Shown: piece after piece, positions 1 to 64,000 of the stretch | Numbering within the stretch: the stretch's first letter is position 1 | Layout of the letters: the number at the start of each line of letters is the position of its first letter | Origin: Chitinophagaceae bacterium | GTDB taxonomy: Bacteria; Bacteroidota; Bacteroidia; Chitinophagales; Chitinophagaceae | Assembly (NCBI GenBank): GCA_027489035.1 | Contig: JAIYAN010000001.1 | Span: 145,199 to 209,198 of the forward strand | Reading direction: 5' to 3' | DNA length: 64,000 nucleotides | Made by a program: the position numbers and the translations under genes | The notes under the pieces: model-generated | Seen by the model: the letters and a program-made list of their open reading frames with translations, nothing else | What the model was told of the DNA's origin: nothing | The model's database searches: none

Positions 1-499
1 GAACATCATCGTCATTTAGGTGAATTGCTTCTTTACAATAGGCTATGCCTTTTATTTTTCCGTGTGTTGGATTAACCAACATGGCATTAAACGACGAGTA
101 ATAAGTTTCTATCCCATCTTTTTCATCCAAGTATGTTTCAAATGGATACTTCCCTCCTTCTGTTTTTTGATCTAAAGGTTTTAAACCAGTATGCTCATTT
201 TCTAGGAATAAAATAATCTCAGATATTTTTACAACTTTTGTTTTATCTTTTGATTGTTGATCGAGTTTGAAACTCATTTCAACATCACTTTTTTCATTGG
301 AATTTATGTAAGGATTTTCTAAAAGTAATTTTTCATCAGGGAACTCAGATTCCTCAATCAATTCAACCTGATCCATCCTGTATCTGGGTTCGAGTTTAAA
401 TCTGGATTGCTTATAGTTTGTTACACCAAGCTTTTTTTGATCTTGTGTAATAAACTGACACCTAAGAAACCCTTTGTAATATTTATATTTTATTTTCAA
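1..499 (-). CDS. Hypothetical protein, C-terminus outside window
   Basis: Reading the minus strand from base 499 gives an uninterrupted frame of about 166 codons that runs off the left edge. The ORF track misses it because its stop lies outside the window. There is no ATG near the front. The only usual start is a TTG at 499, two bases after the stop of the upstream gene, so start choice is uncertain. The protein opens with KIKYKYYKGF and is hydrophilic, with no signal peptide or membrane segment visible. The phrase NAMLVNPTHGKIKGIAYCK suggests a compact globular domain, but I do not recognise a family. It is the last visible member of the 6143-to-1 operon. Function unknown. Confidence 0.6.
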   Translation of the reverse strand, partial: MKIKYKYYKGFLRCQFITQDQKKLGVTNYKQSRFKLEPRYRMDQVELIEESEFPDEKLLLENPYINSNEKSDVEMSFKLDQQSKDKTKVVKISEIILFLENEHTGLKPLDQKTEGGKYPFETYLDEKDGIETYYSSFNAMLVNPTHGKIKGIAYCKEAIHLNDDDV

Positions 500-501
500 T
501 T

Positions 502-1716
502 TTAAATTAAAGGTTTAGTAATTGATGTTGTTAATTCATCCTTATCTAATTCATTACGCAATTTGAAATGCTGACTCTTCTGTGTACAGTATGGCGGATT
601 TTCCCAAATAATGGTTTCATGTCCTATTGGTGGCGTATATTGAAAGTTATCCTGAAGAAATCTTAAAATTTGTTTTTGGTTGTCAACATATTTTTCTTCA
701 ATTCGTTGTTTATAATATTTGGTTGAAAGATCAGCATAAACAAATTTCTTATTGGTTTTTAATCTAAATAAAATAAGATGCGGGTTAATTAAAAGCAAGG
801 CTATTAAAATAAAAGCCATAATAAAAAACGGAAATTTTGTGACCGCTTTGAATGAGTGCACAATAAAATAACGATTAGAAATATCTTCCCTAAATGCCAT
901 TAATTTTGATTCGAAATCTTGATTATGTTTATTAATAACATCAGATAATTGTTGATTTAACTTATTTAGTTGAGCTGATTTATCTTTTAATAGTCCATTC
1001 TGTTGATTAATTTCATTTTCTGTGTTTTTTATTGTTGCTTTTAAATAGGCTGTTTCCATCTCTAGAGATTCCTGGTCATCTTGGATAAATTGATTAATAT
1101 AAGCATCTCGTTTTAGTTCATTAGTCTCCTTTATTTTGTTAAAATGCAATAAACAAACCAATGGAAAAAGAACCAATAATCCAATAATAGTGAGGATAGA
1201 AAATCTAATTATCCCCGTCAGAATTGGAATTGGGGAATCATACTTTAAAAATTTAATTTTAGTGAAAGAAGTGAGAAACCGCTTCGATTTTTGATTGATG
1301 TTATTAATTTTATTTGCAAAGTTATTTTGAACTAATAGCTCATTTGAAGATGTAGTGCCGTTTCCTTCAGGCAAATTATTTTCTACTATTTCTACCTTTT
1401 CAATTTTTTCTACTTTTTCTACTTTTTTTTCTGGCTTTATTTTTTCTAAGTCAAAAATTGACTTCCTTAAAATCACCAATGAAAATCGAAGAATACTACC
1501 TATCACAAAAGCTAAAACTAATCCGAATGGAATTGAGATAAAAATAGATGATGTAATTAAATACAGAAGGGTAATCCCTGAAGTAATCGCCAGGATCATA
1601 AAAAATACAAAAAATAAAAATGCCCAGATATACATCTTCTGTTCACCCTTGGGCGTTTCTTCCCAAAGCTGTTTTTCCAAACCAAACATCGAAATAGTTA
1701 AAGAATTTAAAAGCAT
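502..1716 (-). CDS. Four-TM coiled-coil membrane protein, DUF4407-like topology
   Basis: Roughly 404 residues. Two hydrophobic segments lie near residues 30-85, a third near 172-195 and a fourth near 300-320, with a long coiled coil (about 205-285, rich in Asn, Gln, Lys) between the third and fourth. This is the same layout as the DUF4407 protein encoded just upstream, so I read it as a diverged paralogue or partner, although the DUF4407 signature residues are not clear. The ORF track starts at a TTG at 1722. I prefer the ATG at 1716, and a second ATG at 1689 is also possible. It follows the upstream stop almost directly, so it is probably cotranscribed and coupled. The likely place is the inner membrane with the coiled coil on one side. 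Function unknown. Confidence 0.75.
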   Translation of the reverse strand: MLLNSLTISMFGLEKQLWEETPKGEQKMYIWAFLFFVFFMILAITSGITLLYLITSSIFISIPFGLVLAFVIGSILRFSLVILRKSIFDLEKIKPEKKVEKVEKIEKVEIVENNLPEGNGTTSSNELLVQNNFANKINNINQKSKRFLTSFTKIKFLKYDSPIPILTGIIRFSILTIIGLLVLFPLVCLLHFNKIKETNELKRDAYINQFIQDDQESLEMETAYLKATIKNTENEINQQNGLLKDKSAQLNKLNQQLSDVINKHNQDFESKLMAFREDISNRYFIVHSFKAVTKFPFFIMAFILIALLLINPHLILFRLKTNKKFVYADLSTKYYKQRIEEKYVDNQKQILRFLQDNFQYTPPIGHETIIWENPPYCTQKSQHFKLRNELDKDELTTSITKPLI

Positions 1717-1722
1717 AGTCAA

Positions 1723-3012
1723 TTAAGCATTGTTTGTTTCCATACTTTCGTTGCCCTCTGTGAAAAACTTATTGGGATCTTCACTGATTTGTTTACGTTT
1801 TTTATTTTCCCAATGCTCAATAATTTCTTTGTTTATTTTATCAGTAGAATTTACTTTATTTACTTTTTCATATTTCGCACTCTCTACATCTAAGTATCTC
1901 CATTTCTCCATGTGAATGGCTCCATTTTTACTTTCATAAATGAAGTCTTCTCTAAAAATTCCATTTTCTACTTCTTTACGTTTGTTGTAATTTTCTACCA
2001 AGAAATCATAAACACCTTTAGTCATCATCATTTTAAAGAAGATTGGCCCCATTTCTATACAAAGAAAAACAAGTAAAATTACCCAAGGTACAATGCCACC
2101 TATTTCATGACTGATTTGTATCCTTTTCAATAATCCATCATAACCATGGGATTTTTTTTCATTTTCAATATAGGATTTCCTTAAATCGTCTGATAGTTTG
2201 TTGAGTTGATCATTGTCAAAATTCAACTGCTTTTGAACTGCCTCTACCTCAGAACGTTTTAGTTCTATAAACTTTGCTTTTTCAGCCCTTTTGTTATCAA
2301 TATCTGCTTGCATTTTTTTGGCAACTGGTCCAAATCCATAAGCACGCTTGTCTTGCATTTCTGCTTGCTGTACTTTCACCAAATCATCAATTTGTTGGTC
2401 AAAACTGGCTAACTCTTTTTCGTATTGAAGTTTCTTATTTTCATATTCAGCCTTTTCTGTTTCTAATCCCAGTCGCTTTTGTTTAAATAAAGAATCCGTT
2501 TCTTTATTTAAATCCTGTGTGTACTTTTTTTGAAATGAACTCAATTCGGAATTTATTTCTGATTCTAAAATTTTTATCTCCAGCGGTGAAGAGATAGCGA
2601 AACCCAAAATAAGTGCAATGATGATTCTAGGTAAAGCTTGAACAAATTCTTTACCCGTAATTGCATCTGTTCCATCCCCCTTACCGGTACTTGAAATAAT
2701 GAACCTATCTAAATTAAAAATAATCAGCCCCCAAACAATTGCAAAGGCAATTGTTGCGACTAATAATTCAATTGAAGATGTTAAAGAAGCATCATTTGCA
2801 TCACCTTTTGGTCCAAAAATTGTTGAAAATGCATAGCCTCCTGAAACGGCTGCTAAAAATCCAGTACATAATACAATACCTCCAATACCAGCATATTTTA
2901 CCCTGTCTTGCATTGGCGACATATTCATAAAATAAGGATCTGCCCCGGCACACCACCATAGAAAACGAGTGAACTTACGAGGTTTATCAACATTGTAATC
3001 TTTTGTTTGCAT
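1723..3012 (-). CDS. DUF4407 domain-containing membrane protein
   Basis: 429 residues. The N-terminal FLWWCAGADP motif, a glycine-rich TM (about 41-65), the WGLIIFNLDRFIISS segment ending TM2 (about 95-118) and a third TM near 128-150 are characteristic of the DUF4407 family. A long coiled coil (about 155-290) follows and then a fourth TM near 305-330. The C-terminal 100 residues are charged and cytosolic-looking. ATG start at 3012, ten bases after the upstream gene. No biochemical role is established for DUF4407 to my knowledge. The topology, with a coiled-coil hairpin between membrane segments, suggests an envelope-spanning or scaffold role. The adjacent gene shares the layout, so the two may form a hetero-oligomer (inference). 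Confidence 0.85.
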   Translation of the reverse strand: MQTKDYNVDKPRKFTRFLWWCAGADPYFMNMSPMQDRVKYAGIGGIVLCTGFLAAVSGGYAFSTIFGPKGDANDASLTSSIELLVATIAFAIVWGLIIFNLDRFIISSTGKGDGTDAITGKEFVQALPRIIIALILGFAISSPLEIKILESEINSELSSFQKKYTQDLNKETDSLFKQKRLGLETEKAEYENKKLQYEKELASFDQQIDDLVKVQQAEMQDKRAYGFGPVAKKMQADIDNKRAEKAKFIELKRSEVEAVQKQLNFDNDQLNKLSDDLRKSYIENEKKSHGYDGLLKRIQISHEIGGIVPWVILLVFLCIEMGPIFFKMMMTKGVYDFLVENYNKRKEVENGIFREDFIYESKNGAIHMEKWRYLDVESAKYEKVNKVNSTDKINKEIIEHWENKKRKQISEDPNKFFTEGNESMETNNA

Positions 3013-3022
3013 ATGTTATTGT

Positions 3023-3643
3023 TTAATTATTTTTTGAATCGGAAATTAATTTGTCGAGTTCTGTATGATCGTTGATTATTAATGTTTTTTTGTCAAGCTG
3101 CAAATTTATGTCTTTACTTTTATTAAAAGAGGGTAAGCTAAACTTGGGAAGCTTATAATGAATGTCTATTTTAGCAACCTCTGGCTTTCTGATTGGGTTA
3201 ACTTCTATTTCAGGAGGTTTGCTGTTGATGAAATTAATTTTTAACCTAAATCGAAAAACTTTGATCCCCCGACCCAAGGCGATGATTTTCAAATTGGGAT
3301 TATAGGAATTGGTTAGATTTTCAAATTTACCTTTGGACTTTTTAAAGTATATTTTTTTATAAACCTTTAATAATTGTAAAAACCAATAAATGGGATTAAC
3401 TAAATTTATAAAAGGTGAAATAATCTTTTGATAAATCGTATTAAAAACCCCTGTCTTTTTTTGAGGATAGTTGATTTTTTCAACTTTATCGCCATTATCA
3501 TATATAAAAATCAAAGCAAAGCAATTACTTACGTCATAATCAATTCTAAAATATTGACCATGAATCAAGTATGCTATTTCTGAATTATTTAATGAAAATG
3601 AGGCTTTCACTACTTCTTTTTTTTTAATATACGTTACTACCAA
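3023..3643 (-). CDS. Hypothetical protein with beta-rich C-terminus
   Basis: About 206 residues, no family recognised. The first 90 residues look like a small beta domain (GQYFRIDYDVSN, FALIFIYDNGDKV). A more hydrophobic stretch (INLVNPIYWFLQLLKVYKKI, about 95-115) could be a membrane contact. The rest is basic and beta-rich. There is no ATG in frame: the track uses TTG at 3643, and the open frame extends slightly upstream as a hydrophobic run (KFIPLFLVV), overlapping the end of the yidD-like gene. The true start, perhaps ATT or ATA, or a lost base, is therefore uncertain. It belongs to the 6143-to-1 operon. Confidence 0.6.
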   Translation of the reverse strand: MVVTYIKKKEVVKASFSLNNSEIAYLIHGQYFRIDYDVSNCFALIFIYDNGDKVEKINYPQKKTGVFNTIYQKIISPFINLVNPIYWFLQLLKVYKKIYFKKSKGKFENLTNSYNPNLKIIALGRGIKVFRFRLKINFINSKPPEIEVNPIRKPEVAKIDIHYKLPKFSLPSFNKSKDINLQLDKKTLIINDHTELDKLISDSKNN

Positions 3644-3659
3644 AAATAATGGAATAAAT

Positions 3660-3947
3660 TTATTTATTTTGTTTTAATTCAAAAGAAATTTCATCATTTC
3701 TCAAAATTGTTCCATCCACTAAATATAACTCGGTTGTACCATCTTCAGTATTATGTACAATATTGTAACCAGGACGGCATTTTTTATATCTAGAATAAAA
3801 AGCTTTTAAACCAACCAAAAATCCTTTTTCCTTTGTTACTCTGTAAACATACCTTGAACAGCTTTCCGCAAAAAGACATGAGTTACGATTGGATTCAGGG
3901 ATGATTTTCCAATACAGTTTGATTATGGTTAAGAAAATGAATTTCAT
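3660..3947 (-). CDS. yidD: YidD family membrane protein insertion efficiency factor
   Basis: 95 residues. The core LYWKIIPESNRNSCLFAESCSRY, the GFLVGLKAFYSRYKKCRPGYN stretch and the cysteine pattern match the YidD family (formerly DUF37, haemolytic domain). YidD proteins are short, amphipathic, inner-membrane-associated helpers of YidC-dependent insertion. Two things are odd. The chromosomal yidD normally lies with rnpA/yidC, whereas this copy sits among unknown membrane proteins. It also has a longer C-terminal tail (NTEDGTTELYLVDGT) than usual. It may be a specialised paralogue serving the neighbouring membrane proteins. ATG start at 3947. Confidence 0.82.
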   Translation of the reverse strand: MKFIFLTIIKLYWKIIPESNRNSCLFAESCSRYVYRVTKEKGFLVGLKAFYSRYKKCRPGYNIVHNTEDGTTELYLVDGTILRNDEISFELKQNK

Positions 3948-4013
3948 ACTTATTAAAATAGTGACAATAAAAAAACGCTTAAATAAATTGAATATTCAAC
4001 ATTGATGATTTAT

Positions 4014-4781
4014 TTATAATTCATTTCGAGACTTATAATCATCTTGATCCAATTCTACTTTAAAAGTACATTTACAATTTTCACAAACGGCATCAAAATA
4101 ATAATTATGAATTTTTCTAAATTCAGAGTTGTAACGCTCGTCTAAAGAACCATCTTTAGTATATCTTCCATTACTTAAATATTCTGTTTCATCATGACCA
4201 TGATTTATTTCTGTTTTTTTAACATCTGTAACTGTTTTACAATCTGGGCATAGATATAAGTATTTGAATCCGTATTTTATTTGCTTAATTAAATCTTGCC
4301 TACCTGCGCTTATCAAATTTCTTTCCAAATCATTGCTATTAAGACCATATTTAAAATCATCTATTTTTTTAAAATACTGATAATAAGGTGAGTCATAAGA
4401 ATAATTTAAACCGCCTTGCTTTTTTATTCTTTCTAAAATACCTTCTGCAAATTTAATTGCTTGTTTTTGTAATTTTTCAGCTTCTTCTCTTTCTTGTAAT
4501 TCAATAGCTTCTTTTAGTCTTTGTAAATCTTCAGCTTCTTTCTTTTGTATTTTAATAGCTTCTCTCTTGCGTAATTCAATAGCTTCTTTTTGTCTTTGTA
4601 TTTCTATCGATGCTCTCTTTTGTAATTCAATAGCTTCTTTTTGTCTTTGTATTTCTATTGACGCTTTCCTTACTTCGGCTTGCTTATGCAGTTCAATAGA
4701 TTCCTTTATATTCTGTTGTTTTAAAAAATATCTATGTATAATATAGAATATAATACCAGCGATAAATAAAATTTTCGTCAT
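4014..4781 (-). CDS. Membrane-anchored coiled-coil protein with C-terminal zinc-ribbon-like domain
   Basis: 255 residues. A single N-terminal TM (about 3-22) is followed by an uninterrupted highly charged helix (about 25-115) built from imperfect repeats of the type EIQRQKEAIELQKRA. The C-terminal domain carries CPDC (about 178-181) and CENC (about 235-238) pairs separated by a His-containing loop, which fits a treble-clef or zinc-ribbon metal site. Topology is thus a tail anchored in the membrane by its N-terminus, with a long rod and a terminal zinc domain. It is in the same operon as the DUF4407 and YidD-like genes. No established family name; function unknown. Confidence 0.75.
   Translation of the reverse strand: MTKILFIAGIIFYIIHRYFLKQQNIKESIELHKQAEVRKASIEIQRQKEAIELQKRASIEIQRQKEAIELRKREAIKIQKKEAEDLQRLKEAIELQEREEAEKLQKQAIKFAEGILERIKKQGGLNYSYDSPYYQYFKKIDDFKYGLNSNDLERNLISAGRQDLIKQIKYGFKYLYLCPDCKTVTDVKKTEINHGHDETEYLSNGRYTKDGSLDERYNSEFRKIHNYYFDAVCENCKCTFKVELDQDDYKSRNEL
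4444..4690 (-). repeat. Intragenic tandem repeats encoding coiled-coil rod
   Basis: Imperfect repeats of about 42-48 bases around TTTTGTAATTCAATAGCTTC / TTTGTCTTTGTATTTCTAT occur five to six times. Two copies near 4575-4665 are almost identical. They encode the charged heptad region of the anchored coiled-coil protein and are a probable site of length variation. Confidence 0.75.
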
Positions 4782-4809
4782 AAATAATTTATTGTTTTTT
4801 TTAGAAAAA

Positions 4810-5454
4810 TCATTTCTCTTTTAACTCTAAATATTGAAATTCCACCCATCCAGAAATGATATCATAATTGGATGTTATGAACATTTTCGTGTAAGCCATC
4901 CCATTGGATATTTTAGAAACTTGAATCTCTTGCATGGCCGCTATCTTAGTCTTGAATTTTTTCTTGCGTAGTTTATCTTTATAGATAATAATACCATTTA
5001 TCGCAGAACTTTTTACGAGATAATCCCCTTTTTCTTTATCAGGAAACATGTCATCATAATATGTCACTTCATCCATTTTTACCCAACCACCAATGTTGCT
5101 ATATTGACCATATAAAAGTTCTGAGTAACCCATTCCGTTTTCAATTTTCTTTATATCCAACTCAGACATGCTTGAAAGCTTGCTTGGATATTTCCTTTTT
5201 TTGAAAACATCTCTGTACACGAAAATTCCTTCAACTAATGTATCATTTACAAAATAATGTCCAAGCGTTGTTTTTGGAGTCGACTTGTTTGAATCTAATT
5301 GAGACTTTAACTCAGATTCTTTGGTTGTTAATCCATTCTTTTCTATTTGATTTTTGGAAACAGAATTGCCTGATTTAGATAACCAATTTTTTAAACCCAG
5401 AAAGATTGCTGCAGCAATACATATATAAAACAGATACTTAAAGAAAGATGCCAT
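4810..5454 (-). CDS. Anchored protein with duplicated SH3-like domain
   Basis: 214 residues. One N-terminal TM (about 7-24) and a Ser/Lys-rich linker are followed by two copies of a domain of about 65-70 residues (about 68-135 and 142-212). Both copies share G.YFV/YLV, a GI-YRD/YKD strand, K(K/R)KY/F, an ISNGM/IENGM turn and a closing GGWV/SGWV strand. The beta-rich pattern ending in G-W-V is like bacterial SH3 domains, but this is a guess from pattern only. The protein probably faces the periplasm. Same operon as the DUF4407/YidD-like genes. ATG at 5454. Function unknown. Confidence 0.7.
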   Translation of the reverse strand: MASFFKYLFYICIAAAIFLGLKNWLSKSGNSVSKNQIEKNGLTTKESELKSQLDSNKSTPKTTLGHYFVNDTLVEGIFVYRDVFKKRKYPSKLSSMSELDIKKIENGMGYSELLYGQYSNIGGWVKMDEVTYYDDMFPDKEKGDYLVKSSAINGIIIYKDKLRKKKFKTKIAAMQEIQVSKISNGMAYTKMFITSNYDIISGWVEFQYLELKEK

Positions 5455-5477
5455 TGAAGTTTATTTAAATTTTAAAA

Positions 5478-6143
5478 TCAATAATAATGTTTGAATGTCA
5501 AATAAATTATCCAAATAACAGTTAAAATGGAAAAGAAAAAACCATATTCCTTCAAACCCAAATCTTCTTCAATAGAGTCTTTAACCTTTATCTTTTCTCC
5601 ATATATTTTTTTGCAATGTTTTTGAATATGCATACTATAATCAACAAAATTATTTTCCTTAAAATTAAAGAAGAAATTATTGTTGTCACCATATTTAATT
5701 TCCATAATTCTATATTTTCTTTTTTTTGTTCTATACCAAACCTCATCCTCTTCTACTTCATCAAAATCAATTTGTATGGGAACAATTTCAAATTTCTCTC
5801 CATTAGGATTAGTAATCGTCATGATTTGATCGGTTATAATAATCTGTGTTTTTATATTTTTTAAAATATGAAATACACCTTTTACTGAAGCAAAAATAAA
5901 TGGCAAAAAAACAATAAGTAAATACAGTTTATTTTTATAAATAGAAAAATAAAAAATCGTTCCATTTAAAAAAATGAGGATCAATACGGAGAATACTTCA
6001 TAGATTAAATTTTTATTAAAAACAATAGATCCATCAGCTTTAACTTCTCCATTCATATAATAGGTTCTATGTAAATGATTAAAGAATTTAATAATCACAA
6101 CAATAGAAATCAAAATAAACATCTCGTATAAAAAATCAATCAT
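5478..6143 (-). CDS. Membrane protein with PH-like cytosolic domain
   Basis: 221 residues. An N-terminal TM (about 5-20), two closely spaced TMs (about 50-90), a soluble beta-rich region (about 95-190, with IIITDQIMTITNPNGEKFEI typical of PH-like/YdbT-type folds) and a last TM (about 200-218). I do not recognise a named family. It is the first gene of the minus operon and is divergent from the TerB-like gene, with 138 AT-rich bases between them that should hold both promoters. I could not place a convincing -7/-33 pair for it. Confidence 0.7.
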   Translation of the reverse strand: MIDFLYEMFILISIVVIIKFFNHLHRTYYMNGEVKADGSIVFNKNLIYEVFSVLILIFLNGTIFYFSIYKNKLYLLIVFLPFIFASVKGVFHILKNIKTQIIITDQIMTITNPNGEKFEIVPIQIDFDEVEEDEVWYRTKKRKYRIMEIKYGDNNNFFFNFKENNFVDYSMHIQKHCKKIYGEKIKVKDSIEEDLGLKEYGFFFSILTVIWIIYLTFKHYY

Positions 6144-6281
6144 TTTTTGTTGTTTTAATAAATTTTAAATTATGCTTGATTAAAATAATAATGGGAAATG
6201 ACATTGTATCATTATTTTTTTTTGCCAATATAATAAAATTATTAAATTTACTTATATTTTTAAATTAAAAAACTAATTATT

Positions 6282-6656
6282 ATGGCAATAAGACCTTCAA
6301 ATGTAACAAACCTTCATGCTATCGCTTTCTTGTACATTGCTATGGGAAAAGATGATGGCGAAATTACAGATTCAGAATCAGAATTAATTGTAAAAAGTCT
6401 TTTTGAGTACGATTCAACAAATCCAGAATTTATCAAACAAGCAATCAAAGAATCCACAGATTGGTACTTTAGTTGTGCAGATATCAATGAAAAGGTATTG
6501 ATATTTATGGAAATGGTTGATTCTCTAAGCAGTCTTAATTCAAGTTTTAAACTAGCAATCATAAATGATTTGGAAAGAATTGCAGAGGTAGACGGTGTAA
6601 TTCACGAAAACGAACAAGTTTTTTATAGTTATGTTTTAAACGCTTTTAATAGCTAA
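6282..6656 (+). CDS. TerB-like domain protein
   Basis: 124 residues, all one helical domain. Two acidic helix caps, MGKDDGEITDSESELI (about 22-37) and AEVDGVIHENEQ (about 103-114), are the paired metal-binding-type signatures seen in TerB/DjlA-like co-chaperone domains. Stand-alone TerB-like proteins are associated with membrane-linked stress systems. It is divergent from the DUF4407/YidD-like operon, so a link is possible but not shown. ATG at 6282; a possible promoter is TTTG (about 6219) 18 bases before TAAATTTA. A strong terminator follows. Confidence 0.75.
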   Translation: MAIRPSNVTNLHAIAFLYIAMGKDDGEITDSESELIVKSLFEYDSTNPEFIKQAIKESTDWYFSCADINEKVLIFMEMVDSLSSLNSSFKLAIINDLERIAEVDGVIHENEQVFYSYVLNAFNS

Positions 6657-6688
6657 TAACTAATTTATTAAAGTAATCATTAAAATTT

Positions 6689-6722
6689 AAAAAAGTGGGT
6701 CAAGTAATTGTCCCACTTTTTT
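6689..6722 (+). terminator. Rho-independent terminator after TerB-like gene
   Basis: Perfect 11-bp stem AAAAAAGTGGG / CCCACTTTTTT around a 12-base loop, 33 bases after the stop. The stem ends in a T run on both strands, so it can act in both directions. Confidence 0.9.
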
Positions 6723-7181
6723 CATTTAAATATTTTTATATGCTTGTGAGATTTTTAAATTACAAAATTCAAAAATTGTCACAACTTTAAATGGTTCATT
6801 TTAAAATAAAATGTTCATGCATCTTTTGAATTTGTTCGACTAACATTTTTTAATTTAATTGAACAAAGGCATAACATTTATTTAAACTATCCGTATTACT
6901 ATATTAAACAAAGATTCCAGGCGCCTTCCACCACCATCCAATCATCCTGCCACCCCAAAACTGATAAATCATCATGTATTAAATCCTGATTATCTAGATT
7001 GGTCTATGATGGATATTTTATATAGTATAGACATAGATTATTTTTAAAAATATAAATTAGGTAAAAAATGAAATGTATTTGATTTTGGAGTTATTTATTT
7101 ACTGGGTAAAGCAGATAATACACTTAAAGTTTGCTATTTTTAAAAAAATATTTAGAAATTAATTCCAAAATAATTCTTTTA
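6723..7181. other. Intergenic stretch without recognisable gene
   Basis: About 460 bases between the terminator and the thioesterase ATG. There is no credible ORF, no RNA gene and no clear hairpin. A GC-richer patch (about 6917-6965) stands out from the AT-rich surroundings but shows no structure I can name. A thioesterase promoter should lie near the right end; I could not define it. Confidence 0.6.
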
Positions 7182-7727
7182 ATGAAAACAGTCGCAAGTT
7201 CAGAAACAACATACACAGAATTAATGATTCCGTCATTTTCTAATTTTGGTGGGAAGGTACATGGAGGAATACTCCTATCTATAATGGACAAAGTGGCCTA
7301 TGTGTGCGCAAGTAAGCACAGCGAAAGTTATGTTGTTACCGTTGCTGTTGAAGGAGTAGAATTTGTATCTCCAGTTGAAGTTGGAGAGCTCATTACGGTT
7401 AACGCTTCAGTAAATTATGTTGGGAGAACCACAATGATTGTAGGCATGCGTTTGGAATCATTCAATACAAGGACCAGTGAATCTCGTTATACAAATTCAT
7501 GTTATTTTACAATGGCAGCAAAAAATGATGATGGCACTTTAAAAGAAGTTCCAGGGTTAATCATAAGCAACAAAAAAGAACTTGTTCGATTTTGTGAAGG
7601 CAGAATGATTCGTGAAATGTCGTTAAAAAAGAGAACTGCGCTGAAAAGTGATTTAGATGGAATAAGTGCTGAAAAGATGTTTGACCTTTGTAAAAATGAA
7701 AATTGTAAAATAGACTATAGTATATGA
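7182..7727 (+). CDS. Acyl-CoA thioesterase, hotdog fold (YciA/BFIT type)
   Basis: About 181 residues from the ATG at 7182. The track's TTG start 51 bases upstream adds an untypical basic leader. The central motif GGKVHGGILLSIMDKVAY with the following AVEGVEFVSPVEVGELI strand is the hallmark of 4HBT hotdog acyl-CoA thioesterases, where the invariant His/Asp region forms the active site and GELI packs the second strand. The reaction is hydrolysis of acyl-CoA to free acid and CoA in the cytosol. A C-terminal tail of about 45 residues is longer than in YciA. The gene stands alone and converges on the bestrophin-like gene. Probable housekeeping metabolism. Confidence 0.88.
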   Translation: MKTVASSETTYTELMIPSFSNFGGKVHGGILLSIMDKVAYVCASKHSESYVVTVAVEGVEFVSPVEVGELITVNASVNYVGRTTMIVGMRLESFNTRTSESRYTNSCYFTMAAKNDDGTLKEVPGLIISNKKELVRFCEGRMIREMSLKKRTALKSDLDGISAEKMFDLCKNENCKIDYSI

Positions 7728-7786
7728 ATTTAAGTGGCAACATTATTTAATTTCATTTCTAAATCTTTGTTTACTTGTTGCTTATT

Positions 7787-8572
7787 CTACTTAATTACAG
7801 ACAGCTCCTGTTCTACGTTGATAATAATATCATCCTCGCCCATATTGTCAAAAGGGTTTTCAAGATTGTCTTGTATATTTTTCAAACTAATTAGAATAAA
7901 ACTATACAAGATAGGCATAACAAATGCCAAGCCACTGCTATATTCTTTTGATATAGCAGCAAAATATGGTGCATAGAGAATTGGAAACGAATAGATAAAG
8001 ACTCTACTAAAAATTCTAAGTGATTTAGGTGTACGATAAACACAAATGGTTTTTATACTATCAAATGCAATGATGATTTTACTTACATATTGATTCAAAC
8101 GGGAAATTTCTCCACTTTGAACATTCAATTCCCTCAATTTAATTATAAGCTGAGTAAGATTTGCAAAATGAGCATACATCTGTTTTTCATGATTTATCCA
8201 TGAAGCTCTATCGCACATCATGATTTTAAGCAAACTAAATATTTTCTTGATTTCTTCATAAAATTCAGATGAAATTTGATTGTTGTCATTGTTAACTGGC
8301 CAGAATTTCGATGCATAATAAATTGAAAAAAGATGCCCCCTAAAATCCGACATTCTCTGCAAAGCGAGTTCTCTTCTATTGAATGCAGAACCGATTGAAA
8401 AAACGATTGGAAACACAATTGCCATTCCAATTAAAAGATCAGGAAACTTTGCTGAAATTTTCCATTTAATACACATCCAAGTAAAAAGAACAGACAATGT
8501 TGTAACTACTAGTGTTTGAAAGTTAAAAACATTACTAAACAATATTTTTTTAGAAAAGAATTTTTTAGTCAT
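7787..8572 (-). CDS. Bestrophin-like (RFP-TM) membrane protein
   Basis: 261 residues. Two TMs lie near 20-65 (ending in the FNRRELALQRMSDFRGHL region) and two near 190-235. The C-terminus ENPFDNMGEDDI matches the conserved ENPFG-x-DD(D/N)D end of bestrophin/UPF0187 proteins, and YRTPKSLRIFSRVFIYSFPI is typical of a divergent bacterial branch. Bestrophins form pentameric anion channels; ion selectivity here is unknown. Basic N-terminus, ATG at 8572. It lies 27 bases downstream of a small unknown gene on the same strand and converges with the thioesterase. Confidence 0.75.
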   Translation of the reverse strand: MTKKFFSKKILFSNVFNFQTLVVTTLSVLFTWMCIKWKISAKFPDLLIGMAIVFPIVFSIGSAFNRRELALQRMSDFRGHLFSIYYASKFWPVNNDNNQISSEFYEEIKKIFSLLKIMMCDRASWINHEKQMYAHFANLTQLIIKLRELNVQSGEISRLNQYVSKIIIAFDSIKTICVYRTPKSLRIFSRVFIYSFPILYAPYFAAISKEYSSGLAFVMPILYSFILISLKNIQDNLENPFDNMGEDDIIINVEQELSVIK

Positions 8573-8599
8573 TAAGGATAATTTTATAATTTAAGCAAG

Positions 8600-8920
8600 T
8601 TAAATAAATCTAATCTCTTTTTGATTTAATTGAAAATATGATTGCTGTGATTTTTTATCAAAACATTGCTTTATCCAAGTATAGATTGGAATCATAATCC
8701 ATTTTTCTTTTCCAACAAGTATATCTACCAAATCAGGTTGCATCACATCTATAAAATTCGTACGAATAATGGAATACTCTTCACAATTTGCTTTTTTTTC
8801 GGGAGTAATAAGCAGCCATTGAATATTTTTTTCTTCGTCTTCAATTTCAAAAATGAAAAATGTACTCAAAGCCAAATATGAAAGTATCTTGGGTAAAAGA
8901 TTTACAATTTTATAAAACAC
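8600..8920 (-). CDS. Small hypothetical protein
   Basis: 106 residues from a GTG at 8920. The first 20 residues are hydrophobic (LLPKILSYLALSTFFIF) and could associate with the membrane. The rest has the alternating pattern of a small alpha/beta domain (WLLITPEKK, DLVDILVGKEKWIMI). No family recognised. It lies just upstream of the bestrophin-like gene and may be cotranscribed with it. A 71-codon ORF on the other strand overlaps it but looks like a shadow. Confidence 0.5.
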   Translation of the reverse strand: MFYKIVNLLPKILSYLALSTFFIFEIEDEEKNIQWLLITPEKKANCEEYSIIRTNFIDVMQPDLVDILVGKEKWIMIPIYTWIKQCFDKKSQQSYFQLNQKEIRFI

Positions 8921-8988
8921 TACAGAAAAAATTATATATTAGCTAATTGAGAATTTTGTAAAAAAATCTTCTATTTCATAAATAAAAC

Positions 8989-9288
8989 ATGACAGAAACT
9001 GATCAATCCACAGAAAAAGAATCTTCAGATGACAAATTTAATCCGTTAAGTTGTATGGCGGTATTATTATATTATCCTGCTTTAGGATTTGCCATTCGAT
9101 TGGGATTTTCTATGTACGGATATTTATTTGATCATTTAAAAGGTTTCGCAATAATAATAGGCATACTAATTACAATTATAATAACCATAATCTATGCCTT
9201 TATAGCTGTGTTTATAGTTTATCTGCTTATACGTTTGGGAGAAATTGTGTGGGGATGGATAATGCGAATAAAAGCGAATAAAGTGTAA
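8989..9288 (+). CDS. Small two-TM membrane protein
   Basis: 99 residues. An acidic, Ser-rich N-terminus of about 18 residues is followed by a hydrophobic segment (about 22-50) and a long Ile-rich TM (about 53-85), then a basic tail. No family recognised. ATG at 8989. It is divergent from the small gene at 8600 and isolated from the large minus operon by a hairpin. Confidence 0.6.
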   Translation: MTETDQSTEKESSDDKFNPLSCMAVLLYYPALGFAIRLGFSMYGYLFDHLKGFAIIIGILITIIITIIYAFIAVFIVYLLIRLGEIVWGWIMRIKANKV

Positions 9289-9323
9289 ATTAAATTAACA
9301 ATAAAAAGATAACAAGGAATTGA

Positions 9324-9360
9324 TTAAAAAAATTAAGATTGAAAATTTAATATCTTAATT
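9324..9360 (-). terminator. Terminator of the large minus-strand STAND operon
   Basis: A 9-bp stem AATTAAGAT / ATCTTAATT followed on the minus strand by seven T residues (the A run at 9324-9330). It lies 23 bases after the stop of the 79-aa gene, so it ends the 25.7-to-9.4 kb transcript. Confidence 0.75.
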
Positions 9361-9382
9361 AATCTCCCCCACCCAAACCCCT

Positions 9383-9622
9383 TTAATTGTCTTCTGCTTG
9401 AGTTTTTAATCTTTTCTCAATTTGCTTTACCGATAGTTTAAAATTAGTTGAACATGAGAGAATATATAACTCATTTCTAGTAATCTTATTCCAAATACCA
9501 TCAGTGCAAACAAGTGCTCTATCTTCAGATTTTAATTTCATTAATTTGCATTCCAAAATAGTAATTGCGGTATCAACAGAAACAGAATATGATGGATCGA
9601 TATAATCTTTATTAATTTTCAC
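9383..9622 (-). CDS. Small protein resembling a PP2C phosphatase C-terminal fragment
   Basis: 79 residues from a GTG at 9622, overlapping the end of the 1177-aa gene by 11 bases, so it is likely translationally coupled. The stretch ALVCTDGIWNKITRNELYIL closely resembles the PP2C/PPM motif around the metal-binding Asp (LLCSDGLWDxLSxxEL). A normal PP2C domain needs about 240 residues with two further metal-binding motifs, which are absent here, so it cannot be a complete phosphatase. It may be a degraded remnant, or a small accessory subunit that copies part of the fold. It is the last gene before the terminator. Confidence 0.55.
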   Translation of the reverse strand: MKINKDYIDPSYSVSVDTAITILECKLMKLKSEDRALVCTDGIWNKITRNELYILSCSTNFKLSVKQIEKRLKTQAEDN

Positions 9623-12600
9623 TAAAGGAATTTTTAATATTTAGTACCCATTTGAATTGAATTTTATTTTCGAAATCTATATCTAAATCATTGTTATAAA
9701 CAATTCGATTTAACAGATATTTGTTCAACAATAATTCAATTGAATCATTATTATTTCTAGAAATCCAAAGAAGCGGTTTCAAATTTGAAAATGATAGATT
9801 TTTAATGCTTTGATTTCTAATCATACCCATTATAAAATTATGGTTGGCTTCATAATTTTTATACTGAACAAGCATTTCATAACACTCAGAAAATCCCTTT
9901 AATTCATATAATACTTCTCCTGATTTAGCCCAACAGTTCATTCGTTTTTCCCCTTTAGATATTTTGGAAATTAATGCTTCTAATTTATTAAAAGAAAAAT
10001 GAGTTGAATGACAATAATTTATTGCTTCAAAATCAATTATTTTATTGCGATAATTTTCGGAAATAACTGAATCAAATATTTTATTTCGGTTTGTCTCATT
10101 TAACGATGCGTGAAAAAACACAAACAAATCATACAACGTATTATCGCGCCATTCCGAATCTTTAATTTGTAATGCAATATCTAATGGGATGTTCAAATTT
10201 GAAAAAGTAGATAGATTTAAACATAGCTTATTTATTGCTTCCCCTTGCAGTGAAACATTTTGAATTTCATTAATTGAATCAAAAACTGAATTGACATATA
10301 AAACCATTTCTTCAGCATTTTCTGCAAATGAATAATATTTCGATTGCAGACTTAATGCATAACTTTTCCAATAATTTGAGGTTATTTTGACATACACTAG
10401 TTTTGACATTTCAGGTTGATTGGCAAACAACAAATAGGATGAGATCTCTGCATACATTTCATTTCGATGAGATTCATTTTCAATATTATCCGCTGAAAAT
10501 ATGGCTAAGTTGAAAACATCAAGTATAGATTCGTTGCTGCTTTTATTATTAAACAACTCCATAGCCCATCCTGCATAAGATTTAGCTTTCCAGAAATCAG
10601 ATGTAATCAATTTTACGATTTCATTCAATTTTTCAAATTCTAATTTCTTTGCCTTAACTAAAATAAGATCATATAATAATTCTCCGCGTTTGGAATTATC
10701 TCTTATTTTGATTGAGTTAGCAACGATTTCCGATTCTATCATTTTTGCCTCTTCACTATTTCCAATTTCAAAAACCCGTTCAAGTTTTCTGACCATTTTT
10801 TTATAATAACTCAATTCAGATAAATTATTAACAATAAAACGCCTTGTTTCATCTGAATTTTTATCAACCATTAAATCATCGGCAATTTGATTTAAGAGTT
10901 CTATTTTTTTAGTGTTCGCTTTTTCATTGGAATCATATTTAATGAAAGCAAATACTACATTTAAAAGAGCATCTGATTTGCTGTTTTTAATTTGATGACT
11001 GAGTATTAATTTTAATGATTTTTCTTTCCAATCAAAATCTGATATATAATTTATTAATTGTGTTGCAAAAGCCAAATGATCAATTTCACAATATTCATTT
11101 ATAATTTTAAACATCAACTCTCCATAATGAGCTGGATTTACAACATTTGATGCTGTTTTTGTTGCTGTATCAAGATATAAATTTACTTCTGACAACATTC
11201 CTTTGTTTCGGAACATAGTAGCTAAATTTATATAAGAACAAGTCTTCCAGAATTCAGAAGAAATGTTTTCTACAATTTGATTTGATTGGTCTATTTGATT
11301 AAAAAAATAACAACTAGCCGCCAATTCCATATAAGCCTCATTCTTTACCGCATCGCGTTTTATTTTTGAAGCTTCAGCATATGCCGTATTCAACACACGA
11401 ATCGCTTGTTCTTCAAGCCCTGAATCCATTAAAATCATTGACAATTTATTATAGCCAATAGATCTCCAATAATCTGACTTAATATCTTTTAAAATATTTT
11501 GTGCGTTTATAAAATCATTGTTTTTTGTGTATAGATATGAAAGATCTTGATACGCTTCGCTTTGAACAGAATCATTGCTAATGGCATCAAAATTTATTTT
11601 AGCCTCATTCATATTTTTTACAAATCTAATTTCGTCTGATAACGATTTGCAAATAGAAGCTATCTCTAAAAAAGTTGTTCCGCGCCAATAACTGTTTGTA
11701 ATTAAAGAAAAGATTTCCTCAAATAAAGTGACGTCCATTTTTTTATATATCACCACAGAAAGATTTTTAAATGCCTGATTACGCTGGGAAGCATTTTGAA
11801 TATTCCGGGCAGCATTAATTGAGCATTCTAAAAATCTATTTGAAAAAACATACGCTTGAAATACTTTCCATTCATCATAAAGCATCAAAGCCGTTTTATG
11901 TTTATTTTCTTCGTCGTCAATTTTGCTTAAATAATCAAATATCAAGTTTATTCGATCATTTATTTCAATAGATTTATTATTGTTGATTTCAAAAATCAAA
12001 AGCTCACTTAAGCATAAACACCTGCTTGAATAACTGTTTAAGTTATTTATTGTTTCAAAAAGAAATTTGATTTGATTACTATTAAAATCATCAGAAATGT
12101 TAATCCCAAGCCCATCCAATTTAGAAGCATATGAAAATAAATGTGAGGCATCTATTTCTTTTTCAAACAATTCCAAAGTCAACTTAATGACAAAATTTGA
12201 AGGAATAAACTTCGACCAATCTAATACGCTACAATCAACTGGAATTTCATTTTTAAGGTGAGTTATTAATTTATTTGCAGTCTCTTTAACCCAAGCAATA
12301 TCTTCATTTGGCAATTGATTTAATTCAAACAAACAAAGTAAATAAACAAGAAACTGTCTTGAACGACCAACTTTCGAAATATCTCCAAATGCCACTATTC
12401 TATCTGAAACGATATCGATATTTCTGCTTTTCAATAAATCGATTATGTTCTCCGCATCATTTTGTTCTAAATAATGAAGTCGAATGGATGAAAAATAACT
12501 ATCCAAATAGGATTGTTCATTGTATTTAGCAGACCACAAAATGGCATCGCCAATGGCTTTATTGCTCCATTTATAGCCATTACTCAATTCCACTTGTCTT

Positions 12601-13145
12601 TTCCAAATCAAATCGGAAGTTGCAAAATCAATTATTTTTTTCCCCTTGTTAGAATCATGTGCATCAATTAAATAATGAGCAGTCAAAAATTCCAATCCAT
12701 ACATCTCTAATTCATCTGAAGATTTTTGCTCTATAGATTGATTGATTGCATGAATGATATTATTATTAATCCGAGCAACTTCATTATTCGAAACTTTATT
12801 CAACAAAAAAGACTTCAACCTTTCATGGTATAGTTCATATTTAGCTGAATTTGTGACATTAAACCATTTTGAATATTTGGAAATAAACTCGATTATATCT
12901 GATTCTGGTTCACTCAAAACTATTGAAGCAAATTTTGCAGACACCTCTTTTTTTAACAATGAAAAAAAAGCAAATCTGTTTAATTGCAATTGAGATTGGC
13001 TCACATTAGTTGCGCCTAAAAACAATTCTTCATAGAGCCCTGTTAAACCCTCAGGCAATGAAGATGCATTTTCAGCATGAATGCTTCCACTATTTAAACC
13101 ATCGTGAATGTAACGTAGATAAGATGGATCGATTTTATTACTCAT
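9612..13145 (-). CDS. Winged-helix/TPR half of a split STAND NTPase
   Basis: 1177 residues. The N-terminal 110 residues (YLRYIHDGLNSGSIHA, SLPEGLTGLYEELF, LYHERLKSFLL) correspond to the helical/winged-helix segment that follows the NTPase in the single-chain 1537-aa protein of the same operon. About 25 degenerate TPR-like repeats of roughly 35-40 residues follow, many marked by D-Y/F-W-K/R (SDYWRSIGYNKLS, SEFWKTCSYINLA). No P-loop is present. The ATG at 13145 overlaps the stop of the upstream NTPase gene (TAATG), so the halves are probably made in equal amounts and assemble. By analogy with STAND proteins the repeats would sense a trigger and the winged-helix part would hold the off state. 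The effector is not visible here. Confidence 0.8.
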   Translation of the reverse strand: MSNKIDPSYLRYIHDGLNSGSIHAENASSLPEGLTGLYEELFLGATNVSQSQLQLNRFAFFSLLKKEVSAKFASIVLSEPESDIIEFISKYSKWFNVTNSAKYELYHERLKSFLLNKVSNNEVARINNNIIHAINQSIEQKSSDELEMYGLEFLTAHYLIDAHDSNKGKKIIDFATSDLIWKRQVELSNGYKWSNKAIGDAILWSAKYNEQSYLDSYFSSIRLHYLEQNDAENIIDLLKSRNIDIVSDRIVAFGDISKVGRSRQFLVYLLCLFELNQLPNEDIAWVKETANKLITHLKNEIPVDCSVLDWSKFIPSNFVIKLTLELFEKEIDASHLFSYASKLDGLGINISDDFNSNQIKFLFETINNLNSYSSRCLCLSELLIFEINNNKSIEINDRINLIFDYLSKIDDEENKHKTALMLYDEWKVFQAYVFSNRFLECSINAARNIQNASQRNQAFKNLSVVIYKKMDVTLFEEIFSLITNSYWRGTTFLEIASICKSLSDEIRFVKNMNEAKINFDAISNDSVQSEAYQDLSYLYTKNNDFINAQNILKDIKSDYWRSIGYNKLSMILMDSGLEEQAIRVLNTAYAEASKIKRDAVKNEAYMELAASCYFFNQIDQSNQIVENISSEFWKTCSYINLATMFRNKGMLSEVNLYLDTATKTASNVVNPAHYGELMFKIINEYCEIDHLAFATQLINYISDFDWKEKSLKLILSHQIKNSKSDALLNVVFAFIKYDSNEKANTKKIELLNQIADDLMVDKNSDETRRFIVNNLSELSYYKKMVRKLERVFEIGNSEEAKMIESEIVANSIKIRDNSKRGELLYDLILVKAKKLEFEKLNEIVKLITSDFWKAKSYAGWAMELFNNKSSNESILDVFNLAIFSADNIENESHRNEMYAEISSYLLFANQPEMSKLVYVKITSNYWKSYALSLQSKYYSFAENAEEMVLYVNSVFDSINEIQNVSLQGEAINKLCLNLSTFSNLNIPLDIALQIKDSEWRDNTLYDLFVFFHASLNETNRNKIFDSVISENYRNKIIDFEAINYCHSTHFSFNKLEALISKISKGEKRMNCWAKSGEVLYELKGFSECYEMLVQYKNYEANHNFIMGMIRNQSIKNLSFSNLKPLLWISRNNNDSIELLLNKYLLNRIVYNNDLDIDFENKIQFKWVLNIKNSFSEN

Positions 13146-14692
13146 TATGCTGTTATTTTTCCTTTTTCAATTACTGCAGCAATAAATTCTTTCGAAACTT
13201 TAAATTTTTCAAGTGCTTTTTCTACTGCGTTTTCACCCAATCCTTTTAATGGTTGTAACATCTCTATAGACTCCATTTCCTTAAAATTATGCAACTGATA
13301 AAACTGCTTTTCACCTTCTGAACTCGACCTGTATGTAAATATCCATTTGATATTTGAAGAACTTCTCCAATCTTCCTGTGGCTCTTCTTTTTCATTGTAT
13401 GTATAAAACCAATCAGATAAACGCATTGTAGAATTAGCTACAGCAGCTTCATCTAAGGCATCTATAATAATGATTAGATTTCCGGATTTATTATTCCTGG
13501 GTGATTTGAAATTAGAAGTCAACAGTAGCTGAAAAAAATGAATTAAATCAATGTATTTAGAAGGTAATCTTTCCAGCTTTTTTGCTACCTGTTCATCTGA
13601 AGTATCCCACCATTGATTTTTTTTGCCTTGCAATATCAAATGATATAATGTAGCATGCAAACTATTCTGCATACCCGATCCGCAGAAATGGTATAATACA
13701 GGGACTTGTAAGTTCTTAGATTTTAATTGTTCAACAACTTCGGCTACCAATGCCCCTTTTCCCATGCCAGCTTCAGCATAAATAGGCAGCACATTATTTT
13801 TTGAATCCGACTGGCACCAATCTAATATTTTATTAAGTTCTTCATCTCTTCCTACAAAGCATTCTTGGTAGTAAGCAATTCTTTCGCTATGATCAAAAAC
13901 CTGCCCTGCTCCACCTCGTAATGCCTGTCGCATGGGCTCGAATGTTGGTTCCAAAGATGCTGTTGCAATTTGTCTTGATTTTTCGAGCCCATCATTTTCT
14001 TTAGTATCTGGCCATTCGTTTCCGAAATGGGTATTGATAAATTTTGCTTCTGTTTTATTGCCATACAACCCCTGAAACAAATAAGGCAATCCTTCTTCTT
14101 CGCCATTTTGTAAAAAGGGATGTAAACAATATTTTTCTGTTGGCGTGTTGAAATAGAATTTATTTTCTTCCAAAGAAATACTTGTGTTTTCAAACAATTC
14201 AGCGAGTTTTGCCATCTCATCAAACAACACCATTGATTTTTGAATGGATGCAATATGCTCCGGAATAATTCTTATAGATTGATGAACAAAATCGTTTCTG
14301 AATTTTACAAATCGGCCTAATATATTTTGTCCATTACTATCCTTAACCAACGGATTACTCCAATGAGTATCATTTGTCGCAGATATCTCCCAAATGGTTC
14401 TCCAACTGGTATCACTCGGTAATGTTTCTCTGAGATTATCAATTACTTGCTTCATGAATAATGCATCACCTTTATCATCCAAGTGATGTAGCTTTTTACA
14501 TAAAGAAACAACAGCACCCAATCTGAGCAAAAGTGTACTCAAACCCAGTGCAGCCATGTAGTAATTGTTCAGATCTGATTTTTGATTTAAAATCAATTCA
14601 TTTAATTGCTCAGTATTTGCAGTATGCAGACCTAATTTATTTTTTATATCCTGATACCTGTCGAGATATCTTTTAATGGTTGACTGTATCAT
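13145..14692 (-). CDS. HEPN-like/STAND NTPase half (515 aa)
   Basis: N-terminal helical domain with R132-N-D-F-V-H137, the R-x4-H motif typical of HEPN RNase-like domains. This is followed by a linker and a NTPase (about 275-480) with Walker A AEAGMGKG (about 306-313), Walker B LIIIIDALDEA (about 406-416) and a sensor strand IFTYRSS (about 451-457). In Walker A the Ser/Thr after the lysine is Gly, which should weaken Mg-nucleotide binding. The protein stops just before the winged-helix part, which is the next gene, with TAATG overlap. Its own start overlaps the stop of the 523-aa gene by four bases (ATGA). Role: switch-like NTPase of a multi-component conflict system (inference). HEPN catalytic competence is unproven. 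Confidence 0.82.
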   Translation of the reverse strand: MIQSTIKRYLDRYQDIKNKLGLHTANTEQLNELILNQKSDLNNYYMAALGLSTLLLRLGAVVSLCKKLHHLDDKGDALFMKQVIDNLRETLPSDTSWRTIWEISATNDTHWSNPLVKDSNGQNILGRFVKFRNDFVHQSIRIIPEHIASIQKSMVLFDEMAKLAELFENTSISLEENKFYFNTPTEKYCLHPFLQNGEEEGLPYLFQGLYGNKTEAKFINTHFGNEWPDTKENDGLEKSRQIATASLEPTFEPMRQALRGGAGQVFDHSERIAYYQECFVGRDEELNKILDWCQSDSKNNVLPIYAEAGMGKGALVAEVVEQLKSKNLQVPVLYHFCGSGMQNSLHATLYHLILQGKKNQWWDTSDEQVAKKLERLPSKYIDLIHFFQLLLTSNFKSPRNNKSGNLIIIIDALDEAAVANSTMRLSDWFYTYNEKEEPQEDWRSSSNIKWIFTYRSSSEGEKQFYQLHNFKEMESIEMLQPLKGLGENAVEKALEKFKVSKEFIAAVIEKGKITA

Positions 14693-16260
14693 AATGATAA
14701 TGTTTTGTGTTTGTATTCAAGTTTCACATCTCTACGCCCAAGCGAAAGAAAGATAGCTGTAGTTTCTGTAATGTCTTTAGGGAATCCATACAATTCATCA
14801 ACTTCATCTTTAATAAAATCTTCTTTACCGGATTGTAGGAAAGGATTCAAAATGGCAAAACATTCATGCACATATTCTATTGGGTAATTGTGTTTATCAG
14901 CGAACCTTCTGGCAACAACTTTTCCTCCTTCAATTTTACAAACTTCATTCAGTTCTTCTGTTAATTTGCTCATGATTTCACAAAGCATATCATAATCTTC
15001 TTTTCCATCTTCTTTCTCAGGAGAAGGGCCTTTAAATCTTAGATAATTTTGAAGAGATGATTTCCATTCTAACTCTGATGGAATATAAGAAGGAGAATGA
15101 ATTGAAAAAGACTGATTAATGTATCTGTCTAAATAAGTAAAATGCTCACCAAAAACAATTAAAGGAATTTCAGCATCAAAAAGCGTATTGGCTAATTTGA
15201 GTAAATGGTTTTCATTGAATAGTCCGATATGAACACCATAAAGTACAACTACCGGCTTCTTTTTTCTTTTCAAAATCAATTCTTTATTCTTAATGGCCTT
15301 GTCGGTATCAGATTGATATTTAGCATTGCCGGTATCAGTTGACAAGGCCTGCCCTAATACTCTCAACAAAAAAGAAGAAGTTAATGTAAGACCTACATCC
15401 TGTAATCGAAAAAATACAGGAAGTAAATTCTCATCTTTTTGCAACTCCTGAACAACCGATTGATACCCATTGATGGCATTTACATTATTAGGGCGATGCC
15501 AAAAAGCAAGGGCTCCTTTTTTGTTGTGATAAATAAAATCAATTGCATTTTTGTTTACTTCATCAACAGTTATTATGTTGCTGTTTACAAAATCATTTTC
15601 TTCCTTAATAAACTCGTCACTTAGTTCCACACTTATTCGCTCTGCCAATTCTGTAAATTGAAAGCAGTTGTTGAATAAGGACCAATCCGCATCATTTGAA
15701 ACAGACCAGTTTCCATTAAAACCTTCTTTGTTTACAAAATGAAAATCGTATTTTAAATGCTCAAATATTTTAGCTTCAGCAATCTTCTCCAACAAACTAG
15801 CAATATGTTCTGCCTCTTTTAGGTTTCTCTCAGGAGGCAATACAAAGAAACCATGCATCACTTCATTTCTCAATGACGACAAGCGAATAAACTCTTCTTT
15901 ATAGTCTTTAAAAAAAGGCAAAATACTTTTCACCTCATCTCCTTCCGCATCTTTTATCATATTGGTTGCCCATTTGTATAAAGGACCTGCATTGTATGAA
16001 TGACCTCCGGATGTAAACAGATTAATCAGAAAATCATTGTACACTGATTTTTGTTTGTGTTGCTTTAGATATGTGGCAAAGCCAATGGCGGCGAGTTGAG
16101 AGAGAATTTCTTCAGCCAGTTCAACGAGTTCGTCGGCTGCGTAGGAAGCATCGACCTCAAATTCTTGAATACATATTTTTGATTTTTGAATGATACTTTC
16201 TGGAAGATTAAACTTTGACGCCTTTTCTAAACTTGGTGAGTTTAATTTATTTGTATACAT
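14689..16260 (-). CDS. HEPN-like protein with degenerate, P-loop-less STAND domain
   Basis: 523 residues. The N-terminal helical domain (about 20-165) contains R131-N-E-V-M-H136 (R-x4-H, HEPN-type). The following region aligns in order with the NTPase of the neighbouring genes, but the Walker A position reads LAFWHRPNNVNAINGY (about 251-266) with no GK(S/T). The Walker B position reads PVVVLYGVHIGL (about 336-347) without the acidic pair. I therefore read it as a pseudo-NTPase that may regulate or scaffold the active partner. It starts nine bases after the 1179-aa winged-helix/TPR gene, its probable second half, and overlaps the next gene by four bases. Alternative reading: an unrelated alpha/beta domain. 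Confidence 0.72.
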   Translation of the reverse strand: MYTNKLNSPSLEKASKFNLPESIIQKSKICIQEFEVDASYAADELVELAEEILSQLAAIGFATYLKQHKQKSVYNDFLINLFTSGGHSYNAGPLYKWATNMIKDAEGDEVKSILPFFKDYKEEFIRLSSLRNEVMHGFFVLPPERNLKEAEHIASLLEKIAEAKIFEHLKYDFHFVNKEGFNGNWSVSNDADWSLFNNCFQFTELAERISVELSDEFIKEENDFVNSNIITVDEVNKNAIDFIYHNKKGALAFWHRPNNVNAINGYQSVVQELQKDENLLPVFFRLQDVGLTLTSSFLLRVLGQALSTDTGNAKYQSDTDKAIKNKELILKRKKKPVVVLYGVHIGLFNENHLLKLANTLFDAEIPLIVFGEHFTYLDRYINQSFSIHSPSYIPSELEWKSSLQNYLRFKGPSPEKEDGKEDYDMLCEIMSKLTEELNEVCKIEGGKVVARRFADKHNYPIEYVHECFAILNPFLQSGKEDFIKDEVDELYGFPKDITETTAIFLSLGRRDVKLEYKHKTLSL

Positions 16261-16269
16261 GTATGCTTG

Positions 16270-19200
16270 TTAATTTTTGTTGAATTTATTGGCGATATCA
16301 ATGGCCCATTGGATGTTGAGGGTGTGGTTGAGGCGATCTAATTTTTCATTAAAAAGATTCTCATTAAATAGTTGATTAATTGTATATTTTTGAAGTAGAT
16401 TCTCCAAAGAATAAATATCCTCTGGAAATTTACAAATAGCTTGTTTTAATAAATCTGAATTAAATTGATTTATTTCTATATTTTCTAACCACCCTATTAA
16501 GTAATTATTTTTAGATTCATATTTTTTTAAATGGAATGAAATAAAAAGTGAGCTTTGTGCATCATTTTCTTCTAATATTGATTGGGAAATTATTCTCCAG
16601 CAACTTTGTCTTTGTTCTTTTAAAGAAATTTTATTTACAACTTCTTCAACTTTAGTCCATTTGCTCTGTATTGCTAACTCTTTTGCTAAATCATTAAAAG
16701 CAATATTTTTATCTGAGTCATTTTTAAGGCTATTTGTAATTTCTAATGTTAAACTAATTAGTTCATTTGATTTATCTTTTTGAAACTTCTTAAATAGAAT
16801 TGTTGAAATTTTCGCTAGAGAAGTGATTTTGTTAACATCATTAGCTAAAGTAAAAGTAATTTCCAATGCTAAATCTATCTTTTCTTGTTTAAGTAATTGT
16901 GTACATATGGATTTCAATGATATACTCTTCCAATATTCAGAATTAATATTATTTGCAAAGTCTAAACACTTCTGGTTAACCTCAAAATATTTCTCTTCTA
17001 TTCCTTGTTCTTTTAATATCGATGAAATCTCTAACATTGCTAAAATTCTGTCAGAATCTTCTTTAATATTATTGGCTATTTTCAACCCATCTTCTAACTT
17101 TCCCATTCTTATCATCTCTATTGATATTTCCTTTTCATAAATACTTCTAACGTATTCATCAGTTATTTTATTCGCATAAGTTTCAGCATCATCAAACTTT
17201 CCTAACTTAAACATTTCTATGGAAATCTCCTTAAATGCGTAACTTTTATTCCAATAATCACTAATACTATCAGCACAAGAAAAAGCCTTATCAAATTTCC
17301 CTTGCTTACATAATTCTTTGGATATTTTGTATTTTGCATCACATTTATCTTCTTCATAACTAATTTGTTTTGCAAGTTCTAAAGCTTTATTCATCAAGTT
17401 TTCAGATTCTGTCAAATTGCCTTTTTTTGTCAAAACACTCGATATATCTGCAATAGCAAAACACTTCCAAAAGTCATCACTAATTCCAAGAGCAGTTTTC
17501 AACGCTTCTTCTATTTTGTCATTTTTCGCAAGTTCAATGGAATAGTATTGAAGAATTGATTTTCTAGTTAAATTATCAGTTATACCATTTAAATGTCCAA
17601 TATTGTTGTACATTACCGATAATATTTTATTATAATTTTCACTATTTATAAACTCATAATATAAATATATTTTTGTTGCATAATACTTTTGTGATTCATC
17701 TCTGATATTAGATATGACTTTCAATGCCTCATCAAGTTTGCCTATCTTACTTAATTCAATAGACACAGGATTTAAAAAATTGCTTTTAGTTAATTCATCT
17801 CTCACATTATACGTTTTTTTTAACGCCTCTTTTAATACCAAAATACCATTAGTCAAATCTCCTAGTTTTAACAATTCTATTGAAATTTCAATTAAAGAAT
17901 TAATGCTGTAATAATCATCGTGAGCATTACGAGCAACATCTAAAGCTCTTTCTAATACAAAAGCATATTCAGATATTTTACCTTGATTTAAAAGTGCAAT
18001 AGAATTTTCAAAAATTGCCCATCTTTTTTCATATTCATCTTCTATCCCATTTGCTAATTCTATGGCGGTTTGCATTGTTGAAATTGATTCGTTATACTTT
18101 TCCTGCTTGAAAAATTCATTTGAAATTTCTTTGAACAATGCACTTTTCAAATATTGAATATCAATATTTTTGCAACAGATAAGGGCTTCATTCATTAGCG
18201 AAGCAGATTCTGCATACTTCCCATCATTTTCTAATTTGGTTGAGATTTTTGTTAGTGCACAACCTTTCCAATATTCATCACTAATATCTTTTATTAAAGC
18301 AAGTGCTTCATCTAATTTTTCGTGATAAGCTAATTCTGTAGATATGATATTTAGCACCTCGCACTTTTTCCATACATCATTTATATCTCTAACACATTCA
18401 AGGGCATTAGTAAACAATCCCTGTTTTGATAATGAGTTAGCAATAATTTCTAAACAATTATTCTTGTGATTAGCATCATAAATATTATCTACAAATTCTA
18501 ATGTATAATCTAACATATCAATATTTACTAATCCGATAGATAAATTTTTAAAAGCAGCGTCTTTATCGTCTTTATTTTCAATATTAATTGCAAATTCAAT
18601 AGCTTTTTTCATTAGTAATATAGACTTATCATTTTTTTTCTGTCTATACAATACTGACGCGATTTCTATTAAACATATTATCTTTTTGGAAATAGAGATA
18701 ATACAATTTGCAGATTCAATCATAACCTCATATTGCAAATCGGTGTATGTACCTTTTTCTTTTATCCAAAATATATCCCAACTATCTGTTCTATTAAATA
18801 ATAAAAAAACATCAAAAATTAACTCTTTTAAATTACAGGCAATTGTAAAAACTAAATAACTCGGAAAAAAATCATTCCAATTTAAAATTGAATGAGCTAT
18901 TGGCATATTCTCATCAAAATGCTTCAATATCTTTCCAATAGAATCTCTTCTAAATGGCTTGTCTTTACTATCCAATAATGTCAACTCCATCAGACAAAGC
19001 ATATAAAGAATGAATTTCCGCTGAAGTCCTTCTTTATCATTTCCACCAAATGATTCAATTCGCTGCAATGCTCTTTCAATATCATTCTGTGCTACCAATT
19101 CCACAATACGCGGGGCATCATTTTGCTCCATGTGGTGTAAGTCTATTTTATTAAGAGCACATTCAATCAACTCATCGGTGTTTTGTTTGGCTGCCCAGGT

Positions 19201-19809
19201 CATTGATTGGTTCAACATCTTCTTGGACCAATCATATCCTTTGTTGATTTCCAGTTGACGGTTCCAGTAAGAAGTATCATAAACCAACTTTTTAAAAACA
19301 GCTCCATCTGATTCAGACTGCATGGCAGCAATAAGTAAATGAGAAGGAAGATGTTCGAGTGCATACACTTCCCATTCATCTGCATTTCTTTGTTCTAATG
19401 CTAATTGACATTTTGAGATAATTGTCTGATTCGTTTGATTAAGTTGATGAGATGAAATCTTTTGTAGAAAGAAAACCCTAAGTCGTTCATGGTACAATAA
19501 GTATTTGCCGGAAGATGGACTATTAAACCATTTAGTATAAACAGAAAGAAAATCAATTACCTCCCACTCTTCCCAATCCAATAAATCAGCCATTAACGTA
19601 GTACTCACTTCTTTTTTCAGCAAAGACCATGCTGTGAAGAATTTTAAGAATCGCTCTCTGCTACTAACATTCTGTTCATTCGAAAAGGCTTCTTCATACA
19701 TGCCAATCAATCCTTCCGGCAAAGCGGAAATATTGTCTTTGTGGATGGTATTCAAAGAAAGACTGTCGAATATGTAGCGGAGATATGTAGGTTCTATTTG
19801 TTTTTGCAT
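16270..19809 (-). CDS. Winged-helix/TPR half of second split STAND set
   Basis: 1179 residues, a clear paralogue of the 1177-aa protein. It has the same N-terminal segment (YLRYIFDSLSLNTIHKDNIS, ALPEGLIGMYEEAF, LYHERLRVFFLQKI) and about 25 TPR-like repeats of 34-40 residues with D-E/D-Y-W-K and G-K-F/L-D-E/D-A motifs (ISDEYWKGCALTKIS). There is no P-loop. Unlike the other set, the order is reversed: this gene precedes its NTPase-like partner (523 aa), which has lost its P-loop. ATG at 19809, 35 bases after the 388-aa gene. Probably a sensor/scaffold in the same complex. Confidence 0.8.
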   Translation of the reverse strand: MQKQIEPTYLRYIFDSLSLNTIHKDNISALPEGLIGMYEEAFSNEQNVSSRERFLKFFTAWSLLKKEVSTTLMADLLDWEEWEVIDFLSVYTKWFNSPSSGKYLLYHERLRVFFLQKISSHQLNQTNQTIISKCQLALEQRNADEWEVYALEHLPSHLLIAAMQSESDGAVFKKLVYDTSYWNRQLEINKGYDWSKKMLNQSMTWAAKQNTDELIECALNKIDLHHMEQNDAPRIVELVAQNDIERALQRIESFGGNDKEGLQRKFILYMLCLMELTLLDSKDKPFRRDSIGKILKHFDENMPIAHSILNWNDFFPSYLVFTIACNLKELIFDVFLLFNRTDSWDIFWIKEKGTYTDLQYEVMIESANCIISISKKIICLIEIASVLYRQKKNDKSILLMKKAIEFAINIENKDDKDAAFKNLSIGLVNIDMLDYTLEFVDNIYDANHKNNCLEIIANSLSKQGLFTNALECVRDINDVWKKCEVLNIISTELAYHEKLDEALALIKDISDEYWKGCALTKISTKLENDGKYAESASLMNEALICCKNIDIQYLKSALFKEISNEFFKQEKYNESISTMQTAIELANGIEDEYEKRWAIFENSIALLNQGKISEYAFVLERALDVARNAHDDYYSINSLIEISIELLKLGDLTNGILVLKEALKKTYNVRDELTKSNFLNPVSIELSKIGKLDEALKVISNIRDESQKYYATKIYLYYEFINSENYNKILSVMYNNIGHLNGITDNLTRKSILQYYSIELAKNDKIEEALKTALGISDDFWKCFAIADISSVLTKKGNLTESENLMNKALELAKQISYEEDKCDAKYKISKELCKQGKFDKAFSCADSISDYWNKSYAFKEISIEMFKLGKFDDAETYANKITDEYVRSIYEKEISIEMIRMGKLEDGLKIANNIKEDSDRILAMLEISSILKEQGIEEKYFEVNQKCLDFANNINSEYWKSISLKSICTQLLKQEKIDLALEITFTLANDVNKITSLAKISTILFKKFQKDKSNELISLTLEITNSLKNDSDKNIAFNDLAKELAIQSKWTKVEEVVNKISLKEQRQSCWRIISQSILEENDAQSSLFISFHLKKYESKNNYLIGWLENIEINQFNSDLLKQAICKFPEDIYSLENLLQKYTINQLFNENLFNEKLDRLNHTLNIQWAIDIANKFNKN

Positions 19810-19844
19810 TTAAATTCAGTTTTTTAAAAAGCTATTGTATTTTT

Positions 19845-21011
19845 TTACTTTCCCAAATCCTCCTCCAAATGATGCCATGTCCATTTGAAAGTCTCTTCCC
19901 TAGAATTTATAACCGGGCGATATTGCATCTGAAAATGAAACTCAAGATATTCCATACCATTTTCATCTTTCTCTATGGTAGCATGGTATCCAATAAAAAA
20001 ATCAAACTCAGGTTTGATGTAAACCCTTCTACCATTCATATACTTTAATTTTTTGTCGAAGAAATCAACAGCAACAGCTTCATCCCCTTCGAATGCACCT
20101 TTACCAAAAAAATCTTCGGAATAAAAATCGAGTAACTGTTTGAAATAGGCTTTATACAAACTCATTTGTCTTCGTGCGCCTTGCATGACTACATCAACCA
20201 AAGATTTACCATCAATATTGAAAGGAGTCATTTCAATCATAAAACGTTGTTCATTATTAGAGACCAAGGGAAATTTATCAAATCTCGCTTCTTCATGAAA
20301 TGAAAAATTAAATCTGCGATTAATACTCAAAAGATTTTTATAATCAAACCATCCGTAAATCATGCTCAACAGAGGTGTAACAATACCGTTGTCTTCCAAA
20401 GAGGTAAAGGAAATTTCGGGATGCAAATCATGAGGATGAATGAGTACGATGACACGAAGATCATTCCTGATTTCTGTAATTCTAAGCAGATTTGTACTGG
20501 CTTTCCAAGCATCATCTCCCGGAAATTCAACATTGTTTTTATAATCAGCGAGGACTGTTTTAAAGTCGCGGCCATTCAGAAATGACAAGATGGTTTCCGT
20601 TGTAAAAACCGAATTAATCCAACCCTCCAGAAATACTACCGGATCTTGAAAATCAAAAAATGCCGAATCATAATTGAGGGCATCATTTACCAGAAATTTT
20701 TGTTGAGATGATTCACCATAATTATCCTGCCAGTTCTCTTTTCTTTTTGCACGAGCTTTAAATGCTTTAGCAGATAGTTTTCTGATGGGTTCCAAAGAAA
20801 CTGAAAAATAAGCATTTGTTGGACTATTGAATACAACTCGATTAAAAATGCTATCTACAGGCGTTTTAGGGTATTCAATAATATTTGCCGACAACCCTCT
20901 ACCTGCAAAACCTCTTTGATTAAATGGAATCTTAAAACCACTATCCTCATTTTCGATAACAGAAAAATATTGACGGGCTTCTTCTAATGACTTTATTTCT
21001 TTAAATAGCAT
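19845..21011 (-). CDS. Hypothetical 388-aa protein inside STAND operon
   Basis: 388 residues with no membrane segment and no signal peptide. It is mixed alpha/beta and rich in aromatic residues (NRVVFNSPTNAYFSVSLEP, FDFFIGYHATIEKDENGMEYL, FKWTWHHLEEDLGK). A conserved-looking core RNDLRVIVLIHPHDLHPEISF sits at about 182-202. I do not recognise a family. It lies between the complete 1537-aa STAND protein (39 bases) and the 1179-aa gene (35 bases), so it is cotranscribed and could be an effector, adaptor or sensor specific to this system. Confidence 0.72.
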   Translation of the reverse strand: MLFKEIKSLEEARQYFSVIENEDSGFKIPFNQRGFAGRGLSANIIEYPKTPVDSIFNRVVFNSPTNAYFSVSLEPIRKLSAKAFKARAKRKENWQDNYGESSQQKFLVNDALNYDSAFFDFQDPVVFLEGWINSVFTTETILSFLNGRDFKTVLADYKNNVEFPGDDAWKASTNLLRITEIRNDLRVIVLIHPHDLHPEISFTSLEDNGIVTPLLSMIYGWFDYKNLLSINRRFNFSFHEEARFDKFPLVSNNEQRFMIEMTPFNIDGKSLVDVVMQGARRQMSLYKAYFKQLLDFYSEDFFGKGAFEGDEAVAVDFFDKKLKYMNGRRVYIKPEFDFFIGYHATIEKDENGMEYLEFHFQMQYRPVINSREETFKWTWHHLEEDLGK

Positions 21012-21050
21012 TGTTTAATCTATGTTTTTAATTTTTAATTTTTACTTACT

Positions 21051-24000
21051 TTAACACATACCCTTCACATTCTCCCCAAACTCCTCCTCTGTCATTTTAC
21101 CCTTTGCCACCTGTTTTGCCCAAAGTCTTATCTGGTCTATATCATCTTCATCCTCCACCTCCGCTATCCACTCCTCCAAATTAGTAGACAACCTAACCAC
21201 ATTTTCTTCTTTTGGAAATGTTGCAATAACATCCAAAGCCCATTGGATATTAAGCGAACGATTAAATTTTTGTATTTTTTCTTTTGGTGTTTTTTCAAAA
21301 AAAGCACAATACAAAGCATGCATTTGCAACAGATACTCGGTACTTTCTTTATCTGCTTTTACCAATGGGAGAATTTGCAAAATGGTTTCTTCTGTAGCAT
21401 TAGTAGCCGTTATGGATTGTGCAATGCCTTTTTTGAAGAAAGTTATGGCTTCATCGTTGGGGAGTTGGGAAAGTGTTTGATGAAGATTTTGTAATTGATG
21501 TTTTTTGTAAAATTCTTTGCCTATTTCTAGCCAAGCTTGCATTCGATCGGCTCCACTGTTAATTTTTTGTATCACATCATTTGATGATGCTATTTTTTTC
21601 CAAATAGCTAACACAATTGCAATTTCCTTTAAGGCTAAATTTTTGTCGTAATCATCATTTATCCCTTCTGCAATCTCAATCGATTTATTTAACAATTTGC
21701 TACTCTCTGATAAGTTACCATGATTAGCCAATACAACAGCAATTTCCTTAAAAGCTATACTTTTTCCTCTTTCATCATTTATTCCTTCAGCCATTATGAT
21801 TGATTTCTCTAATTCTCCATGGTTGGAATACCATTGTGAAATTTTTACAAATACTGAAGATACATTCCAATCTAAATTTATACAATTAGACATTTGAATC
21901 GATTTTTCTATTTCTCCTTGATTTGCCAAAAAGACAGATAACTCCTTGAAAACTACATCTTTTTGTAAATAATCTACAAGGAGTTCTGTCATTTGAATTG
22001 CTTTATCTAATTCACCTTGATTTGCTAAAACTATTGCGATTTGCATAAAAGCATTACTTTTTTCAAAAGTATCATTAATAATCTCAGCAGTCCGAATTGA
22101 CTTCTCAAACAACATATTACTCTCTTCAAACTTATTTGTATTCAATAACTCAAAAGAGATTTCTGCAAACAATGAACATTTATCAACTTTATAATTTATT
22201 CCTTCGGCAACTTGAATTGCTTTCTCTATCTCAATTAGATTTGAAAACCTTAGCGCAATATTCTTGAATATTGAAATTTTATGCCAATCATCATTTAAAC
22301 CTATGGAAGCTTGTATTGATTTCTGAATTGTATTTATAACCATTGAAAATTTATCTTGTTTCATTAAAACAACAGCTATTTCACTAAATGCTAAAGTTTT
22401 ATGCCAATCATCATTTATTCGATCAGTCATAAGCATTGAGTGCTTTATCTCACTTCGATTCGCTAAAACGATAGAAATCTCCTTAAAAGCTAAACTTTTT
22501 TTCCAATCTGTTTCTATAACTTCTGCTATTTGAACTGATTGCTCTAATATATGATCACTTTTTGCTAACATACCCTGATTTGCTAATACAACTGCAATTT
22601 CCCTATAGGCAGTACTTTTGTCGAAATCATCATCTATACCTTCAACCATCAAGATCGATTTCTCTATTTGTCCTTGATTAACTAATACAACTGCAATTTC
22701 CTTGTATACTAAATTTTTATCATAATAATTATTTATATCTTTCGCTATATCTATTGATTTTTCTAATATATTTCTACTTTCTTCAAAAAACTCCAAATTC
22801 GCTAAAACAACTGCGATATCCTTGAAGGCTAAACTTTTTTGCTTGTAATCATCGATATTCTCGGCAACCTGAATCGATTTATCCATTTCACCTTGATTCA
22901 CTAATAATAAGACTATTTTATTTAAAACATAATTTTTTTGCCATTCAATTTTTATCTCTTTTTCGATATTATATAATTTGAATAAAATATTATTACTCCT
23001 TACTATCTCACCTTGATTAGCCAATAAAATAGCGATATCAGAGTAATATGAGCTTTTGGAAATTAAATCATCGACTTCGGAAATTTGCATTAATGTCTCT
23101 ATTATTTTACTAAACTTTACCAAATCCCCTTGTTTCCCCAACTCACAAGCTATTCCTATAAATGCAGAAAATTTTTTCCATTCCTTATTTACAATTCCGG
23201 CTGTCTGTATTAATATATCAAATTCTTTATTTGAGTATGGTCCTTTGTTTTTAATCCATTTATTTTCCCAACCATCTGTTCTCTTGTAAATTTCAATAAA
23301 ATCCAAATCCATTGCTTTTAACTCTACAGCAATCAAAAAAACCAAATAACTTGAAAAAAAACGATCCCAATCCAAAATACTATGATCAACAGGTATCTGC
23401 TCCTCCATCAATCCCAACAATTTTTCAATAGCATTTTTTCTCCAAGGCTGGTTTTTGCTTTCCAATAAAGTAAGCTCCATGATGCAAAGCATGATTACAA
23501 TAAACTGCCTTTGTTTATCATCTTTACTTAGCCCACCCAATGCTGTAATTCTTTGCAAAGTCAATTCTATCTCATTTTGCTTCACCATTTCCAAAATGGC
23601 TGTCACATCATTTTGTTCTTCGTATTTTAGGTCCACAATAACTAGTCCACAATCAATAGCAGCTTCATTCCAGTTATTTTTTGTAGCTATTTCAATTCCA
23701 TTTTGAAAGAGCTGATGAGTAGCTTCAAAATTTCGCAATACTTTTTTCTGTGTGGCGATAAATTCAGCATCTTTTGTTAAAGCAATCAATGTTTGATGAT
23801 GTTCTTGATTTTGCTGAGTAGATAAATGTGCTGCAAAATGTCGTAAAATATATTGCTGCTCGTAATTGCCTTCTAAAGTATTCCATCTCCCACAAAACTC
23901 AATAATCTTCAACTCCGCTTTGGCAACTTCTGTGGCTCGATCTTTTTTCAAATACTCTCTCAAACTTTCATGAAACAACTGATAATCCAACACGTTTTCG

Positions 24001-25664
24001 GTCATGGGATTTTCGTACAACACTTCCACCAAAGTGCTCAACACATTAGTTTGTGTAGCCGGACCAAAACCCAGTATCTCGCTCAGGTGCATGGGTGTGA
24101 GGTAATCGCGGGCGGCAGCAAATACAAAAAGACTGTTCAATAAATGATCGCCATCGGGCATTTGTGCATAGCGTTGCAAGATGGCTTTGTAATAATCATC
24201 AATCTCTTTGGGTAAGGCATCAACATCATTGATGGCAATACTTCCCTCTTCAATGGCATTGCAGAGTAATTTCAAATACAATGGATTCCCCTCAGAACGT
24301 TTTTGTAAATAATCAATCCATGCAGAGTCTTTGTCAATCTCATATTTGTTGGCCACTTCATACAATAATGCACGAATGTCTTCTTTGCTCAAACCACCCA
24401 GTTCAATTTTTTGATGATGTTCTACAGATAATTCACCCCAAAATTTATCAAGTTGTTGATGCCCGCCTGGACGAGAGCCATACATGAAAAGGATGTTATT
24501 AAAATTTTCACGAGGCAGGTATTTTAAAATATCATTCTCCACCCCTTCATCCAAACCATCGATTAAAAAAATGATTTTAAATGGAGATTCAATTTCTCCG
24601 AAAGCAGTCCATTTGTTGTACAATTGCTGTTGCAACTCCCAAGTGGTTTGTCCTTCGGCACGTATTTCCTTTCCCGCCGGAAAAAATTCATCGGTTTTTT
24701 TAAGCAAGTAGTTTATCAAATACGACACTTCTGCTTGTGATGTTCCTCTTCTAATAAAATACTCAACCAATTGTATGGGTAGTTTTTCTTCAGAGTTGGT
24801 CAAATCTTTATACACCTGTGCAATAAGTGCCGATTTACCAATACCAGGATTCCCTTGAATAGAGAGAAAACCTTTTTGCTTGGTGGTTACAAATTTCTTG
24901 ATGGTAGCCCTTTCAGTCAAACGACCTTTAAAAGTTTCCGTTAGTTCTTCAATGCGCTGGTTAAAAATATTGCTGCCGGTCTTCTTCCATTCCTGCAAGG
25001 GCAGGTATTGATTAAACTCACTAAAGAAAGATTTATCTCGATAATGCTTACTCAACGGATAATTGAGCAACCCTACTTTATCATTTTTTAAATCATTGAA
25101 AAACACAAAAGGCTGTTCGGTTTCATCTGTACGATAAGCAATGATGGGATGAAGATTGAGTACATCTGTTTCATTTTTCAAATATACTTTTCCATCAATG
25201 GCTTCAATGTTAGATTCATTCAGCCATTGCAAGGACAATAATATGTTTAAGAAAGGCTCAAATTGTTTGATGTCATTTTCACATTGTTCATCTGTGGGTG
25301 TAGCTCCATGTGCGTATCCGTTTCGAAAAGAAATGACATTGGTTTTTTCTTGGTTCAACGCTTTATCCAATGCTTCAAATGCTGTTGCAAAATCATTACA
25401 CAAAAAACCATGATTGGCTTCTTTCAACTCTTTGTACAATTCTCTACTAAACAATTGCCATGTTCCCAAAGAAGGCGTCCTCAAACCTGCAGCCAGCATC
25501 CCTTTTGCGGTATCGCTGATTTGATTATGCTTGAAATACTCTCCCATCATTACAGCCGTATGGGTTTTGATGATGGTTTCAAACAAATCAATCATGCGGT
25601 GCACCTTGCGGAAAGGCTGGGTTTCGGAGAGGTAGATTTTGTGAAGCGTAATTATGTGGAGCAT
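21051..25664 (-). CDS. HEPN-like/STAND NTPase/TPR protein, full length
   Basis: 1537 residues in one chain. (1) A helical N-terminal domain (about 15-150) with R114-N-G-Y-A-H119, the HEPN-type R-x4-H. (2) A STAND NTPase with Walker A GNPGIGKS (271-278), Walker B KIIFLIDGLDE (363-373) and sensor LFMYGSRPGG (about 392-401). (3) A helical/winged-helix part (about 405-600). (4) About 20 TPR-like repeats of around 34-38 residues (consensus INDDxxKSxAFKEIAVVLANQGEIEKSI). ATG at 25664 is preferred over 25595 because residues 15-40 continue the first HEPN helix. This is the ancestral-looking layout from which the split sets differ. It is the first large gene of the operon. Proposed role: ligand-triggered oligomerisation that activates the HEPN domain (inference). 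Confidence 0.85.
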   Translation of the reverse strand: MLHIITLHKIYLSETQPFRKVHRMIDLFETIIKTHTAVMMGEYFKHNQISDTAKGMLAAGLRTPSLGTWQLFSRELYKELKEANHGFLCNDFATAFEALDKALNQEKTNVISFRNGYAHGATPTDEQCENDIKQFEPFLNILLSLQWLNESNIEAIDGKVYLKNETDVLNLHPIIAYRTDETEQPFVFFNDLKNDKVGLLNYPLSKHYRDKSFFSEFNQYLPLQEWKKTGSNIFNQRIEELTETFKGRLTERATIKKFVTTKQKGFLSIQGNPGIGKSALIAQVYKDLTNSEEKLPIQLVEYFIRRGTSQAEVSYLINYLLKKTDEFFPAGKEIRAEGQTTWELQQQLYNKWTAFGEIESPFKIIFLIDGLDEGVENDILKYLPRENFNNILFMYGSRPGGHQQLDKFWGELSVEHHQKIELGGLSKEDIRALLYEVANKYEIDKDSAWIDYLQKRSEGNPLYLKLLCNAIEEGSIAINDVDALPKEIDDYYKAILQRYAQMPDGDHLLNSLFVFAAARDYLTPMHLSEILGFGPATQTNVLSTLVEVLYENPMTENVLDYQLFHESLREYLKKDRATEVAKAELKIIEFCGRWNTLEGNYEQQYILRHFAAHLSTQQNQEHHQTLIALTKDAEFIATQKKVLRNFEATHQLFQNGIEIATKNNWNEAAIDCGLVIVDLKYEEQNDVTAILEMVKQNEIELTLQRITALGGLSKDDKQRQFIVIMLCIMELTLLESKNQPWRKNAIEKLLGLMEEQIPVDHSILDWDRFFSSYLVFLIAVELKAMDLDFIEIYKRTDGWENKWIKNKGPYSNKEFDILIQTAGIVNKEWKKFSAFIGIACELGKQGDLVKFSKIIETLMQISEVDDLISKSSYYSDIAILLANQGEIVRSNNILFKLYNIEKEIKIEWQKNYVLNKIVLLLVNQGEMDKSIQVAENIDDYKQKSLAFKDIAVVLANLEFFEESRNILEKSIDIAKDINNYYDKNLVYKEIAVVLVNQGQIEKSILMVEGIDDDFDKSTAYREIAVVLANQGMLAKSDHILEQSVQIAEVIETDWKKSLAFKEISIVLANRSEIKHSMLMTDRINDDWHKTLAFSEIAVVLMKQDKFSMVINTIQKSIQASIGLNDDWHKISIFKNIALRFSNLIEIEKAIQVAEGINYKVDKCSLFAEISFELLNTNKFEESNMLFEKSIRTAEIINDTFEKSNAFMQIAIVLANQGELDKAIQMTELLVDYLQKDVVFKELSVFLANQGEIEKSIQMSNCINLDWNVSSVFVKISQWYSNHGELEKSIIMAEGINDERGKSIAFKEIAVVLANHGNLSESSKLLNKSIEIAEGINDDYDKNLALKEIAIVLAIWKKIASSNDVIQKINSGADRMQAWLEIGKEFYKKHQLQNLHQTLSQLPNDEAITFFKKGIAQSITATNATEETILQILPLVKADKESTEYLLQMHALYCAFFEKTPKEKIQKFNRSLNIQWALDVIATFPKEENVVRLSTNLEEWIAEVEDEDDIDQIRLWAKQVAKGKMTEEEFGENVKGMC
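21600..23050 (-). repeat. Intragenic TPR-coding repeats
   Basis: Roughly 100-120-base imperfect direct repeats, recognisable by CTTGATTNGCTAATACAAC(A/T)GCAATTTCC and a recurring ATCATTTATNCCTTC. They encode the TPR-like array of the 1537-aa protein. Several copies differ at few positions, which suggests recent internal duplication or conversion. Confidence 0.75.
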
Positions 25665-25673
25665 GGAAGACCT

Positions 25674-25720
25674 TGTTTCGTTGTTTGTTGTTTGGTGTTT
25701 GGGGTTTAGGGTTTGGGGTT
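25674..25720. repeat. G/T-rich, telomere-like intergenic tract
   Basis: TTGTTTGTTGTTTGGTGTTT followed by GGGGTTTAGGGTTTGGGGTT. It fills the gap between the 1537-aa gene and the upstream secreted-protein gene. A near copy lies at 44443-44494. Three G runs of 3-4 plus GG could allow a two- or three-layer G-quadruplex on the plus strand. Confidence 0.7.
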
Positions 25721-26201
25721 AATCGCATTTAAATGAGTTGGATATTTTACCAATGTATTTTTCAATAACATTCTTTTGTGATGGCAAATATTCGATTTCT
25801 AAATCAGCGATGTAATTATTGCCAACATATCTTTTTTGATAAAATATCTTTCCGTCTTTTTGTCCACTTAATACATAAAAATGTTCCGACTTAAATTCAT
25901 AAGATATTGTGATGTCTTTGTTGGCTTTTGCCTCATCAAACAGGGCATCTATATCAGTGGTCTCTAATCTGGAACTTAACAATGAATGTGCTTCCAACAG
26001 GATTCCTTTTTCTTTGAATTTCACTTCGTAATCACAATAATCTGCGGAAGTTTCTTCATACATATTTTTGAACACATAGTTTACAGGCAGACTAATGCTG
26101 AATGAACAAGGATGATAATTTTTGAATGCAGTAGTTTGTGAAAACAAAATCTGACAGTTTAAAAGCAATGTTGCAAAAAGCAACAGAATTAATCTTTTCA
26201 T
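25719..26201 (-). CDS. Secreted hypothetical protein
   Basis: 160 residues. A signal peptide (MKRLILLLFATLLLNCQILFSQ, cleavage after about residue 22; the Cys at 16 makes a lipoprotein less likely) precedes a small alpha/beta domain (SFSISLPVNYVFKNM, DLEIEYLPSQKNVIEKYIGKI) resembling the PsbP/DcrB-like fold in pattern. The family is not firmly recognised. Its stop touches the G/T-rich tract ahead of the STAND operon. A weak copy of the 41-57 kb operator lies just upstream (26238). Confidence 0.65.
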   Translation of the reverse strand: MKRLILLLFATLLLNCQILFSQTTAFKNYHPCSFSISLPVNYVFKNMYEETSADYCDYEVKFKEKGILLEAHSLLSSRLETTDIDALFDEAKANKDITISYEFKSEHFYVLSGQKDGKIFYQKRYVGNNYIADLEIEYLPSQKNVIEKYIGKISNSFKCD

Positions 26202-26221
26202 ATAATATTAGTGTTTTTTTA

Positions 26222-26254
26222 AAATAAGGAATTGTACTTGTACTCTATTTACAT
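26222..26254 (-). promoter_or_regulatory. Weak copy of the TTGTAA-N5-TTACAA operator
   Basis: The palindrome at 26238-26254 reads ATGTAA-ATAGA-GTACAA on the minus strand. Twenty-four bases after ATG comes TTATTTTA, a poor -7 box, about 20 bases before the secreted-protein ATG. Spacing fits the 41-57 kb set, but the sequence match is weak. Confidence 0.4.
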
Positions 26255-26333
26255 CCTTAAATTTTATTATGGTTAAATTTATTACATTTTGACATAATGT
26301 TTTATTATTGCTAAGATTATTCATAAATAAATA

Positions 26334-27677
26334 ATGGCTACCAAAAAATCATCGCTAAAAATAGATACTGAACTCTCGCGTTGCATCAACCAGCTTTTGC
26401 TGAAAGAGCCGTTTTTTGCGCATATTCTGGCTGGAACCGTGCGTAAAATAACTGATGAAGTGCCTACTGCTGCTGTAGGGTTTAGCAATGATTTGATTTT
26501 GCTGATGGTCAATGAAGATTTCTTTTTAAAAGAATTAAAATCCGAATCAGAACGCACCGCCGTTTTAAAACACGAAGTGCTGCATCTGGTGTTTCGCCAT
26601 TTATTTAGAGATAAAATAAAAGAAGATGCAGAACTGTTTAATATTGCTGCAGATATTGTAGTGAATCAATATATCGGTTTTTGGAAATTGCCCGACTCTG
26701 CAGTTACGTTAAAAACTTTTCCAGATTTGAATTTAAAACCGGAGCAACACCTCGAATACTATTACGATATTTTATTCAAACTGAACGAAGCCAATCAAAA
26801 AGCTTCGGCTAATGGTAAGGGTAAGGAAGGTAATCAAGGCAATGATCAAAACGGCAATTCTCCTTCTGGAAGTGGCGACAAACCTAAAAACCAACCCATG
26901 AATGAGAAGCACCCGCAAAGTGCTAAAGCATTGGCAGATATATACGGACATCAACGACACAGCGATCATTCTAAATGGATTATTAAAGATGGTACACAAG
27001 CCAAAACCGCTGATGGCAAATCTATTCCCGATAATTTAATTTCAGGCATCGAACAAACCTTAGGCAAACAATTGCTAGAAGCCGCTGCCAGAACACCTTC
27101 AAAACATTATGGGAATTTACCTGCAGCTCTTATTATCGAAATTGATTTGATTAGAGAATCGATGAAACCAAAAGTAGATTGGAAAAGGGTGTTGAAAATT
27201 TTCTCCAGCTCGAGTGGCAGAACGGTGATTTACCAAACCATGAAAAGAATCAGCAAGAGATATGGTACACGACCGGGTATACGAATTAAACAATTCAAAA
27301 AAATCGCTGTTGCCATAGATACTTCAGGCTCAATACAAGAAACAACCCTTGCACAATTTTTTAAAGAAATTGATACTATCCATCGAAACGGCGCCGAAAT
27401 TTTCATCATTGAATGTGACGCTGCCGTAGGTAATGCCTATCCTTACAAAAAGAATGCACCCATCAAAATCAAAGGTGGCGGCGGCACCAACTACGACCCT
27501 GCTTTTGAATACATCAATAAAAACAAAAAACTTCAAATTGATGCCTGCGTTTATCTCACAGATGGTTTTGCTCCTGAACCTAAAATAAAGCCAAGGTGCA
27601 AATTATTGTATGTAATTACACCGGATGGAAATAATGGAAATCATTTAAAATGGGGTAAAATCATTACAATGAAATAG
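26334..27677 (+). CDS. DUF2201-type metallopeptidase-like and vWA domain protein
   Basis: 447 residues. The N-terminal domain contains H80-E-V-L-H84 inside LKHEVLHLVFRHL and the downstream NIAADIVVNQYI motif, as in the DUF2201 N-terminal putative metallopeptidase domain. A Gly/Asn/Lys-rich linker (about 155-195) follows. The C-terminal vWA-like domain has the MIDAS motif DTSGS (329-333), a GGGGTNYDPAF loop and an LTDG strand. Such proteins pair with MoxR AAA ATPases, which remodel or load the vWA partner. Here a MoxR gene lies 4.4 kb away beyond the LRR gene on the opposite strand. A possible promoter is TTTTG (about 26287) 20 bases before TAAGATTA. Likely cytosolic. Confidence 0.87.
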   Translation: MATKKSSLKIDTELSRCINQLLLKEPFFAHILAGTVRKITDEVPTAAVGFSNDLILLMVNEDFFLKELKSESERTAVLKHEVLHLVFRHLFRDKIKEDAELFNIAADIVVNQYIGFWKLPDSAVTLKTFPDLNLKPEQHLEYYYDILFKLNEANQKASANGKGKEGNQGNDQNGNSPSGSGDKPKNQPMNEKHPQSAKALADIYGHQRHSDHSKWIIKDGTQAKTADGKSIPDNLISGIEQTLGKQLLEAAARTPSKHYGNLPAALIIEIDLIRESMKPKVDWKRVLKIFSSSSGRTVIYQTMKRISKRYGTRPGIRIKQFKKIAVAIDTSGSIQETTLAQFFKEIDTIHRNGAEIFIIECDAAVGNAYPYKKNAPIKIKGGGGTNYDPAFEYINKNKKLQIDACVYLTDGFAPEPKIKPRCKLLYVITPDGNNGNHLKWGKIITMK

Positions 27678-27725
27678 ACAGTTAAAGTAAAAATTCAAAA
27701 ATCAAAATTATAACTTCTCACCATT

Positions 27726-30700
27726 TTAAGGTATTGACTGCCAATCTATGTTAACTTGGAGGTGTGCAGGGAAATCTATTTTTTTCAACAAACAACCAGA
27801 AATATACAATTTATCTATTTTGATATTGTCAAGCGCTTTGATGTCTTTTAAATTCTCCATTCGCGTAAGATCCAGCATTTTCAAATGCTCAAATTGTTCC
27901 AACCCTTCAAGTGATTCTATGTTTTTGCAGCCGCCAAGTTTTATTTGTTTCAGATTTTTTAAACCTTTTAACGAAGTGAGGGTATTTATTGGCGAACTTG
28001 CATCATATCCTTTTTTTAAAGACAAATATTCAAGTGCTGAAAATTGCTCAATCCCATCCAACGATTCAATACCGCCCAAAACCAAATGTGTGATATTATT
28101 TGCAATAATGTTTTTAGGGAACACCTTCACATCAAGAGACAGCTTATTAATATTTAGGGAAAAAACATCGTTGATATTTTCAAGATTTGTACAATTATTG
28201 AATGCCAAAAATTCAGAATTCGAATACCCTATATTCATATACTCAAGTTCATTTAACCCTTTTAGATCAAGCAACTGATTACAACCTGAACAGTCAAACC
28301 ATTTTATTCTTTTTACCCCATTTAGTTTTGGTAAAGAAGTAAATCCACTGCCATCGAGTATCAATTCTTTCAATTCTTCATTGAATATAGAATCCGAAAT
28401 TTTAATTAATTTTTTGCAGTCCTCAAGCCTTAATCTTATGAGATCTTTTAAAACAGGTGCCAATTCAAGCGTTTCAAATTCACCTTTAGTTAGTTGAAGA
28501 TTCTGCAATTTGTTTAGGTTAGTTAATGCTGAAGTATCTTGGATTTGAAAACCATCAAGTGACAATTCTTTCAACTCAGTACAATTATGTAGTCCATGTA
28601 AACTCAAAATTTTTATAGAAGGTGTTGAATAACCAGAGCCAATTTTAAGCGTCTCTAAATTTACTAATTTTTCAAAATCCATAAAGCTTGTAGCATCAGA
28701 ATTTTCCAACCGAAGTTCTAAATACTTCAGCTTTACAAGGTTCTTTAAACCAGAAAAACCATTTACCTGATTTATGCTAGATCTCAACTCAAAATTCTCC
28801 AAAACAGGACATCCGGAAACAACTCCAAGATCCAACTTAACATCACCAAAATAATTTAGTTTTAAGAATTTCAAATTCTTCAAATTTAAATTCGAATCCG
28901 GGTCTGTCAAATTTCTGAGATTCAGTGATTCAAGATTTTCAAAACAATTGAGGTATTTAGAACCAATAATTTCAAAATCCAATGCAGTTACGGATTGCAC
29001 CAAACCCTTCCATTCGTCTATATCACCTGCGCAGCTTAAAACTCCCGTCAATGCATAATTAAGATAAGGCTGAGCAGGACCAGTGCCCGTAAAAGTTCTA
29101 TTGGTTTTAAACGCATTTTTTTCGTAAGCGATTCCAAATAGCAATTCATTCATCAATTCCTCATCCTTGATTCCTGCCAAAAGTGAAATGGCTGTATCAA
29201 TCATGGCTATATCCCTTTCCTTCAGCAACTTTTTAATTTTGGCAGCATTTTTCTTTGCGTCTTTCTTTGCTGGATCAGATTTTTCATTTTCAACTTTAAC
29301 CTCTAATGTCTTCGTCTCCAACTTATAATGCTCCGCCAATTTCAACTGGTATTTAAGAATTTGCTCCTTATTGATTTTCCCCAAAGGACGGGGCTTAACT
29401 TCTAAAGAAGGACAATCCACAACTTCCATCTCTTCCAAAACGTTTAGTGGCACTAAAGAAGCGCTATCTTTTACTTTGGGCAATTTCAACATTGTTAATG
29501 ATTCTAGCAAATGCAAAGCTTTCAATGCATCAATATCAACCAATGATTTTAAATTAGTCAATTTCATTTCTTGGAGAGATGGAATATCCTTCAAACCTGA
29601 AAGGGATTCCAACTCTTCTAAATCTGTAATGGTTAATTTTTTAAGCAGAGGCATCCCCTCAAACCCAGTCAGATCTTTAATTTTACAATTTTCTAGATTC
29701 AATTGAACCAAGCCAGACCCTTTCAACACAAATTCTTTACAATATGTAATTTTAACAGGAAGATTAATTGGCAACCCATCATTGATGGTGACTTTAGATT
29801 GTGTGATTTTTATGTTGATGGGTAATTTTGAAGTAACGAAATCATGAATTAATTCCTGATTAAAACTATCATTAAAATCAATTCTGTTTAATTTGAGAAA
29901 CCCTGACAGTTCTCCAATCTTTTTCAAATTAGGTAGATGATAAAAACTTAACCAATCTACAGTTGCCTGAATGTTTTTATTTTTCATCATTCCTTCTGCA
30001 GATTCCAAGGATTCACAAATACGTAGACTTACATCTTTTAATTTTTCGAGGTTTTCCGCCTCGTCAATTCTCATCAGTTTGGGGCAATGCTGAATTTGCA
30101 ATTTTTCCAAATTCTTCAACGTTTCTAAACCTTGCAAATCCACAATCTCAGCATAATTTAGATCAAACTTGACCAACTTTGGCACATGGCGTAAGCCTTT
30201 GATATCCATCAATTCCTTACAACTTATTCTGAGTCTTCTAAGATTAGGAAATCCATTGAGCCATTCAAGATTGGACATTCCATCACAAGACAGTTCAATA
30301 TTTTCTGTGACTGTAGAACCTATCTTTTCAGATTCGATCCATTTATTTACAAGCAAATCAATTGAAACATTTTGAATTCCAAACATTACCGGATGAAAAT
30401 CACATTTAGGCAAACTTACAGTCTGTTGAGATTTGTATTCTGAGATAGATTCAACTCTTTGAAGAGAAGGCAATTTCTCTAATGCAGAAACATCTGTGAT
30501 ATTTTTACATTCATACAAATCAAGCCATTCCAAAGATTGATAAAACTCAATGCCATCAAGGTTCTGAAGTGATTCGAAATTCCAGATTATTAATTTTTTC
30601 GTCTGACTTAAATCAGTTTTACCTTGTAATGCATTCAGGCTTTTTATTTTATAGCAACGATTAAATTCAAACGATTGAATAGGGAAAACAGACAAATGCT

Positions 30701-32084
30701 GTATATCCTGAATTGTAGTGCAACCTGATATATCGAGCTTTTTAAGTGGCAACTGTTCATCTAGTTCATCAAGTGTTGTAAGTTGTCTCAACGAATCTTC
30801 TATCTTCAGATGCTCTAATCCATAGAAACAATGCAAATAAGAAAGATCAAAAACATCAATAACCAGACTAGATATTTTTCTTTTGATTTTTTCAGCTAAT
30901 AATGAATCAGGACCTGCTAAAAATAAAATTCCAGTTAATGCATAATTATTAAAAGGCAAATCTTTTTTGGGACCTTTAAACACATCTTCAAGATTCAATT
31001 TTTGATAGCCAAATTGTTCATTTATCACCAACCTTTCAATCAATTTATCGAACAGATAAGGATCTGAAAATGCGGACAACAAACTCAAACCGCTATCTAT
31101 AACCTCCTTATCGGGTGTTGACAGCAATTTCTTTAAATTGCTGAATTCTTTTTTGTTTGATACCAACGATTGTTCGATGACTTCTTTATCATAATCATTT
31201 TTAGCTACTTCAATTTCTTCTTTCTCACTCTTAAGAGATAAAAATGCTTCTGATTTTTTAAACACAACTTCTAGTTCATTAGAAATCGATTTTAAACCGC
31301 GTAGTGATAAATAACTGAGTTGATTGCTGGTCAAAGCCTCAGCAGTTTTAACATCAAGCGAGGTCAATCCATTAAGGAATAATTTTCCATTTATGGCGCT
31401 CAATTGTATAGCATGATTCAACTGTAAATCCGACAAGCCATTTAAATTCACACTACTGAATGGTCTTGACATGATCAATTGAACAACATCATCGTTGATG
31501 TATTTAATTCTATCTATATTGATGGTTCCCGACTTTTTACTAAACACCTCTTTTGATGCGAAAGAAACATAACCTTCCAAATCTGCAAGCGGGAATGTCT
31601 TCCTTTGTTTTGATGCATCATGAAGGGCATTAATCATTGAAGTAAAAAAACGGAATGCTGTTTTTTCTTCATCAGCAACTCTTTCAATCTGGGGGAAAAA
31701 ATTATATAATGATGTCCAGATGATTTCGGGTACAGCATTATTTTGTTTGCTTAGCAACCAATCTGTAAGAGGTTGTGCCTTTGGATCCGGCGTGTTTACA
31801 CTAAATGCAGATGCAGAAAATCCATCATTCATAAATTTATAAAGACTATCATGTCCCATTTGCTTCAACAAGTCATGAATGGAACATGGAAATTGATTAT
31901 TGGCAACCAAATAAAATCTATAATCAGTTCTATAAGACAGATCTTCTCTGTGGACAGACAATTCCCAATTAAACCCATTTTCATCATTAAATAATATGGT
32001 TTGGATTCTTTCTTTTGGAGAAATAGAAATGCTGAAAAACTTAAGTCCCACAGCCGCATTTTTGAGATGATTGATTTCTTGCAT
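27726..32084 (-). CDS. Giant LRR protein with duplicated helical module, MoxR-associated
   Basis: 1452 residues with no signal peptide. An N-terminal domain (about 1-120) of unknown type is followed by LRRs. A helical module (about 315-415, LL-x-DKEVIDSGLSLLSAFSD ... NYALTGILFLAG) introduces a long LRR block. A second copy of the same module (about 945-1045, IAMIDTAISLLAGIKD ... NYALTGVLSCAG) introduces a further LRR block. The protein thus looks like a tandem duplication of [module + LRR]. Repeats are irregular, of the LxxLxLxxCxxLxxL type. It is ten bases downstream of the MoxR gene and convergent with the vWA gene, so it is the likely third partner (recognition or effector platform). The LRR identity is clear; its role is inferred. 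Confidence 0.82.
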   Translation of the reverse strand: MQEINHLKNAAVGLKFFSISISPKERIQTILFNDENGFNWELSVHREDLSYRTDYRFYLVANNQFPCSIHDLLKQMGHDSLYKFMNDGFSASAFSVNTPDPKAQPLTDWLLSKQNNAVPEIIWTSLYNFFPQIERVADEEKTAFRFFTSMINALHDASKQRKTFPLADLEGYVSFASKEVFSKKSGTINIDRIKYINDDVVQLIMSRPFSSVNLNGLSDLQLNHAIQLSAINGKLFLNGLTSLDVKTAEALTSNQLSYLSLRGLKSISNELEVVFKKSEAFLSLKSEKEEIEVAKNDYDKEVIEQSLVSNKKEFSNLKKLLSTPDKEVIDSGLSLLSAFSDPYLFDKLIERLVINEQFGYQKLNLEDVFKGPKKDLPFNNYALTGILFLAGPDSLLAEKIKRKISSLVIDVFDLSYLHCFYGLEHLKIEDSLRQLTTLDELDEQLPLKKLDISGCTTIQDIQHLSVFPIQSFEFNRCYKIKSLNALQGKTDLSQTKKLIIWNFESLQNLDGIEFYQSLEWLDLYECKNITDVSALEKLPSLQRVESISEYKSQQTVSLPKCDFHPVMFGIQNVSIDLLVNKWIESEKIGSTVTENIELSCDGMSNLEWLNGFPNLRRLRISCKELMDIKGLRHVPKLVKFDLNYAEIVDLQGLETLKNLEKLQIQHCPKLMRIDEAENLEKLKDVSLRICESLESAEGMMKNKNIQATVDWLSFYHLPNLKKIGELSGFLKLNRIDFNDSFNQELIHDFVTSKLPINIKITQSKVTINDGLPINLPVKITYCKEFVLKGSGLVQLNLENCKIKDLTGFEGMPLLKKLTITDLEELESLSGLKDIPSLQEMKLTNLKSLVDIDALKALHLLESLTMLKLPKVKDSASLVPLNVLEEMEVVDCPSLEVKPRPLGKINKEQILKYQLKLAEHYKLETKTLEVKVENEKSDPAKKDAKKNAAKIKKLLKERDIAMIDTAISLLAGIKDEELMNELLFGIAYEKNAFKTNRTFTGTGPAQPYLNYALTGVLSCAGDIDEWKGLVQSVTALDFEIIGSKYLNCFENLESLNLRNLTDPDSNLNLKNLKFLKLNYFGDVKLDLGVVSGCPVLENFELRSSINQVNGFSGLKNLVKLKYLELRLENSDATSFMDFEKLVNLETLKIGSGYSTPSIKILSLHGLHNCTELKELSLDGFQIQDTSALTNLNKLQNLQLTKGEFETLELAPVLKDLIRLRLEDCKKLIKISDSIFNEELKELILDGSGFTSLPKLNGVKRIKWFDCSGCNQLLDLKGLNELEYMNIGYSNSEFLAFNNCTNLENINDVFSLNINKLSLDVKVFPKNIIANNITHLVLGGIESLDGIEQFSALEYLSLKKGYDASSPINTLTSLKGLKNLKQIKLGGCKNIESLEGLEQFEHLKMLDLTRMENLKDIKALDNIKIDKLYISGCLLKKIDFPAHLQVNIDWQSIP

Positions 32085-32094
32085 TTTTTATTTT

Positions 32095-33213
32095 TTATAA
32101 ACTACCTAATAACAATTTCGCCAATTTTTTATCTTTCAACATTGCCTTCACGTCCTCCTCTCCTTCTTTGTTGAGATCCATAAACAAACTCATTTTCAAA
32201 TCATTTGGAATAGCATCAAGTAACATAAATTCAACTAGATTTTCTTTATGATTTTTTTCAGGTTTGTAGGTTTCATTTTTCAAATGCAAATACAATCGTG
32301 TGCATATTGTGGCGATTCTATCAATTCGCTTTTCGCCGTTTTTACCAACAGCAATCGTCTCCATTTTTTTCTTTACATCATCAAACTTCTCTGCTGCTAA
32401 AATATCAATTGGATCAATCAACATCGACAAATCATCATTGATAAAACTTATAAAGCTACTCACCGTTGTTTCATCCAATGCGCTTTTAGAAAGTGCCAAT
32501 ACCAAATCAAGTTCTTCTTTCAAATCTGCGATATCATGTATCTGATCAAAAAACTGCACCAAACTTCTTGGTGTGGTTCGTTTACCCGTTATGGTTTCTG
32601 GATAGGTCAGTACAAAATCAATTCCTCTTTTATCTACGCCTGCACCATGCGCCCAAGCTGCCCAGGCGCGTGCATCGAATTTAAGCGATACATGCAATAG
32701 CCTCGTGAGCATCGCATCATCCATAGGCGTAACCGAATAATCGCCATCATCCGGATTGGCGGTAGCCACAATCTGCCATTTAGCAGGCAGTTTCCAAGAT
32801 TGCAATTCAAAATTTTGCAGTAACTGCATCACGCCCCTCAATATCCTATCGTCTGCACGATTGATATCATCGAGCAATAAAATACCAGGACCTTCTTCTT
32901 TAGGCACCCACTCCGGCGGACTGTACACGGTATATTCATCACCCGATATTTTTTCATCAGGATCTACGATCGACGGCATGCCATGCAAATCGCCCATCTC
33001 CTCAAATTGAGCAGGTGCACAATAAGCCATTTTCCAATTGTTCTTTTTGGCGAATTCTACTACAGTATGGGTTTTACCCAAACCATGATTACCCCATATC
33101 ATAATGGGCGTACCGCGCTGCCCTTTTTCGTGGAGCTTGTTGTTGCGGTTGAAAATATGCTCAAGGAATTTATTGAGCTGAACTGTGTTTACGTGTTGAC
33201 CGAGTTGGGACAT
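32095..33213 (-). CDS. MoxR-type AAA+ ATPase
   Basis: 372 residues. Walker A GNHGLGKT (41-48), Walker B ILLLDDINRA (111-120), sensor-1 region VATANP (about 149-154) and the conserved MLTRLLHV arginine (about 171) place it in the MoxR/dynein-like AAA+ group. The C-terminal 150 residues form the usual lid plus extra helices. MoxR ATPases act on vWA partners, and the only vWA gene here is the converging one at 26.3-27.7 kb. It lies 13 bases downstream of the 248-aa gene and 10 bases upstream of the LRR gene, all probably on the AbiEi-operator transcript. Confidence 0.88.
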   Translation of the reverse strand: MSQLGQHVNTVQLNKFLEHIFNRNNKLHEKGQRGTPIMIWGNHGLGKTHTVVEFAKKNNWKMAYCAPAQFEEMGDLHGMPSIVDPDEKISGDEYTVYSPPEWVPKEEGPGILLLDDINRADDRILRGVMQLLQNFELQSWKLPAKWQIVATANPDDGDYSVTPMDDAMLTRLLHVSLKFDARAWAAWAHGAGVDKRGIDFVLTYPETITGKRTTPRSLVQFFDQIHDIADLKEELDLVLALSKSALDETTVSSFISFINDDLSMLIDPIDILAAEKFDDVKKKMETIAVGKNGEKRIDRIATICTRLYLHLKNETYKPEKNHKENLVEFMLLDAIPNDLKMSLFMDLNKEGEEDVKAMLKDKKLAKLLLGSL

Positions 33214-33226
33214 GGGGGTAAATATT

Positions 33227-33934
33227 TTATTTTTTATTTTTTATTTCCTGGTTTTTTATGTTTATTTCTTTGCCTGTAATAAACCCATAAACATCAATAA
33301 TTTTTGCCTTCTTATAAGTTATTTTTGTCTTTTTTGATGTGTTAAAATCAGTTGTGAAAGTATTAGATGATAATTTGTCAATTGATTCTTTATTGGCTTC
33401 ATAAAAAATTTTAATCGACTCTAAAGCTTTAATATTAAACGCAGAAAAACCACATTCTTTCTCAAATATTATTTTAAATGAACTTTTAAAGTTCACATCA
33501 AAAGCAGGAACAAAGCCAAACACTCCAAGTAAAATCTTAGTCACTAAAGTTAAATCAGAGTTGTCTTCATAAATTAGTTTAGCTTTAATATCATTATATA
33601 ATTCAATGATTTTTTTTATGTTATCATTGCTATAATTATCAACATCAATATCCCAAATTGATTTATCTAAATCAGATAAATAGATGATGGTATTTTCAAA
33701 ATGTTTACCACTTTTATCTAATAAAAAACTTGAGCCTCGATACATCCCCCAGCTTGCTAAATAAAATCCAAGGACATAGCAGCTTTTCTCCATGTCTTTT
33801 GTTAGATCATTATTTGTTTTAAAGTAATTGTAACAATAGTCATAAGAAGTAAACCGATCTTCCGGATTAGATTTGTAAAGGTAAGTTTTGAAAACACTTT
33901 CAATATCTGACTTTTTTAAATTATTTATGTTCAT
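33227..33934 (-). CDS. Conserved-looking hypothetical protein, MoxR/STAND neighbour
   Basis: About 235 residues from the ATG at 33934. The track's GTG at 33973 would overlap the preceding gene and adds an untypical leader. The helical core with SYDYCYNYF, CYVLGFYLASWGMYRGSSFLL and a central pair of hydrophobic helices (TKILLGVFGFVPAFD) resembles a widespread uncharacterised bacterial family that I recall only as hypothetical. No catalytic motif is evident. It sits between the 1219-aa STAND gene (26 bases) and the MoxR gene (13 bases), so it probably functions with them. Its last residues run into an AT-rich TTTTTTA repeat. Confidence 0.72.
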   Translation of the reverse strand: MNINNLKKSDIESVFKTYLYKSNPEDRFTSYDYCYNYFKTNNDLTKDMEKSCYVLGFYLASWGMYRGSSFLLDKSGKHFENTIIYLSDLDKSIWDIDVDNYSNDNIKKIIELYNDIKAKLIYEDNSDLTLVTKILLGVFGFVPAFDVNFKSSFKIIFEKECGFSAFNIKALESIKIFYEANKESIDKLSSNTFTTDFNTSKKTKITYKKAKIIDVYGFITGKEINIKNQEIKNKK

Positions 33935-33960
33935 TTTTCTTATTTTAGGAAAATTGATTA

Positions 33961-36900
33961 TTATTTCATCCACTCAGGCAACTCATCTTCCTTTCCCAAT
34001 TCCTTTGCTAATCTTTTTGTGTTTACAATTGATTCAATTGTTGTTTTATCTTCTAAACCACAATCTGGATCTACTTTTCTAATTTCTGCTGATTCAATAA
34101 AATATTTAAGTGCTTCACTTTTATTTCCCATATTTTCATAACAATGAGCAATATGAAAAGGGAAACCTCCTTTTTTTTGAATCATGAATCCACTATAAAA
34201 AGCTTTGATTGCCGATTGAAGATTTTTTATTTTCATTTGACAACTGCCAATGTTAAAATAAACTTTAGCTAAAGAAGTATGATTACTATCAAGAGATTTC
34301 AATTTGATTTGAAGGCTATTTTCATAAAACTCTAACGCCTTGAAATAATTACCTTTCATTGCCCAAACGAAACCAATATTATTATAAGTATTTGCTACAT
34401 CGGGATGTTTCATGCCAAAGGTTTTTAAACGTATTTCCAAACACTTTTGATAATACTCCAAGGACTTATCGTACTCGCCTTTATGGTCCCAAACAAAACC
34501 AATATTATGATAAGTAACTGCAACAATAGGATCATCTAATCCAAAAGTTTTCAATCTTATATCCAAACACTTTTGATAATACTCCAAGGATTTGTCATAT
34601 TTACCTTTGCTGGCCAAAACTAAGCCGATATTGTTATAAGAATTAGCAGTATCTGGATGCTTAAAACCAAAAATTTTCAATCTTATATCCAAACTCTTTT
34701 GATAATATTCCAAGGACTTATCGTATTCTTCTTTTTGAAACAAAATGGAGCCAATATTGTTAAAAGTAGTTGCTACATCTCGATGCTCTACTCCAAAGAT
34801 TTCCAATCTTATTTCTAAGGACTTATGATAACACTCCAATGACTTGTCGTATTCACTTTTGCTATCCAAAACTAAGCCGATTTTGTTATAGGAATTAGCA
34901 ATATCTGGATGCTTAAAACCAAAAATTTTCAATCTTATATCCAAACTCTTTTGATAATATTCCAAAGTCTTATCGTATTCTCCAAATTTATATTTAAAAT
35001 CAGCAATAGATGAAATCAAATCAGCATCATTACTTAAAATATTTTCATTAAAGTTTAACTTTGAAAAATAATTATTTGCATTCTCTTTATCAAAAAAATA
35101 TAAAGCTTTTAGTCCAAGCCAAATAGATTCTTTTGTTTGAAAAGAATTATAATTAATCAAAACTATTAAGTATTCTTTTCTAACAACATACATTGCTAAT
35201 TCATTAAGCTTTTTATCTAATTCCAACAACACTTTCCAATCATTCTCCGTCGGTTCCTCCAAAACTTTTTCAATCATCGCCTCCACCCCATATGTTTTCA
35301 AATAAAATAACAAAGCCCTAATACAAAAATCCATTTGTTCAGTTCCGGCATCTATCAACTCTGTCACCAAATCCAAATCCCCTGCTAATGCCTGTTCACA
35401 CAAAAATGATTCAATCGCTGATTGTTGTAGCTTGGTTCCTGATGATAATATATTTTGGATATAGCTCAATTCTATTTTAGGTTCTTGCTCTTGTAATTTC
35501 ACCCCCAACAAATACAACAAAGCTCCTTCCACCGTAAAGCCCAAACATCCATTCATTTCTTTTACATATCTACTCACCCAACCCATATTTTTCATACGGG
35601 CATAAGGAGAATTTACCAAATCGGATGTGAGATAAGGTTTTATATTTTCATTATTCAATAAATCATCCAACAACAATTCATTCTCCCCTTTAATCCAAAC
35701 TTGTTTAGCCAATAATTTTAAAAATGTTTGTTCTTCATGGCTAAAAGTGTTGAACCAATCTTTCCAGATATGCAAATGCTTTCCACCTTTCTTGGGTAAA
35801 TTTTTTCCGTTGTATATTTCCAGAAACAACCGCAATACCAAAGGGTTGTTGATCTGGTTGTACATGGCCCTGTCGAATGTAGCAATGTCATCAAAAGAAA
35901 ACAATGGCTTGTATCTGCTTTTATCTTTGGCAACATAATTCTCCCATGCACCTTTCATTTCATTCATATCCAAAGGCGTTAGCCAAAATGCATAAGCGCC
36001 TAATCCTATTTCATGATCTTTGTTTTCGCCGTAAAGAAAATTCAAATCAGTTTCGTCTGTTTTATAACGCTCTAAATCGGCTTTGGTATTGGCACGGCTG
36101 GTTACAACAAATTTGATGCTGCCGGGTTCTATGATTTTACTCCAATCCATTATTTCTTGCCAGATGGCTTCTGCATTATTTGCTTCATTCAATCCGTCTA
36201 TCAAAATAAAACTAGGTTCGGCCTGAGTTCCAGCTATGGAAGCATATTTATCAAGTCCTTCATTAGCATAGACATTGAGCAAATAAGCCACCTGTTCTTT
36301 TAATGTAGTTTTCTCCATTCTTCCGGCGCGTATCAACAAACCGGGATAGCCTCTTTCGGTATATTGTTTTTGTATTTCTGCGAGTAGATTGGTTTTACCG
36401 CTTCCGGCTTCGGCAGCAATGAAAAAGATGTTTGCTCTCGCCCCTATCCATTCGCGCAACTTTATCTCCATGTTTTCGCGATGCTGATAAACCCCGGGGA
36501 TAATTTTCTTTTCGCTGATTAGAGTATCGAGGAGTAATTTATTTTCTTCTTCGATGCGTTTTAGGAAGATTTCTTTGGTGAAAGTTTCAGGCGTAAATGA
36601 AATTTCTTTTTGTTTGTCTCGCAACAGCAAATTAAGTCGGTCGAGTATTTTACCAGAGGTTTGTTTCTCTATCCCTTCAGGACTAAAAAACTTGATGGTT
36701 TTACCCGTATAAGATTCGTAGGTAAACAACTTCGCTTTTTCTGATGATTGGATCGCCAACTCTCCGGGAACGATAAAAAAAGGAAGGATAGATAAATAAT
36801 TGCCTGCTGCATTTTGGATCCAGATATTATCATCTGTGATACCTTTATTTTCAGTGGCAACAATATCAGATGATTGCAATAACCAAGTTTGCCCTTCTTC

Positions 36901-37620
36901 TTTTTTGAGCATAGGGTAATCCTTTGCGAAACTCATTTGCTCTAATAATGAACGAAATATGGGAAAATACTCTGTCCATAATTGAATAGATTTTTCATCA
37001 TCTGGCATTGTTCCATGACCCAAATGTTTGTTTCTAAAGTTTATTAGCATTCCAATTGCTGTAGCTTCTTGCTTTTTAACCTGTATATCTCCATTTGGAT
37101 CAATAAATTCAATTTCCCCTTTGTATTGTGTAACCTTCTTTCCAGATTCTACATGTTCATAATAACTCACTAATTCAGGACAGAAGAACTGATGGTTTTT
37201 CTCTTTCAGAAATTTCAATGTCTCGCGGATATAATGATTCCATTTACCAAAAGCCGTTTCAGTAAGGTTTTGATGAAATAAAGACACCATGCCTCTGTCT
37301 TTGATGTTGCTATTAAAAAATTCAGAAGCCGATAGTAAACCGAGGTATTTCAGATAGTTGAGGAAAGTATCTTTAAATAAATTGATTCTTTTAAATGGAT
37401 CTTTTGCTAAAAGCGTTTGCTTCAACGGATACGCAATAACATAAGGCAAAGACGCAATTAACTTTTCATCTTCTTCAGAAAGTAAAGGCACAACTTTCAG
37501 TTCCACAAGTGGTTGCTGGCATCCTGGGCATTTGCCATTTAAAACATCATAAAGTTGTTTTGCAAAATCTTGTTTGGAAATGGCAATGGCGCAAGTGGGG
37601 TTTTGGCAGGTAAAAGACAT
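33961..37620 (-). CDS. Zinc-ribbon/HEPN-like/STAND NTPase/TPR protein
   Basis: 1219 residues. (1) An N-terminal zinc ribbon with C5, C10 and CPGC at 31-34. (2) A helical domain (about 50-235) ending with R196-N-K-H-L-G-H202 (HEPN-like, R-x5-H). (3) A beta-rich linker. (4) A STAND NTPase with Walker A AEAGSGKT (about 403-410), Walker B FILIDGLNEA (about 471-480) and sensor FVVTSRAN. (5) Helical repeats. (6) A C-terminal kinesin-light-chain-like TPR array (about 870-1175, LEYYQKSLDIRLKIFGFKHP type). It is homologous across its N-terminal half to the split locus at 47.1-51.2 kb. It follows the AbiEii gene by 19 bases. Proposed role: trigger-sensing NTPase whose HEPN domain could attack RNA (inference). 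Confidence 0.85.
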   Translation of the reverse strand: MSFTCQNPTCAIAISKQDFAKQLYDVLNGKCPGCQQPLVELKVVPLLSEEDEKLIASLPYVIAYPLKQTLLAKDPFKRINLFKDTFLNYLKYLGLLSASEFFNSNIKDRGMVSLFHQNLTETAFGKWNHYIRETLKFLKEKNHQFFCPELVSYYEHVESGKKVTQYKGEIEFIDPNGDIQVKKQEATAIGMLINFRNKHLGHGTMPDDEKSIQLWTEYFPIFRSLLEQMSFAKDYPMLKKEEGQTWLLQSSDIVATENKGITDDNIWIQNAAGNYLSILPFFIVPGELAIQSSEKAKLFTYESYTGKTIKFFSPEGIEKQTSGKILDRLNLLLRDKQKEISFTPETFTKEIFLKRIEEENKLLLDTLISEKKIIPGVYQHRENMEIKLREWIGARANIFFIAAEAGSGKTNLLAEIQKQYTERGYPGLLIRAGRMEKTTLKEQVAYLLNVYANEGLDKYASIAGTQAEPSFILIDGLNEANNAEAIWQEIMDWSKIIEPGSIKFVVTSRANTKADLERYKTDETDLNFLYGENKDHEIGLGAYAFWLTPLDMNEMKGAWENYVAKDKSRYKPLFSFDDIATFDRAMYNQINNPLVLRLFLEIYNGKNLPKKGGKHLHIWKDWFNTFSHEEQTFLKLLAKQVWIKGENELLLDDLLNNENIKPYLTSDLVNSPYARMKNMGWVSRYVKEMNGCLGFTVEGALLYLLGVKLQEQEPKIELSYIQNILSSGTKLQQSAIESFLCEQALAGDLDLVTELIDAGTEQMDFCIRALLFYLKTYGVEAMIEKVLEEPTENDWKVLLELDKKLNELAMYVVRKEYLIVLINYNSFQTKESIWLGLKALYFFDKENANNYFSKLNFNENILSNDADLISSIADFKYKFGEYDKTLEYYQKSLDIRLKIFGFKHPDIANSYNKIGLVLDSKSEYDKSLECYHKSLEIRLEIFGVEHRDVATTFNNIGSILFQKEEYDKSLEYYQKSLDIRLKIFGFKHPDTANSYNNIGLVLASKGKYDKSLEYYQKCLDIRLKTFGLDDPIVAVTYHNIGFVWDHKGEYDKSLEYYQKCLEIRLKTFGMKHPDVANTYNNIGFVWAMKGNYFKALEFYENSLQIKLKSLDSNHTSLAKVYFNIGSCQMKIKNLQSAIKAFYSGFMIQKKGGFPFHIAHCYENMGNKSEALKYFIESAEIRKVDPDCGLEDKTTIESIVNTKRLAKELGKEDELPEWMK
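34340..34990 (-). repeat. Near-identical 126-base TPR-coding repeats
   Basis: Five to six tandem copies of 126 bases (42 codons), with motifs such as TTTTGATAATACTCCAAGGA and CCAATATTATTATAAGTA. Several stretches are identical between copies. They encode the kinesin-light-chain-type TPRs of the 1219-aa protein and imply recent expansion. Confidence 0.85.
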
Positions 37621-37639
37621 ATTATAGAATCAATTTTAA

Positions 37640-38686
37640 TTATTGGTTATTTTTGGGGAATTTAGGCTCAAATTCCCAATTCAAATGTTGAAGTCTATTT
37701 TGCAAATCGTTTAGATTATTTATTAAATCTTCAAAACTTGGTTTCTGTTCTTCATAGATCATCTCTTCCAACATTTTGACGTAATCTGCTTTCCAAAACT
37801 TTACTATTTCTACAAATGGAATTGGGTTCAATGTTTTTGGATTGTGTTGATTGTAATCTACTCCAGTGATTCTTGAAAACTTATATCGATGCGCAACAAT
37901 AGTTTCATACAATTCCTTATTAGCCATAGCCTTTTCGGCAATGCCTGCTTTTGTTAAATGGTAAACATCATACAAATGGCGACTCAATCTATCAACACGC
38001 ATTTTTTCTTGGGGCCGATGAAATTCTTCATGCAACAAAAATAATTTCTCCAAAAATGTACGTTCAGGATTCACAGATGGCACAGTGAATAATGGTGTAA
38101 CAAATTCTCTACCTTCAAAAGTCTCATCAACCAAAGAACCAAAAGTTTGATTTGAAAAAGGTTCGCGAAGCGATCGACAGCCAATTTCAATAAGTAATCT
38201 TGGCTGAATATAATCCGTAGGTTTCGGAATAATATTTTCATAATGCACTTCAATAATTCTTGGATCCTGATCGCTGTCTTCAACTGGTAAAACATTGCAT
38301 TTAATTTCAGCAAATCCATTTTTCTGAAAAGCATTTTGTAGCTCATTAAAGAAAACACCTGCGGTGAAAGCGCCTGCTTTTTTTCGCAATGCAGTTCTTT
38401 TTGATTTTGACCATGTCTTCTCGTATTCAAAAAAATAATCCATATCTATTGCCAAATCAATATCTTCAGAAAATCGATGTATTAATTTAAAAGCTTTGCT
38501 CAGAGAAGTACCACCTTTAAACACCAGATGCTTAGCGATATCCATTTGAAAAATAATTTCCAACGTACGGCTTACCCACCAATCTTTTTCTACGGCAAAT
38601 GGCTTCATACCCATTTTTGCGGCTACAGCCTCAAAAACAGCAATTTTTTCTTCCTTCTCAATATTATAAAAATCAATTTTTGCCAT
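37640..38686 (-). CDS. abiEii: AbiEii-type nucleotidyltransferase toxin
   Basis: 348 residues. LVFKGGTSLSKAF (GGTS at 58-61) and RFSEDIDLAID (75-81) are the two nucleotidyltransferase motifs of the AbiEii/AbiGii toxin family (DUF1814), which in type IV toxin-antitoxin systems transfers nucleotides to tRNA or related targets. Length and order are normal for the family. It overlaps the upstream antitoxin gene by 14 bases, so it is translationally coupled. Unusually, the operon continues into the STAND, MoxR and LRR genes. Confidence 0.9.
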   Translation of the reverse strand: MAKIDFYNIEKEEKIAVFEAVAAKMGMKPFAVEKDWWVSRTLEIIFQMDIAKHLVFKGGTSLSKAFKLIHRFSEDIDLAIDMDYFFEYEKTWSKSKRTALRKKAGAFTAGVFFNELQNAFQKNGFAEIKCNVLPVEDSDQDPRIIEVHYENIIPKPTDYIQPRLLIEIGCRSLREPFSNQTFGSLVDETFEGREFVTPLFTVPSVNPERTFLEKLFLLHEEFHRPQEKMRVDRLSRHLYDVYHLTKAGIAEKAMANKELYETIVAHRYKFSRITGVDYNQHNPKTLNPIPFVEIVKFWKADYVKMLEEMIYEEQKPSFEDLINNLNDLQNRLQHLNWEFEPKFPKNNQ

Positions 38687-39278
38687 TGTTTAATGCCTTT
38701 TTCATTATCTTTTGAATCCATACCGGAGCTAATGCAATATCATTTTTCAAATCATTTTCATCTTCTTTTTTTAGCAATAAAATGATTTTTTTCTCTTCTT
38801 CAACACTCAATTTCCCATTACCAATTTCCTTCAATGCTTGAATGACCAAACGGCTGATTTTTCCATTTGCCATTAAGTTTTTTGGCGTCGTTTTCTTAAA
38901 CTTTATTTTGCGCTTACCTAGTTTTATTTCACGAGGTGAGCCATCCGTAAGAAACACAATATTCATTGGCACTTGGGTACTTAATCCCAAAGCGTTTAAT
39001 GCATAACTACCTGAAGGCACAGTTCTAATACAATCACGTTTTGCTATTGCTTCTGCAATTTCTTCAGCGGCGGGCATCAGCTTTCCTAATAGATTACTTT
39101 CTTTAGGCCTAACATATATCCCCTGTGCTATCCTGGCAATAATGTCTTCTTTTTCTAACCTAAAAAGTGAAATCCTAACAGCCTCAGATGAGCCCAAATC
39201 ACTAAAATCAGCAGGAAACAACAGCGTTCCTTTAGGAAGACTTTCTATTTGATTTAATATTTTTTTTTCTATACTCAT
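38673..39278 (-). CDS. abiEi: AbiEi-type antitoxin/autoregulator (DUF6088-like)
   Basis: 201 residues. An N-terminal winged helix (about 1-60, LPKGTLLFPADFSDLGSSEA, RLEKEDIIARIAQGIYVRP) is followed by the AbiEi/DUF6088 core with VPSGSYALNALGLSTQVP. AbiEi proteins bind inverted repeats upstream of their own operon and repress it, and counteract AbiEii. A perfect inverted repeat overlapping the -7 box lies 8-40 bases upstream, in line with this. ATG at 39278. Confidence 0.88.
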   Translation of the reverse strand: MSIEKKILNQIESLPKGTLLFPADFSDLGSSEAVRISLFRLEKEDIIARIAQGIYVRPKESNLLGKLMPAAEEIAEAIAKRDCIRTVPSGSYALNALGLSTQVPMNIVFLTDGSPREIKLGKRKIKFKKTTPKNLMANGKISRLVIQALKEIGNGKLSVEEEKKIILLLKKEDENDLKNDIALAPVWIQKIMKKALNNGKN

Positions 39279-39285
39279 AATAGCA

Positions 39286-39318
39286 TTTGTAACAAATTTA
39301 GCAATTATTTGTTACAAA
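39286..39318 (-). promoter_or_regulatory. AbiEi operator overlapping operon promoter
   Basis: TTTGTAACAAAT (39286-39297) and ATTTGTTACAAA (39307-39318) form a perfect 12-bp inverted repeat with a 9-base spacer, and each arm is itself nearly palindromic. A perfect -7 box TAAATTTG (minus strand, 39293-39300) lies inside, so a bound regulator would block the promoter. The start codon is 8 bases downstream. The operon it controls could extend to the LRR gene. Confidence 0.85.
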
Positions 39319-39472
39319 AAAAATAACAATGCCCAATAAAATCTTTGATGAAAAAGCAGGTAAAAGATATTAATATTAATTTCTATAAAACTATTAAAAA
39401 AAGACATCATATCGTAACAATCTTATTAATTTCTAAAAACAAAAATCTCCTTTGCCAACGCTTATATCCTCT

Positions 39473-39661
39473 TCACACCTCATCAATTTTATCTGGAGCA
39501 ATATCCGTTTCATCAGAGTCTCCATAATCATATAACCCTACCAGTATAAAAATCAAATACAATACTGAAAAAACAATTTTATTTTGTGCATAACCAAAGA
39601 TGGTTACAAAAAACAAAATGCTTACAATTATGAATAATGCGAGTTTGCTTTTGTTTATCAT
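39473..39661 (-). CDS. Small two-TM protein
   Basis: 62 residues: two TMs (about 7-25 and 29-46), a short turn, then an acidic tail (DSDETDIAPDKIDEV). ATG at 39661. Not recognised. An overlapping 60-codon plus-strand ORF (39345-39527) looks like noise. Confidence 0.55.
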   Translation of the reverse strand: MINKSKLALFIIVSILFFVTIFGYAQNKIVFSVLYLIFILVGLYDYGDSDETDIAPDKIDEV

Positions 39662-39712
39662 AGTTTAATTTTTAAATGGTTAATGTATATTTTCAATTTT
39701 GTGCTTTTAATT

Positions 39713-40390
39713 TTAAAAGAAAACATCTACATAATCCACCAATCTCCCGCCTTCACAATTTTCCATTTCTTGTAAACGCCAATATTTGCGACCAGGCTTA
39801 CATATAAAAATGTAGGTGCCATTTTTTATACATGGCTCTCCATTATTGTTATACGAAACCTTGGTAACAATTTCACCAATGAATTTCATTTGTCCTTTTG
39901 CAACAGGAATGAACACACCATCGATATGTACATAATTGCCTTTTTCATCTTTTTGCGAACCTTTAATGCTGTATTTATTGGCATTTATTTTTTTGATGTT
40001 AACGCTACCAAATTTCTCCCAACTAATCCATTGTAATGAAAAAAAATGCTTGCCAATTCTTGGATGTATAGGGGCATATTGTTTTGGATATTTGTGTTGC
40101 TCATTATATAATCGATTCATTTCTGCATACCGCTTGTCACGAATTTCAATTTCACGTTCTACACTATCCATTATTGGACGAAATGTTTCTTCCATTTCTA
40201 TCTTAAATAAAATAGAATCTTCTTTAGTAGGCAAATGATCATACTTTTTTGTATAACTGTAATAATTTCCATCGGCATCAAAGGTTGGAAAACTCTTTAT
40301 CACAAAACTATCTTTTGCAACATCTAATTCTTGTGCTTTAATAAAAGTTTGACTTAAAATGAGAATTGATAAAAGGAGGATAGATTTCAT
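39713..40390 (-). CDS. Secreted hypothetical protein
   Basis: About 225 residues from the ATG at 40390, which starts directly with a signal peptide (MKSILLLSILILSQTFIKAQ). The track's upstream start adds 17 non-coding-like residues. The mature part has an acidic helix (about 60-100, METFRPIMDSVEREIEIRDKRY-like) and a beta-rich C-terminal domain (YSIKGSQKDEKGNYVHIDGVF, GTYIFICKPGRKYWRL). No family recognised. Probably exported to the periplasm. Confidence 0.7.
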   Translation of the reverse strand: MKSILLLSILILSQTFIKAQELDVAKDSFVIKSFPTFDADGNYYSYTKKYDHLPTKEDSILFKIEMEETFRPIMDSVEREIEIRDKRYAEMNRLYNEQHKYPKQYAPIHPRIGKHFFSLQWISWEKFGSVNIKKINANKYSIKGSQKDEKGNYVHIDGVFIPVAKGQMKFIGEIVTKVSYNNNGEPCIKNGTYIFICKPGRKYWRLQEMENCEGGRLVDYVDVFF

Positions 40391-40568
40391 ATTATTTAGT
40401 TTAAGATTAAGATAGAAAGGAGGATTGTAAGGTATGTACAATTAAAAGTTATCTTTTAAAAATTCAAACCTGTTAACATTTAATTCCTATTAAAATTCGA
40501 AACAAAAGCAGGTGAATTGAGTACTCAATAAATTAAAACCCATTCATTAGAATGTGATTTAAATTTCC

Positions 40569-41156
40569 CTATTGATTAAGTTCATCAAAAATTGATTTCA
40601 TTAAATCATAACAACCTTCATCAAAATTTTCATCCCATATTTTTCCAGCTATAATTATATATAATACTTTACAAAAAATTATTTGAAGTTCTTCATCTGG
40701 ATATTTTTTTCTTCCAATTTGTCTATTATCAAAATCAAGATCTTTAATTAACATAAATGCGTTGGCATAAATATCTGCTACCTCATCAAAACCATAATCA
40801 AGTTCTTCATAATTTGAATAATTCTCCAGGTTTTTTCTTCCTATTTCATTTACTTTTTTTAAACACGCTCTATAATTTTGATTGTAATATTTTGTTGCAT
40901 CTCCATCATTTAAATCATCAATCAATAGTATAACAGCAAAATCTCGAAATAGAGATCCTATGGTTCTTTCGCACCAAAAACTATATTTACAAAATTGCTC
41001 CAGTAAAATTGTAATTTTTCTTTCAACATCAAGATCCAATTCCTTATTTATTGAATCAATGTAAATATCAATAATCTCAGATTGATCATTTTCCGCTAAG
41101 CATTCAAAAATAGTTTTGTGCAATAATCCTTCGCTTAATTGTGCTTTTGTAATCAT
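40569..41156 (-). CDS. Hypothetical helical protein
   Basis: 195 residues, mostly acidic amphipathic helices (EQFCKYSFWCERTIGSLFRDFAVILLIDDLND). No signal peptide, TM or known motif. ATG at 41156. It has its own copy of the shared operator/promoter motif about 60-90 bases upstream (41214-41248, minus), so it is predicted to belong to the WYL-linked regulon. Function unknown. Confidence 0.65.
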   Translation of the reverse strand: MITKAQLSEGLLHKTIFECLAENDQSEIIDIYIDSINKELDLDVERKITILLEQFCKYSFWCERTIGSLFRDFAVILLIDDLNDGDATKYYNQNYRACLKKVNEIGRKNLENYSNYEELDYGFDEVADIYANAFMLIKDLDFDNRQIGRKKYPDEELQIIFCKVLYIIIAGKIWDENFDEGCYDLMKSIFDELNQ

Positions 41157-41213
41157 AATAATTGATTTTTAAGTTTAAAATTGGAAAAAATAAAGAGATA
41201 AATAGTAGAAGCT

Positions 41214-41248
41214 TCAAATTAAGAGTCCTGCTTGTAATCTATCTACAA
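41214..41248 (-). promoter_or_regulatory. Shared operator-promoter, copy A
   Basis: Minus strand: TTGTAG-ATAGA-TTACAA (41232-41248). The -7-like TTAATTTG lies 23 bases after TTG. It precedes the 195-aa gene. One palindrome mismatch. Confidence 0.6.
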
Positions 41249-41311
41249 TCAGAAATTGATTCAGAATTATTTTCTGTAAAAAAGCAATAACACCATAATA
41301 TTTATTCTTGA

Positions 41312-41346
41312 ATGTAAATAGATTACAACCTACAATTGCATATTTG
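41312..41346 (+). promoter_or_regulatory. Shared operator-promoter, copy B (NADAR gene)
   Basis: ATGTAA-ATAGA-TTACAA (41312-41328), then 24 bases from the first-half G to CATATTTG (41339-41346), a -7 box with one mismatch. It lies 22 bases before the NADAR ATG. Confidence 0.7.
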
Positions 41347-41367
41347 ACATTCATCAAAACCTAAAAA

Positions 41368-41967
41368 ATGTCAACAGAAAAATTTAAAACATTTAATTTA
41401 AATGAAGTAATCTCATTTTACAAAGTAGATGAACCTTTTGGTGCATTATCCAATATGTCTGGGAAGTATTTTCATTTACATGTAAATGATTATTTAATTA
41501 GAAGTAGTGAAGCTTTATATCAAAGTTTACGGTTTACCTCACACCCCGAAATTCAAAAAGAAGTTATACTCAACAAAAGTCCAAAAGGTTCGAAAATGAT
41601 TGCGAAAAAATACAGGGCTCAATATACGAGAGCAGATTTTGATGAGATAAAATTGGAGATTATGTTTTGGTGTTTGAAAGTGAAATTATGTGCGCATCCA
41701 CTTGCTTTTGGTTCATTATTAGAAAAAACGGGTGATAAAGAAATTGTAGAAATCAGCAATAGTGATCGTTTTTGGGGATGTGTGCGTGAAAAAGGAAATG
41801 ACAATATTGTAATTGGAGAAAATAATTTGGGTGAATTGTTGATGAAACTCAGACAATATTACAGAGATAATAAAGGCAAAATGACTTTATTAAAAGTAGC
41901 TCCTTTGGATGTTGTTGATTTTAATTTATTGGGTGAGCAAATAAGGGAAGTGAGAAATGTAGGATAG
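41368..41967 (+). CDS. NADAR family protein (YbiA-like)
   Basis: 199 residues. FYKVDEPFGALSNMS (about 17-31), the SSEALYQSLRF helix, PKGSKMIAKKYR and TGDKEIVEISNSDRFWG are the conserved landmarks of the NADAR (DUF1768) family. Members act on ADP-ribose-type or related N-glycosidic bonds (YbiA/RibX cleave riboflavin intermediates; others remove ADP-ribose from guanine). It lies near an ADP-ribosylglycohydrolase and under the shared operator, so an ADP-ribosylation repair or NAD-signalling role is plausible (inference). A terminator hairpin covers the stop codon. Confidence 0.88.
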   Translation: MSTEKFKTFNLNEVISFYKVDEPFGALSNMSGKYFHLHVNDYLIRSSEALYQSLRFTSHPEIQKEVILNKSPKGSKMIAKKYRAQYTRADFDEIKLEIMFWCLKVKLCAHPLAFGSLLEKTGDKEIVEISNSDRFWGCVREKGNDNIVIGENNLGELLMKLRQYYRDNKGKMTLLKVAPLDVVDFNLLGEQIREVRNVG

Positions 41968-41981
41968 ATCTACATTTCTCA
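41951..41981. terminator. Bidirectional hairpin between NADAR and WYL genes
   Basis: Perfect 12-bp stem TGAGAAATGTAG / CTACATTTCTCA with a 7-base loop that contains part of the NADAR stop region. It sits between two converging genes. The T run is weak, so a Rho-independent role is likely but not certain. Confidence 0.7.
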
Positions 41982-42003
41982 TAAACATTTTAAATAAATC
42001 CCA

Positions 42004-42999
42004 TCACTTATACAACCCCACCAACCCCTCTGCCCTATTCTTCACTCGATCAATCAATTCTTGTGGAGCAAGCACTTTTACTTTTTCAGCATAACTTAAA
42101 ATAGTGCCTTCTAATTCTGGTGTTAAATAACATTCAATTTCGAGATGTAAGAAATCTTCATTATGTCCCAGTATTTTTTGAGTAGAATGCAATGGCTTGG
42201 TAAGCATATAACCAGATAAAGATTTATCAAATAACAATTCTACTTTAAAAGGCTTAGAATCGCTGTAAACCGTAGCTCCAAAACCGTATTTGAAAAAATC
42301 CTTTGCATCAAAATCTGCAGAGCGATATCCGCCTTTCATAAGCTCCATGTTTACAACTCTATCTAACGCTAAAGTAGTAATGGCTTCCGACTTTTCCGAA
42401 TAACCTGTGATGTACCAACGATTGCGGTATTCCCTGATAATGTACGCACTAAAAATATGTTGTTTCGTTTCATCACTATTAAACTTCTTGTAATCAACAT
42501 GAAGTGGCAATTTATTGATGATGCTTTCATAAGCCATTTCTATCCAGCGTAAACCTGTATCCGAAATGGGTTGTTCTACTTCAATGATTTGTCGGTTCTC
42601 ATAACCTGGAATTTGAGAAATTCTAAATCCACTTATGAGTTTATCGATAACCGATTCAAACTGATTGAAATATCCACTGTATTTAATTTGTTTAAGTATA
42701 GAGGATGACATATCCAACACTCGAATTTCATCATGTGTAAGTGGAAAACTATTTATGGAAAAATCTTCTTCTGTATAATAATAACCTCCATGAACTTTGT
42801 GGTTTTCTATCGGGGCATTATAAATATCTTTCATTGCCCTGATGTCTTTATTGATTTGAGAATCCGAAAGAGATTCCAATCCAGCACCTTCCATAATCAT
42901 TTCTTTGAGCATTTGTAAGGTTGGGTATTTGCGCATTGAATTTCTCAAACATCCATCAATGATTCTATAGCGGAAAGCAGCATTTTTATTTACGGGCAT
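42004..42999 (-). CDS. WYL-domain transcriptional regulator
   Basis: 331 residues. An N-terminal winged helix (about 1-65, KYPTLQMLKEMI, DSQINKDIRAMKDIY, the DeoR/YafY type) is followed by a central WYL domain (about 150-230, YRNRWYITGYSEKSEAITTLALDRV) and a C-terminal WCX-like extension (about 240-330). WYL regulators often repress defence operons and respond to nucleic-acid ligands. Its gene lies amid at least nine promoters carrying TTGTAA-N5-TTACAA, one of them (43104-43138) in its own divergent upstream region, so it is the best candidate for the cognate regulator (inference). ATG at 42999. Confidence 0.88.
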   Translation of the reverse strand: MPVNKNAAFRYRIIDGCLRNSMRKYPTLQMLKEMIMEGAGLESLSDSQINKDIRAMKDIYNAPIENHKVHGGYYYTEEDFSINSFPLTHDEIRVLDMSSSILKQIKYSGYFNQFESVIDKLISGFRISQIPGYENRQIIEVEQPISDTGLRWIEMAYESIINKLPLHVDYKKFNSDETKQHIFSAYIIREYRNRWYITGYSEKSEAITTLALDRVVNMELMKGGYRSADFDAKDFFKYGFGATVYSDSKPFKVELLFDKSLSGYMLTKPLHSTQKILGHNEDFLHLEIECYLTPELEGTILSYAEKVKVLAPQELIDRVKNRAEGLVGLYK

Positions 43000-43103
43000 A
43001 TCGTATGTTTTTAATTTGGATTAAGCAATATATTAATTTTTGTTTATAAAATTTACAAGTAAAAAAATGAATTGTATTTATTTTAAGAAATAACTTTTTA
43101 TAA

Positions 43104-43138
43104 TTGTAAAAAGATTACAATCGCTGTTTTTATATTTA
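43104..43138 (+). promoter_or_regulatory. Shared operator-promoter, copy C
   Basis: Perfect palindrome TTGTAA-AAAGA-TTACAA (43104-43120), then 24 bases from the first G to TATATTTA (43131-43138). It lies 42 bases before the first small membrane gene and about 105 bases upstream of the divergent WYL gene. Confidence 0.8.
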
Positions 43139-43180
43139 ATTGTCGAATAATTCTATACTTCACCTTTAAATCTAAATGCC

Positions 43181-43402
43181 ATGTATATCAGAAATTTAGT
43201 TCGATTTAGAAGAATGAGATCCATTTTATTGGGGTTAATCATCATTAACATCATTACCCGATTTGTTGTTGATATAAATTTCAACGACAACTTTTCTTTA
43301 ATCAGTTATTTATTGGTGAGCATTATTTGGATAGATTTTGTAAGGGTATTATCTGAAGAATATGTTCAATTTATAGATGATGAAATTCGAAAAGAATCCT
43401 AA
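43181..43402 (+). CDS. Small two-TM membrane protein, paralogue 1
   Basis: 73 residues: basic N-terminus (MYIRNLVRFRRMR), two TMs (about 14-32 and 38-56), then an acidic tail. The second half (YLLVSIIWIDFVRVLSEEY) matches the next gene (YILLNILWIDFLRVSTKK), so the two are tandem paralogues. No family recognised. Controlled by operator copy C. Small toxic membrane proteins are common effectors in defence loci, but there is no direct evidence for that here. Confidence 0.7.
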   Translation: MYIRNLVRFRRMRSILLGLIIINIITRFVVDINFNDNFSLISYLLVSIIWIDFVRVLSEEYVQFIDDEIRKES

Positions 43403-43422
43403 CCAATTAAATCCTATTTATT

Positions 43423-43626
43423 ATGAAAAGATTCATAGAAAGCAGATTGCTATTTTTGTTTGGTGGCATGATTTACCTCAACATATTTTTCAGCTTTTTG
43501 AAAGTCAATACACATGACGACAACTGGTTGATGATTTATTATATTTTATTGAATATCCTTTGGATAGATTTTTTAAGGGTGAGTACTAAAAAAGTTATAA
43601 AAGAAGTTATGGAAGAAACCAAATAA
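43423..43626 (+). CDS. Small two-TM membrane protein, paralogue 2
   Basis: 67 residues: two TMs (about 7-25 and 34-52) with the shared ILWIDFLRVS motif, and a charged tail (KKVIKEVMEETK). It starts 21 bases after paralogue 1, is cotranscribed with it and is followed by a strong terminator. Function unknown. Confidence 0.7.
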   Translation: MKRFIESRLLFLFGGMIYLNIFFSFLKVNTHDDNWLMIYYILLNILWIDFLRVSTKKVIKEVMEETK

Positions 43627-43630
43627 AATC

Positions 43631-43668
43631 CCTGGCTTGGACAATATTGCCAAGCCAGGAAAACTTTT
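43631..43668 (+). terminator. Strong rho-independent terminator
   Basis: Perfect 10-bp GC-rich stem CCTGGCTTGG / CCAAGCCAGG, 9-base loop, followed by AAAACTTTTTAT. It lies 5 bases after the stop of the small-membrane-protein pair. Confidence 0.9.
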
Positions 43669-43773
43669 TATACCGAATGGATATCTGTACTGGTCCAATA
43701 AAATTGTCCCAAACAGCTATCACAACGGCATTATACAAGAAAATTTTAGACTAATTTATAATTCAAGTTGGTA

Positions 43774-44160
43774 TCATTTAGCATTCAACATAACATAAAC
43801 AAAAGCCTCCTCAAAACGCACAACCCTGTTGTCTAGTGTGTACTTTTCTAAAATAAGTGAGCATCTATTTCTGAATTCCGAATCCATTGGAAGATATTCA
43901 AACCTTGATTTTTCTTCTCCTTTGTATTTTATTTCATCAAACCAATACCGCATTACAAATTCCCGTTTCCTTTTTGATGAATCAATTACAAATGCTTCGG
44001 TAACATCATAAGACATGATTAATTCAATTTTTTTAACTACTTTTTTCGATTCTTTTTCACCAGCACTCCCCTTTTCGATTTCTTTACTTTTTGCTTTAAT
44101 TACTTTTTTTACTTCAATTGATGTTGCATTTTCAATTGCTTTTGTTTTCATTTTTACCAT
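43774..44160 (-). CDS. Hypothetical basic protein
   Basis: 128 residues. A Lys/Glu-rich unstructured N-terminus (about 1-45) precedes a small alpha/beta domain (IELIMSYDVTEAFVIDSSKRKREF, RYWFDEIKYKGEEKS). The first 50 residues could bind nucleic acid or simply be a linker. ATG at 44160. The nearest upstream regulatory site is copy D (44395-44429), about 235 bases away, or a closer TTTG-18-TAAGTTCT pair. No family recognised. Confidence 0.55.
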   Translation of the reverse strand: MVKMKTKAIENATSIEVKKVIKAKSKEIEKGSAGEKESKKVVKKIELIMSYDVTEAFVIDSSKRKREFVMRYWFDEIKYKGEEKSRFEYLPMDSEFRNRCSLILEKYTLDNRVVRFEEAFVYVMLNAK

Positions 44161-44394
44161 AGTTTAAATTTTAATTTTTTAAATAATTAACAATAAAAAT
44201 TCAGCTAAGAACTTAATTACATTACCAATATGTCAAAGAACTAATTGCTATATCGATATATTAGATATCAATATTTAATTTCAGAATCGGCATTTGAAAA
44301 CATACTTCTCCTGATACAACTTTTTTTGTTGTTAAGCGATAAATGATTAATGAATGGGAATTAGAAGACGAGGTTGAAATTGAAATTCATGAAG

Positions 44395-44429
44395 CGAATA
44401 TAGAAATGCTGATTGTAATGTATTTACAA
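44395..44429 (-). promoter_or_regulatory. Shared operator-promoter, copy D
   Basis: Perfect palindrome TTGTAA-N5-TTACAA (44413-44429). On the minus strand the 24-base spacing leads to TATATTCG (44395-44402), one mismatch from TAnnTTTG. It points at the 128-aa gene but with a long leader. The rest of the 44161-44571 gap shows only a 29-codon plus ORF (44343-44432) and the G/T-rich tract. Confidence 0.7.
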
Positions 44430-44442
44430 TGAAGAAATAAAT

Positions 44443-44494
44443 TTATTGTTTATTGTTTATTGTTTGGGGTTTGTTGTTTGGGGTTTGGGGTTGG
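44443..44494. repeat. G/T-rich telomere-like tract, second copy
   Basis: TTATTGTTTATTGTTTATTG followed by TTTGGGGTTTGTTGTTTGGGGTTTGGGG. It is similar in order and composition to 25674-25720. Three GGGG runs plus GG; a G-quadruplex is possible. A TATCCAGTATCCAG short repeat follows at about 44516-44533. Confidence 0.7.
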
Positions 44495-44571
44495 AATGAA
44501 ATACTATCTGGCATCCTTTATCCAGTATCCAGAATCTTACAAAAATGAAAAAGCTGACCTTTTTATTTCAC

Positions 44572-44973
44572 TCAATTCTGATATACCCCCAACCAATCTC
44601 TATACAAATAATAATAATTCGGGTAAGTTGTGAAAAATAATTGCTTAGATAAAGTACCTGATATTTGAGAAACGATATAATTGTATATCTCCGAAACTTG
44701 TTCGTTTGTAATTTCATTATTCTCCGTATCGGTTACGAAAACATTATCCCCATCAAATGCCATATCTATCAATGCTATTTCATCTCTGAAAAAAGCATCT
44801 ATCATTTCTTGAGTCGTATTGATCACAAAATACTCGGATTTGAATTTCAATATCAATACCATTTTAAGGTGGCCTATTTTTTTATACAAACCAAGTTGCA
44901 TATTGCCATCATTATCCATTAACAAATATCCGAGCGGACCTACTGCCTCATAATTTTTGAATGTAATTTTCAT
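44572..44973 (-). CDS. Hypothetical protein downstream of ADP-ribosylglycohydrolase
   Basis: 133 residues, a single small alpha/beta domain (YLLMDNDGNMQLGLYKK, MVLILKFKSEYFVINTTQEMI) that looks like the SMI1/KNR4 or immunity-type folds only in general composition; I would not assign it. It overlaps the ADP-ribosylglycohydrolase gene by 26 bases, so the two are coupled. Confidence 0.6.
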   Translation of the reverse strand: MKITFKNYEAVGPLGYLLMDNDGNMQLGLYKKIGHLKMVLILKFKSEYFVINTTQEMIDAFFRDEIALIDMAFDGDNVFVTDTENNEITNEQVSEIYNYIVSQISGTLSKQLFFTTYPNYYYLYRDWLGVYQN

Positions 44974-45895
44974 TGAGATCGATTTTATCTAAAAGGTTAT
45001 TAATTAAATGTTGACTGGCAATTTTATTTCTCCAATCTAATGGAATATCTTCTATCCCATAATACAACCCAGCCAAACCACCTGTTATTGCTGCAATGGT
45101 ATCGGTATCTCCACCTAAATTTACAGCTTTCAAAACAGCATCTTTATAATTATCGGTATTTAAAAAACACCAAATCGAAGCTTCCAATGTGCTCAATACA
45201 TATCCTGTAGATTTGATTTCAGATTCGGGTAAAGCAGCGAAATCAGCTTTGAATAAAAGTTTAAACCATTCCCATTCTGCTTCGTGATCATCATCGCTAT
45301 CGGTAATCCGCCAACCATGTTTCAGATAGGCAGCTCCAGCTTTTACCGCTTCCAATTTATCTTTTCCATCTAACAAAGCACGCATCATTTTTACGTAAAA
45401 CATACAACAATACGAACAAATACTGTTGCGATGGGTAATGTTGTTTTCTCTTGTCATATTAAAAACTGACTTATTAATATCTTCCACAAAAGCATAAGGC
45501 AAAGCCCTCATTAAGCTTCCATTACCTGAAGAATTTTCATCATTACCTCCTGCTAATCCGGGCTTTACCCCAATCATCACTTTCTGTAGCGCACGACTTG
45601 TTGTAATACCAATATCAAATAGTTCGCCGTGTGGCGTCATATAATCATCGCGATACCACTTTACAAACAATTCAGCAAGCGAATGTATATCACCATCGTT
45701 AATGATATTTTCCAAAACACATAAAAGCATGGAAGTGTCATCACTCCAGGTTCCGGGTGGCTGGTTGTACGTTCCATAACCCACCATATCCACTGCGGGA
45801 TTTTCTTTCATCATGTTACGCGTAGAAAATTCATAGGGTACGCCTAATGCATCTCCAACCACAAAACCCCAAAGGGCATCTTTTATGTTTTTCAT
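44948..45895 (-). CDS. ADP-ribosylglycohydrolase (DraG/ARH family)
   Basis: 315 residues. GDALGVPYEF (14-23), TWSDDTSML (about 49-57) and NLGGDTDTIAAITGGLAG (about 262-279) carry the acidic residues that bind the two Mg ions in DraG/ARH hydrolases. The reaction is removal of ADP-ribose from modified protein or nucleic-acid targets, or cleavage of related ADP-ribose compounds, in the cytosol. Two metabolic signals of the same type (NADAR at 41.4 kb and this gene) lie within 4 kb. ATG at 45895. It has no copy of the shared operator directly upstream; it could be read from the 215-aa gene's promoter. Confidence 0.9.
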   Translation of the reverse strand: MKNIKDALWGFVVGDALGVPYEFSTRNMMKENPAVDMVGYGTYNQPPGTWSDDTSMLLCVLENIINDGDIHSLAELFVKWYRDDYMTPHGELFDIGITTSRALQKVMIGVKPGLAGGNDENSSGNGSLMRALPYAFVEDINKSVFNMTRENNITHRNSICSYCCMFYVKMMRALLDGKDKLEAVKAGAAYLKHGWRITDSDDDHEAEWEWFKLLFKADFAALPESEIKSTGYVLSTLEASIWCFLNTDNYKDAVLKAVNLGGDTDTIAAITGGLAGLYYGIEDIPLDWRNKIASQHLINNLLDKIDLNENYIQKL

Positions 45896-45977
45896 TTTAT
45901 TAATTTAAAATTCAAAAGTTAAAATTTAAAATATCTGTTTATTGTTTTTTTAATTTATAAATATGGCATGTAGTTAG

Positions 45978-46019
45978 CTTTTTACTTTTTACTTTTCACT
46001 TTTTACTTTTTATTTTATT
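45978..46019. repeat. (TTTTTAC)n tandem repeat at gene end
   Basis: About five imperfect copies of the 7-mer TTTTTAC. They supply the last codons and stop of the 215-aa gene (IKSKK tail), so slippage would change its C-terminus. Confidence 0.7.
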
Positions 46020-46643
46020 GAAATACCCCCATAATAAATTAGCCCCTTTAAAATTCGCATTCCACACAAAATGATTTTCTTCTAACGTTCTTTCTAAAAC
46101 TAAATCATAAAAAGAAAGCCCATCGGAGATTTTGATTTGTTTAACATATTCAATTGCTTCTGGCTTTTTCTTATTCCAATCTTTTCTTAGTGTAACAATA
46201 TCATAATTTGAATTGGATGGCAATTTGGAATATATCTGTTCAAATTGATGCGCATATAAAATATAACCATAAGTTGGTTTTAGGATTTCATCCAGTTGAG
46301 ATATCGTTTTAAATGATTTTGAATTGTTGATTAAATCAATTGGATTGTAATTTGAAATGGTGCTATAATAAGTAAGCGCAAATATTATAGAATCGTAATT
46401 CAATTCTGGCAAATGTGATAACAGTTCTTTTAATGGTGGCAATTGCGAAACCCTTGATGATAATGATTCCCCACCTTTTGAATGAATTAATACAATGGGC
46501 TTAGGTAAATCTAGGCTAATCAAAAATTCATAATTAAAATCATACTTCTCATCATTACTAGATCCAATATTTTCTGAATTAAATTTTTCAAGTTTGATTA
46601 TTTTTTGAGACAATGGAAGTTCTTTAATCAGATTGTTATTCAT
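45996..46643 (-). CDS. Hypothetical protein
   Basis: About 215 residues from the ATG at 46643. The track's TTG at 46664 lies inside the predicted -7 box and cannot be transcribed from that promoter. Mixed alpha/beta protein with KPIVLIHSKGGESLSSRVSQL and YDIVTLRKDWNKKKPEAIEY. No family recognised. Operator copy E lies directly upstream with an expected leader of only about 10 bases. Its 3' end merges with a TTTTTAC repeat. Confidence 0.65.
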   Translation of the reverse strand: MNNNLIKELPLSQKIIKLEKFNSENIGSSNDEKYDFNYEFLISLDLPKPIVLIHSKGGESLSSRVSQLPPLKELLSHLPELNYDSIIFALTYYSTISNYNPIDLINNSKSFKTISQLDEILKPTYGYILYAHQFEQIYSKLPSNSNYDIVTLRKDWNKKKPEAIEYVKQIKISDGLSFYDLVLERTLEENHFVWNANFKGANLLWGYFNKIKSKK

Positions 46644-46661
46644 TGATGGACTTATTTTCCA

Positions 46662-46696
46662 CAATGTTAAAATTCACTTTTGTACTCTATTTACAA
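46662..46696 (-). promoter_or_regulatory. Shared operator-promoter, copy E
   Basis: Minus strand: TTGTAA-ATAGA-GTACAA (46680-46696), 24 bases to TAACATTG (46662-46669). It faces the 215-aa gene. Confidence 0.7.
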
Positions 46697-46723
46697 TGAA
46701 AATTTTTCTTTTATTTTTTTAAA

Positions 46724-46758
46724 TTGTAAAAAGATTACAATCAGATATTCTAGGTTTG
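46724..46758 (+). promoter_or_regulatory. Shared operator-promoter, copy F
   Basis: Perfect TTGTAA-AAAGA-TTACAA (46724-46740), 24 bases to a perfect -7 box TAGGTTTG (46751-46758). Divergent from copy E, it serves the 61-aa membrane gene. Confidence 0.85.
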
Positions 46759-46859
46759 ATTTCAAATACATTATCCACCTTTAATATTATCAACATCAAT
46801 TAAATCATTGCATTTCAAAACCAAGTTCAACTAATTTTTTAACCATTAAAAAAAACATT

Positions 46860-47045
46860 ATGAATAAAATAAGAATAAGCAATTTGCTTTCTAAATTTTT
46901 GGGAATGTCGGTAATTAATGAACTTTTCTTTTTATTTATCCGGTTCAAAGGAATCGACACAATAGCATTTTCAACCTATATTACTTTGATATTTGGATGG
47001 TGTTTTTTTGTGGAGTATAAATATAGGCAAGTAGAAAATTCATGA
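46860..47045 (+). CDS. Small two-TM membrane protein
   Basis: 61 residues with two hydrophobic segments (about 16-30 and 36-52) and a short charged end. Similar in size and design to the pair at 43.2-43.6 kb, although sequence identity is low. ATG at 46860, about 100 bases after operator copy F. Function unknown. Confidence 0.65.
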   Translation: MNKIRISNLLSKFLGMSVINELFFLFIRFKGIDTIAFSTYITLIFGWCFFVEYKYRQVENS

Positions 47046-47120
47046 GTTATTTTCTAATAATTCGATTTGATTTTTTATAGGGTAAAATCTAAAGAGAGAT
47101 ATTTCTTTATTCACCACAGA

Positions 47121-49895
47121 TTAAATGTCATCTTGAACAGTTTTCAACAAAATATCTTGAAAATATGTTTTTCTAATTGACCTCTGATCTCCAATCATTT
47201 TAATTGCTTCATCTGCAACCATTTTTACTAAATCTTTTTCGCCAATTTCATTTAATTTCAAAGCGGCCAAATAAAATGATTCAATAGGTAAATTATCGAT
47301 TTTCTTTATGGTCGATTTTTCTTTTTGCAATAATATGTATTGGATTTTTTCTTGGATAATCGAAGTTTCAATTTTTTTATTTGACAAACAATAATACATC
47401 AATTCAATATTAGCCATTTGGCTTTGTTGATTTGGCTTTGTTGATTCATTAATGAGTGATTTTGCTAAGGTATAATATTGCTCTCGTTCTGAATCTTTCA
47501 TCAAAGAAAACAATCGGTGTATTGAGCCAAATATTTCTAGATTGTCATTTAATTCTATGTTTAATAATAAGGCCTCTGAATATAATATTCTAGCTATTTC
47601 TATTTCTCCATTTTCAAAATTCAAAATACCAAGGCTATTCAAACTCAAAGCTATTCCTTTTTTATCCCCTAATTTTCTTCTGATTTCCAAAGATTCTTGA
47701 TGTAATCTCGCTACTTCATCAATTTTCCCTCGCTCTTCGTATATATTCGCGAGTTTATTCAATACAATACTTATTCCTTTTTTATCTCCTAATTTTCTTC
47801 TGATTTCCAAAGATTCTTGATAGAAATTCTCTGCCTCTTCAAATTCCCCTTGCCCCATGTATAGTTCCCCAAGATAAAATAAAACAATGCCTGTTCCTTT
47901 TTTATCCCCTAATTGTTTTCTAAAATCCAAAGATTCTAGAAATAATCTTTCTGCTTCATCAATTTTCCCTTGCTTTTTGTATAAGCCCCCTAGGTTAAGC
48001 AATACATAACTTGTTCCTAATTTATCCCCTAATTGTTTTCTAATTTCCAAAGATTCTAGATACAACTTTTCTGACTCTTGAAATTTGCCTTGTTCTGAGT
48101 ATAAAAAACCAAGATTACTCAAACTTTCTCCGATTCCTTTTTTATCGCCTAATTGTTTTCTAATTTCCAAAGATTCTAGGTATAACTTTTCTACTTTATC
48201 TTTTTTATTTTGTGAGTTATAAACCACGCCTATATCATTAATTATATTAGCTTGTAGTTTTATGAATTTATTTTGTTTTGATAATTCTAAACCCAATAAA
48301 AAACAATTTAATGATTCATTATAATTTCTTTGATGATATTCTAATTCGCCCATTTTTATATATAAATTGCAAAGGCCATAGAAATCTTCGATTGCTTTCT
48401 TTTCATTTATAATAAAATCAAATTTTTCTTTTGCTTGTGTATATCTACCTTGAAGCGTATCAAGTTGTGCGTCAAAAAGTAATAAATCACTAAGGATTTT
48501 TTTATTATTCAACAGTGTTGCTTCTTTTTGTGCTATTTCCATTGCGAGACTAAAAAAGTCAAAGTTTCCAGTAGTGTAGAACTTATCGACCAATATAATA
48601 AGTATCTCCAAATCTGTATTTCCAGGGTTTTCAGGAAAACGTTTTATTACTGATTCAAACTGAACATAATTTTCGATAGCTAGCGAAAATAAAATGTTAG
48701 CAATCATTTCAGCAGATAGTTTCTGTATTTCTTGCGTTTCATTATCTGCAAGGTCAGATATTTCAATCAGTACTTCTGTTTGGTCATTATTACAAAATCT
48801 CAACACAATCATTTCAACGGCTCCTTGTAATATTTTAAATTCCGCTATCCGATTAAATAATTTCATCACATCTTTTGCATCATTCACTTTTGAAAAATGC
48901 AACTCTGCCAACATGAATTCAAGAAATCGATCAAAAGAAAAACGAACAAAACAATCATCTTTTTCCCATTCTTCCATTAACACCCCAAGTTCTAGTAACT
49001 GAATATATGGGCTGTCTTTTTGTGTATTTATTATGTATGATTTGAACGAATCCATTTTTATGAGTGCATCTCGTTCTAATCGTTCACTATTTTGTTTATC
49101 TAATTCTCTTACCAACAAACTTAAAAGTTTAAGTCGCTCAGGAAATCCAGCGGATTCATTTGTCTTTTCTATTATGATATTATCCAAATAGAGACGCATC
49201 GCTTCATCATTTTTTAACTGCGATGGTAATTTTGAGCGATGAAAAGATTGCAAAATCAATCTAGTCATGAGTGGATTTCGAAGCAATTCTATAGTAGTTC
49301 CATTCGAATCTAATTCTGAGAAATTTGTTAGTGGCCTATATTTATATATCCCTTCATCATCTAAAACTCCAGAATCTTTCCATTTGAAATTACGATAAGC
49401 ATTAAAGAGTTGTTCTGTAGAGTTTTTTGCAACAGGTTTAAGGCGCACTACATTTGATGATATCTTTTCACCAGCTTTTTCTTCTTCAACTTTGAAATAT
49501 TGATCAGGTGCTATTTCTCCGAATTTTGCGAGAGTCCTACTATATGCACTATCCCGAATACTCACAATCACTTTAAACCAGCTGTAATTAGATGATTGAG
49601 CAACAATGTTCTCAACCGATTTTATCAAATCGTTTATACTACCAGAATATTCATTCAAGGCATCAATAATCAAATAACAATTTCGATTAGATGTAGAAAA
49701 AAGATTATCAGTCAAACTCAAAAACTCTTCGAGGTAATTTAGTTTCAAAGCACAATCCCGAAGAAATTTACTTGCAATATCTGTTTGATTCAAAGCACTA
49801 CCACGATAAAACATAACCATATGTCCTTCACCATGCCATAATTCAGTTTTTTGGGCAAGCAAAGTACTTTTGCCAATTCCGCTCTCCCCACCCAA
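47121..49895 (-). CDS. STAND NTPase/TPR half, frame-separated from its HEPN-like half
   Basis: 924 residues as given, but the listed TTG start sits inside the P-loop strand. The frame is open to 50024 and adds AIQALITSGKYLREATVERADLNEYLDAF, which aligns with the pre-NTPase helix of the 1219-aa protein. Walker A is GGESGIGKST and the Walker B region reads CYLIIDALNEYSG. The C-terminal half holds five or more TPRs of 40 residues (LYLESLEIRKQLGDKKG type). Together with the 389-aa ORF upstream (stop at 49994) this would make one protein of about 1355 residues if one A were added to the A4 run at 50023-50026. Homologue: 33961-37620. As printed, no sensible start exists. Confidence 0.75.
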   Translation of the reverse strand: MGGESGIGKSTLLAQKTELWHGEGHMVMFYRGSALNQTDIASKFLRDCALKLNYLEEFLSLTDNLFSTSNRNCYLIIDALNEYSGSINDLIKSVENIVAQSSNYSWFKVIVSIRDSAYSRTLAKFGEIAPDQYFKVEEEKAGEKISSNVVRLKPVAKNSTEQLFNAYRNFKWKDSGVLDDEGIYKYRPLTNFSELDSNGTTIELLRNPLMTRLILQSFHRSKLPSQLKNDEAMRLYLDNIIIEKTNESAGFPERLKLLSLLVRELDKQNSERLERDALIKMDSFKSYIINTQKDSPYIQLLELGVLMEEWEKDDCFVRFSFDRFLEFMLAELHFSKVNDAKDVMKLFNRIAEFKILQGAVEMIVLRFCNNDQTEVLIEISDLADNETQEIQKLSAEMIANILFSLAIENYVQFESVIKRFPENPGNTDLEILIILVDKFYTTGNFDFFSLAMEIAQKEATLLNNKKILSDLLLFDAQLDTLQGRYTQAKEKFDFIINEKKAIEDFYGLCNLYIKMGELEYHQRNYNESLNCFLLGLELSKQNKFIKLQANIINDIGVVYNSQNKKDKVEKLYLESLEIRKQLGDKKGIGESLSNLGFLYSEQGKFQESEKLYLESLEIRKQLGDKLGTSYVLLNLGGLYKKQGKIDEAERLFLESLDFRKQLGDKKGTGIVLFYLGELYMGQGEFEEAENFYQESLEIRRKLGDKKGISIVLNKLANIYEERGKIDEVARLHQESLEIRRKLGDKKGIALSLNSLGILNFENGEIEIARILYSEALLLNIELNDNLEIFGSIHRLFSLMKDSEREQYYTLAKSLINESTKPNQQSQMANIELMYYCLSNKKIETSIIQEKIQYILLQKEKSTIKKIDNLPIESFYLAALKLNEIGEKDLVKMVADEAIKMIGDQRSIRKTYFQDILLKTVQDDI
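47640..48220 (-). repeat. Near-identical 120-base TPR-coding repeats
   Basis: Five tandem copies of 120 bases (40 codons) with shared blocks such as TTTTTTATCCCCTAATTTTC and AATTTCCAAAGATTCTAG. They code for the TPR array of the 47-51 kb STAND protein. Confidence 0.85.
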
Positions 49896-49993
49896 TACAA
49901 ATCCATTAAAAGTGCTCGAACTAAAAGCATCTAAATATTCATTTAGATCTGCTCTTTCAACAGTTGCTTCACGAAGATATTTTCCAGAAGTAA

Positions 49994-51163
49994 TTAATGC
50001 TTGAATTGCATTGGAGCTAATGTTTTACCTAAAGAATGTAAAATTTCAATTGATAGATTTTTCTCATCAACTAATTCAACATCCATTTGCTTTTGTGCGA
50101 GCAAATCTTTCCAATGCTGAAAGCGTGTTGTTTTTTCAAGATGTTCGCCTGATGAAGAAAGATAAATGACCGTATTTTTTGTGTTGCCCTCAAAAACAAA
50201 AACATCTTTACCCATTTCTGGCAATCCTATTTCATTAGTCACCTCTACATCAAAAAACGCATATAACGGGAGAATTTCTCCTGTAGAATCATTGATGATA
50301 AATAGTGGGGAAATAGCTGGGTTTACGCTATCTCGGGTGAAATCAACTTTGCTTAGTGCAGGGTTTGAACCCATTAGACGGATACCATTAACTCCATTTT
50401 TGCTAGATTCAACATGCCAAAGTGTATATCTAGACATATAGCGTACTTCTTGTAAAATCTCTGCAAGTAAAGGATAGTATTCATCAAACTCTTTCTGCGC
50501 TCTTTCTTTACTTTGATTAAATCCATGCGCTAATCCATTTCTATAATTAATGAGCGCTTGTATTTTGCCAAGTTTCTTTGTTTTGTTTTTTATGTTTCCA
50601 TTTTCATCACTATATGATTGTGTAACTAGAAAAGGATCTTTACACTTACTTTCTAATTTTTCATACGCGTTTTTAATTTCTGGTGAAAACAATCGAATCC
50701 CTTTATCTTTAAAAACAGGTAAAGCGCGTGCAATCAATAAATTCCAAGCAGAAATAAGTGGACGTGAAAGATCCTTAACAAGCGTTTGATGAATTTGAAC
50801 ATCTTTCAAATCGGGAGTACGGATATATTCACTTGCTAATTGAAGAGACATATATTTTAAAATAGCCGTGAATGTATCAACCATTAATTTGCATTTCATT
50901 CGCGGATCGGTTTCACTTAAAAGATCGCTAAATGGCCTTGCAATAAGATAAGGATACGAGGAAACAACCTCTTGTTCAAAAGAAGTAAATTCTTTTTTAA
51001 TTGAATTAGAATCTATCGGGTTTACGGATGGAATAATTGTATTTGTTATTCCTGGTTTTATTGGAATAATCCCTTCATTTGAAATAAACTTTACTTCACC
51101 TGTAAATGTGTCTAGCACATAAAGTCCATTTGATGCTAAAAACCCTTCGAATCTTTTTTCCAT
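49994..51163 (-). CDS. HEPN-like N-terminal half of split STAND protein
   Basis: 389 residues. A short beta prefix (about 1-35) precedes a helical domain (about 60-240) ending in R208-N-G-L-A-H213, the HEPN-type R-x4-H, and then a beta-rich linker (about 245-350). Residues 65-115 (SYPYLIARPFSDLL) are homologous to the same region of the 1219-aa protein. It stops 30 residues before where the P-loop should begin. The next ORF continues in the -1 frame. Probably one gene with a lost base in A4 at 50023-50026, or a programmed frameshift, although no classic slippery heptamer is present. Confidence 0.78.
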   Translation of the reverse strand: MEKRFEGFLASNGLYVLDTFTGEVKFISNEGIIPIKPGITNTIIPSVNPIDSNSIKKEFTSFEQEVVSSYPYLIARPFSDLLSETDPRMKCKLMVDTFTAILKYMSLQLASEYIRTPDLKDVQIHQTLVKDLSRPLISAWNLLIARALPVFKDKGIRLFSPEIKNAYEKLESKCKDPFLVTQSYSDENGNIKNKTKKLGKIQALINYRNGLAHGFNQSKERAQKEFDEYYPLLAEILQEVRYMSRYTLWHVESSKNGVNGIRLMGSNPALSKVDFTRDSVNPAISPLFIINDSTGEILPLYAFFDVEVTNEIGLPEMGKDVFVFEGNTKNTVIYLSSSGEHLEKTTRFQHWKDLLAQKQMDVELVDEKNLSIEILHSLGKTLAPMQFKH

Positions 51164-51280
51164 GTCTTAAATTACTTTATACAATTACAATATAATATAT
51201 TTATAATTTTTCATCAGGTCTTGATAATTTAGCTTCACATTAAAAAGCACACTACCCTGAGTTTGCACCTAAATTCATAA

Positions 51281-52129
51281 TCAAGCGAAATCACACGGAC
51301 TGATATCTGTAATTTCTCCAGAAAGCGTAGGAATATCCTCTTTAATGCTCTCAATCATATTTTCAAGATCTGTCTGCATTTCCATCTGATCATCTGTCAG
51401 GTCTTCCCAATCTTCAACATTTTCTTCCAATTCCCTGTGCGTATCGCCCAAAGCTTCAAAATTTGAAAATATAGAGTCGATTCTTTCTGCCACATCGTAC
51501 TTCTTGAATTTTTTCAAGTAATTATCTGCTTGCTTTTCGGTTAAACCTTCGGCATTAAAAACAAAACTTCTGTTATTACGACCAAGTCCAAATGCAATAA
51601 ATTGATTTGTGACAGAATTGAAAATTCCTACTATAGGAGCATGTTGAAACGGAGGGAAAATATGATCCTGAAATCCCTTTATTAATTTTTTATTAAGTAA
51701 TTGAATAATTGCATTGTAATTATCTTCAGAGTCGTGATACCCACCACCATGTGCTTTTAATGGGAATATGAATAAATGGCTTTTATACTCAGGTGGTAGT
51801 TTAGAAATTTTTGACTTGTAAAACGCCAACGATTCTGGATCTCCATATAAATCAAAAACAATACTTTTCTTCACCAGGTCAAGTATTTCGTTATCGAATT
51901 CAGTTTTTGTTTTATCAATTTTATTTACCGTTTGTTTAGTTTTAGAAACTGGTTCTGATTTATTGCTTTTTTTGACTGTTCCAGTTTTTTTAGCAGCCTT
52001 GCTTTTAGAAGTAGTAGATAGATTATTTGATAACTTGTCAGTCTTAGATACAGTTTTCAAAACCTTAGGGGTGTCTCCTGTTTTTACAGAGGTGCCTTTT
52101 TTTGTAGGCTTAGTTGATTTTTTAGCCAT
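51281..52129 (-). CDS. Hypothetical protein with basic tail and acidic end
   Basis: About 282 residues from the ATG at 52129; the longer track start adds a hydrophobic leader that looks untranslated. Residues 1-75 are Lys/Thr/Ser-rich and unstructured, of the histone-H1-like type. The middle (about 80-210) is a folded alpha/beta domain (IVFDLYGDPESLAFYKSKIS, GIFNSVTNQFIAFGLGRNNRSF). The end (about 225-282) is strongly acidic. No family recognised. It lies upstream of the split STAND locus on the same strand, 117 bases apart, so it may or may not belong to it. Confidence 0.65.
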   Translation of the reverse strand: MAKKSTKPTKKGTSVKTGDTPKVLKTVSKTDKLSNNLSTTSKSKAAKKTGTVKKSNKSEPVSKTKQTVNKIDKTKTEFDNEILDLVKKSIVFDLYGDPESLAFYKSKISKLPPEYKSHLFIFPLKAHGGGYHDSEDNYNAIIQLLNKKLIKGFQDHIFPPFQHAPIVGIFNSVTNQFIAFGLGRNNRSFVFNAEGLTEKQADNYLKKFKKYDVAERIDSIFSNFEALGDTHRELEENVEDWEDLTDDQMEMQTDLENMIESIKEDIPTLSGEITDISPCDFA

Positions 52130-52390
52130 ATTATTTTTTTTGAAATTTAAGATAAAAAAAGGAATTACAAATACCATTTAGATACCTTTCGTACTTTTCA
52201 TTATTTTCAGGTACAAAAAAAGAAATTGAGTTTTCTGATTTATCAAATGTGATTAGTTAGATTTTTGTGATCCTTTTTTCGGACTGATGAACAGATTTAT
52301 TTTGTTTATCAACAAAATGGCAAAAACACCAAAAGACAATCCCCAAATAAAACACCCCTTAACAAAACTTTACCAACCTCATCCCCCATT

Positions 52391-52407
52391 TTGTAAAAAC
52401 ATTACAA
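52391..52407. promoter_or_regulatory. Additional palindrome, copy G
   Basis: Perfect TTGTAA-AAACA-TTACAA, but no good -7 box at the usual spacing on either strand. It lies 130 bases before copy H, so it may be an auxiliary operator. The surrounding 464-base gap (52130-52593) holds no gene I can support. Confidence 0.55.
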
Positions 52408-52520
52408 TTTGATTTCGGATTTTTATCCCGAATCAAAAAATAAATAGTAATGGAAAGTAAAACCCCAAAAAACAGAAATCCACAGACAAAATTTTAATCT
52501 GAATTTTTTATTTTTTTGGA

Positions 52521-52555
52521 TTGTACAAAGATTACAATCACGGATTTTATGTTTG
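52521..52555 (+). promoter_or_regulatory. Shared operator-promoter, copy H (AAA ATPase gene)
   Basis: TTGTAC-AAAGA-TTACAA (52521-52537), 24 bases to a perfect -7 box TATGTTTG (52548-52555), 38 bases before the AAA gene's ATG. The track's TTG start at 52516 lies inside this promoter and is therefore wrong. Confidence 0.85.
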
Positions 52556-52593
52556 TCCTCCACCATCATTATCCACTTATAAATCCTTTCATT

Positions 52594-54273
52594 ATGTTCA
52601 ACATTAATCAATCCAACAACAACGTTCTTGATGCTATTGAGCAAATTTATTGCATCACAAAAGACAGTACGCTAACATTTGATATGAGTAAGGAAACAAA
52701 ACTATCAACATGGTTAGATACCCTAAAATCGTTTTTTAATTGCGATGAGGAACAAGCTATTTTATTGTCGATAATGATACAATCCAATTTAGAAAACAAT
52801 AATGTTAGCATAAAAGAAATTTTAGACCATGCCAATTTAAAAACCTCGGCTTCTTTATATATAAATAATGTACTTGCGCCATTGGTGAAACTCGAGTGGA
52901 TTTCGCCTAAAAAAGATGTAAAATTTTATCCGCTTACCGAATACAACATCAGCAACAAACTGATACGTTCTGTTTTAACAGGAAAATTAGAAATGAGCAA
53001 TGAAGTTAAAATTGAAAACTCTTTTCAACTACTTTCTCATTTTCAAATGAGGTTGGGCGAAAAAAATCACAAACGCATTTCTTATGCCGAATTCATAAAA
53101 TGGACAAATGAATTATTGAATACACATGCGTCAATTGAATTATCTGATTTTATTTTAAAAATGAATATGCCTGAAGATGATGCTACGCATTTCATGTATG
53201 CTTGCTCGAGATTTTATACTGGACAGGAAGAATCAGATCATGATGACATCATTAGAGATTTAACCCCTCCTAAAGATGTTCAATACAAATTGAGGAATTC
53301 ATTCAAATCCGGTTCCAACTTTTTAATCAAATCGGAGTTGATTAAAGAAACTGTTAGTGATGATATGTTTAAAAGCACATCTTATTCACTTACTGAAAAA
53401 GCCGTTCGTGCATTTGACAAAACAGCTGTTGTGAAAAATAAAATGGTTGAAGGGATGATGAAACATTTGGAACCTAATGCCATTACAGAAAAGAAATTAA
53501 TATTCGATAGCAACGAACAAAAATTGGTCAACAAATTACATAACATGTTGAGTGTTGATAATTTTTCCCAACTAACCGAAAGATTAGAAAGTCAGGGCAT
53601 GAAAAAAGGCATAAGTGTTTTATTATATGGTTATCCTGGTACTGGTAAAACTGAAACAGTATTGCAACTGGGAAAAAACAGCAACCGATATATCATGATG
53701 GCTGACGCCAGTAAAATTAGAAGCAAATGGGTGGGTGAAACCGAAAAAAACATGAAGGCATTGTTTGATGAATATAGAAAAGCAATGATAGATTTTAAAG
53801 AAACCCCAATTCTATTGTTTAATGAAGCAGATGCGATTTTAGGAAAACGACATACGGTAACCGATCGTGGCGATCAGATGGAAAATGCCATGCAGAATAT
53901 TCTGTTGCAAGAGCTTGAAAATTTCGAGGGTATATTTATTGCAACAACAAACTTGGTTGACAATTTAGACAAAGCATTTGACAGAAGGTTTCTATATAAA
54001 ATTAGATTTGAAAAACCAGGGGCACAAACGTTGATTCAAATTTGGAAATCGAAATTCCCAAAGATTAAAACGGGGATATTGAAAAACATCTGTGCTAAAA
54101 TAAATTTAACTGGTGGACAAATTGAAAATATCCGTAAAAAGATTGCCGTAGATTCTTTGCTAGATGACAAGTTAAAAATAAATGAAAACTATTTAATGCA
54201 ATTGGCACAACAAGAAATGATGTTGGAGAAAAAGAATGAAAGAAATGCAATAGGATTCAATAAGGGAATATAA
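52594..54273 (+). CDS. AAA ATPase with winged-helix-like N-terminus
   Basis: About 559 residues from the ATG at 52594. Helical N-terminal region with winged-helix-like parts (about 60-300), then a classic AAA core: Walker A GYPGTGKT (about 346-353), Walker B ILLFNEADAIL (about 406-416, with Asn-Glu in place of the usual Asp-Glu), sensor-1 FIATTNL, and D-R-R-F arginine-finger-type motif (AFDRRFLYKIRF). This branch of single-domain AAA ATPases is common in Bacteroidota. It probably forms a hexamer that remodels a protein target; the target is unknown. It is the first of three plus-strand genes up to 55.8 kb. Confidence 0.85.
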   Translation: MFNINQSNNNVLDAIEQIYCITKDSTLTFDMSKETKLSTWLDTLKSFFNCDEEQAILLSIMIQSNLENNNVSIKEILDHANLKTSASLYINNVLAPLVKLEWISPKKDVKFYPLTEYNISNKLIRSVLTGKLEMSNEVKIENSFQLLSHFQMRLGEKNHKRISYAEFIKWTNELLNTHASIELSDFILKMNMPEDDATHFMYACSRFYTGQEESDHDDIIRDLTPPKDVQYKLRNSFKSGSNFLIKSELIKETVSDDMFKSTSYSLTEKAVRAFDKTAVVKNKMVEGMMKHLEPNAITEKKLIFDSNEQKLVNKLHNMLSVDNFSQLTERLESQGMKKGISVLLYGYPGTGKTETVLQLGKNSNRYIMMADASKIRSKWVGETEKNMKALFDEYRKAMIDFKETPILLFNEADAILGKRHTVTDRGDQMENAMQNILLQELENFEGIFIATTNLVDNLDKAFDRRFLYKIRFEKPGAQTLIQIWKSKFPKIKTGILKNICAKINLTGGQIENIRKKIAVDSLLDDKLKINENYLMQLAQQEMMLEKKNERNAIGFNKGI

Positions 54274-54356
54274 AAATAATACTCGCCTTCGACTTTAACC
54301 GTGGGCGATTTAAAAAAAATAAATAATTCGGAATATTTTTATGAATGATTTTTCAT

Positions 54357-54391
54357 TTGTAAATACAATACAATCACTAATCTGAGATTTG
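54357..54391 (+). promoter_or_regulatory. Shared operator-promoter, copy I
   Basis: TTGTAA-ATACA-ATACAA (54357-54373), 24 bases to GAGATTTG (54384-54391). One or two mismatches; 72 bases before the 190-aa gene. Confidence 0.6.
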
Positions 54392-54463
54392 ATTTCTAAA
54401 AAAACCATGAAAAAATAACACTCTCCAAACTCGATTTTATTGTAAACTTCAAATGTAAACATT

Positions 54464-55036
54464 ATGAAATCGATTCCTTATTGCCCAATTGCACGAAAAA
54501 AAAGACACACCATTAGTACACCAAAAGTTGAATGGAAAAGATACCGACCAAATAGATATTTATATCATGTTAGTTATGGCGGTACATTAAATGTAAATGA
54601 AGAAAATGTATTGTATAAACGACTGAGTATAGCTACCGAAGGAATTTGTGGAAAAGAAAAAGGTTTGGGTGGTGTATGGGCAAACAATCAGATTAAAAGG
54701 GTAAATCATTTATGGCCCATTTGTTTTGACAGTTGGGACTGTGATTCACATGAATCCTATTTAAAGATGTTGTACAAATATGATGTTTGGCAAATTGACA
54801 CCAAACTAATTGACAATATTTGGTATTTAGATCCGAATTTGATAGAAGGAAATGATGGAAGTGGCGACGCTACAGATTATTTGTATTGCGAAAATACCAT
54901 TCATCCTCGTGCATTAAAATTATATACATTTACCATTAATGATTATAAGTTTTTGTATGAAGACAAATTCAATGTTGAATTTAGTTTAGATCCAGTAGAA
55001 AACATAAATAATTTTATTAAAACTAAATGGTGGTAA
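54464..55036 (+). CDS. Hypothetical protein, possible ART-like fold
   Basis: 190 residues with no TM. RYLYHVSYGGTL (about 31-42) followed by a helix, GICGKEKGLGGVWANNQ (about 63-79) and LWPICFDSW resembles the Y-x-Y-H-x-(S/T) then G-x-V-W-A pattern seen in several ADP-ribosyltransferase-like proteins. The catalytic glutamate is not obvious, so this is a weak call. Neighbouring NADAR and ADP-ribosylglycohydrolase genes make it worth testing. It has its own operator copy I and is followed by the FtsK-like gene 43 bases downstream. Confidence 0.6.
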   Translation: MKSIPYCPIARKKRHTISTPKVEWKRYRPNRYLYHVSYGGTLNVNEENVLYKRLSIATEGICGKEKGLGGVWANNQIKRVNHLWPICFDSWDCDSHESYLKMLYKYDVWQIDTKLIDNIWYLDPNLIEGNDGSGDATDYLYCENTIHPRALKLYTFTINDYKFLYEDKFNVEFSLDPVENINNFIKTKWW

Positions 55037-55079
55037 TTTATATTGAAAAGAAATTAATGGGATTAATTAATTTAGTAAA

Positions 55080-55706
55080 ATGCTCATTCCACTTATTATA
55101 GGCAAAAACAGTAATGGCGATAACCAGATGATTGATTTAGCTCAGTCGCCGTTATTGATGATTTCATATTGCGAAGAGGAGCAGTTAAAGAACATTGTTA
55201 CACAATTAACCAATTTAGATTACCCTTTTAAACAATCTGATTATTATATTGTGTCAAGTAGAAAATGTGCGTACTGGAATATTGATTTGCAACATGCCAT
55301 TCATTTTTATAAAGACGATCCAAGTAAAGGTAACATCAACAAAAAATCGAAATTACTAAAAATTATAAATGATGAAATCTCCAGAAGAGAACGGATTTTA
55401 AAAAAGAATAAAGGAATAGATTTTAAAAGGTACTTTTCATTAAACACCTGGAAAGATGAAAAACTTTCTTACCAATTTTTTATAATTGATGACATTTGGG
55501 ATATCGTAATTTCCAAACCTAAAACGATTGGATTAAGTTTGATGCGCATCATTTTATACGGAAGCGATGTTGGCATTCATACTATATTTACCAGCAAATT
55601 GTCTTATAGAAATTTACTTGAACAATTAATCAATATCAATCCTTCCATTACTAAAGAGTTACAAAAAAATATGGGGTGCCTGAGCCTAAAAGAATCAACA
55701 GTATAG
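55080..55706 (+). CDS. FtsK/SpoIIIE-like pseudo-ATPase, frameshifted near the end
   Basis: 208 residues as given. IPLIIGKNSNGDNQMIDLAQSP at the front aligns with the G-K-D-x-x-G-x-P-x-x-x-D-L-A-x-M-P-H segment that precedes the FtsK P-loop, but the Walker A position reads LLMISYCEEEQLKN with no GSGKS. YQFFIIDDIWDIV stands where Walker B should be, and YGSDVGIHTIFTSKLSY matches the G-R-x-x-G-I-H-x-I-x-A-T-Q-R segment. After residue 198 the frame stops at TAG; an alternative frame continues to TGA at 55789 with INSIGHELLFTADNIVFHKK, matching the FtsK 'G-x-G-D-M-L-F' region. Adding one G at 55673-55676 repairs it (about 236 residues). A nucleotide-free FtsK-like protein may act as a partner of the AAA ATPase. 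Confidence 0.7.
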   Translation: MLIPLIIGKNSNGDNQMIDLAQSPLLMISYCEEEQLKNIVTQLTNLDYPFKQSDYYIVSSRKCAYWNIDLQHAIHFYKDDPSKGNINKKSKLLKIINDEISRRERILKKNKGIDFKRYFSLNTWKDEKLSYQFFIIDDIWDIVISKPKTIGLSLMRIILYGSDVGIHTIFTSKLSYRNLLEQLININPSITKELQKNMGCLSLKESTV

Positions 55707-55824
55707 GCCACGAACTTTTATTTACTGCCGACAATATTGTATTTCATAAAAAAGCAGGTTCAATGGAGATGGCTAGAATGTATTTTTGATAACTAATTTT
55801 CATGAAAATATGTTGTTTAAATAA

Positions 55825-56448
55825 TCACCTCACCCGCTCTAAATCAGCAAAAACGCCTTCTTTATTCAAAAATACTTCAAATTCGTTGAGATTCTTTTTA
55901 TGAATAATCAACTGCCCTACATATTTTATATCAGTTGATTTTTCAGTAAACATTGTTTTATTTTCAGCGATATAAATAGCAAATGCAGGGACAGACAACG
56001 TATTGACATCAACAACTAATTCTGAATCATCTACATAAAAAGAGTTGTATTGACTATCTAATAATGCCTCATTAATTATATCAATATTTATTTTAGAAAC
56101 ATCTTTTGGAGAAACCGCAGTAAAGCCCGGATAAAATAAATTTAATTCGGGAGAAACCAAAAAACCAATATATACCCGCTCCATAAAATTTTCAAGTTCA
56201 TTTTTTTCCATGAGGCTATAAAAATAGTCAGCACTAATTTCATGATATTCTTTAAACAAAAGAACAACTTCGTTATTTTGATAATCTACCGGAAAATCAA
56301 ACTCAAATAATGGGTTATAAATTACCCGCCAATCGATAATGTCCAAATCATCTTTTGGCGGATTATGCAAAAATGCTTCATATTCCTCATTGGCATCAGT
56401 GCATAATTGCAAACAATTTTCAATGGTGGGTTTTACTTCTTCTAACAT
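55825..56448 (-). CDS. Hypothetical acidic protein
   Basis: About 207 residues from the ATG at 56448. The longer track start at 56490 lies in the operator and would not be transcribed from the predicted promoter. Acidic, mixed alpha/beta, with no TM or signal (EEVKPTIENCLQLCTDANEEY, DSELVVDVNTLSVPAFAIYI). No family recognised. Predicted transcript start is only about 1-5 bases before the ATG, so translation may be leaderless. Confidence 0.62.
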   Translation of the reverse strand: MLEEVKPTIENCLQLCTDANEEYEAFLHNPPKDDLDIIDWRVIYNPLFEFDFPVDYQNNEVVLLFKEYHEISADYFYSLMEKNELENFMERVYIGFLVSPELNLFYPGFTAVSPKDVSKINIDIINEALLDSQYNSFYVDDSELVVDVNTLSVPAFAIYIAENKTMFTEKSTDIKYVGQLIIHKKNLNEFEVFLNKEGVFADLERVR

Positions 56449-56455
56449 AATTAAG

Positions 56456-56490
56456 CAAAAGTAAATGCCATGTTTGTAATAGAAATACAA
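56456..56490 (-). promoter_or_regulatory. Shared operator-promoter, copy J
   Basis: Minus strand: TTGTAT-TTCTA-TTACAA (56474-56490), 24 bases to a perfect -7 box TACTTTTG (56456-56463), 7 bases before the ATG of the 207-aa gene. Confidence 0.8.
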
Positions 56491-56518
56491 TTGAAATAAT
56501 TTTCAATAAAATCTGAGA

Positions 56519-56553
56519 TTGTAAAAAGATTCCAATCAGGACTTTTAAGTTTG
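56519..56553 (+). promoter_or_regulatory. Shared operator-promoter, copy K (RmuC-like gene)
   Basis: TTGTAA-AAAGA-TTCCAA (56519-56535), 24 bases to a perfect -7 box TAAGTTTG (56546-56553), 35 bases before the RmuC-like ATG. Divergent from copy J. Confidence 0.85.
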
Positions 56554-56588
56554 TAAAATATAATCTTCCTCATTTAAAAATCAACCAT

Positions 56589-57935
56589 ATGAATATCAAT
56601 ATCGACAATTTAAAAAAGCTCATTGAATCTATTAGAAACATCCATTTTTTTCAACGATTATTCAGCTGGGGAAAAATCAGACAGCAATTAATAGATGGTG
56701 TGACAGATCTTCAAAAAATGGAATCTTTGATTGAACAATTAAACAATCAAAACGATGTATTGATTTTGGAATTAAATACTTCAAATGCAAATTTAAAAGC
56801 AGCTAACGATATCGTTTCTAGGTATGATGGAGAAAGAGAAAAATTGAATTATATCATTCAAGAAAAAGAAAACAAATTAACCAAAATTGAAAAAGACCTA
56901 TCCTCCGTTATTACAGAAAATGAAAACAATAAAATCAATCTTGCCAAATCTGAAAATCATTTGGCTGTATTAACTCAAAAACATCAATCAATGGAGGTTG
57001 AGTTATTAAAAACACGAGACGAGAACAACAATTTAAATGCCGAAGAAAAAAATAGAAGGGATAAATATGAACAAGATGTTGTTGTACTGAATGCCATAAG
57101 AACGCAAATTCAAGATGATCGAAATAGGGAATTAAATGATAGAGCCATTGCAGAAGCTAATAGAAGAGATAAACTTAAAGAAACCTGGAGCAAGCATCAG
57201 ATTAATGTAAAAGGATTGATAAAAAACATTTGTCAAAAACATACCATTGAATATGTTGAGGCCGTTCCATTCAAAGGAGAACCAGATAACACGATTAAAA
57301 TTTGCGATGAGTTTGTAATCTTTGATGCAAAAAGTCCAGCTACAGATGATTTAAGTAATTTCCCAACTTACATTAAAACACAAGCCGAATCTGCGAAAAA
57401 ATATGCAAAGCATGAAAATGTAAAATCGGATATCTTTTTTGTGATACCGACCAATACATTAGAACGACTGACTCAATTTGTATTCAACTTGGCTGATTAT
57501 AATGTGTTTATTATTTCAGTTGATGCACTTGAACAAATCATGCTTAGTTTAAAGAAGATTGAAGAATATGAATTTGCAGAGCAATTGAGTCCGGAAGAGC
57601 GTGACAATATTTGCAGGATACTTGGGAAGTTTGCGCATCTTACTAAAAGACGCATTCAAATAGACAGTTTTTTTGCCAAACAATTTATAGAACTCGCATA
57701 TAAATCGGAAGCTGATTTACCAAAAGATATCTTTGAAAAAGTTGTAGAATTTGAACGATCTGAAAAACTAAATCCCCCAATAGAGAAAAGAGCAAAAGCC
57801 ATTAGCACCAAAGAATTGGAAAAAGATTTAAACAAAATAAATAACGAAGCTTTTTCAAAAGGCATAATCATTGATGATACTAAAATTTCTAATGGAATAA
57901 ACGAGTTGGATTTATACAAACCTGAGAACGAGTAA
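56589..57935 (+). CDS. RmuC-like coiled-coil PD-(D/E)xK nuclease-type protein
   Basis: 448 residues. A long coiled coil (about 35-205) is followed by a domain (about 205-330) with EPDNTIKICDEFVIFDAKSP, which carries the P-D ... D-A-K signature of PD-(D/E)xK nucleases as found in RmuC (PDxxVxLP-x-G-x-x-x-x-I-D-S-K), and then QAESAKKYAKHENVKSDIFFVIPT, the typical beta strand after the active site. The C-terminus is charged and helical. RmuC limits recombination and some relatives act in anti-phage defence. It is driven by its own copy of the shared operator. Nuclease activity is inferred from motif only. Confidence 0.78.
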   Translation: MNINIDNLKKLIESIRNIHFFQRLFSWGKIRQQLIDGVTDLQKMESLIEQLNNQNDVLILELNTSNANLKAANDIVSRYDGEREKLNYIIQEKENKLTKIEKDLSSVITENENNKINLAKSENHLAVLTQKHQSMEVELLKTRDENNNLNAEEKNRRDKYEQDVVVLNAIRTQIQDDRNRELNDRAIAEANRRDKLKETWSKHQINVKGLIKNICQKHTIEYVEAVPFKGEPDNTIKICDEFVIFDAKSPATDDLSNFPTYIKTQAESAKKYAKHENVKSDIFFVIPTNTLERLTQFVFNLADYNVFIISVDALEQIMLSLKKIEEYEFAEQLSPEERDNICRILGKFAHLTKRRIQIDSFFAKQFIELAYKSEADLPKDIFEKVVEFERSEKLNPPIEKRAKAISTKELEKDLNKINNEAFSKGIIIDDTKISNGINELDLYKPENE

Positions 57936-58047
57936 ATGAGATGAATTATTAAATTTATAAAAATTGCATCTTCAACAATTAATTCCATTAGAAAAAAAAG
58001 TATATTTATGTAATTACATCTTTAAAAAATCAATTTAAAAACACAAA

Positions 58048-58779
58048 ATGAAACAACATTTAAATACTTTATTAATTTGTTTAGCCGTAATAATAGGAAT
58101 AACAATTCTTGGAAATGCTTATAAATATAAATTCACCTCTACTGAAACCGTTTCTGTAACAGGATTGTCTGAAAAAGATTTCACCAGCGATTTAATCGTT
58201 TGGGGTGGCTCGTTTAACAGAAATGCAATGGAATTAAAAGAAGCCTATGCTGCTTTGAAACAAGATGAAGCGGCAATAAAAACTTATTTGAATTCGAAAG
58301 GTATTGTAGATAGTTGCATTGTATTTTCGGCGGTAAGCATGACTAAAGAATTTCAGCGCCAATATGATGATAGAGGAAATGAAATAAGCGCAAGTTTTGC
58401 AGGTTATACCTTAACAGGAAATGTGCGTGTAGAATCTCATGCAATAGAAACAGTTGAAAAATTATCGAGAGAAATTACAGAATTATTGGAAAAGGGAATT
58501 GAATTGAATTCAAATACGCCGGAATATTACTACACTAAATTAAATGAATTAAAAATAGACCTTTTGGCCAAAGCAAGTGAAGATGCCAAAACAAGAGCAG
58601 AAACTATCGCCAAAAACAGTGGTGCATCTTTAGGCAACATTAAAAAAGCCAATATGGGCGTTTTTCAAATTACAGGAAAAAATGTGAACGAAACATTTAG
58701 CTATGGCGGTTCATTTAATACCAGCAGCAAATTAAAAACGGCTTCTATTACATTGAAAGTAGATTATCAATTGAAGTAA
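58048..58779 (+). CDS. SIMPL domain-containing (YggE-like) protein
   Basis: 243 residues. An N-terminal signal or anchor helix (about 6-24) is followed by a SIMPL/DUF541 domain: VSVTGLSEKDFTSDLIVW, FAGYTLTGNVRVES, the LLAKASEDAKTRAETIAKNSG helix and closing ASITLKVDYQLK strand. SIMPL proteins are periplasmic or membrane-anchored with an unclear stress-related role. TATATTTA (about 57999) could be its -7 box. Marks the return to core genome sequence. Confidence 0.85.
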   Translation: MKQHLNTLLICLAVIIGITILGNAYKYKFTSTETVSVTGLSEKDFTSDLIVWGGSFNRNAMELKEAYAALKQDEAAIKTYLNSKGIVDSCIVFSAVSMTKEFQRQYDDRGNEISASFAGYTLTGNVRVESHAIETVEKLSREITELLEKGIELNSNTPEYYYTKLNELKIDLLAKASEDAKTRAETIAKNSGASLGNIKKANMGVFQITGKNVNETFSYGGSFNTSSKLKTASITLKVDYQLK

Positions 58780-58856
58780 TTAACCAATTGATTTGAATAC
58801 ATAACCATTTTATTAAAATGGACAATTTAGACAAGATTTCTGATAAGAATATCATT

Positions 58857-58864
58857 TATCTTTG
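58857..58864 (+). promoter_or_regulatory. prfC -7 box
   Basis: Perfect TATCTTTG, 8 bases before the prfC ATG, which predicts a leader of only a few bases. A -33 element is not clear (TTTC at 58837). Confidence 0.6.
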
Positions 58865-58872
58865 CCCACTTT

Positions 58873-60459
58873 ATGAAATATATCAACGAAATCAATAAGC
58901 GGAAAACATTTGCCATCATTTCTCACCCGGATGCCGGAAAAACAACGTTAACGGAAAAGTTCTTGTTGTTTGGTGGCGCCATTCAAACTGCGGGTGCTGT
59001 AAAAAGCAATAAAATCAAAAAACATGCAACGAGTGATTTCATGGAAATCGAGCGTCAAAGAGGTATAAGTGTTGCAACGAGTGTAATGACTTTTGAATAC
59101 AAAGACTTTTTGATAAATCTACTAGATACGCCTGGGCATAAGGACTTTGCTGAAGATACCTATAGAACATTAACTGCGGTAGATAGTGTGGTTTTGGTGA
59201 TAGACAGCGTAAATGGTGTGGAAGCACAAACGCGTAGATTGATGGAAGTAATTGCGATGCGAAAAACACCCGTTATTGTATTTATCAATAAAATGGATCG
59301 TGATGGGAAAAACAGATTCGACCTTTTGGAAGAAATCGAAAACGAATTAAAAATTCAACTTCATCCAATGACCGTGCCTATAAACAGTGGAAAGGATTTT
59401 AAAGGTGTGTATAATCTACATGAAAAAAATCTGGTATTATTCACTGCAGGAACTAAAGCAAACGATGAAGATGTATTGGAAATAAGCGATTTAAATGACG
59501 CAAAATTAGATTCGATCATTGGCGATAAAAATGCAGAAATTTTACGAGAAGATGTAGAGTTAATTGATGGAGTTTATGGCGAATTGAATGAAGCAGATTA
59601 TTTATCAGGTAACACGGCTCCCGTATTTTTTGGTAGTGCCGTAAATAATTTCGGGGTTAGAGAGATGCTAAATACTTTTATAAGAATAGCTCCTACCCCA
59701 CGTCCGCGTGGCACAACAACACGCGATGTAAATCCGGAAGAAGATAAATTCAGCGGTTTTATTTTTAAAATACATGCCAATTTAGATCCAAAGCATAGAG
59801 ATAGAATTGCCTTTTTAAGGGTATGTTCGGGCAAGTTTTCGAGAAATACTTTTTACAATCACGTTCGATTGGAAAAAGATGTTCGTTTTAATAATCCATA
59901 TAGCTTTTTAGCTCGTCAAAAAGATGTCATTGAAGAAGCATACCCAGGCGATGTTGTGGGTTTGTTCGACACAGGGAATTTTAAAATTGGAGACACCTTG
60001 ACGGAAGGTGAACAATATTATTTCACGGGTATACCTAGCTTTTCACCAGAAATATTTAAAGAGGTTTCTAACAAAGACCCGATGAAAACCAAGCAGCTCG
60101 AAAAGGGCTTGATGCAATTAACAGATGAGGGTGTAGCCCAGTTGTTTACTCAGTTTGGTGGCAATAAAAAAATTATTGGTTGCGTTGGTGAGCTTCAATT
60201 CGAGGTGATACAATATCGACTTTTACAAGAGTATGGCGCTTCTGTACAAATGAATAATCTGCCGTTTTATAAAGCATGTTGGCTAACGAGTAAAGATGCA
60301 AAAAAATTGGATGATTTCACAAAATACAAACAAGCCAATATTGCAGCAGATAAAGATGGCAATATTGTTTATCTCGCACAAAGCGAATGGTTTTTAAATA
60401 CGGAAATAACCAATAACCCAGATATAGAATTTCATTTTACTTCGGAAATACACAAATAA
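58873..60459 (+). CDS. prfC: Peptide chain release factor 3
   Basis: 528 residues, the normal length for RF3. G1 SHPDAGKTT (about 18-26), G2/ARGIS-type [18 protein letters not shown]3 DTPGHKDF, G4 INKMD and the downstream domain II/III features ([28 protein letters not shown]) identify a translational GTPase of the RF3 type, which recycles RF1/RF2 from the ribosome. No oddities. Stands between the SIMPL gene and the PspC-like gene. Confidence 0.97.
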
Positions 60460-60528
60460 AAAATTCAAAAGTCAAAATTAAAAACCAAAGCATCGAATCA
60501 ATCATAATTATTTAAACAACCACTAATT

Positions 60529-60726
60529 ATGCATCGTAACAATAACGACAAAATCTTGGGAGGTGTATTATCTGGACTCGCTACTGCATTGGGCATTTCT
60601 GCTGGTTTAATCAGGGTGATATTTCTAGTAGGATTTTTCGCCATTGGAGGCATTACATTTGGCATATCATCTGGTGCCATGTTTCTAATCTATATCTTAT
60701 TGTGGATTTTCTTGCCTGCAGAATAA
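60529..60726 (+). CDS. PspC-domain protein
   Basis: 65 residues, which is the whole PspC domain: KILGGVLSGLATALGISAGLIRVIF, a second hydrophobic stretch and the final IYILLWIFLPAE. PspC-type proteins are small inner-membrane proteins tied to envelope stress responses; stand-alone copies in Bacteroidota are common. ATG at 60529. Confidence 0.88.
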   Translation: MHRNNNDKILGGVLSGLATALGISAGLIRVIFLVGFFAIGGITFGISSGAMFLIYILLWIFLPAE

Positions 60727-60768
60727 ACATCTTTTAAAAGTTAAAAAAATAGCAATTATATAAGAATT

Positions 60769-63700
60769 CTACCTAATCAAAAGTACATTTCCTTTAAGTA
60801 CTTTTTCTTTGCCATACTTATCGATACCTTTTACGATGTACACAAAATTCCCTGCATTTTGTTTGATACTTTTATACATCCCATCCCATGCTTTTCCCAT
60901 ATTATTTGTCTCAAAAACCAAAACGCCGTATCTATCAAAAACCCTAAAATAATCTAGGCGCTGAATTCCAACATATGTAGGTTTAAAGTTATCATTCAAG
61001 CCATCTCCGTTTGGCGTAAATGCATTCGGAATATAAAATGTTGGACCTTGTAATACTTTGATTAGTACTGTGTCATTATCTGAGCATCCAAAATTATCAG
61101 AAACGGTTAGAATAAATCGAGTATCATCTGTTAAAACAGCAATTGGATTAGCAATGGTTGAATTATTCAAAACGGAAGCCGGAGACCATAAATATTGAAT
61201 TCCCCCAGAACCATTAAGTTGATATGGATCATTATAAATTGCAATATCATCCGGTCCTGCATTAGCTACTATTTGGGGTTGCACAATAAGATTAACATTT
61301 GCTGTATCAGAGCATCCGAAAGAATTTGTCAAGACCAATTGATAATTTCCTGATGTATTTATACTACTAGGATTTGCAACCACGGTGTTATTAAAAGTCC
61401 ATGTAGTGGTTTGACTTCCTGTATTAAATGCACCATTAAGATTAAAATACGTTCCAAAGCAAATATGTTGCTCAATATCGTTTCCAAGAGATGGTTTCCT
61501 TACTACCCTTATTCTGATTTCACTTCTAGGACTTTCGCAGTTTCCATTAAATTGACTAACATAAAAACTATAAACGCCAATTACAGAGGTGGATGGAATC
61601 GGGGCAATAGAACTGCCTACTCCACCAACTGGATTTGTATACCATAGTAACGGATACGTTCCAACAGCAGTTAATGAATTAGGAATAGCGTATTGACAAA
61701 TTGTTTGACTGGATATTACCTGCGGTTTTGGTGGCGTTGGATTTACCGTAAGTTGTAAAGTTGCAATAGAATCACAACCATTATTGTTAACGAGTGTTAC
61801 AATATATGTTCCTCCTAATGTAAACGATTGACCATTCCACAAATAAGGTAATTCATTACTACAAATATTTATTGTAGTTGTACTCGTCGTTGTAAAAGCA
61901 ATAGAAAGATTTACAATTGCTAAACTATCACACCCTGCAGCATTAGTTGTAGTAAATGTATAAGATCCCGCAGCATTGTAATTTGTTCCGTTCCAGTTAA
62001 ATGGCAATTGATTGTTGCAACGAGTAACGTTTGATATGCTCTGAGTTGTATTTGTTATAGATAAATTTACAATCGCCAAACTATCACATCCTGCTGCGTT
62101 TGTTGTAGCAAAAGTATAAGCTCCAGCAACAATGTAATTCGTCCCATTCCAGTTGTATGGCAATTGATTATTGCAACGGGTGATATTAGTTATGCTTTGT
62201 GTTGTGTTAGTCACCGTAAGATTAACTATCGCCAAACTATCACATCCTGCTGCATTTATTGTGGTAAATGTGTAAGATCCCGCAGCATTGTAATTGGTTC
62301 CATTCCAATTGAATGGCAACTGATTGTTGCAACGTGTCACGTTCGTTGTGCTTTGAGTTGTATTATTTATCGTTAGATTCACTATAGCCAAGCTATCACA
62401 TCCTGCTGCATTTATTGTGGTAAATGTGTATGATCCCGCAGCATTGTAATTGGTTCCATTCCAGTTGAATGGCAACTGGTTATTACAACGAGTAACATTG
62501 GTTGTGCTTTGAGTTGTATTATTTATCGTTAGATTCACTATAGCCATACTATCACATCCTGCTGCATTTATTGTTGTAAATGTGTAAGATCCCGCAGCAT
62601 TGTAATTGGTTCCATTCCAGTTGAATGGCAATTGATTATTACAACGAGTAACATTGATTGTGCTCAAAGTAGTATTTGCTACTGTGAGATTTACAATTGC
62701 TAAACTATCACAACCTGCAGCATTTGATGTTGTATATGTATAAGCTCCTGCTGTACTGTAATTTGCTCCATTCCAATTGTATGGTAATTGATTGTTACAA
62801 CGGGTAATGTTGGATGTGCTTTGAGTTGTATTATTTATAGATAAATTCACAATCGCCAAGCTATCACATCCTGCGACGTTTGTTGTTGTAAAAGTGTAAG
62901 TACCAGCAGAATTGTAGTTTGTTCCGTTCCAGTTGTATGGCAATTGATTGTTGCAAAGCGTAATGTCGGTAATACTTTGAGTGGTATTTGTTATTGTAAG
63001 ATTTACAATTGCTAAACTATCACAACCAGCAGCATTTGTTATACTAAATGTATAAGTCCCTGCTGCATTGTAATTTGTTCCATTCCAGTTGTATGGCAAT
63101 TGATTGTTGCAACGAGTAATGATGGTTGTGCTTTGTGTGGTGTTAGGCACAGTAAGATTGACTATCGCTAAACTATCACATCCTGCAGTGTTTGTTGTAC
63201 TAAATGTATAAACCCCTGCTGTATTGTAATTTGTCCCATTCCAGTTGTAAGGCAACTGATTGTTGCAACGAGTAATATTTGTAACGCTTTGAATTGTATT
63301 TGTAACCGTAAGATTTATAATCGCTAAACTATCACATCCTGCTCCGTTTGTTGTTGTGAAAGTGTAAGTGCTAGCAATATTGTAGTTTGTTCCATTCCAA
63401 TTGTATGGCAATTGATTATTGCAACGAGTAATATTTGTAATGCTTTGCGTGGTGATAGTTACCGTAAGATTCACTATCGCCAAACTATCACATCCTGCTG
63501 CATTTATTGTTGTAAAAGTGTAAGCTCCTGCTGCATTATAGTTTGTGCCGTTCCAATTGTATGGCAATTGATTGTTACATCGAGTAACATTGGTTATGCT
63601 CTGAGTAGTATTAGTTACTGTAAGATTTACAATCGCCAAGCTATCACAGCCTGCAGCATTGGTTGTTGTAAATGTATAAGCCCCGGCTCCATTGTAGTTT

Positions 63701-64000
63701 GTTCCGTTCCAAGAATATGGCAATTGATTGTCACAACGTGTAATGTTTGTGATGCTTTGAGTTTCAAGTTTAATTGCCAAATTCAATATCGCTATACTAT
63801 CACAGTTAACTGAGTTAGGCACCGGCCCAAATGTATATGCTCCAGCGCTATTGTAATTATTGCCATTCCAAACATATGGTAGCTGATTCTGACATAATGA
63901 TAAATTTGTTATGCTACTACTTGTTGTACTAACACTCAATGTCAGTGTTGCCAAGCTATCACAACCTGCAACATTAGTTAAAGTAGCAGTTTGAGTGCCC
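60769..64000 (-). CDS. T9SS-secreted repeat protein with gliding-motility C-terminal domain, N-terminus outside window
   Basis: At least 1077 residues. The true start lies to the right of the window (the listed start is an internal TTG). About 14 tandem repeats of 52 residues (156 bases) have the core C-N-N-Q-L-P-Y-N-W-N-G-T-N-Y-N and A-G-C-D-S-L-A-I-V-N-L-T. They are followed by PKD-like/Ig-like beta domains (about residues 745-960) and the C-terminal sorting domain (FYIPNAFTPNGDGLNDNFKP, VFDRYGVLVFE, WDGMYKS, GNFVYIVKGIDKYGKEKVLKGNVLLIR), the CHU_C/gliding-motility type used by type IX secretion. It is thus a large surface-exposed or secreted adhesin-like protein. Each repeat has two cysteines, suggesting one disulfide per repeat. 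Confidence 0.92.
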   Translation of the reverse strand, partial: GTQTATLTNVAGCDSLATLTLSVSTTSSSITNLSLCQNQLPYVWNGNNYNSAGAYTFGPVPNSVNCDSIAILNLAIKLETQSITNITRCDNQLPYSWNGTNYNGAGAYTFTTTNAAGCDSLAIVNLTVTNTTQSITNVTRCNNQLPYNWNGTNYNAAGAYTFTTINAAGCDSLAIVNLTVTITTQSITNITRCNNQLPYNWNGTNYNIASTYTFTTTNGAGCDSLAIINLTVTNTIQSVTNITRCNNQLPYNWNGTNYNTAGVYTFSTTNTAGCDSLAIVNLTVPNTTQSTTIITRCNNQLPYNWNGTNYNAAGTYTFSITNAAGCDSLAIVNLTITNTTQSITDITLCNNQLPYNWNGTNYNSAGTYTFTTTNVAGCDSLAIVNLSINNTTQSTSNITRCNNQLPYNWNGANYSTAGAYTYTTSNAAGCDSLAIVNLTVANTTLSTINVTRCNNQLPFNWNGTNYNAAGSYTFTTINAAGCDSMAIVNLTINNTTQSTTNVTRCNNQLPFNWNGTNYNAAGSYTFTTINAAGCDSLAIVNLTINNTTQSTTNVTRCNNQLPFNWNGTNYNAAGSYTFTTINAAGCDSLAIVNLTVTNTTQSITNITRCNNQLPYNWNGTNYIVAGAYTFATTNAAGCDSLAIVNLSITNTTQSISNVTRCNNQLPFNWNGTNYNAAGSYTFTTTNAAGCDSLAIVNLSIAFTTTSTTTINICSNELPYLWNGQSFTLGGTYIVTLVNNNGCDSIATLQLTVNPTPPKPQVISSQTICQYAIPNSLTAVGTYPLLWYTNPVGGVGSSIAPIPSTSVIGVYSFYVSQFNGNCESPRSEIRIRVVRKPSLGNDIEQHICFGTYFNLNGAFNTGSQTTTWTFNNTVVANPSSINTSGNYQLVLTNSFGCSDTANVNLIVQPQIVANAGPDDIAIYNDPYQLNGSGGIQYLWSPASVLNNSTIANPIAVLTDDTRFILTVSDNFGCSDNDTVLIKVLQGPTFYIPNAFTPNGDGLNDNFKPTYVGIQRLDYFRVFDRYGVLVFETNNMGKAWDGMYKSIKQNAGNFVYIVKGIDKYGKEKVLKGNVLLIR
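61750..64000 (-). repeat. Fourteen tandem 156-base repeats
   Basis: Period of 156 bases in the coding sequence of the T9SS protein. Conserved blocks include CATCCTGCTGC, TTGTAATTTGTTCCATTCCA and GTTGCAACGAGTAA. Copies near 62270-62640 are almost identical over more than 100 bases, so copy number may be misassembled or variable. Confidence 0.92.

Follow-up and report, generated by a model that had tools for sequence, protein, structure and literature searches.

The gene system

The window, which is the whole 64,000 nucleotide stretch of DNA analysed, contains a group of minus strand genes around a 523 amino acid open reading frame, designated P0001 (Table 1). A sequence-only reading had picked out this frame as a STAND-like subunit without a P-loop, and it was found exactly where it had been placed, running from 16260 to 14689. 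The two strings quoted from it are both present, LAFWHRPNNVNAINGY at residues 251-266 and VVVLYGVHIG at residues 337-346.

Table 1. Features of the system. Positions are those of the window unless a locus number (L) is given.
Feature	Position	Strand	Basis or remark
P0006, sensor subunit, winged-helix half and helical repeats, 1177 aa	9612..13145	-	overlaps P0002 stop by 1 nt
Constant N-terminal module of P0006, about 120 aa	12786..13145	-	sensor N-termini comparison
P0002, HEPN-like and STAND NTPase, 515 aa, ending before GxP motif	13145..14692	-	Pfam NPHP3_N/ATPase_2; Avs3-like model; gene junctions
Walker A of P0002, IYAEAGMGKGAL, Gly replacing Ser/Thr	13748..13783	-	family alignment
P0001, HEPN, pseudo-NTPase and winged helix, 523 aa	14689..16260	-	ORF; homologue alignment; AlphaFold2 model; structure matches
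C-terminal winged helix of P0001, residues 446-523	14692..14925	-	model; CED-4 alignment reaching residue 523; mean family identity 63%
AAA+/STAND-type pseudo-NTPase domain of P0001, residues 233-390	15091..15564	-	model; fold matches; alignment
Lost Walker B site of P0001, residues 335-346	15223..15258	-	catalytic acids replaced; H344 in 22/23
Lost Walker A site of P0001, residues 250-260, ALAFWHRPNNV	15481..15513	-	P-loop Lys after beta-1 in 0/23
HEPN-like helical domain of P0001, residues about 20-165	15766..16203	-	model helices; weak Pfam HEPN_LA2681
RNEVMH, R131-x4-H136, HEPN catalytic-type motif of P0001	15853..15870	-	RNxxxH in 23/23 members
P0004, sensor subunit, winged-helix half and TPR, 1179 aa	16270..19809	-	TPR_12 1e-11
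Constant N-terminal module of P0004	19450..19809	-	sensor N-termini comparison
P0005, 388 aa, fold unassigned, possible accessory	19845..21011	-	26% relative adjoining system in L037
P0003, single-chain HEPN-STAND-TPR, 1537 aa, upstream, same direction	21051..25664	-	unsplit order of same parts
Uracil-DNA-glycosylase-like proteins	L023:6276-6986, L032:590-1180, L038:873-1430		possible effectors of STAND system

P0001 is a maintained pseudo-NTPase

The AlphaFold2 model of P0001 has a mean pLDDT of 86.7 and a pTM of 0.78. A helical N-terminal domain (residues 21-163) is followed by an NTPase-type core made up of strand beta-1 (250-255), a helix (260-275), a strand (279-285), a helix (295-310), a strand (335-341), a helix (353-362), and a strand (367-372). 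The C-terminal part consists of ARC-like helices at 396-440 followed by a winged helix at 450-523. The core has the alpha/beta arrangement of the AAA+/STAND order, with the NTPase and ARC helices preceding the winged helix. The domain order proposed from the sequence is therefore present and residues 240-420 do not adopt an unrelated fold. ALAFWH forms strand beta-1, a short turn, RPNN, takes the place of the P-loop ahead of the 260-275 helix, and VVVLYGV is the Walker B strand. The predicted structure is that of an NTPase fold with an empty phosphate-binding loop, as had been anticipated. Comparison with solved structures aligns residues 230-389 with ORC/Cdc6 (Z 11.5, 3.0 A, 149 residues) and residues 218-523 with CED-4 (Z 10.4, 4.9 A, 228 residues), and the best Foldseek match to the model is the NRC3 resistosome (E 3e-4).

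The profile-profile comparison with the 515 and 1537 amino acid proteins, suggested alongside the structure prediction, was less successful, giving the correct register and a weak, non-significant match. When P0001 and P0002 profiles were compared by domain against column-shuffled controls, the HEPN domains fell inside the background and the NTPase domains were marginally above it, scoring 22.0 where the highest of 60 shuffles was 20.8. Structure and conservation therefore carry the case for a pseudo-NTPase. The HEPN call is based on the motif, the helix layout, and weak Pfam matches, since the fold search barely tested residues 1-217. A sequence search of solved structures with the P0001, P0002, P0005, and glycosylase-like profiles returned nothing useful.

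A pattern scan of 84,980 genomes identified 23 loci of the P0001 family, in Bacteroidota MAGs. The 22 loci other than that in the window have full-length homologues with 40-49% identity, and the 23 full-length sequences can be aligned end to end. Relatives are present in 10 of 395 genomes of the same class and in 2 of 395 genomes in a wider sample of the phylum. None was found in viral contigs, plasmids, or phages, hence there is no sign of phage or plasmid carriage. Searches of Pfam, PADLOC, and NCBIfam gave no match to P0001; weak matches to the Pfam model HEPN_LA2681 are seen in nine of the 23 members, the best of these (E 7e-4) being below the curated cutoff.

The HEPN-like R-x4-H motif that had been noted is found at R131-x4-H136, and R131-N132-x3-H136 is invariant in the 23 members. 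The loss of the Walker motifs, also noted from the sequence, extends to the whole family, with no Walker A, Walker B acids, or sensor Arg in any of the 23 homologues; the P0002 counterpart of this Arg, R455, is invariant (18/18). Nine members have a 'GKG' string, which is located before beta-1, not after. Pocket residues G249, F348, and N382 are conserved in every member and H344 in 22, and residue 254 is W in 21 members and F in two. The winged helix is strongly conserved and ends in GRRDxKLEYxHK. Comparison of close pairs gives a dN/dS of about 0.14-0.16 for the complete gene and about 0.12-0.17 for the NTPase-like part. P0001 is a maintained pseudo-NTPase and not a decaying gene, since the Walker motifs have been lost in all 23 members, from several families, yet these are full-length and under purifying selection. 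Its classification as a pseudogene was rejected.

The P-loop partner

In the window and nine other loci the genes for P0001 and P0002 overlap by 4 nt, ATGA, and the pair is adjacent in most loci. The genomes with P0002 are the same 10 of 395 that have P0001, plus one contig-edge fragment, and the sequence distances of the two proteins are correlated (Spearman 0.88). P0002 is a near-obligate partner of P0001. It had been proposed that the pseudo-NTPase acts as an allosteric partner; this pairing speaks for a partnership, which may be allosteric.

P0002 matches the Pfam models NPHP3_N, above the cutoff, and ATPase_2. The best structure match to its model is Avs3 (Z 14.4, 217 residues, 3.2 A), followed by MalT (Z 13.0). 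RNxxxH is present in all 18 P0002 members, with only several weak HEPN model matches, weaker than those of P0001. The P-loop Lys, K312, and the Walker B acids D411 and D414 are likewise found in 18 of 18, with E or D at position 415. The residue following the P-loop Lys is Gly in 17 members (AGMGKGAL) and Ser in one. Because Gly stands in place of the Mg-binding Ser/Thr of Walker A, NTPase activity in P0002 is plausible but uncertain, and it is possible that hydrolysis is slow or absent. The description of the neighbouring NTPases as active is refined accordingly for P0002; in the 1537 amino acid P0003, Walker A is a standard GKS.

Split point and proposed sensor proteins

The P0002 chain stops ahead of GxP and contains no winged helix. 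Its end is the point at which P0003 goes on with GNPLYL, the GxP region, and then with the winged-helix half. P0004 and P0006 can be aligned to P0003 from about residue 460 of the latter, directly past the NTPase, and their N-terminus is the missing winged-helix half, opening with an I-E/D-P-x-Y-L-R motif. Two residues of this module, P7 and H107 (in YHER), are invariant; by analogy with known NLRs, these may be the nucleotide-contacting Pro of GxP and His of MHD. Pfam gives no supportive match to the module itself.

In one MAG contig P0002 and a sensor are fused in a single open frame. This fusion may be a sequencing error, as the difference is about one base and is beside a G-run. The split as such was also considered as a sequencing error and this was rejected, because it is found in nearly all loci and the sensors are often upstream of P0001, away from P0002.

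There are one to three sensor genes per locus, upstream or downstream of the P0001-P0002 pair. A sensor gene is present in the window and in all eight fetched loci that have at least 3 kb on both sides. The first 118 amino acids of sensor paralogues are 90-96% identical in L025, L026, L027, and L030, 71% identical in L034, and 50% identical in the window. The remainder is close to the shuffled background in most pairs (21-31% versus 23-27%), for example 27% versus 24% in the window, 31% versus 27% in L025, and 29% versus 25% in L030. In L027 and L030 the constant part gives way abruptly to the variable part at about residue 118-125; in other loci the boundary is somewhat later. Sensors L027_5 and L030_2 still resemble each other past this boundary, at 60-75% over the initial 60 residues checked, so particular sensor bodies are common to different loci. 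Some bodies contain TPR and most are without a known domain. A search of the same genome for further sensor genes found only P0004 and P0006, plus P0003. If the trans-split reading given below is correct, the constant docking module would also provide a handle for finding more sensors, the bodies being too variable for their own detection.

Genes around the system

In other loci, uracil-DNA-glycosylase-like proteins of two families are encoded upstream of P0001, matching a deoxyinosine glycosylase model with E 1e-5 and 2e-6. They would be an unusual effector type for a STAND system. HNH nuclease genes (PF01844, E 2e-5) are also found upstream of P0001 in other loci. Neither glycosylase-like nor HNH genes are beside the system in the window.

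Some neighbours recur. A thioesterase-like gene (window 7131-7727) also adjoins the system in L025, L027, and L041, and window 1933-3012 matches DUF4407 proteins found near the system in L036 and L033. These common neighbours suggest a shared chromosomal spot. One gene cluster is represented beside the sensors in two loci (L034:9877-10953 and L041:7625-8620), the L034 copy having a weak match to SNaCT11, a short NACHT-associated C-terminal domain (E 0.004). In two genomes an 861 amino acid protein with RNAEAH, which is RNxxxH-like, in its N-terminal part is encoded between the P0001 and P0002 homologues (L017:766-3351 and L019:1364-3949). An insertion just upstream of P0001 in L023 encodes a RhuM-Fic protein (8963-9979), which adjoins an AAA_21/AbiEii-like ATPase (7369-8862).

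Elsewhere in the window, the surroundings at 26334-44000 are defence-like. Named by eye from the sequence are a single-chain HEPN-STAND-TPR protein (33961-37620), a MoxR-like ATPase (32095-33213), an AbiEii/AbiEi-like pair (37640-39278), and a NADAR-like protein (41368-41967). The MoxR-like ATPase is accompanied by a DUF2201 vWA protein (26334-27677) and a very long LRR protein (27726-32084), two names that were not assigned by eye. A second HEPN-STAND-TPR gene, at 47121-51163 on the minus strand, is apparently broken into a HEPN part of 389 amino acids (RNGLAHGF) and a P-loop/TPR part of 924 amino acids, which occupy different frames and are separated by about 100 bases. A large minus strand gene at 60769-63954 encodes a protein with many near-identical repeats (LCNNQLPYNWNGTNYNAAGTYTFT...) and, by eye, a gliding-type C-terminal domain at the end.

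Interpretation

The architecture of the system, in terms of fold, lost motifs, pairing, split point, and the constant and variable parts of the sensors, is well supported. Beyond what had been read from P0001, its partner NTPase is itself split, with the winged-helix half on separate sensor proteins, and this setting makes P0001 more interesting than a lone pseudo-enzyme. The explanation preferred here, at a probability of about 0.5, is a multi-subunit, trans-split STAND defence switch of the NLR/Avs-like kind, in which a constant core of a HEPN-pseudo-NTPase and a HEPN-NTPase without a winged helix is completed in trans by interchangeable sensors that have a common docking module and unrelated bodies.

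For such a switch we infer an anti-phage role and a mechanism along the following lines. The constant module of a sensor subunit would dock on P0002 and complete its nucleotide site in trans, through the GxP-like Pro and MHD-like His, so that P0002 stays in the ADP state. Contact of the sensor body with its trigger, which is probably a phage component, would open the P0002-sensor unit and let it assemble with P0001. Since no NTP hydrolysis is possible for P0001, it would be a fixed, non-cycling structural or allosteric neighbour in this assembly. The HEPN domains of the two proteins, which are probably RNase effectors, would be brought together as a dimeric RNase, and RNA cleavage would stop growth. 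In other loci, the DNA-attacking glycosylase-like or HNH accessories may join as extra effectors.

It is possible, if doubtful, that P0001 is mainly a nucleic-acid receptor, its dead STAND/ORC-like module and winged helix binding phage DNA or RNA and signalling to P0002. The best folds for P0001 are ORC/Cdc6 proteins with a winged helix, the P0001 winged helix is strongly conserved, and a nucleic-acid role has been proposed for inactive STANDs, the iSTAND proteins (PMC8195603). However, the hypervariable bodies of the P0004 and P0006 type seem better suited to sensing, and P0001 is among the most constant parts of the system, unlike a receptor in an arms race.

It is unlikely that P0001 is a HEPN RNase effector in which the NTPase-like domain is a passive scaffold for entering a P0002 ring. 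The differences in mean family identity, 65% for the HEPN domain and 63% for the winged helix compared with 37% for the NTPase-like part, would be in keeping with this. Yet a conserved set of residues is particular to the dead domain (G249, W254, H344, F348, and N382), and its dN/dS is as low as that of the rest of P0001; together these indicate a specific role.

Less likely again is an antitoxin-like inhibitor, where the P0001 HEPN domain would pair with that of P0002 and block it until release. The obligate 1:1 pairing and translational coupling are as seen in toxin-antitoxin pairs, but a pure inhibitor would not need the RNxxxH that is invariant in 23 of 23 P0001 sequences. Finally, the idea that the lost Walker motifs mark P0001 as a degenerate copy heading for loss is refuted, and is most improbable, given the same loss in full-length members from several families under purifying selection.

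If the trans-split switch is correct, the single-chain NLR plan of effector, switch, and sensor is separable at the ARC1/winged-helix joint and can be run as a hub. A new recognition specificity could then be gained by swapping the sensor body alone, and the system would offer a direct test of the purpose of inactive STAND domains.

Comparison with known systems

The Avs proteins are single chains with an effector, a STAND, and a repeat sensor, and bind phage terminase or portal. The system described here resembles Avs, for example Avs3, in the best match of the P0002 NTPase, the N-terminal effector, and the use of helical repeats as a sensor. It differs in that the effector-NTPase and the winged-helix-sensor are on separate proteins rather than in one chain, and in having several sensors per locus and a pseudo-NTPase partner.

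Two STANDs are also encoded in the two-gene nSTAND2 operon, one having eroded NTP motifs, with the inactive one fused to GT4 or HEPN (PMC8195603). The presence of a plausibly active and an inactive STAND in one operon, and of HEPN on the inactive P0001, is similar. In contrast to nSTAND2, a HEPN-like domain is present on both members, there is a third, multi-copy class of sensors, and P0002 matches the NPHP3_N/ATPase_2/NACHT models. No match named nSTAND2 was among the family-model matches, although the library may not hold that model.

Inactive STAND/ORC-like subunits have been described in the MoxR-vWA ternary systems (PMC7159879) and in BREX, as BrxB/BrxF (PMC12839542). These iSTAND-containing systems are like the one described here in that an inactive STAND/ORC-like subunit serves as the fixed partner. 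The tested genes of the P0001 operon region between 9612 and 25664 include none for MoxR or vWA, and no BREX genes were identified. Searches of open PubMed Central papers turned up related ideas, but no case of an NLR-like protein that is divided ahead of the winged helix and has several interchangeable sensors.

P0001 shares the order of NTPase, helical ARC, and winged helix with CED-4/Apaf-1, but is without the nucleotide motifs and has HEPN instead of CARD. The sensor/helper NLR networks of plants are alike, as an analogy only, in having one core and several sensors; here, the sensors differ from those of plants in being without an NTPase domain and giving the winged helix in trans. If the proposed switch is correct, its interchangeable-sensor hub would be a bacterial counterpart of these plant receptor networks.

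Follow-up and report, generated by a model that had tools for sequence, protein, structure and literature searches.

A WYL-domain protein as the very probable regulator of a palindrome-marked promoter set in a Chitinophagaceae genome

In the 64,000-nucleotide stretch of Chitinophagaceae DNA analysed here (the window), one palindrome recurs in front of neighbouring genes, and the question is which protein acts on it. The initial annotation pointed to a WYL-domain protein with a winged helix encoded amid the palindrome-bearing genes. This gene (WYL1; 42004..42999, minus strand) is indeed present and encodes 331 residues with Pfam matches to the WYL (1.5e-8) and WCX (7.8e-10) domains; Pfam returns no N-terminal HTH, and the winged helix-turn-helix (wHTH) at the N-terminus is taken from the predicted structure, which gives the wHTH-WYL-WCX architecture of the DriD type. 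The perfect palindrome described for its divergent upstream region is also confirmed, as ATTGTAA-AAAGA-TTACAAT at 43103-43121. WYL1 is very probably the regulator of about a dozen promoters that share this palindrome. Comparative data support this role well, namely operators at homologous genes, covariation between recognition helix and half-site, and linkage in sister genomes, with the qualification that a second WYL protein, WYL2, takes its place in some relatives.

The palindrome, GATTGTAA-N5-TTACAATC (19-21 bp), occurs in 12 copies across an island of about 16-17 kb (40.4-56.5 kb), three of them being the perfect ATTGTAA-N5-TTACAAT. When up to three mismatches to ATTGTAAN5TTACAAT are allowed, the window contains 34 matches vs 21.7 +/- 4.8 in shuffles; the signal resides in the near-perfect copies. 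With both strands counted, the 17-kb island contains 14 composite sites (palindrome, N9 and TAnnTTTG) that reach a score of 17/20 or more, compared with one in 400 kb of background sequence from this genome and about 0.02 per simulated island. Beyond the island, pattern searches, on which the genome-wide claims on sites rest, returned one perfect site in the 3.0-Mb genome, located on contig C8 upstream of an SbcD/SbcC-like operon, with a weaker second palindrome 4.7 kb from it. The scattering over many single genes, which had been regarded as unusual for such a factor, is less pronounced than assumed, because nearly all sites fall within the island and only these two lie on another contig.

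At the left end of the island, a site with the weak -7 box TATCTTAA (40407..40442, minus) lies upstream of a gene for a secreted protein (likely start 40390), whose ortholog in the sister genome G148 is also preceded by the palindrome. It is followed by a site with TTAATTTG at 8 nt (41215..41249, minus), upstream of 40569-41156, and by a site with CATATTTG (41311..41346, plus), upstream of the gene for a NADAR-domain protein (41368..41967, plus; Pfam 3e-22, with the NCBIfam NADAR anti-phage family below its cut-off) and found again before the NADAR ortholog in G148. Between WYL1 and the divergent membrane-protein gene 43181, the perfect palindrome is combined with TATATTTA (43103..43138, plus). 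A second perfect copy, with TATATTCG (44395..44430, minus; kept in L054 and L055), lies upstream of a small conserved gene (43774..44160, minus), and in L055 a WYL gene comes after a site of this type in the same orientation. The site with TAACATTG (46662..46697, minus; kept in the sister genomes G147 and G148) is upstream of an operon in which the ADP-ribosylglycohydrolase (ARH) gene (44948..45895, minus; Pfam 8e-74) is accompanied by two conserved genes, 45996..46664 (minus; orthologs in G147, G148, G161 and G010) and 44572..44973 (minus; 133 aa), neither of which gave an informative family match.

In the right part, a perfect composite (20/20) with TAGGTTTG (46723..46758, plus) is located upstream of the small gene 46860-47045. 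A palindrome at 52390..52408, with a weak -7 box on either strand and no assigned orientation (kept in G147), lies between 51281-52177 (minus) and the gene for an AAA ATPase resembling IetA according to Pfam and PADLOC (52516..54273, plus; likely ATG 52594), which itself follows a site with TATGTTTG (52520..52555, plus; kept in G147 and G148). Further copies carry GAGATTTG (54356..54391, plus), upstream of the two conserved genes 54464 and 55080 (54464..55706, plus; the first with orthologs in G147 and G148, the second in G147 and G010), TACTTTTG (56456..56491, minus), upstream of 55825 (likely start 56448), and TAAGTTTG (56518..56553, plus; kept in G147), upstream of a coiled-coil gene with no Pfam family above threshold (56589..57935, plus). 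Divergent site pairs are spaced 44-45 bp. An NTPase-TPR gene and a HEPN-like gene (47121-51163) stand without palindromes among the palindrome-bearing genes; they were probably inserted into the island, because the islands of G147 and G148 showed no ortholog. An AbiEii-type toxin gene with a DUF6088 antitoxin-like partner (37640-39278) adjoins the island, and twelve tandem 156-bp repeats (61832-63847) lie within a large gene whose product is probably a surface protein.

The geometry of these promoters is readily apparent from the position of the -7 box. At 9 of the 13 island sites scanned, TAnnTTTG occurs exactly 9 nt past the 19-mer (background at this offset 1.35%, P about 4e-11), and the same spacing is repeated in G147, in G148 and on contig C8. 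In this phylum TAnnTTTG serves as the housekeeping -7 box, which is located at -12 to -5 in flavobacteria (PMC9723704; PMC7366714). Because this box is fixed 9 nt after the palindrome, the palindrome is placed by its sequence context over the -33 region, where it would span about -40 to -22, with its centre at about -31, in place of a -33 element; a set of 58 predicted promoters from this genome did not yield a definable -33 motif. When oriented by the -7 box, the 5-bp core shows the consensus AWASA (mostly AAAGA, ATACA, ATAGA or close variants) in 28 or so of 32 sites, with TTCTA, GTTAA and AACAT as clear exceptions, and hardly any site shows the reverse complement. Such polarity goes beyond the needs of a symmetric dimer alone and suggests that sigma or polymerase touches the core.

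The closest counterpart of this arrangement is DriD, the Caulobacter WYL activator of the SOS-independent damage response. WYL1 shares with it the wHTH-WYL-WCX architecture, a site of about 20 bp held at one distance from the -10 (here -7) box over the -35 (here -33) region, nuclease targets and the closest fold. In the structurally studied DriD promoters, a 20-bp pseudo-palindrome lies at one distance from the -10 element, over -35, and sigma region 4 is held at its centre (PMC12340889). The two proteins differ in that they are only about 15% identical, the arginine pair with which DriD binds ssDNA (RSWR) is replaced by Thr and Ala (T-x-x-A) in WYL1, and the WYL1 targets are clustered in one island and use the Bacteroidota -7 box. 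In structure comparison, the best solved-structure matches of the WYL1 model are wHTH-WYL-WCX regulators (DriD, Z 17.4 over 185 residues; BrxR, 14.0; CapW, 12.7; PafBC, 12.2), the model confidence being high in the wHTH, WYL and WCX parts and low at residues about 89-143. A phmmer search of the PDB with a single WYL sequence gave no match and a profile was needed instead; the WYL family profile matched DriD and PafBC at 1e-13 to 1e-15 (PafBC at 1e-14) vs 4e-4 for BrxR and 7e-4 for CapW. The mycobacterial activators PafBC and SiwR have the same architecture as WYL1, and the 19-bp palindrome of SiwR lies next to the SiwR gene, between -35 and -10 (PMC10693628). PafBC, unlike the homodimer proposed for WYL1, is a heterodimer, and both PafBC and SiwR sense ssDNA through residues not conserved in WYL1; a second WYL gene, as an obligate pair of the PafBC kind would have, is absent from the island. 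Among 46 homologues, the second position of the arginine pair is Ala, Gly or Ser and never Arg. The signal of WYL1 is probably something other than ssDNA held as in DriD, PafBC and SiwR, because this pair is missing.

Taken together, these features suggest that WYL1 is probably a homodimeric, DriD-like activator of the island promoters, acting at the -33 position; binding, activation, dimer formation, contact with sigma and a damage-linked signal are all predicted from the comparisons above. The WYL1 homodimer would bind the palindrome in place of the -33 element and be triggered by signal binding to its WYL/WCX part. The triggered dimer would then aid the primary-sigma polymerase, as DriD does, at promoters without a dependable -33 element, so that the ADP-ribose (ARH, NADAR) and nucleic-acid-processing genes of the island and the distant SbcCD-like operon would be switched on. 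WYL1 would probably also drive its own expression.

A rather unlikely alternative, which corresponds to the BrxR/CapW type proposed in the initial annotation, is that WYL1 is a repressor covering the -33 region until a phage- or damage-derived ligand frees it, the fixed spacing marking the position where a single operator best blocks polymerase. BrxR and CapW, repressors of defence islands, share the WYL1 fold and architecture, palindromic operators and, tentatively, a defence-like neighbourhood; those defence-linked WYL repressors that have been characterised recognize palindromes close to promoters and govern defence genes, and the TTG of the left arm lies 24 nt from the -7 box and might serve as the -33 element of a constitutive promoter. 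ADP-ribosylglycohydrolase-centred (ARG) systems with WYL regulators are, moreover, predicted to be negatively regulated (PMC9503650). CapW operators, however, overlap the -10 element and those of BrxR lie downstream of it, whereas the palindrome here lies upstream, separated from the -7 box by a near-constant 9 nt and with a directional core, as in DriD, and both sequence and fold of WYL1 are closer to DriD and PafBC. The activator is favoured because geometry, profile and fold match DriD best.

Evidence linking the WYL family itself to palindromes of this design is provided by the upstream regions of 54 distant Chitinophagaceae homologues, which were searched with the focal trio left out and no preset sequence. 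The exact palindrome pattern is absent around these genes, and what had looked like failed co-occurrence in the exact-pattern search gave way, in the preset-free 8-5-8 search, to a family operator, CTRYGCAR-N5-YTGCRYAG, of the same 8-5-8 design and near the own start of the WYL gene (about 40-75 nt before it in most). Palindromes with spacer 5 and at least 7/8 matches were found upstream of 22 of the 54 homologues vs no more than 5 for any even spacer; the remaining odd spacers also score, sharing their centre with spacer 5. Across the 57 family sites, a -7-like box occurs at 8 nt (13) or 9 nt (26), the 39 being counted as site-orientations, and no other offset exceeds 8. The recognition helix covaries with the half-site: an Arg (S-x-R-T) is paired with GCAA in 26/26 cases, and a helix without this Arg with GTAA in 4/5 cases outside the focal clade (Fisher 1.6e-4, ignoring phylogeny). 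WYL1, with the helix SDSQ and no Arg, has a GTAA palindrome, as the covariation predicts. No clear operator was found for L006-L008, the nearest homologues at 37-42%, and GC-rich palindromes by the L051 and L052 WYL genes were rejected as operators, being downstream and terminator-like.

The sister species G147 and G148, two Chitinophagaceae MAGs, encode WYL1 orthologs with 97% and 91% identity. Despite the reshuffled gene order of their islands, the palindrome and its 9-nt spacing are retained at the ARH operon, the AAA ATPase, the 54464 family and, wherever it is intact, NADAR. Composites with at most one mismatch occur in both genomes on the WYL1 contig only, and six comparison genomes have 0-1 of them; among 394 family genomes scanned, 33 have any such site, mostly a single one. 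In G161 and G082, orthologous ARH and AAA genes lie under the same palindrome, with WYL2 nearby and WYL1 absent. WYL2 is 26-28% identical to WYL1, and in G147 and G148, where both are present, it is encoded inside a palindrome-driven operon. In G010 the ARH operon has sites and no WYL gene was found; the contig stops about 0.3 kb past the last of these sites. The initial annotation had named genomes with the palindrome but no such WYL gene as a refutation, and G161, G082 and G010 go part of the way towards it; as sites occur with WYL2 or without WYL1 in relatives, the palindrome tracks the WYL clade rather than the WYL1 ortholog alone. WYL1, WYL2, L224 and L226 form one clade in the tree (99/88 support).

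It is improbable that another WYL protein is the main binder and WYL1 a minor one, either WYL2 in relatives or a WYL1-WYL2 heterodimer modelled on PafBC, which consists of two WYL subunits. WYL2 does reside in palindrome-controlled operons of G147 and G148 and adjoins sites in G161, but the genome of the window shows the complete set of sites, and none of its four WYL genes is WYL2; WYL1 alone lies in the island, and its helix fits the GTAA half-site. That the palindrome is bound by some unrelated or distant factor, with the WYL gene merely a target, is very improbable: G010 has palindrome promoters with no WYL gene found, but its contig stops shortly after the last site, and operators close to the starts of WYL homologues agree with the palindrome in design, core and -7 geometry. 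The ECF sigma factor named initially is an unlikely candidate, since the promoters use the housekeeping box TAnnTTTG downstream of the palindrome.

Judging from domain content, the regulon attributed to WYL1 consists of nucleic-acid repair or processing genes and ADP-ribose genes. Palindrome sites also precede a UvrD-PDDEXK protein gene in relatives, and similar sites are found before RecC/RecD-like genes in G283 and RmuC in G323. A full LexA was not found in the window's genome, one S24-peptidase protein being found. Matches to defence islands comprise the IetA-like AAA ATPase and the anti-phage-like NADAR, below or without curated cut-offs. With its ARH, WYL regulator, NADAR and helicase/nuclease neighbours, the island resembles the ARG-centred anti-ADP-ribosylation systems with WYL regulators of actinobacteria, planctomycetes and proteobacteria, which are predicted to be repressed (PMC9503650). 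It differs from them in its occurrence in Bacteroidota, its many separate promoters and activator-like geometry, and its phosphatase and chaperone parts were not identified. A reverse-transcriptase gene (L035:10836-13766), with a WYL paralog directly upstream, lies 2-4 kb from the SbcCD-like operon with the perfect trans site, and an RT relative is also found near sites in G323.

In a sister WYL branch, the homologues L049, L047, L045, L163, L169 and L170 have CTRYGCAR-N5-YTGCRYAG operators and are divergent to RNA-repair genes (TROVE/Ro, RtcB and MXAN_6230-type RING); a similar operator precedes Hen1-Pnkp in G114. From this gene context, these Chitinophagaceae WYL proteins look like regulators in an RtcR-like role. 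Tentatively, the whole family may have a readable operator code, in which the CTRYGCAR-N5-YTGCRYAG branch would govern RtcB, Ro/TROVE, Hen1-Pnkp and RING in place of RtcR, and the TTGTAA-N5-TTACAA branch DNA-processing and ADP-ribose genes in a genome lacking a full LexA, both replacing the -33 element and sensing a non-ssDNA ligand. An operator shared by the whole family and set at a fixed promoter geometry would allow WYL regulons to be read from sequence, would bring ADP-ribose removal and the repair of both DNA and RNA together under one regulator family, and offers clear targets for establishing what WYL domains sense without the ssDNA arginines. Limited literature searches turned up neither a characterised Bacteroidota WYL regulator nor a paper connecting WYL with flavobacterial RNA repair. 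Between the WYL and RING genes, tRNA-like genes are observed that contain long insertions and have a total length of 117-149 nt, and ARAGORN called no tRNA at them. Y RNA-like copies (YrlA, below the gathering score) follow the TROVE gene at L049:13855-14082, and Y RNA-like or tRNA-like elements near WYL homologues are also noted at L032:2746-2894 and L169:7645-7761.
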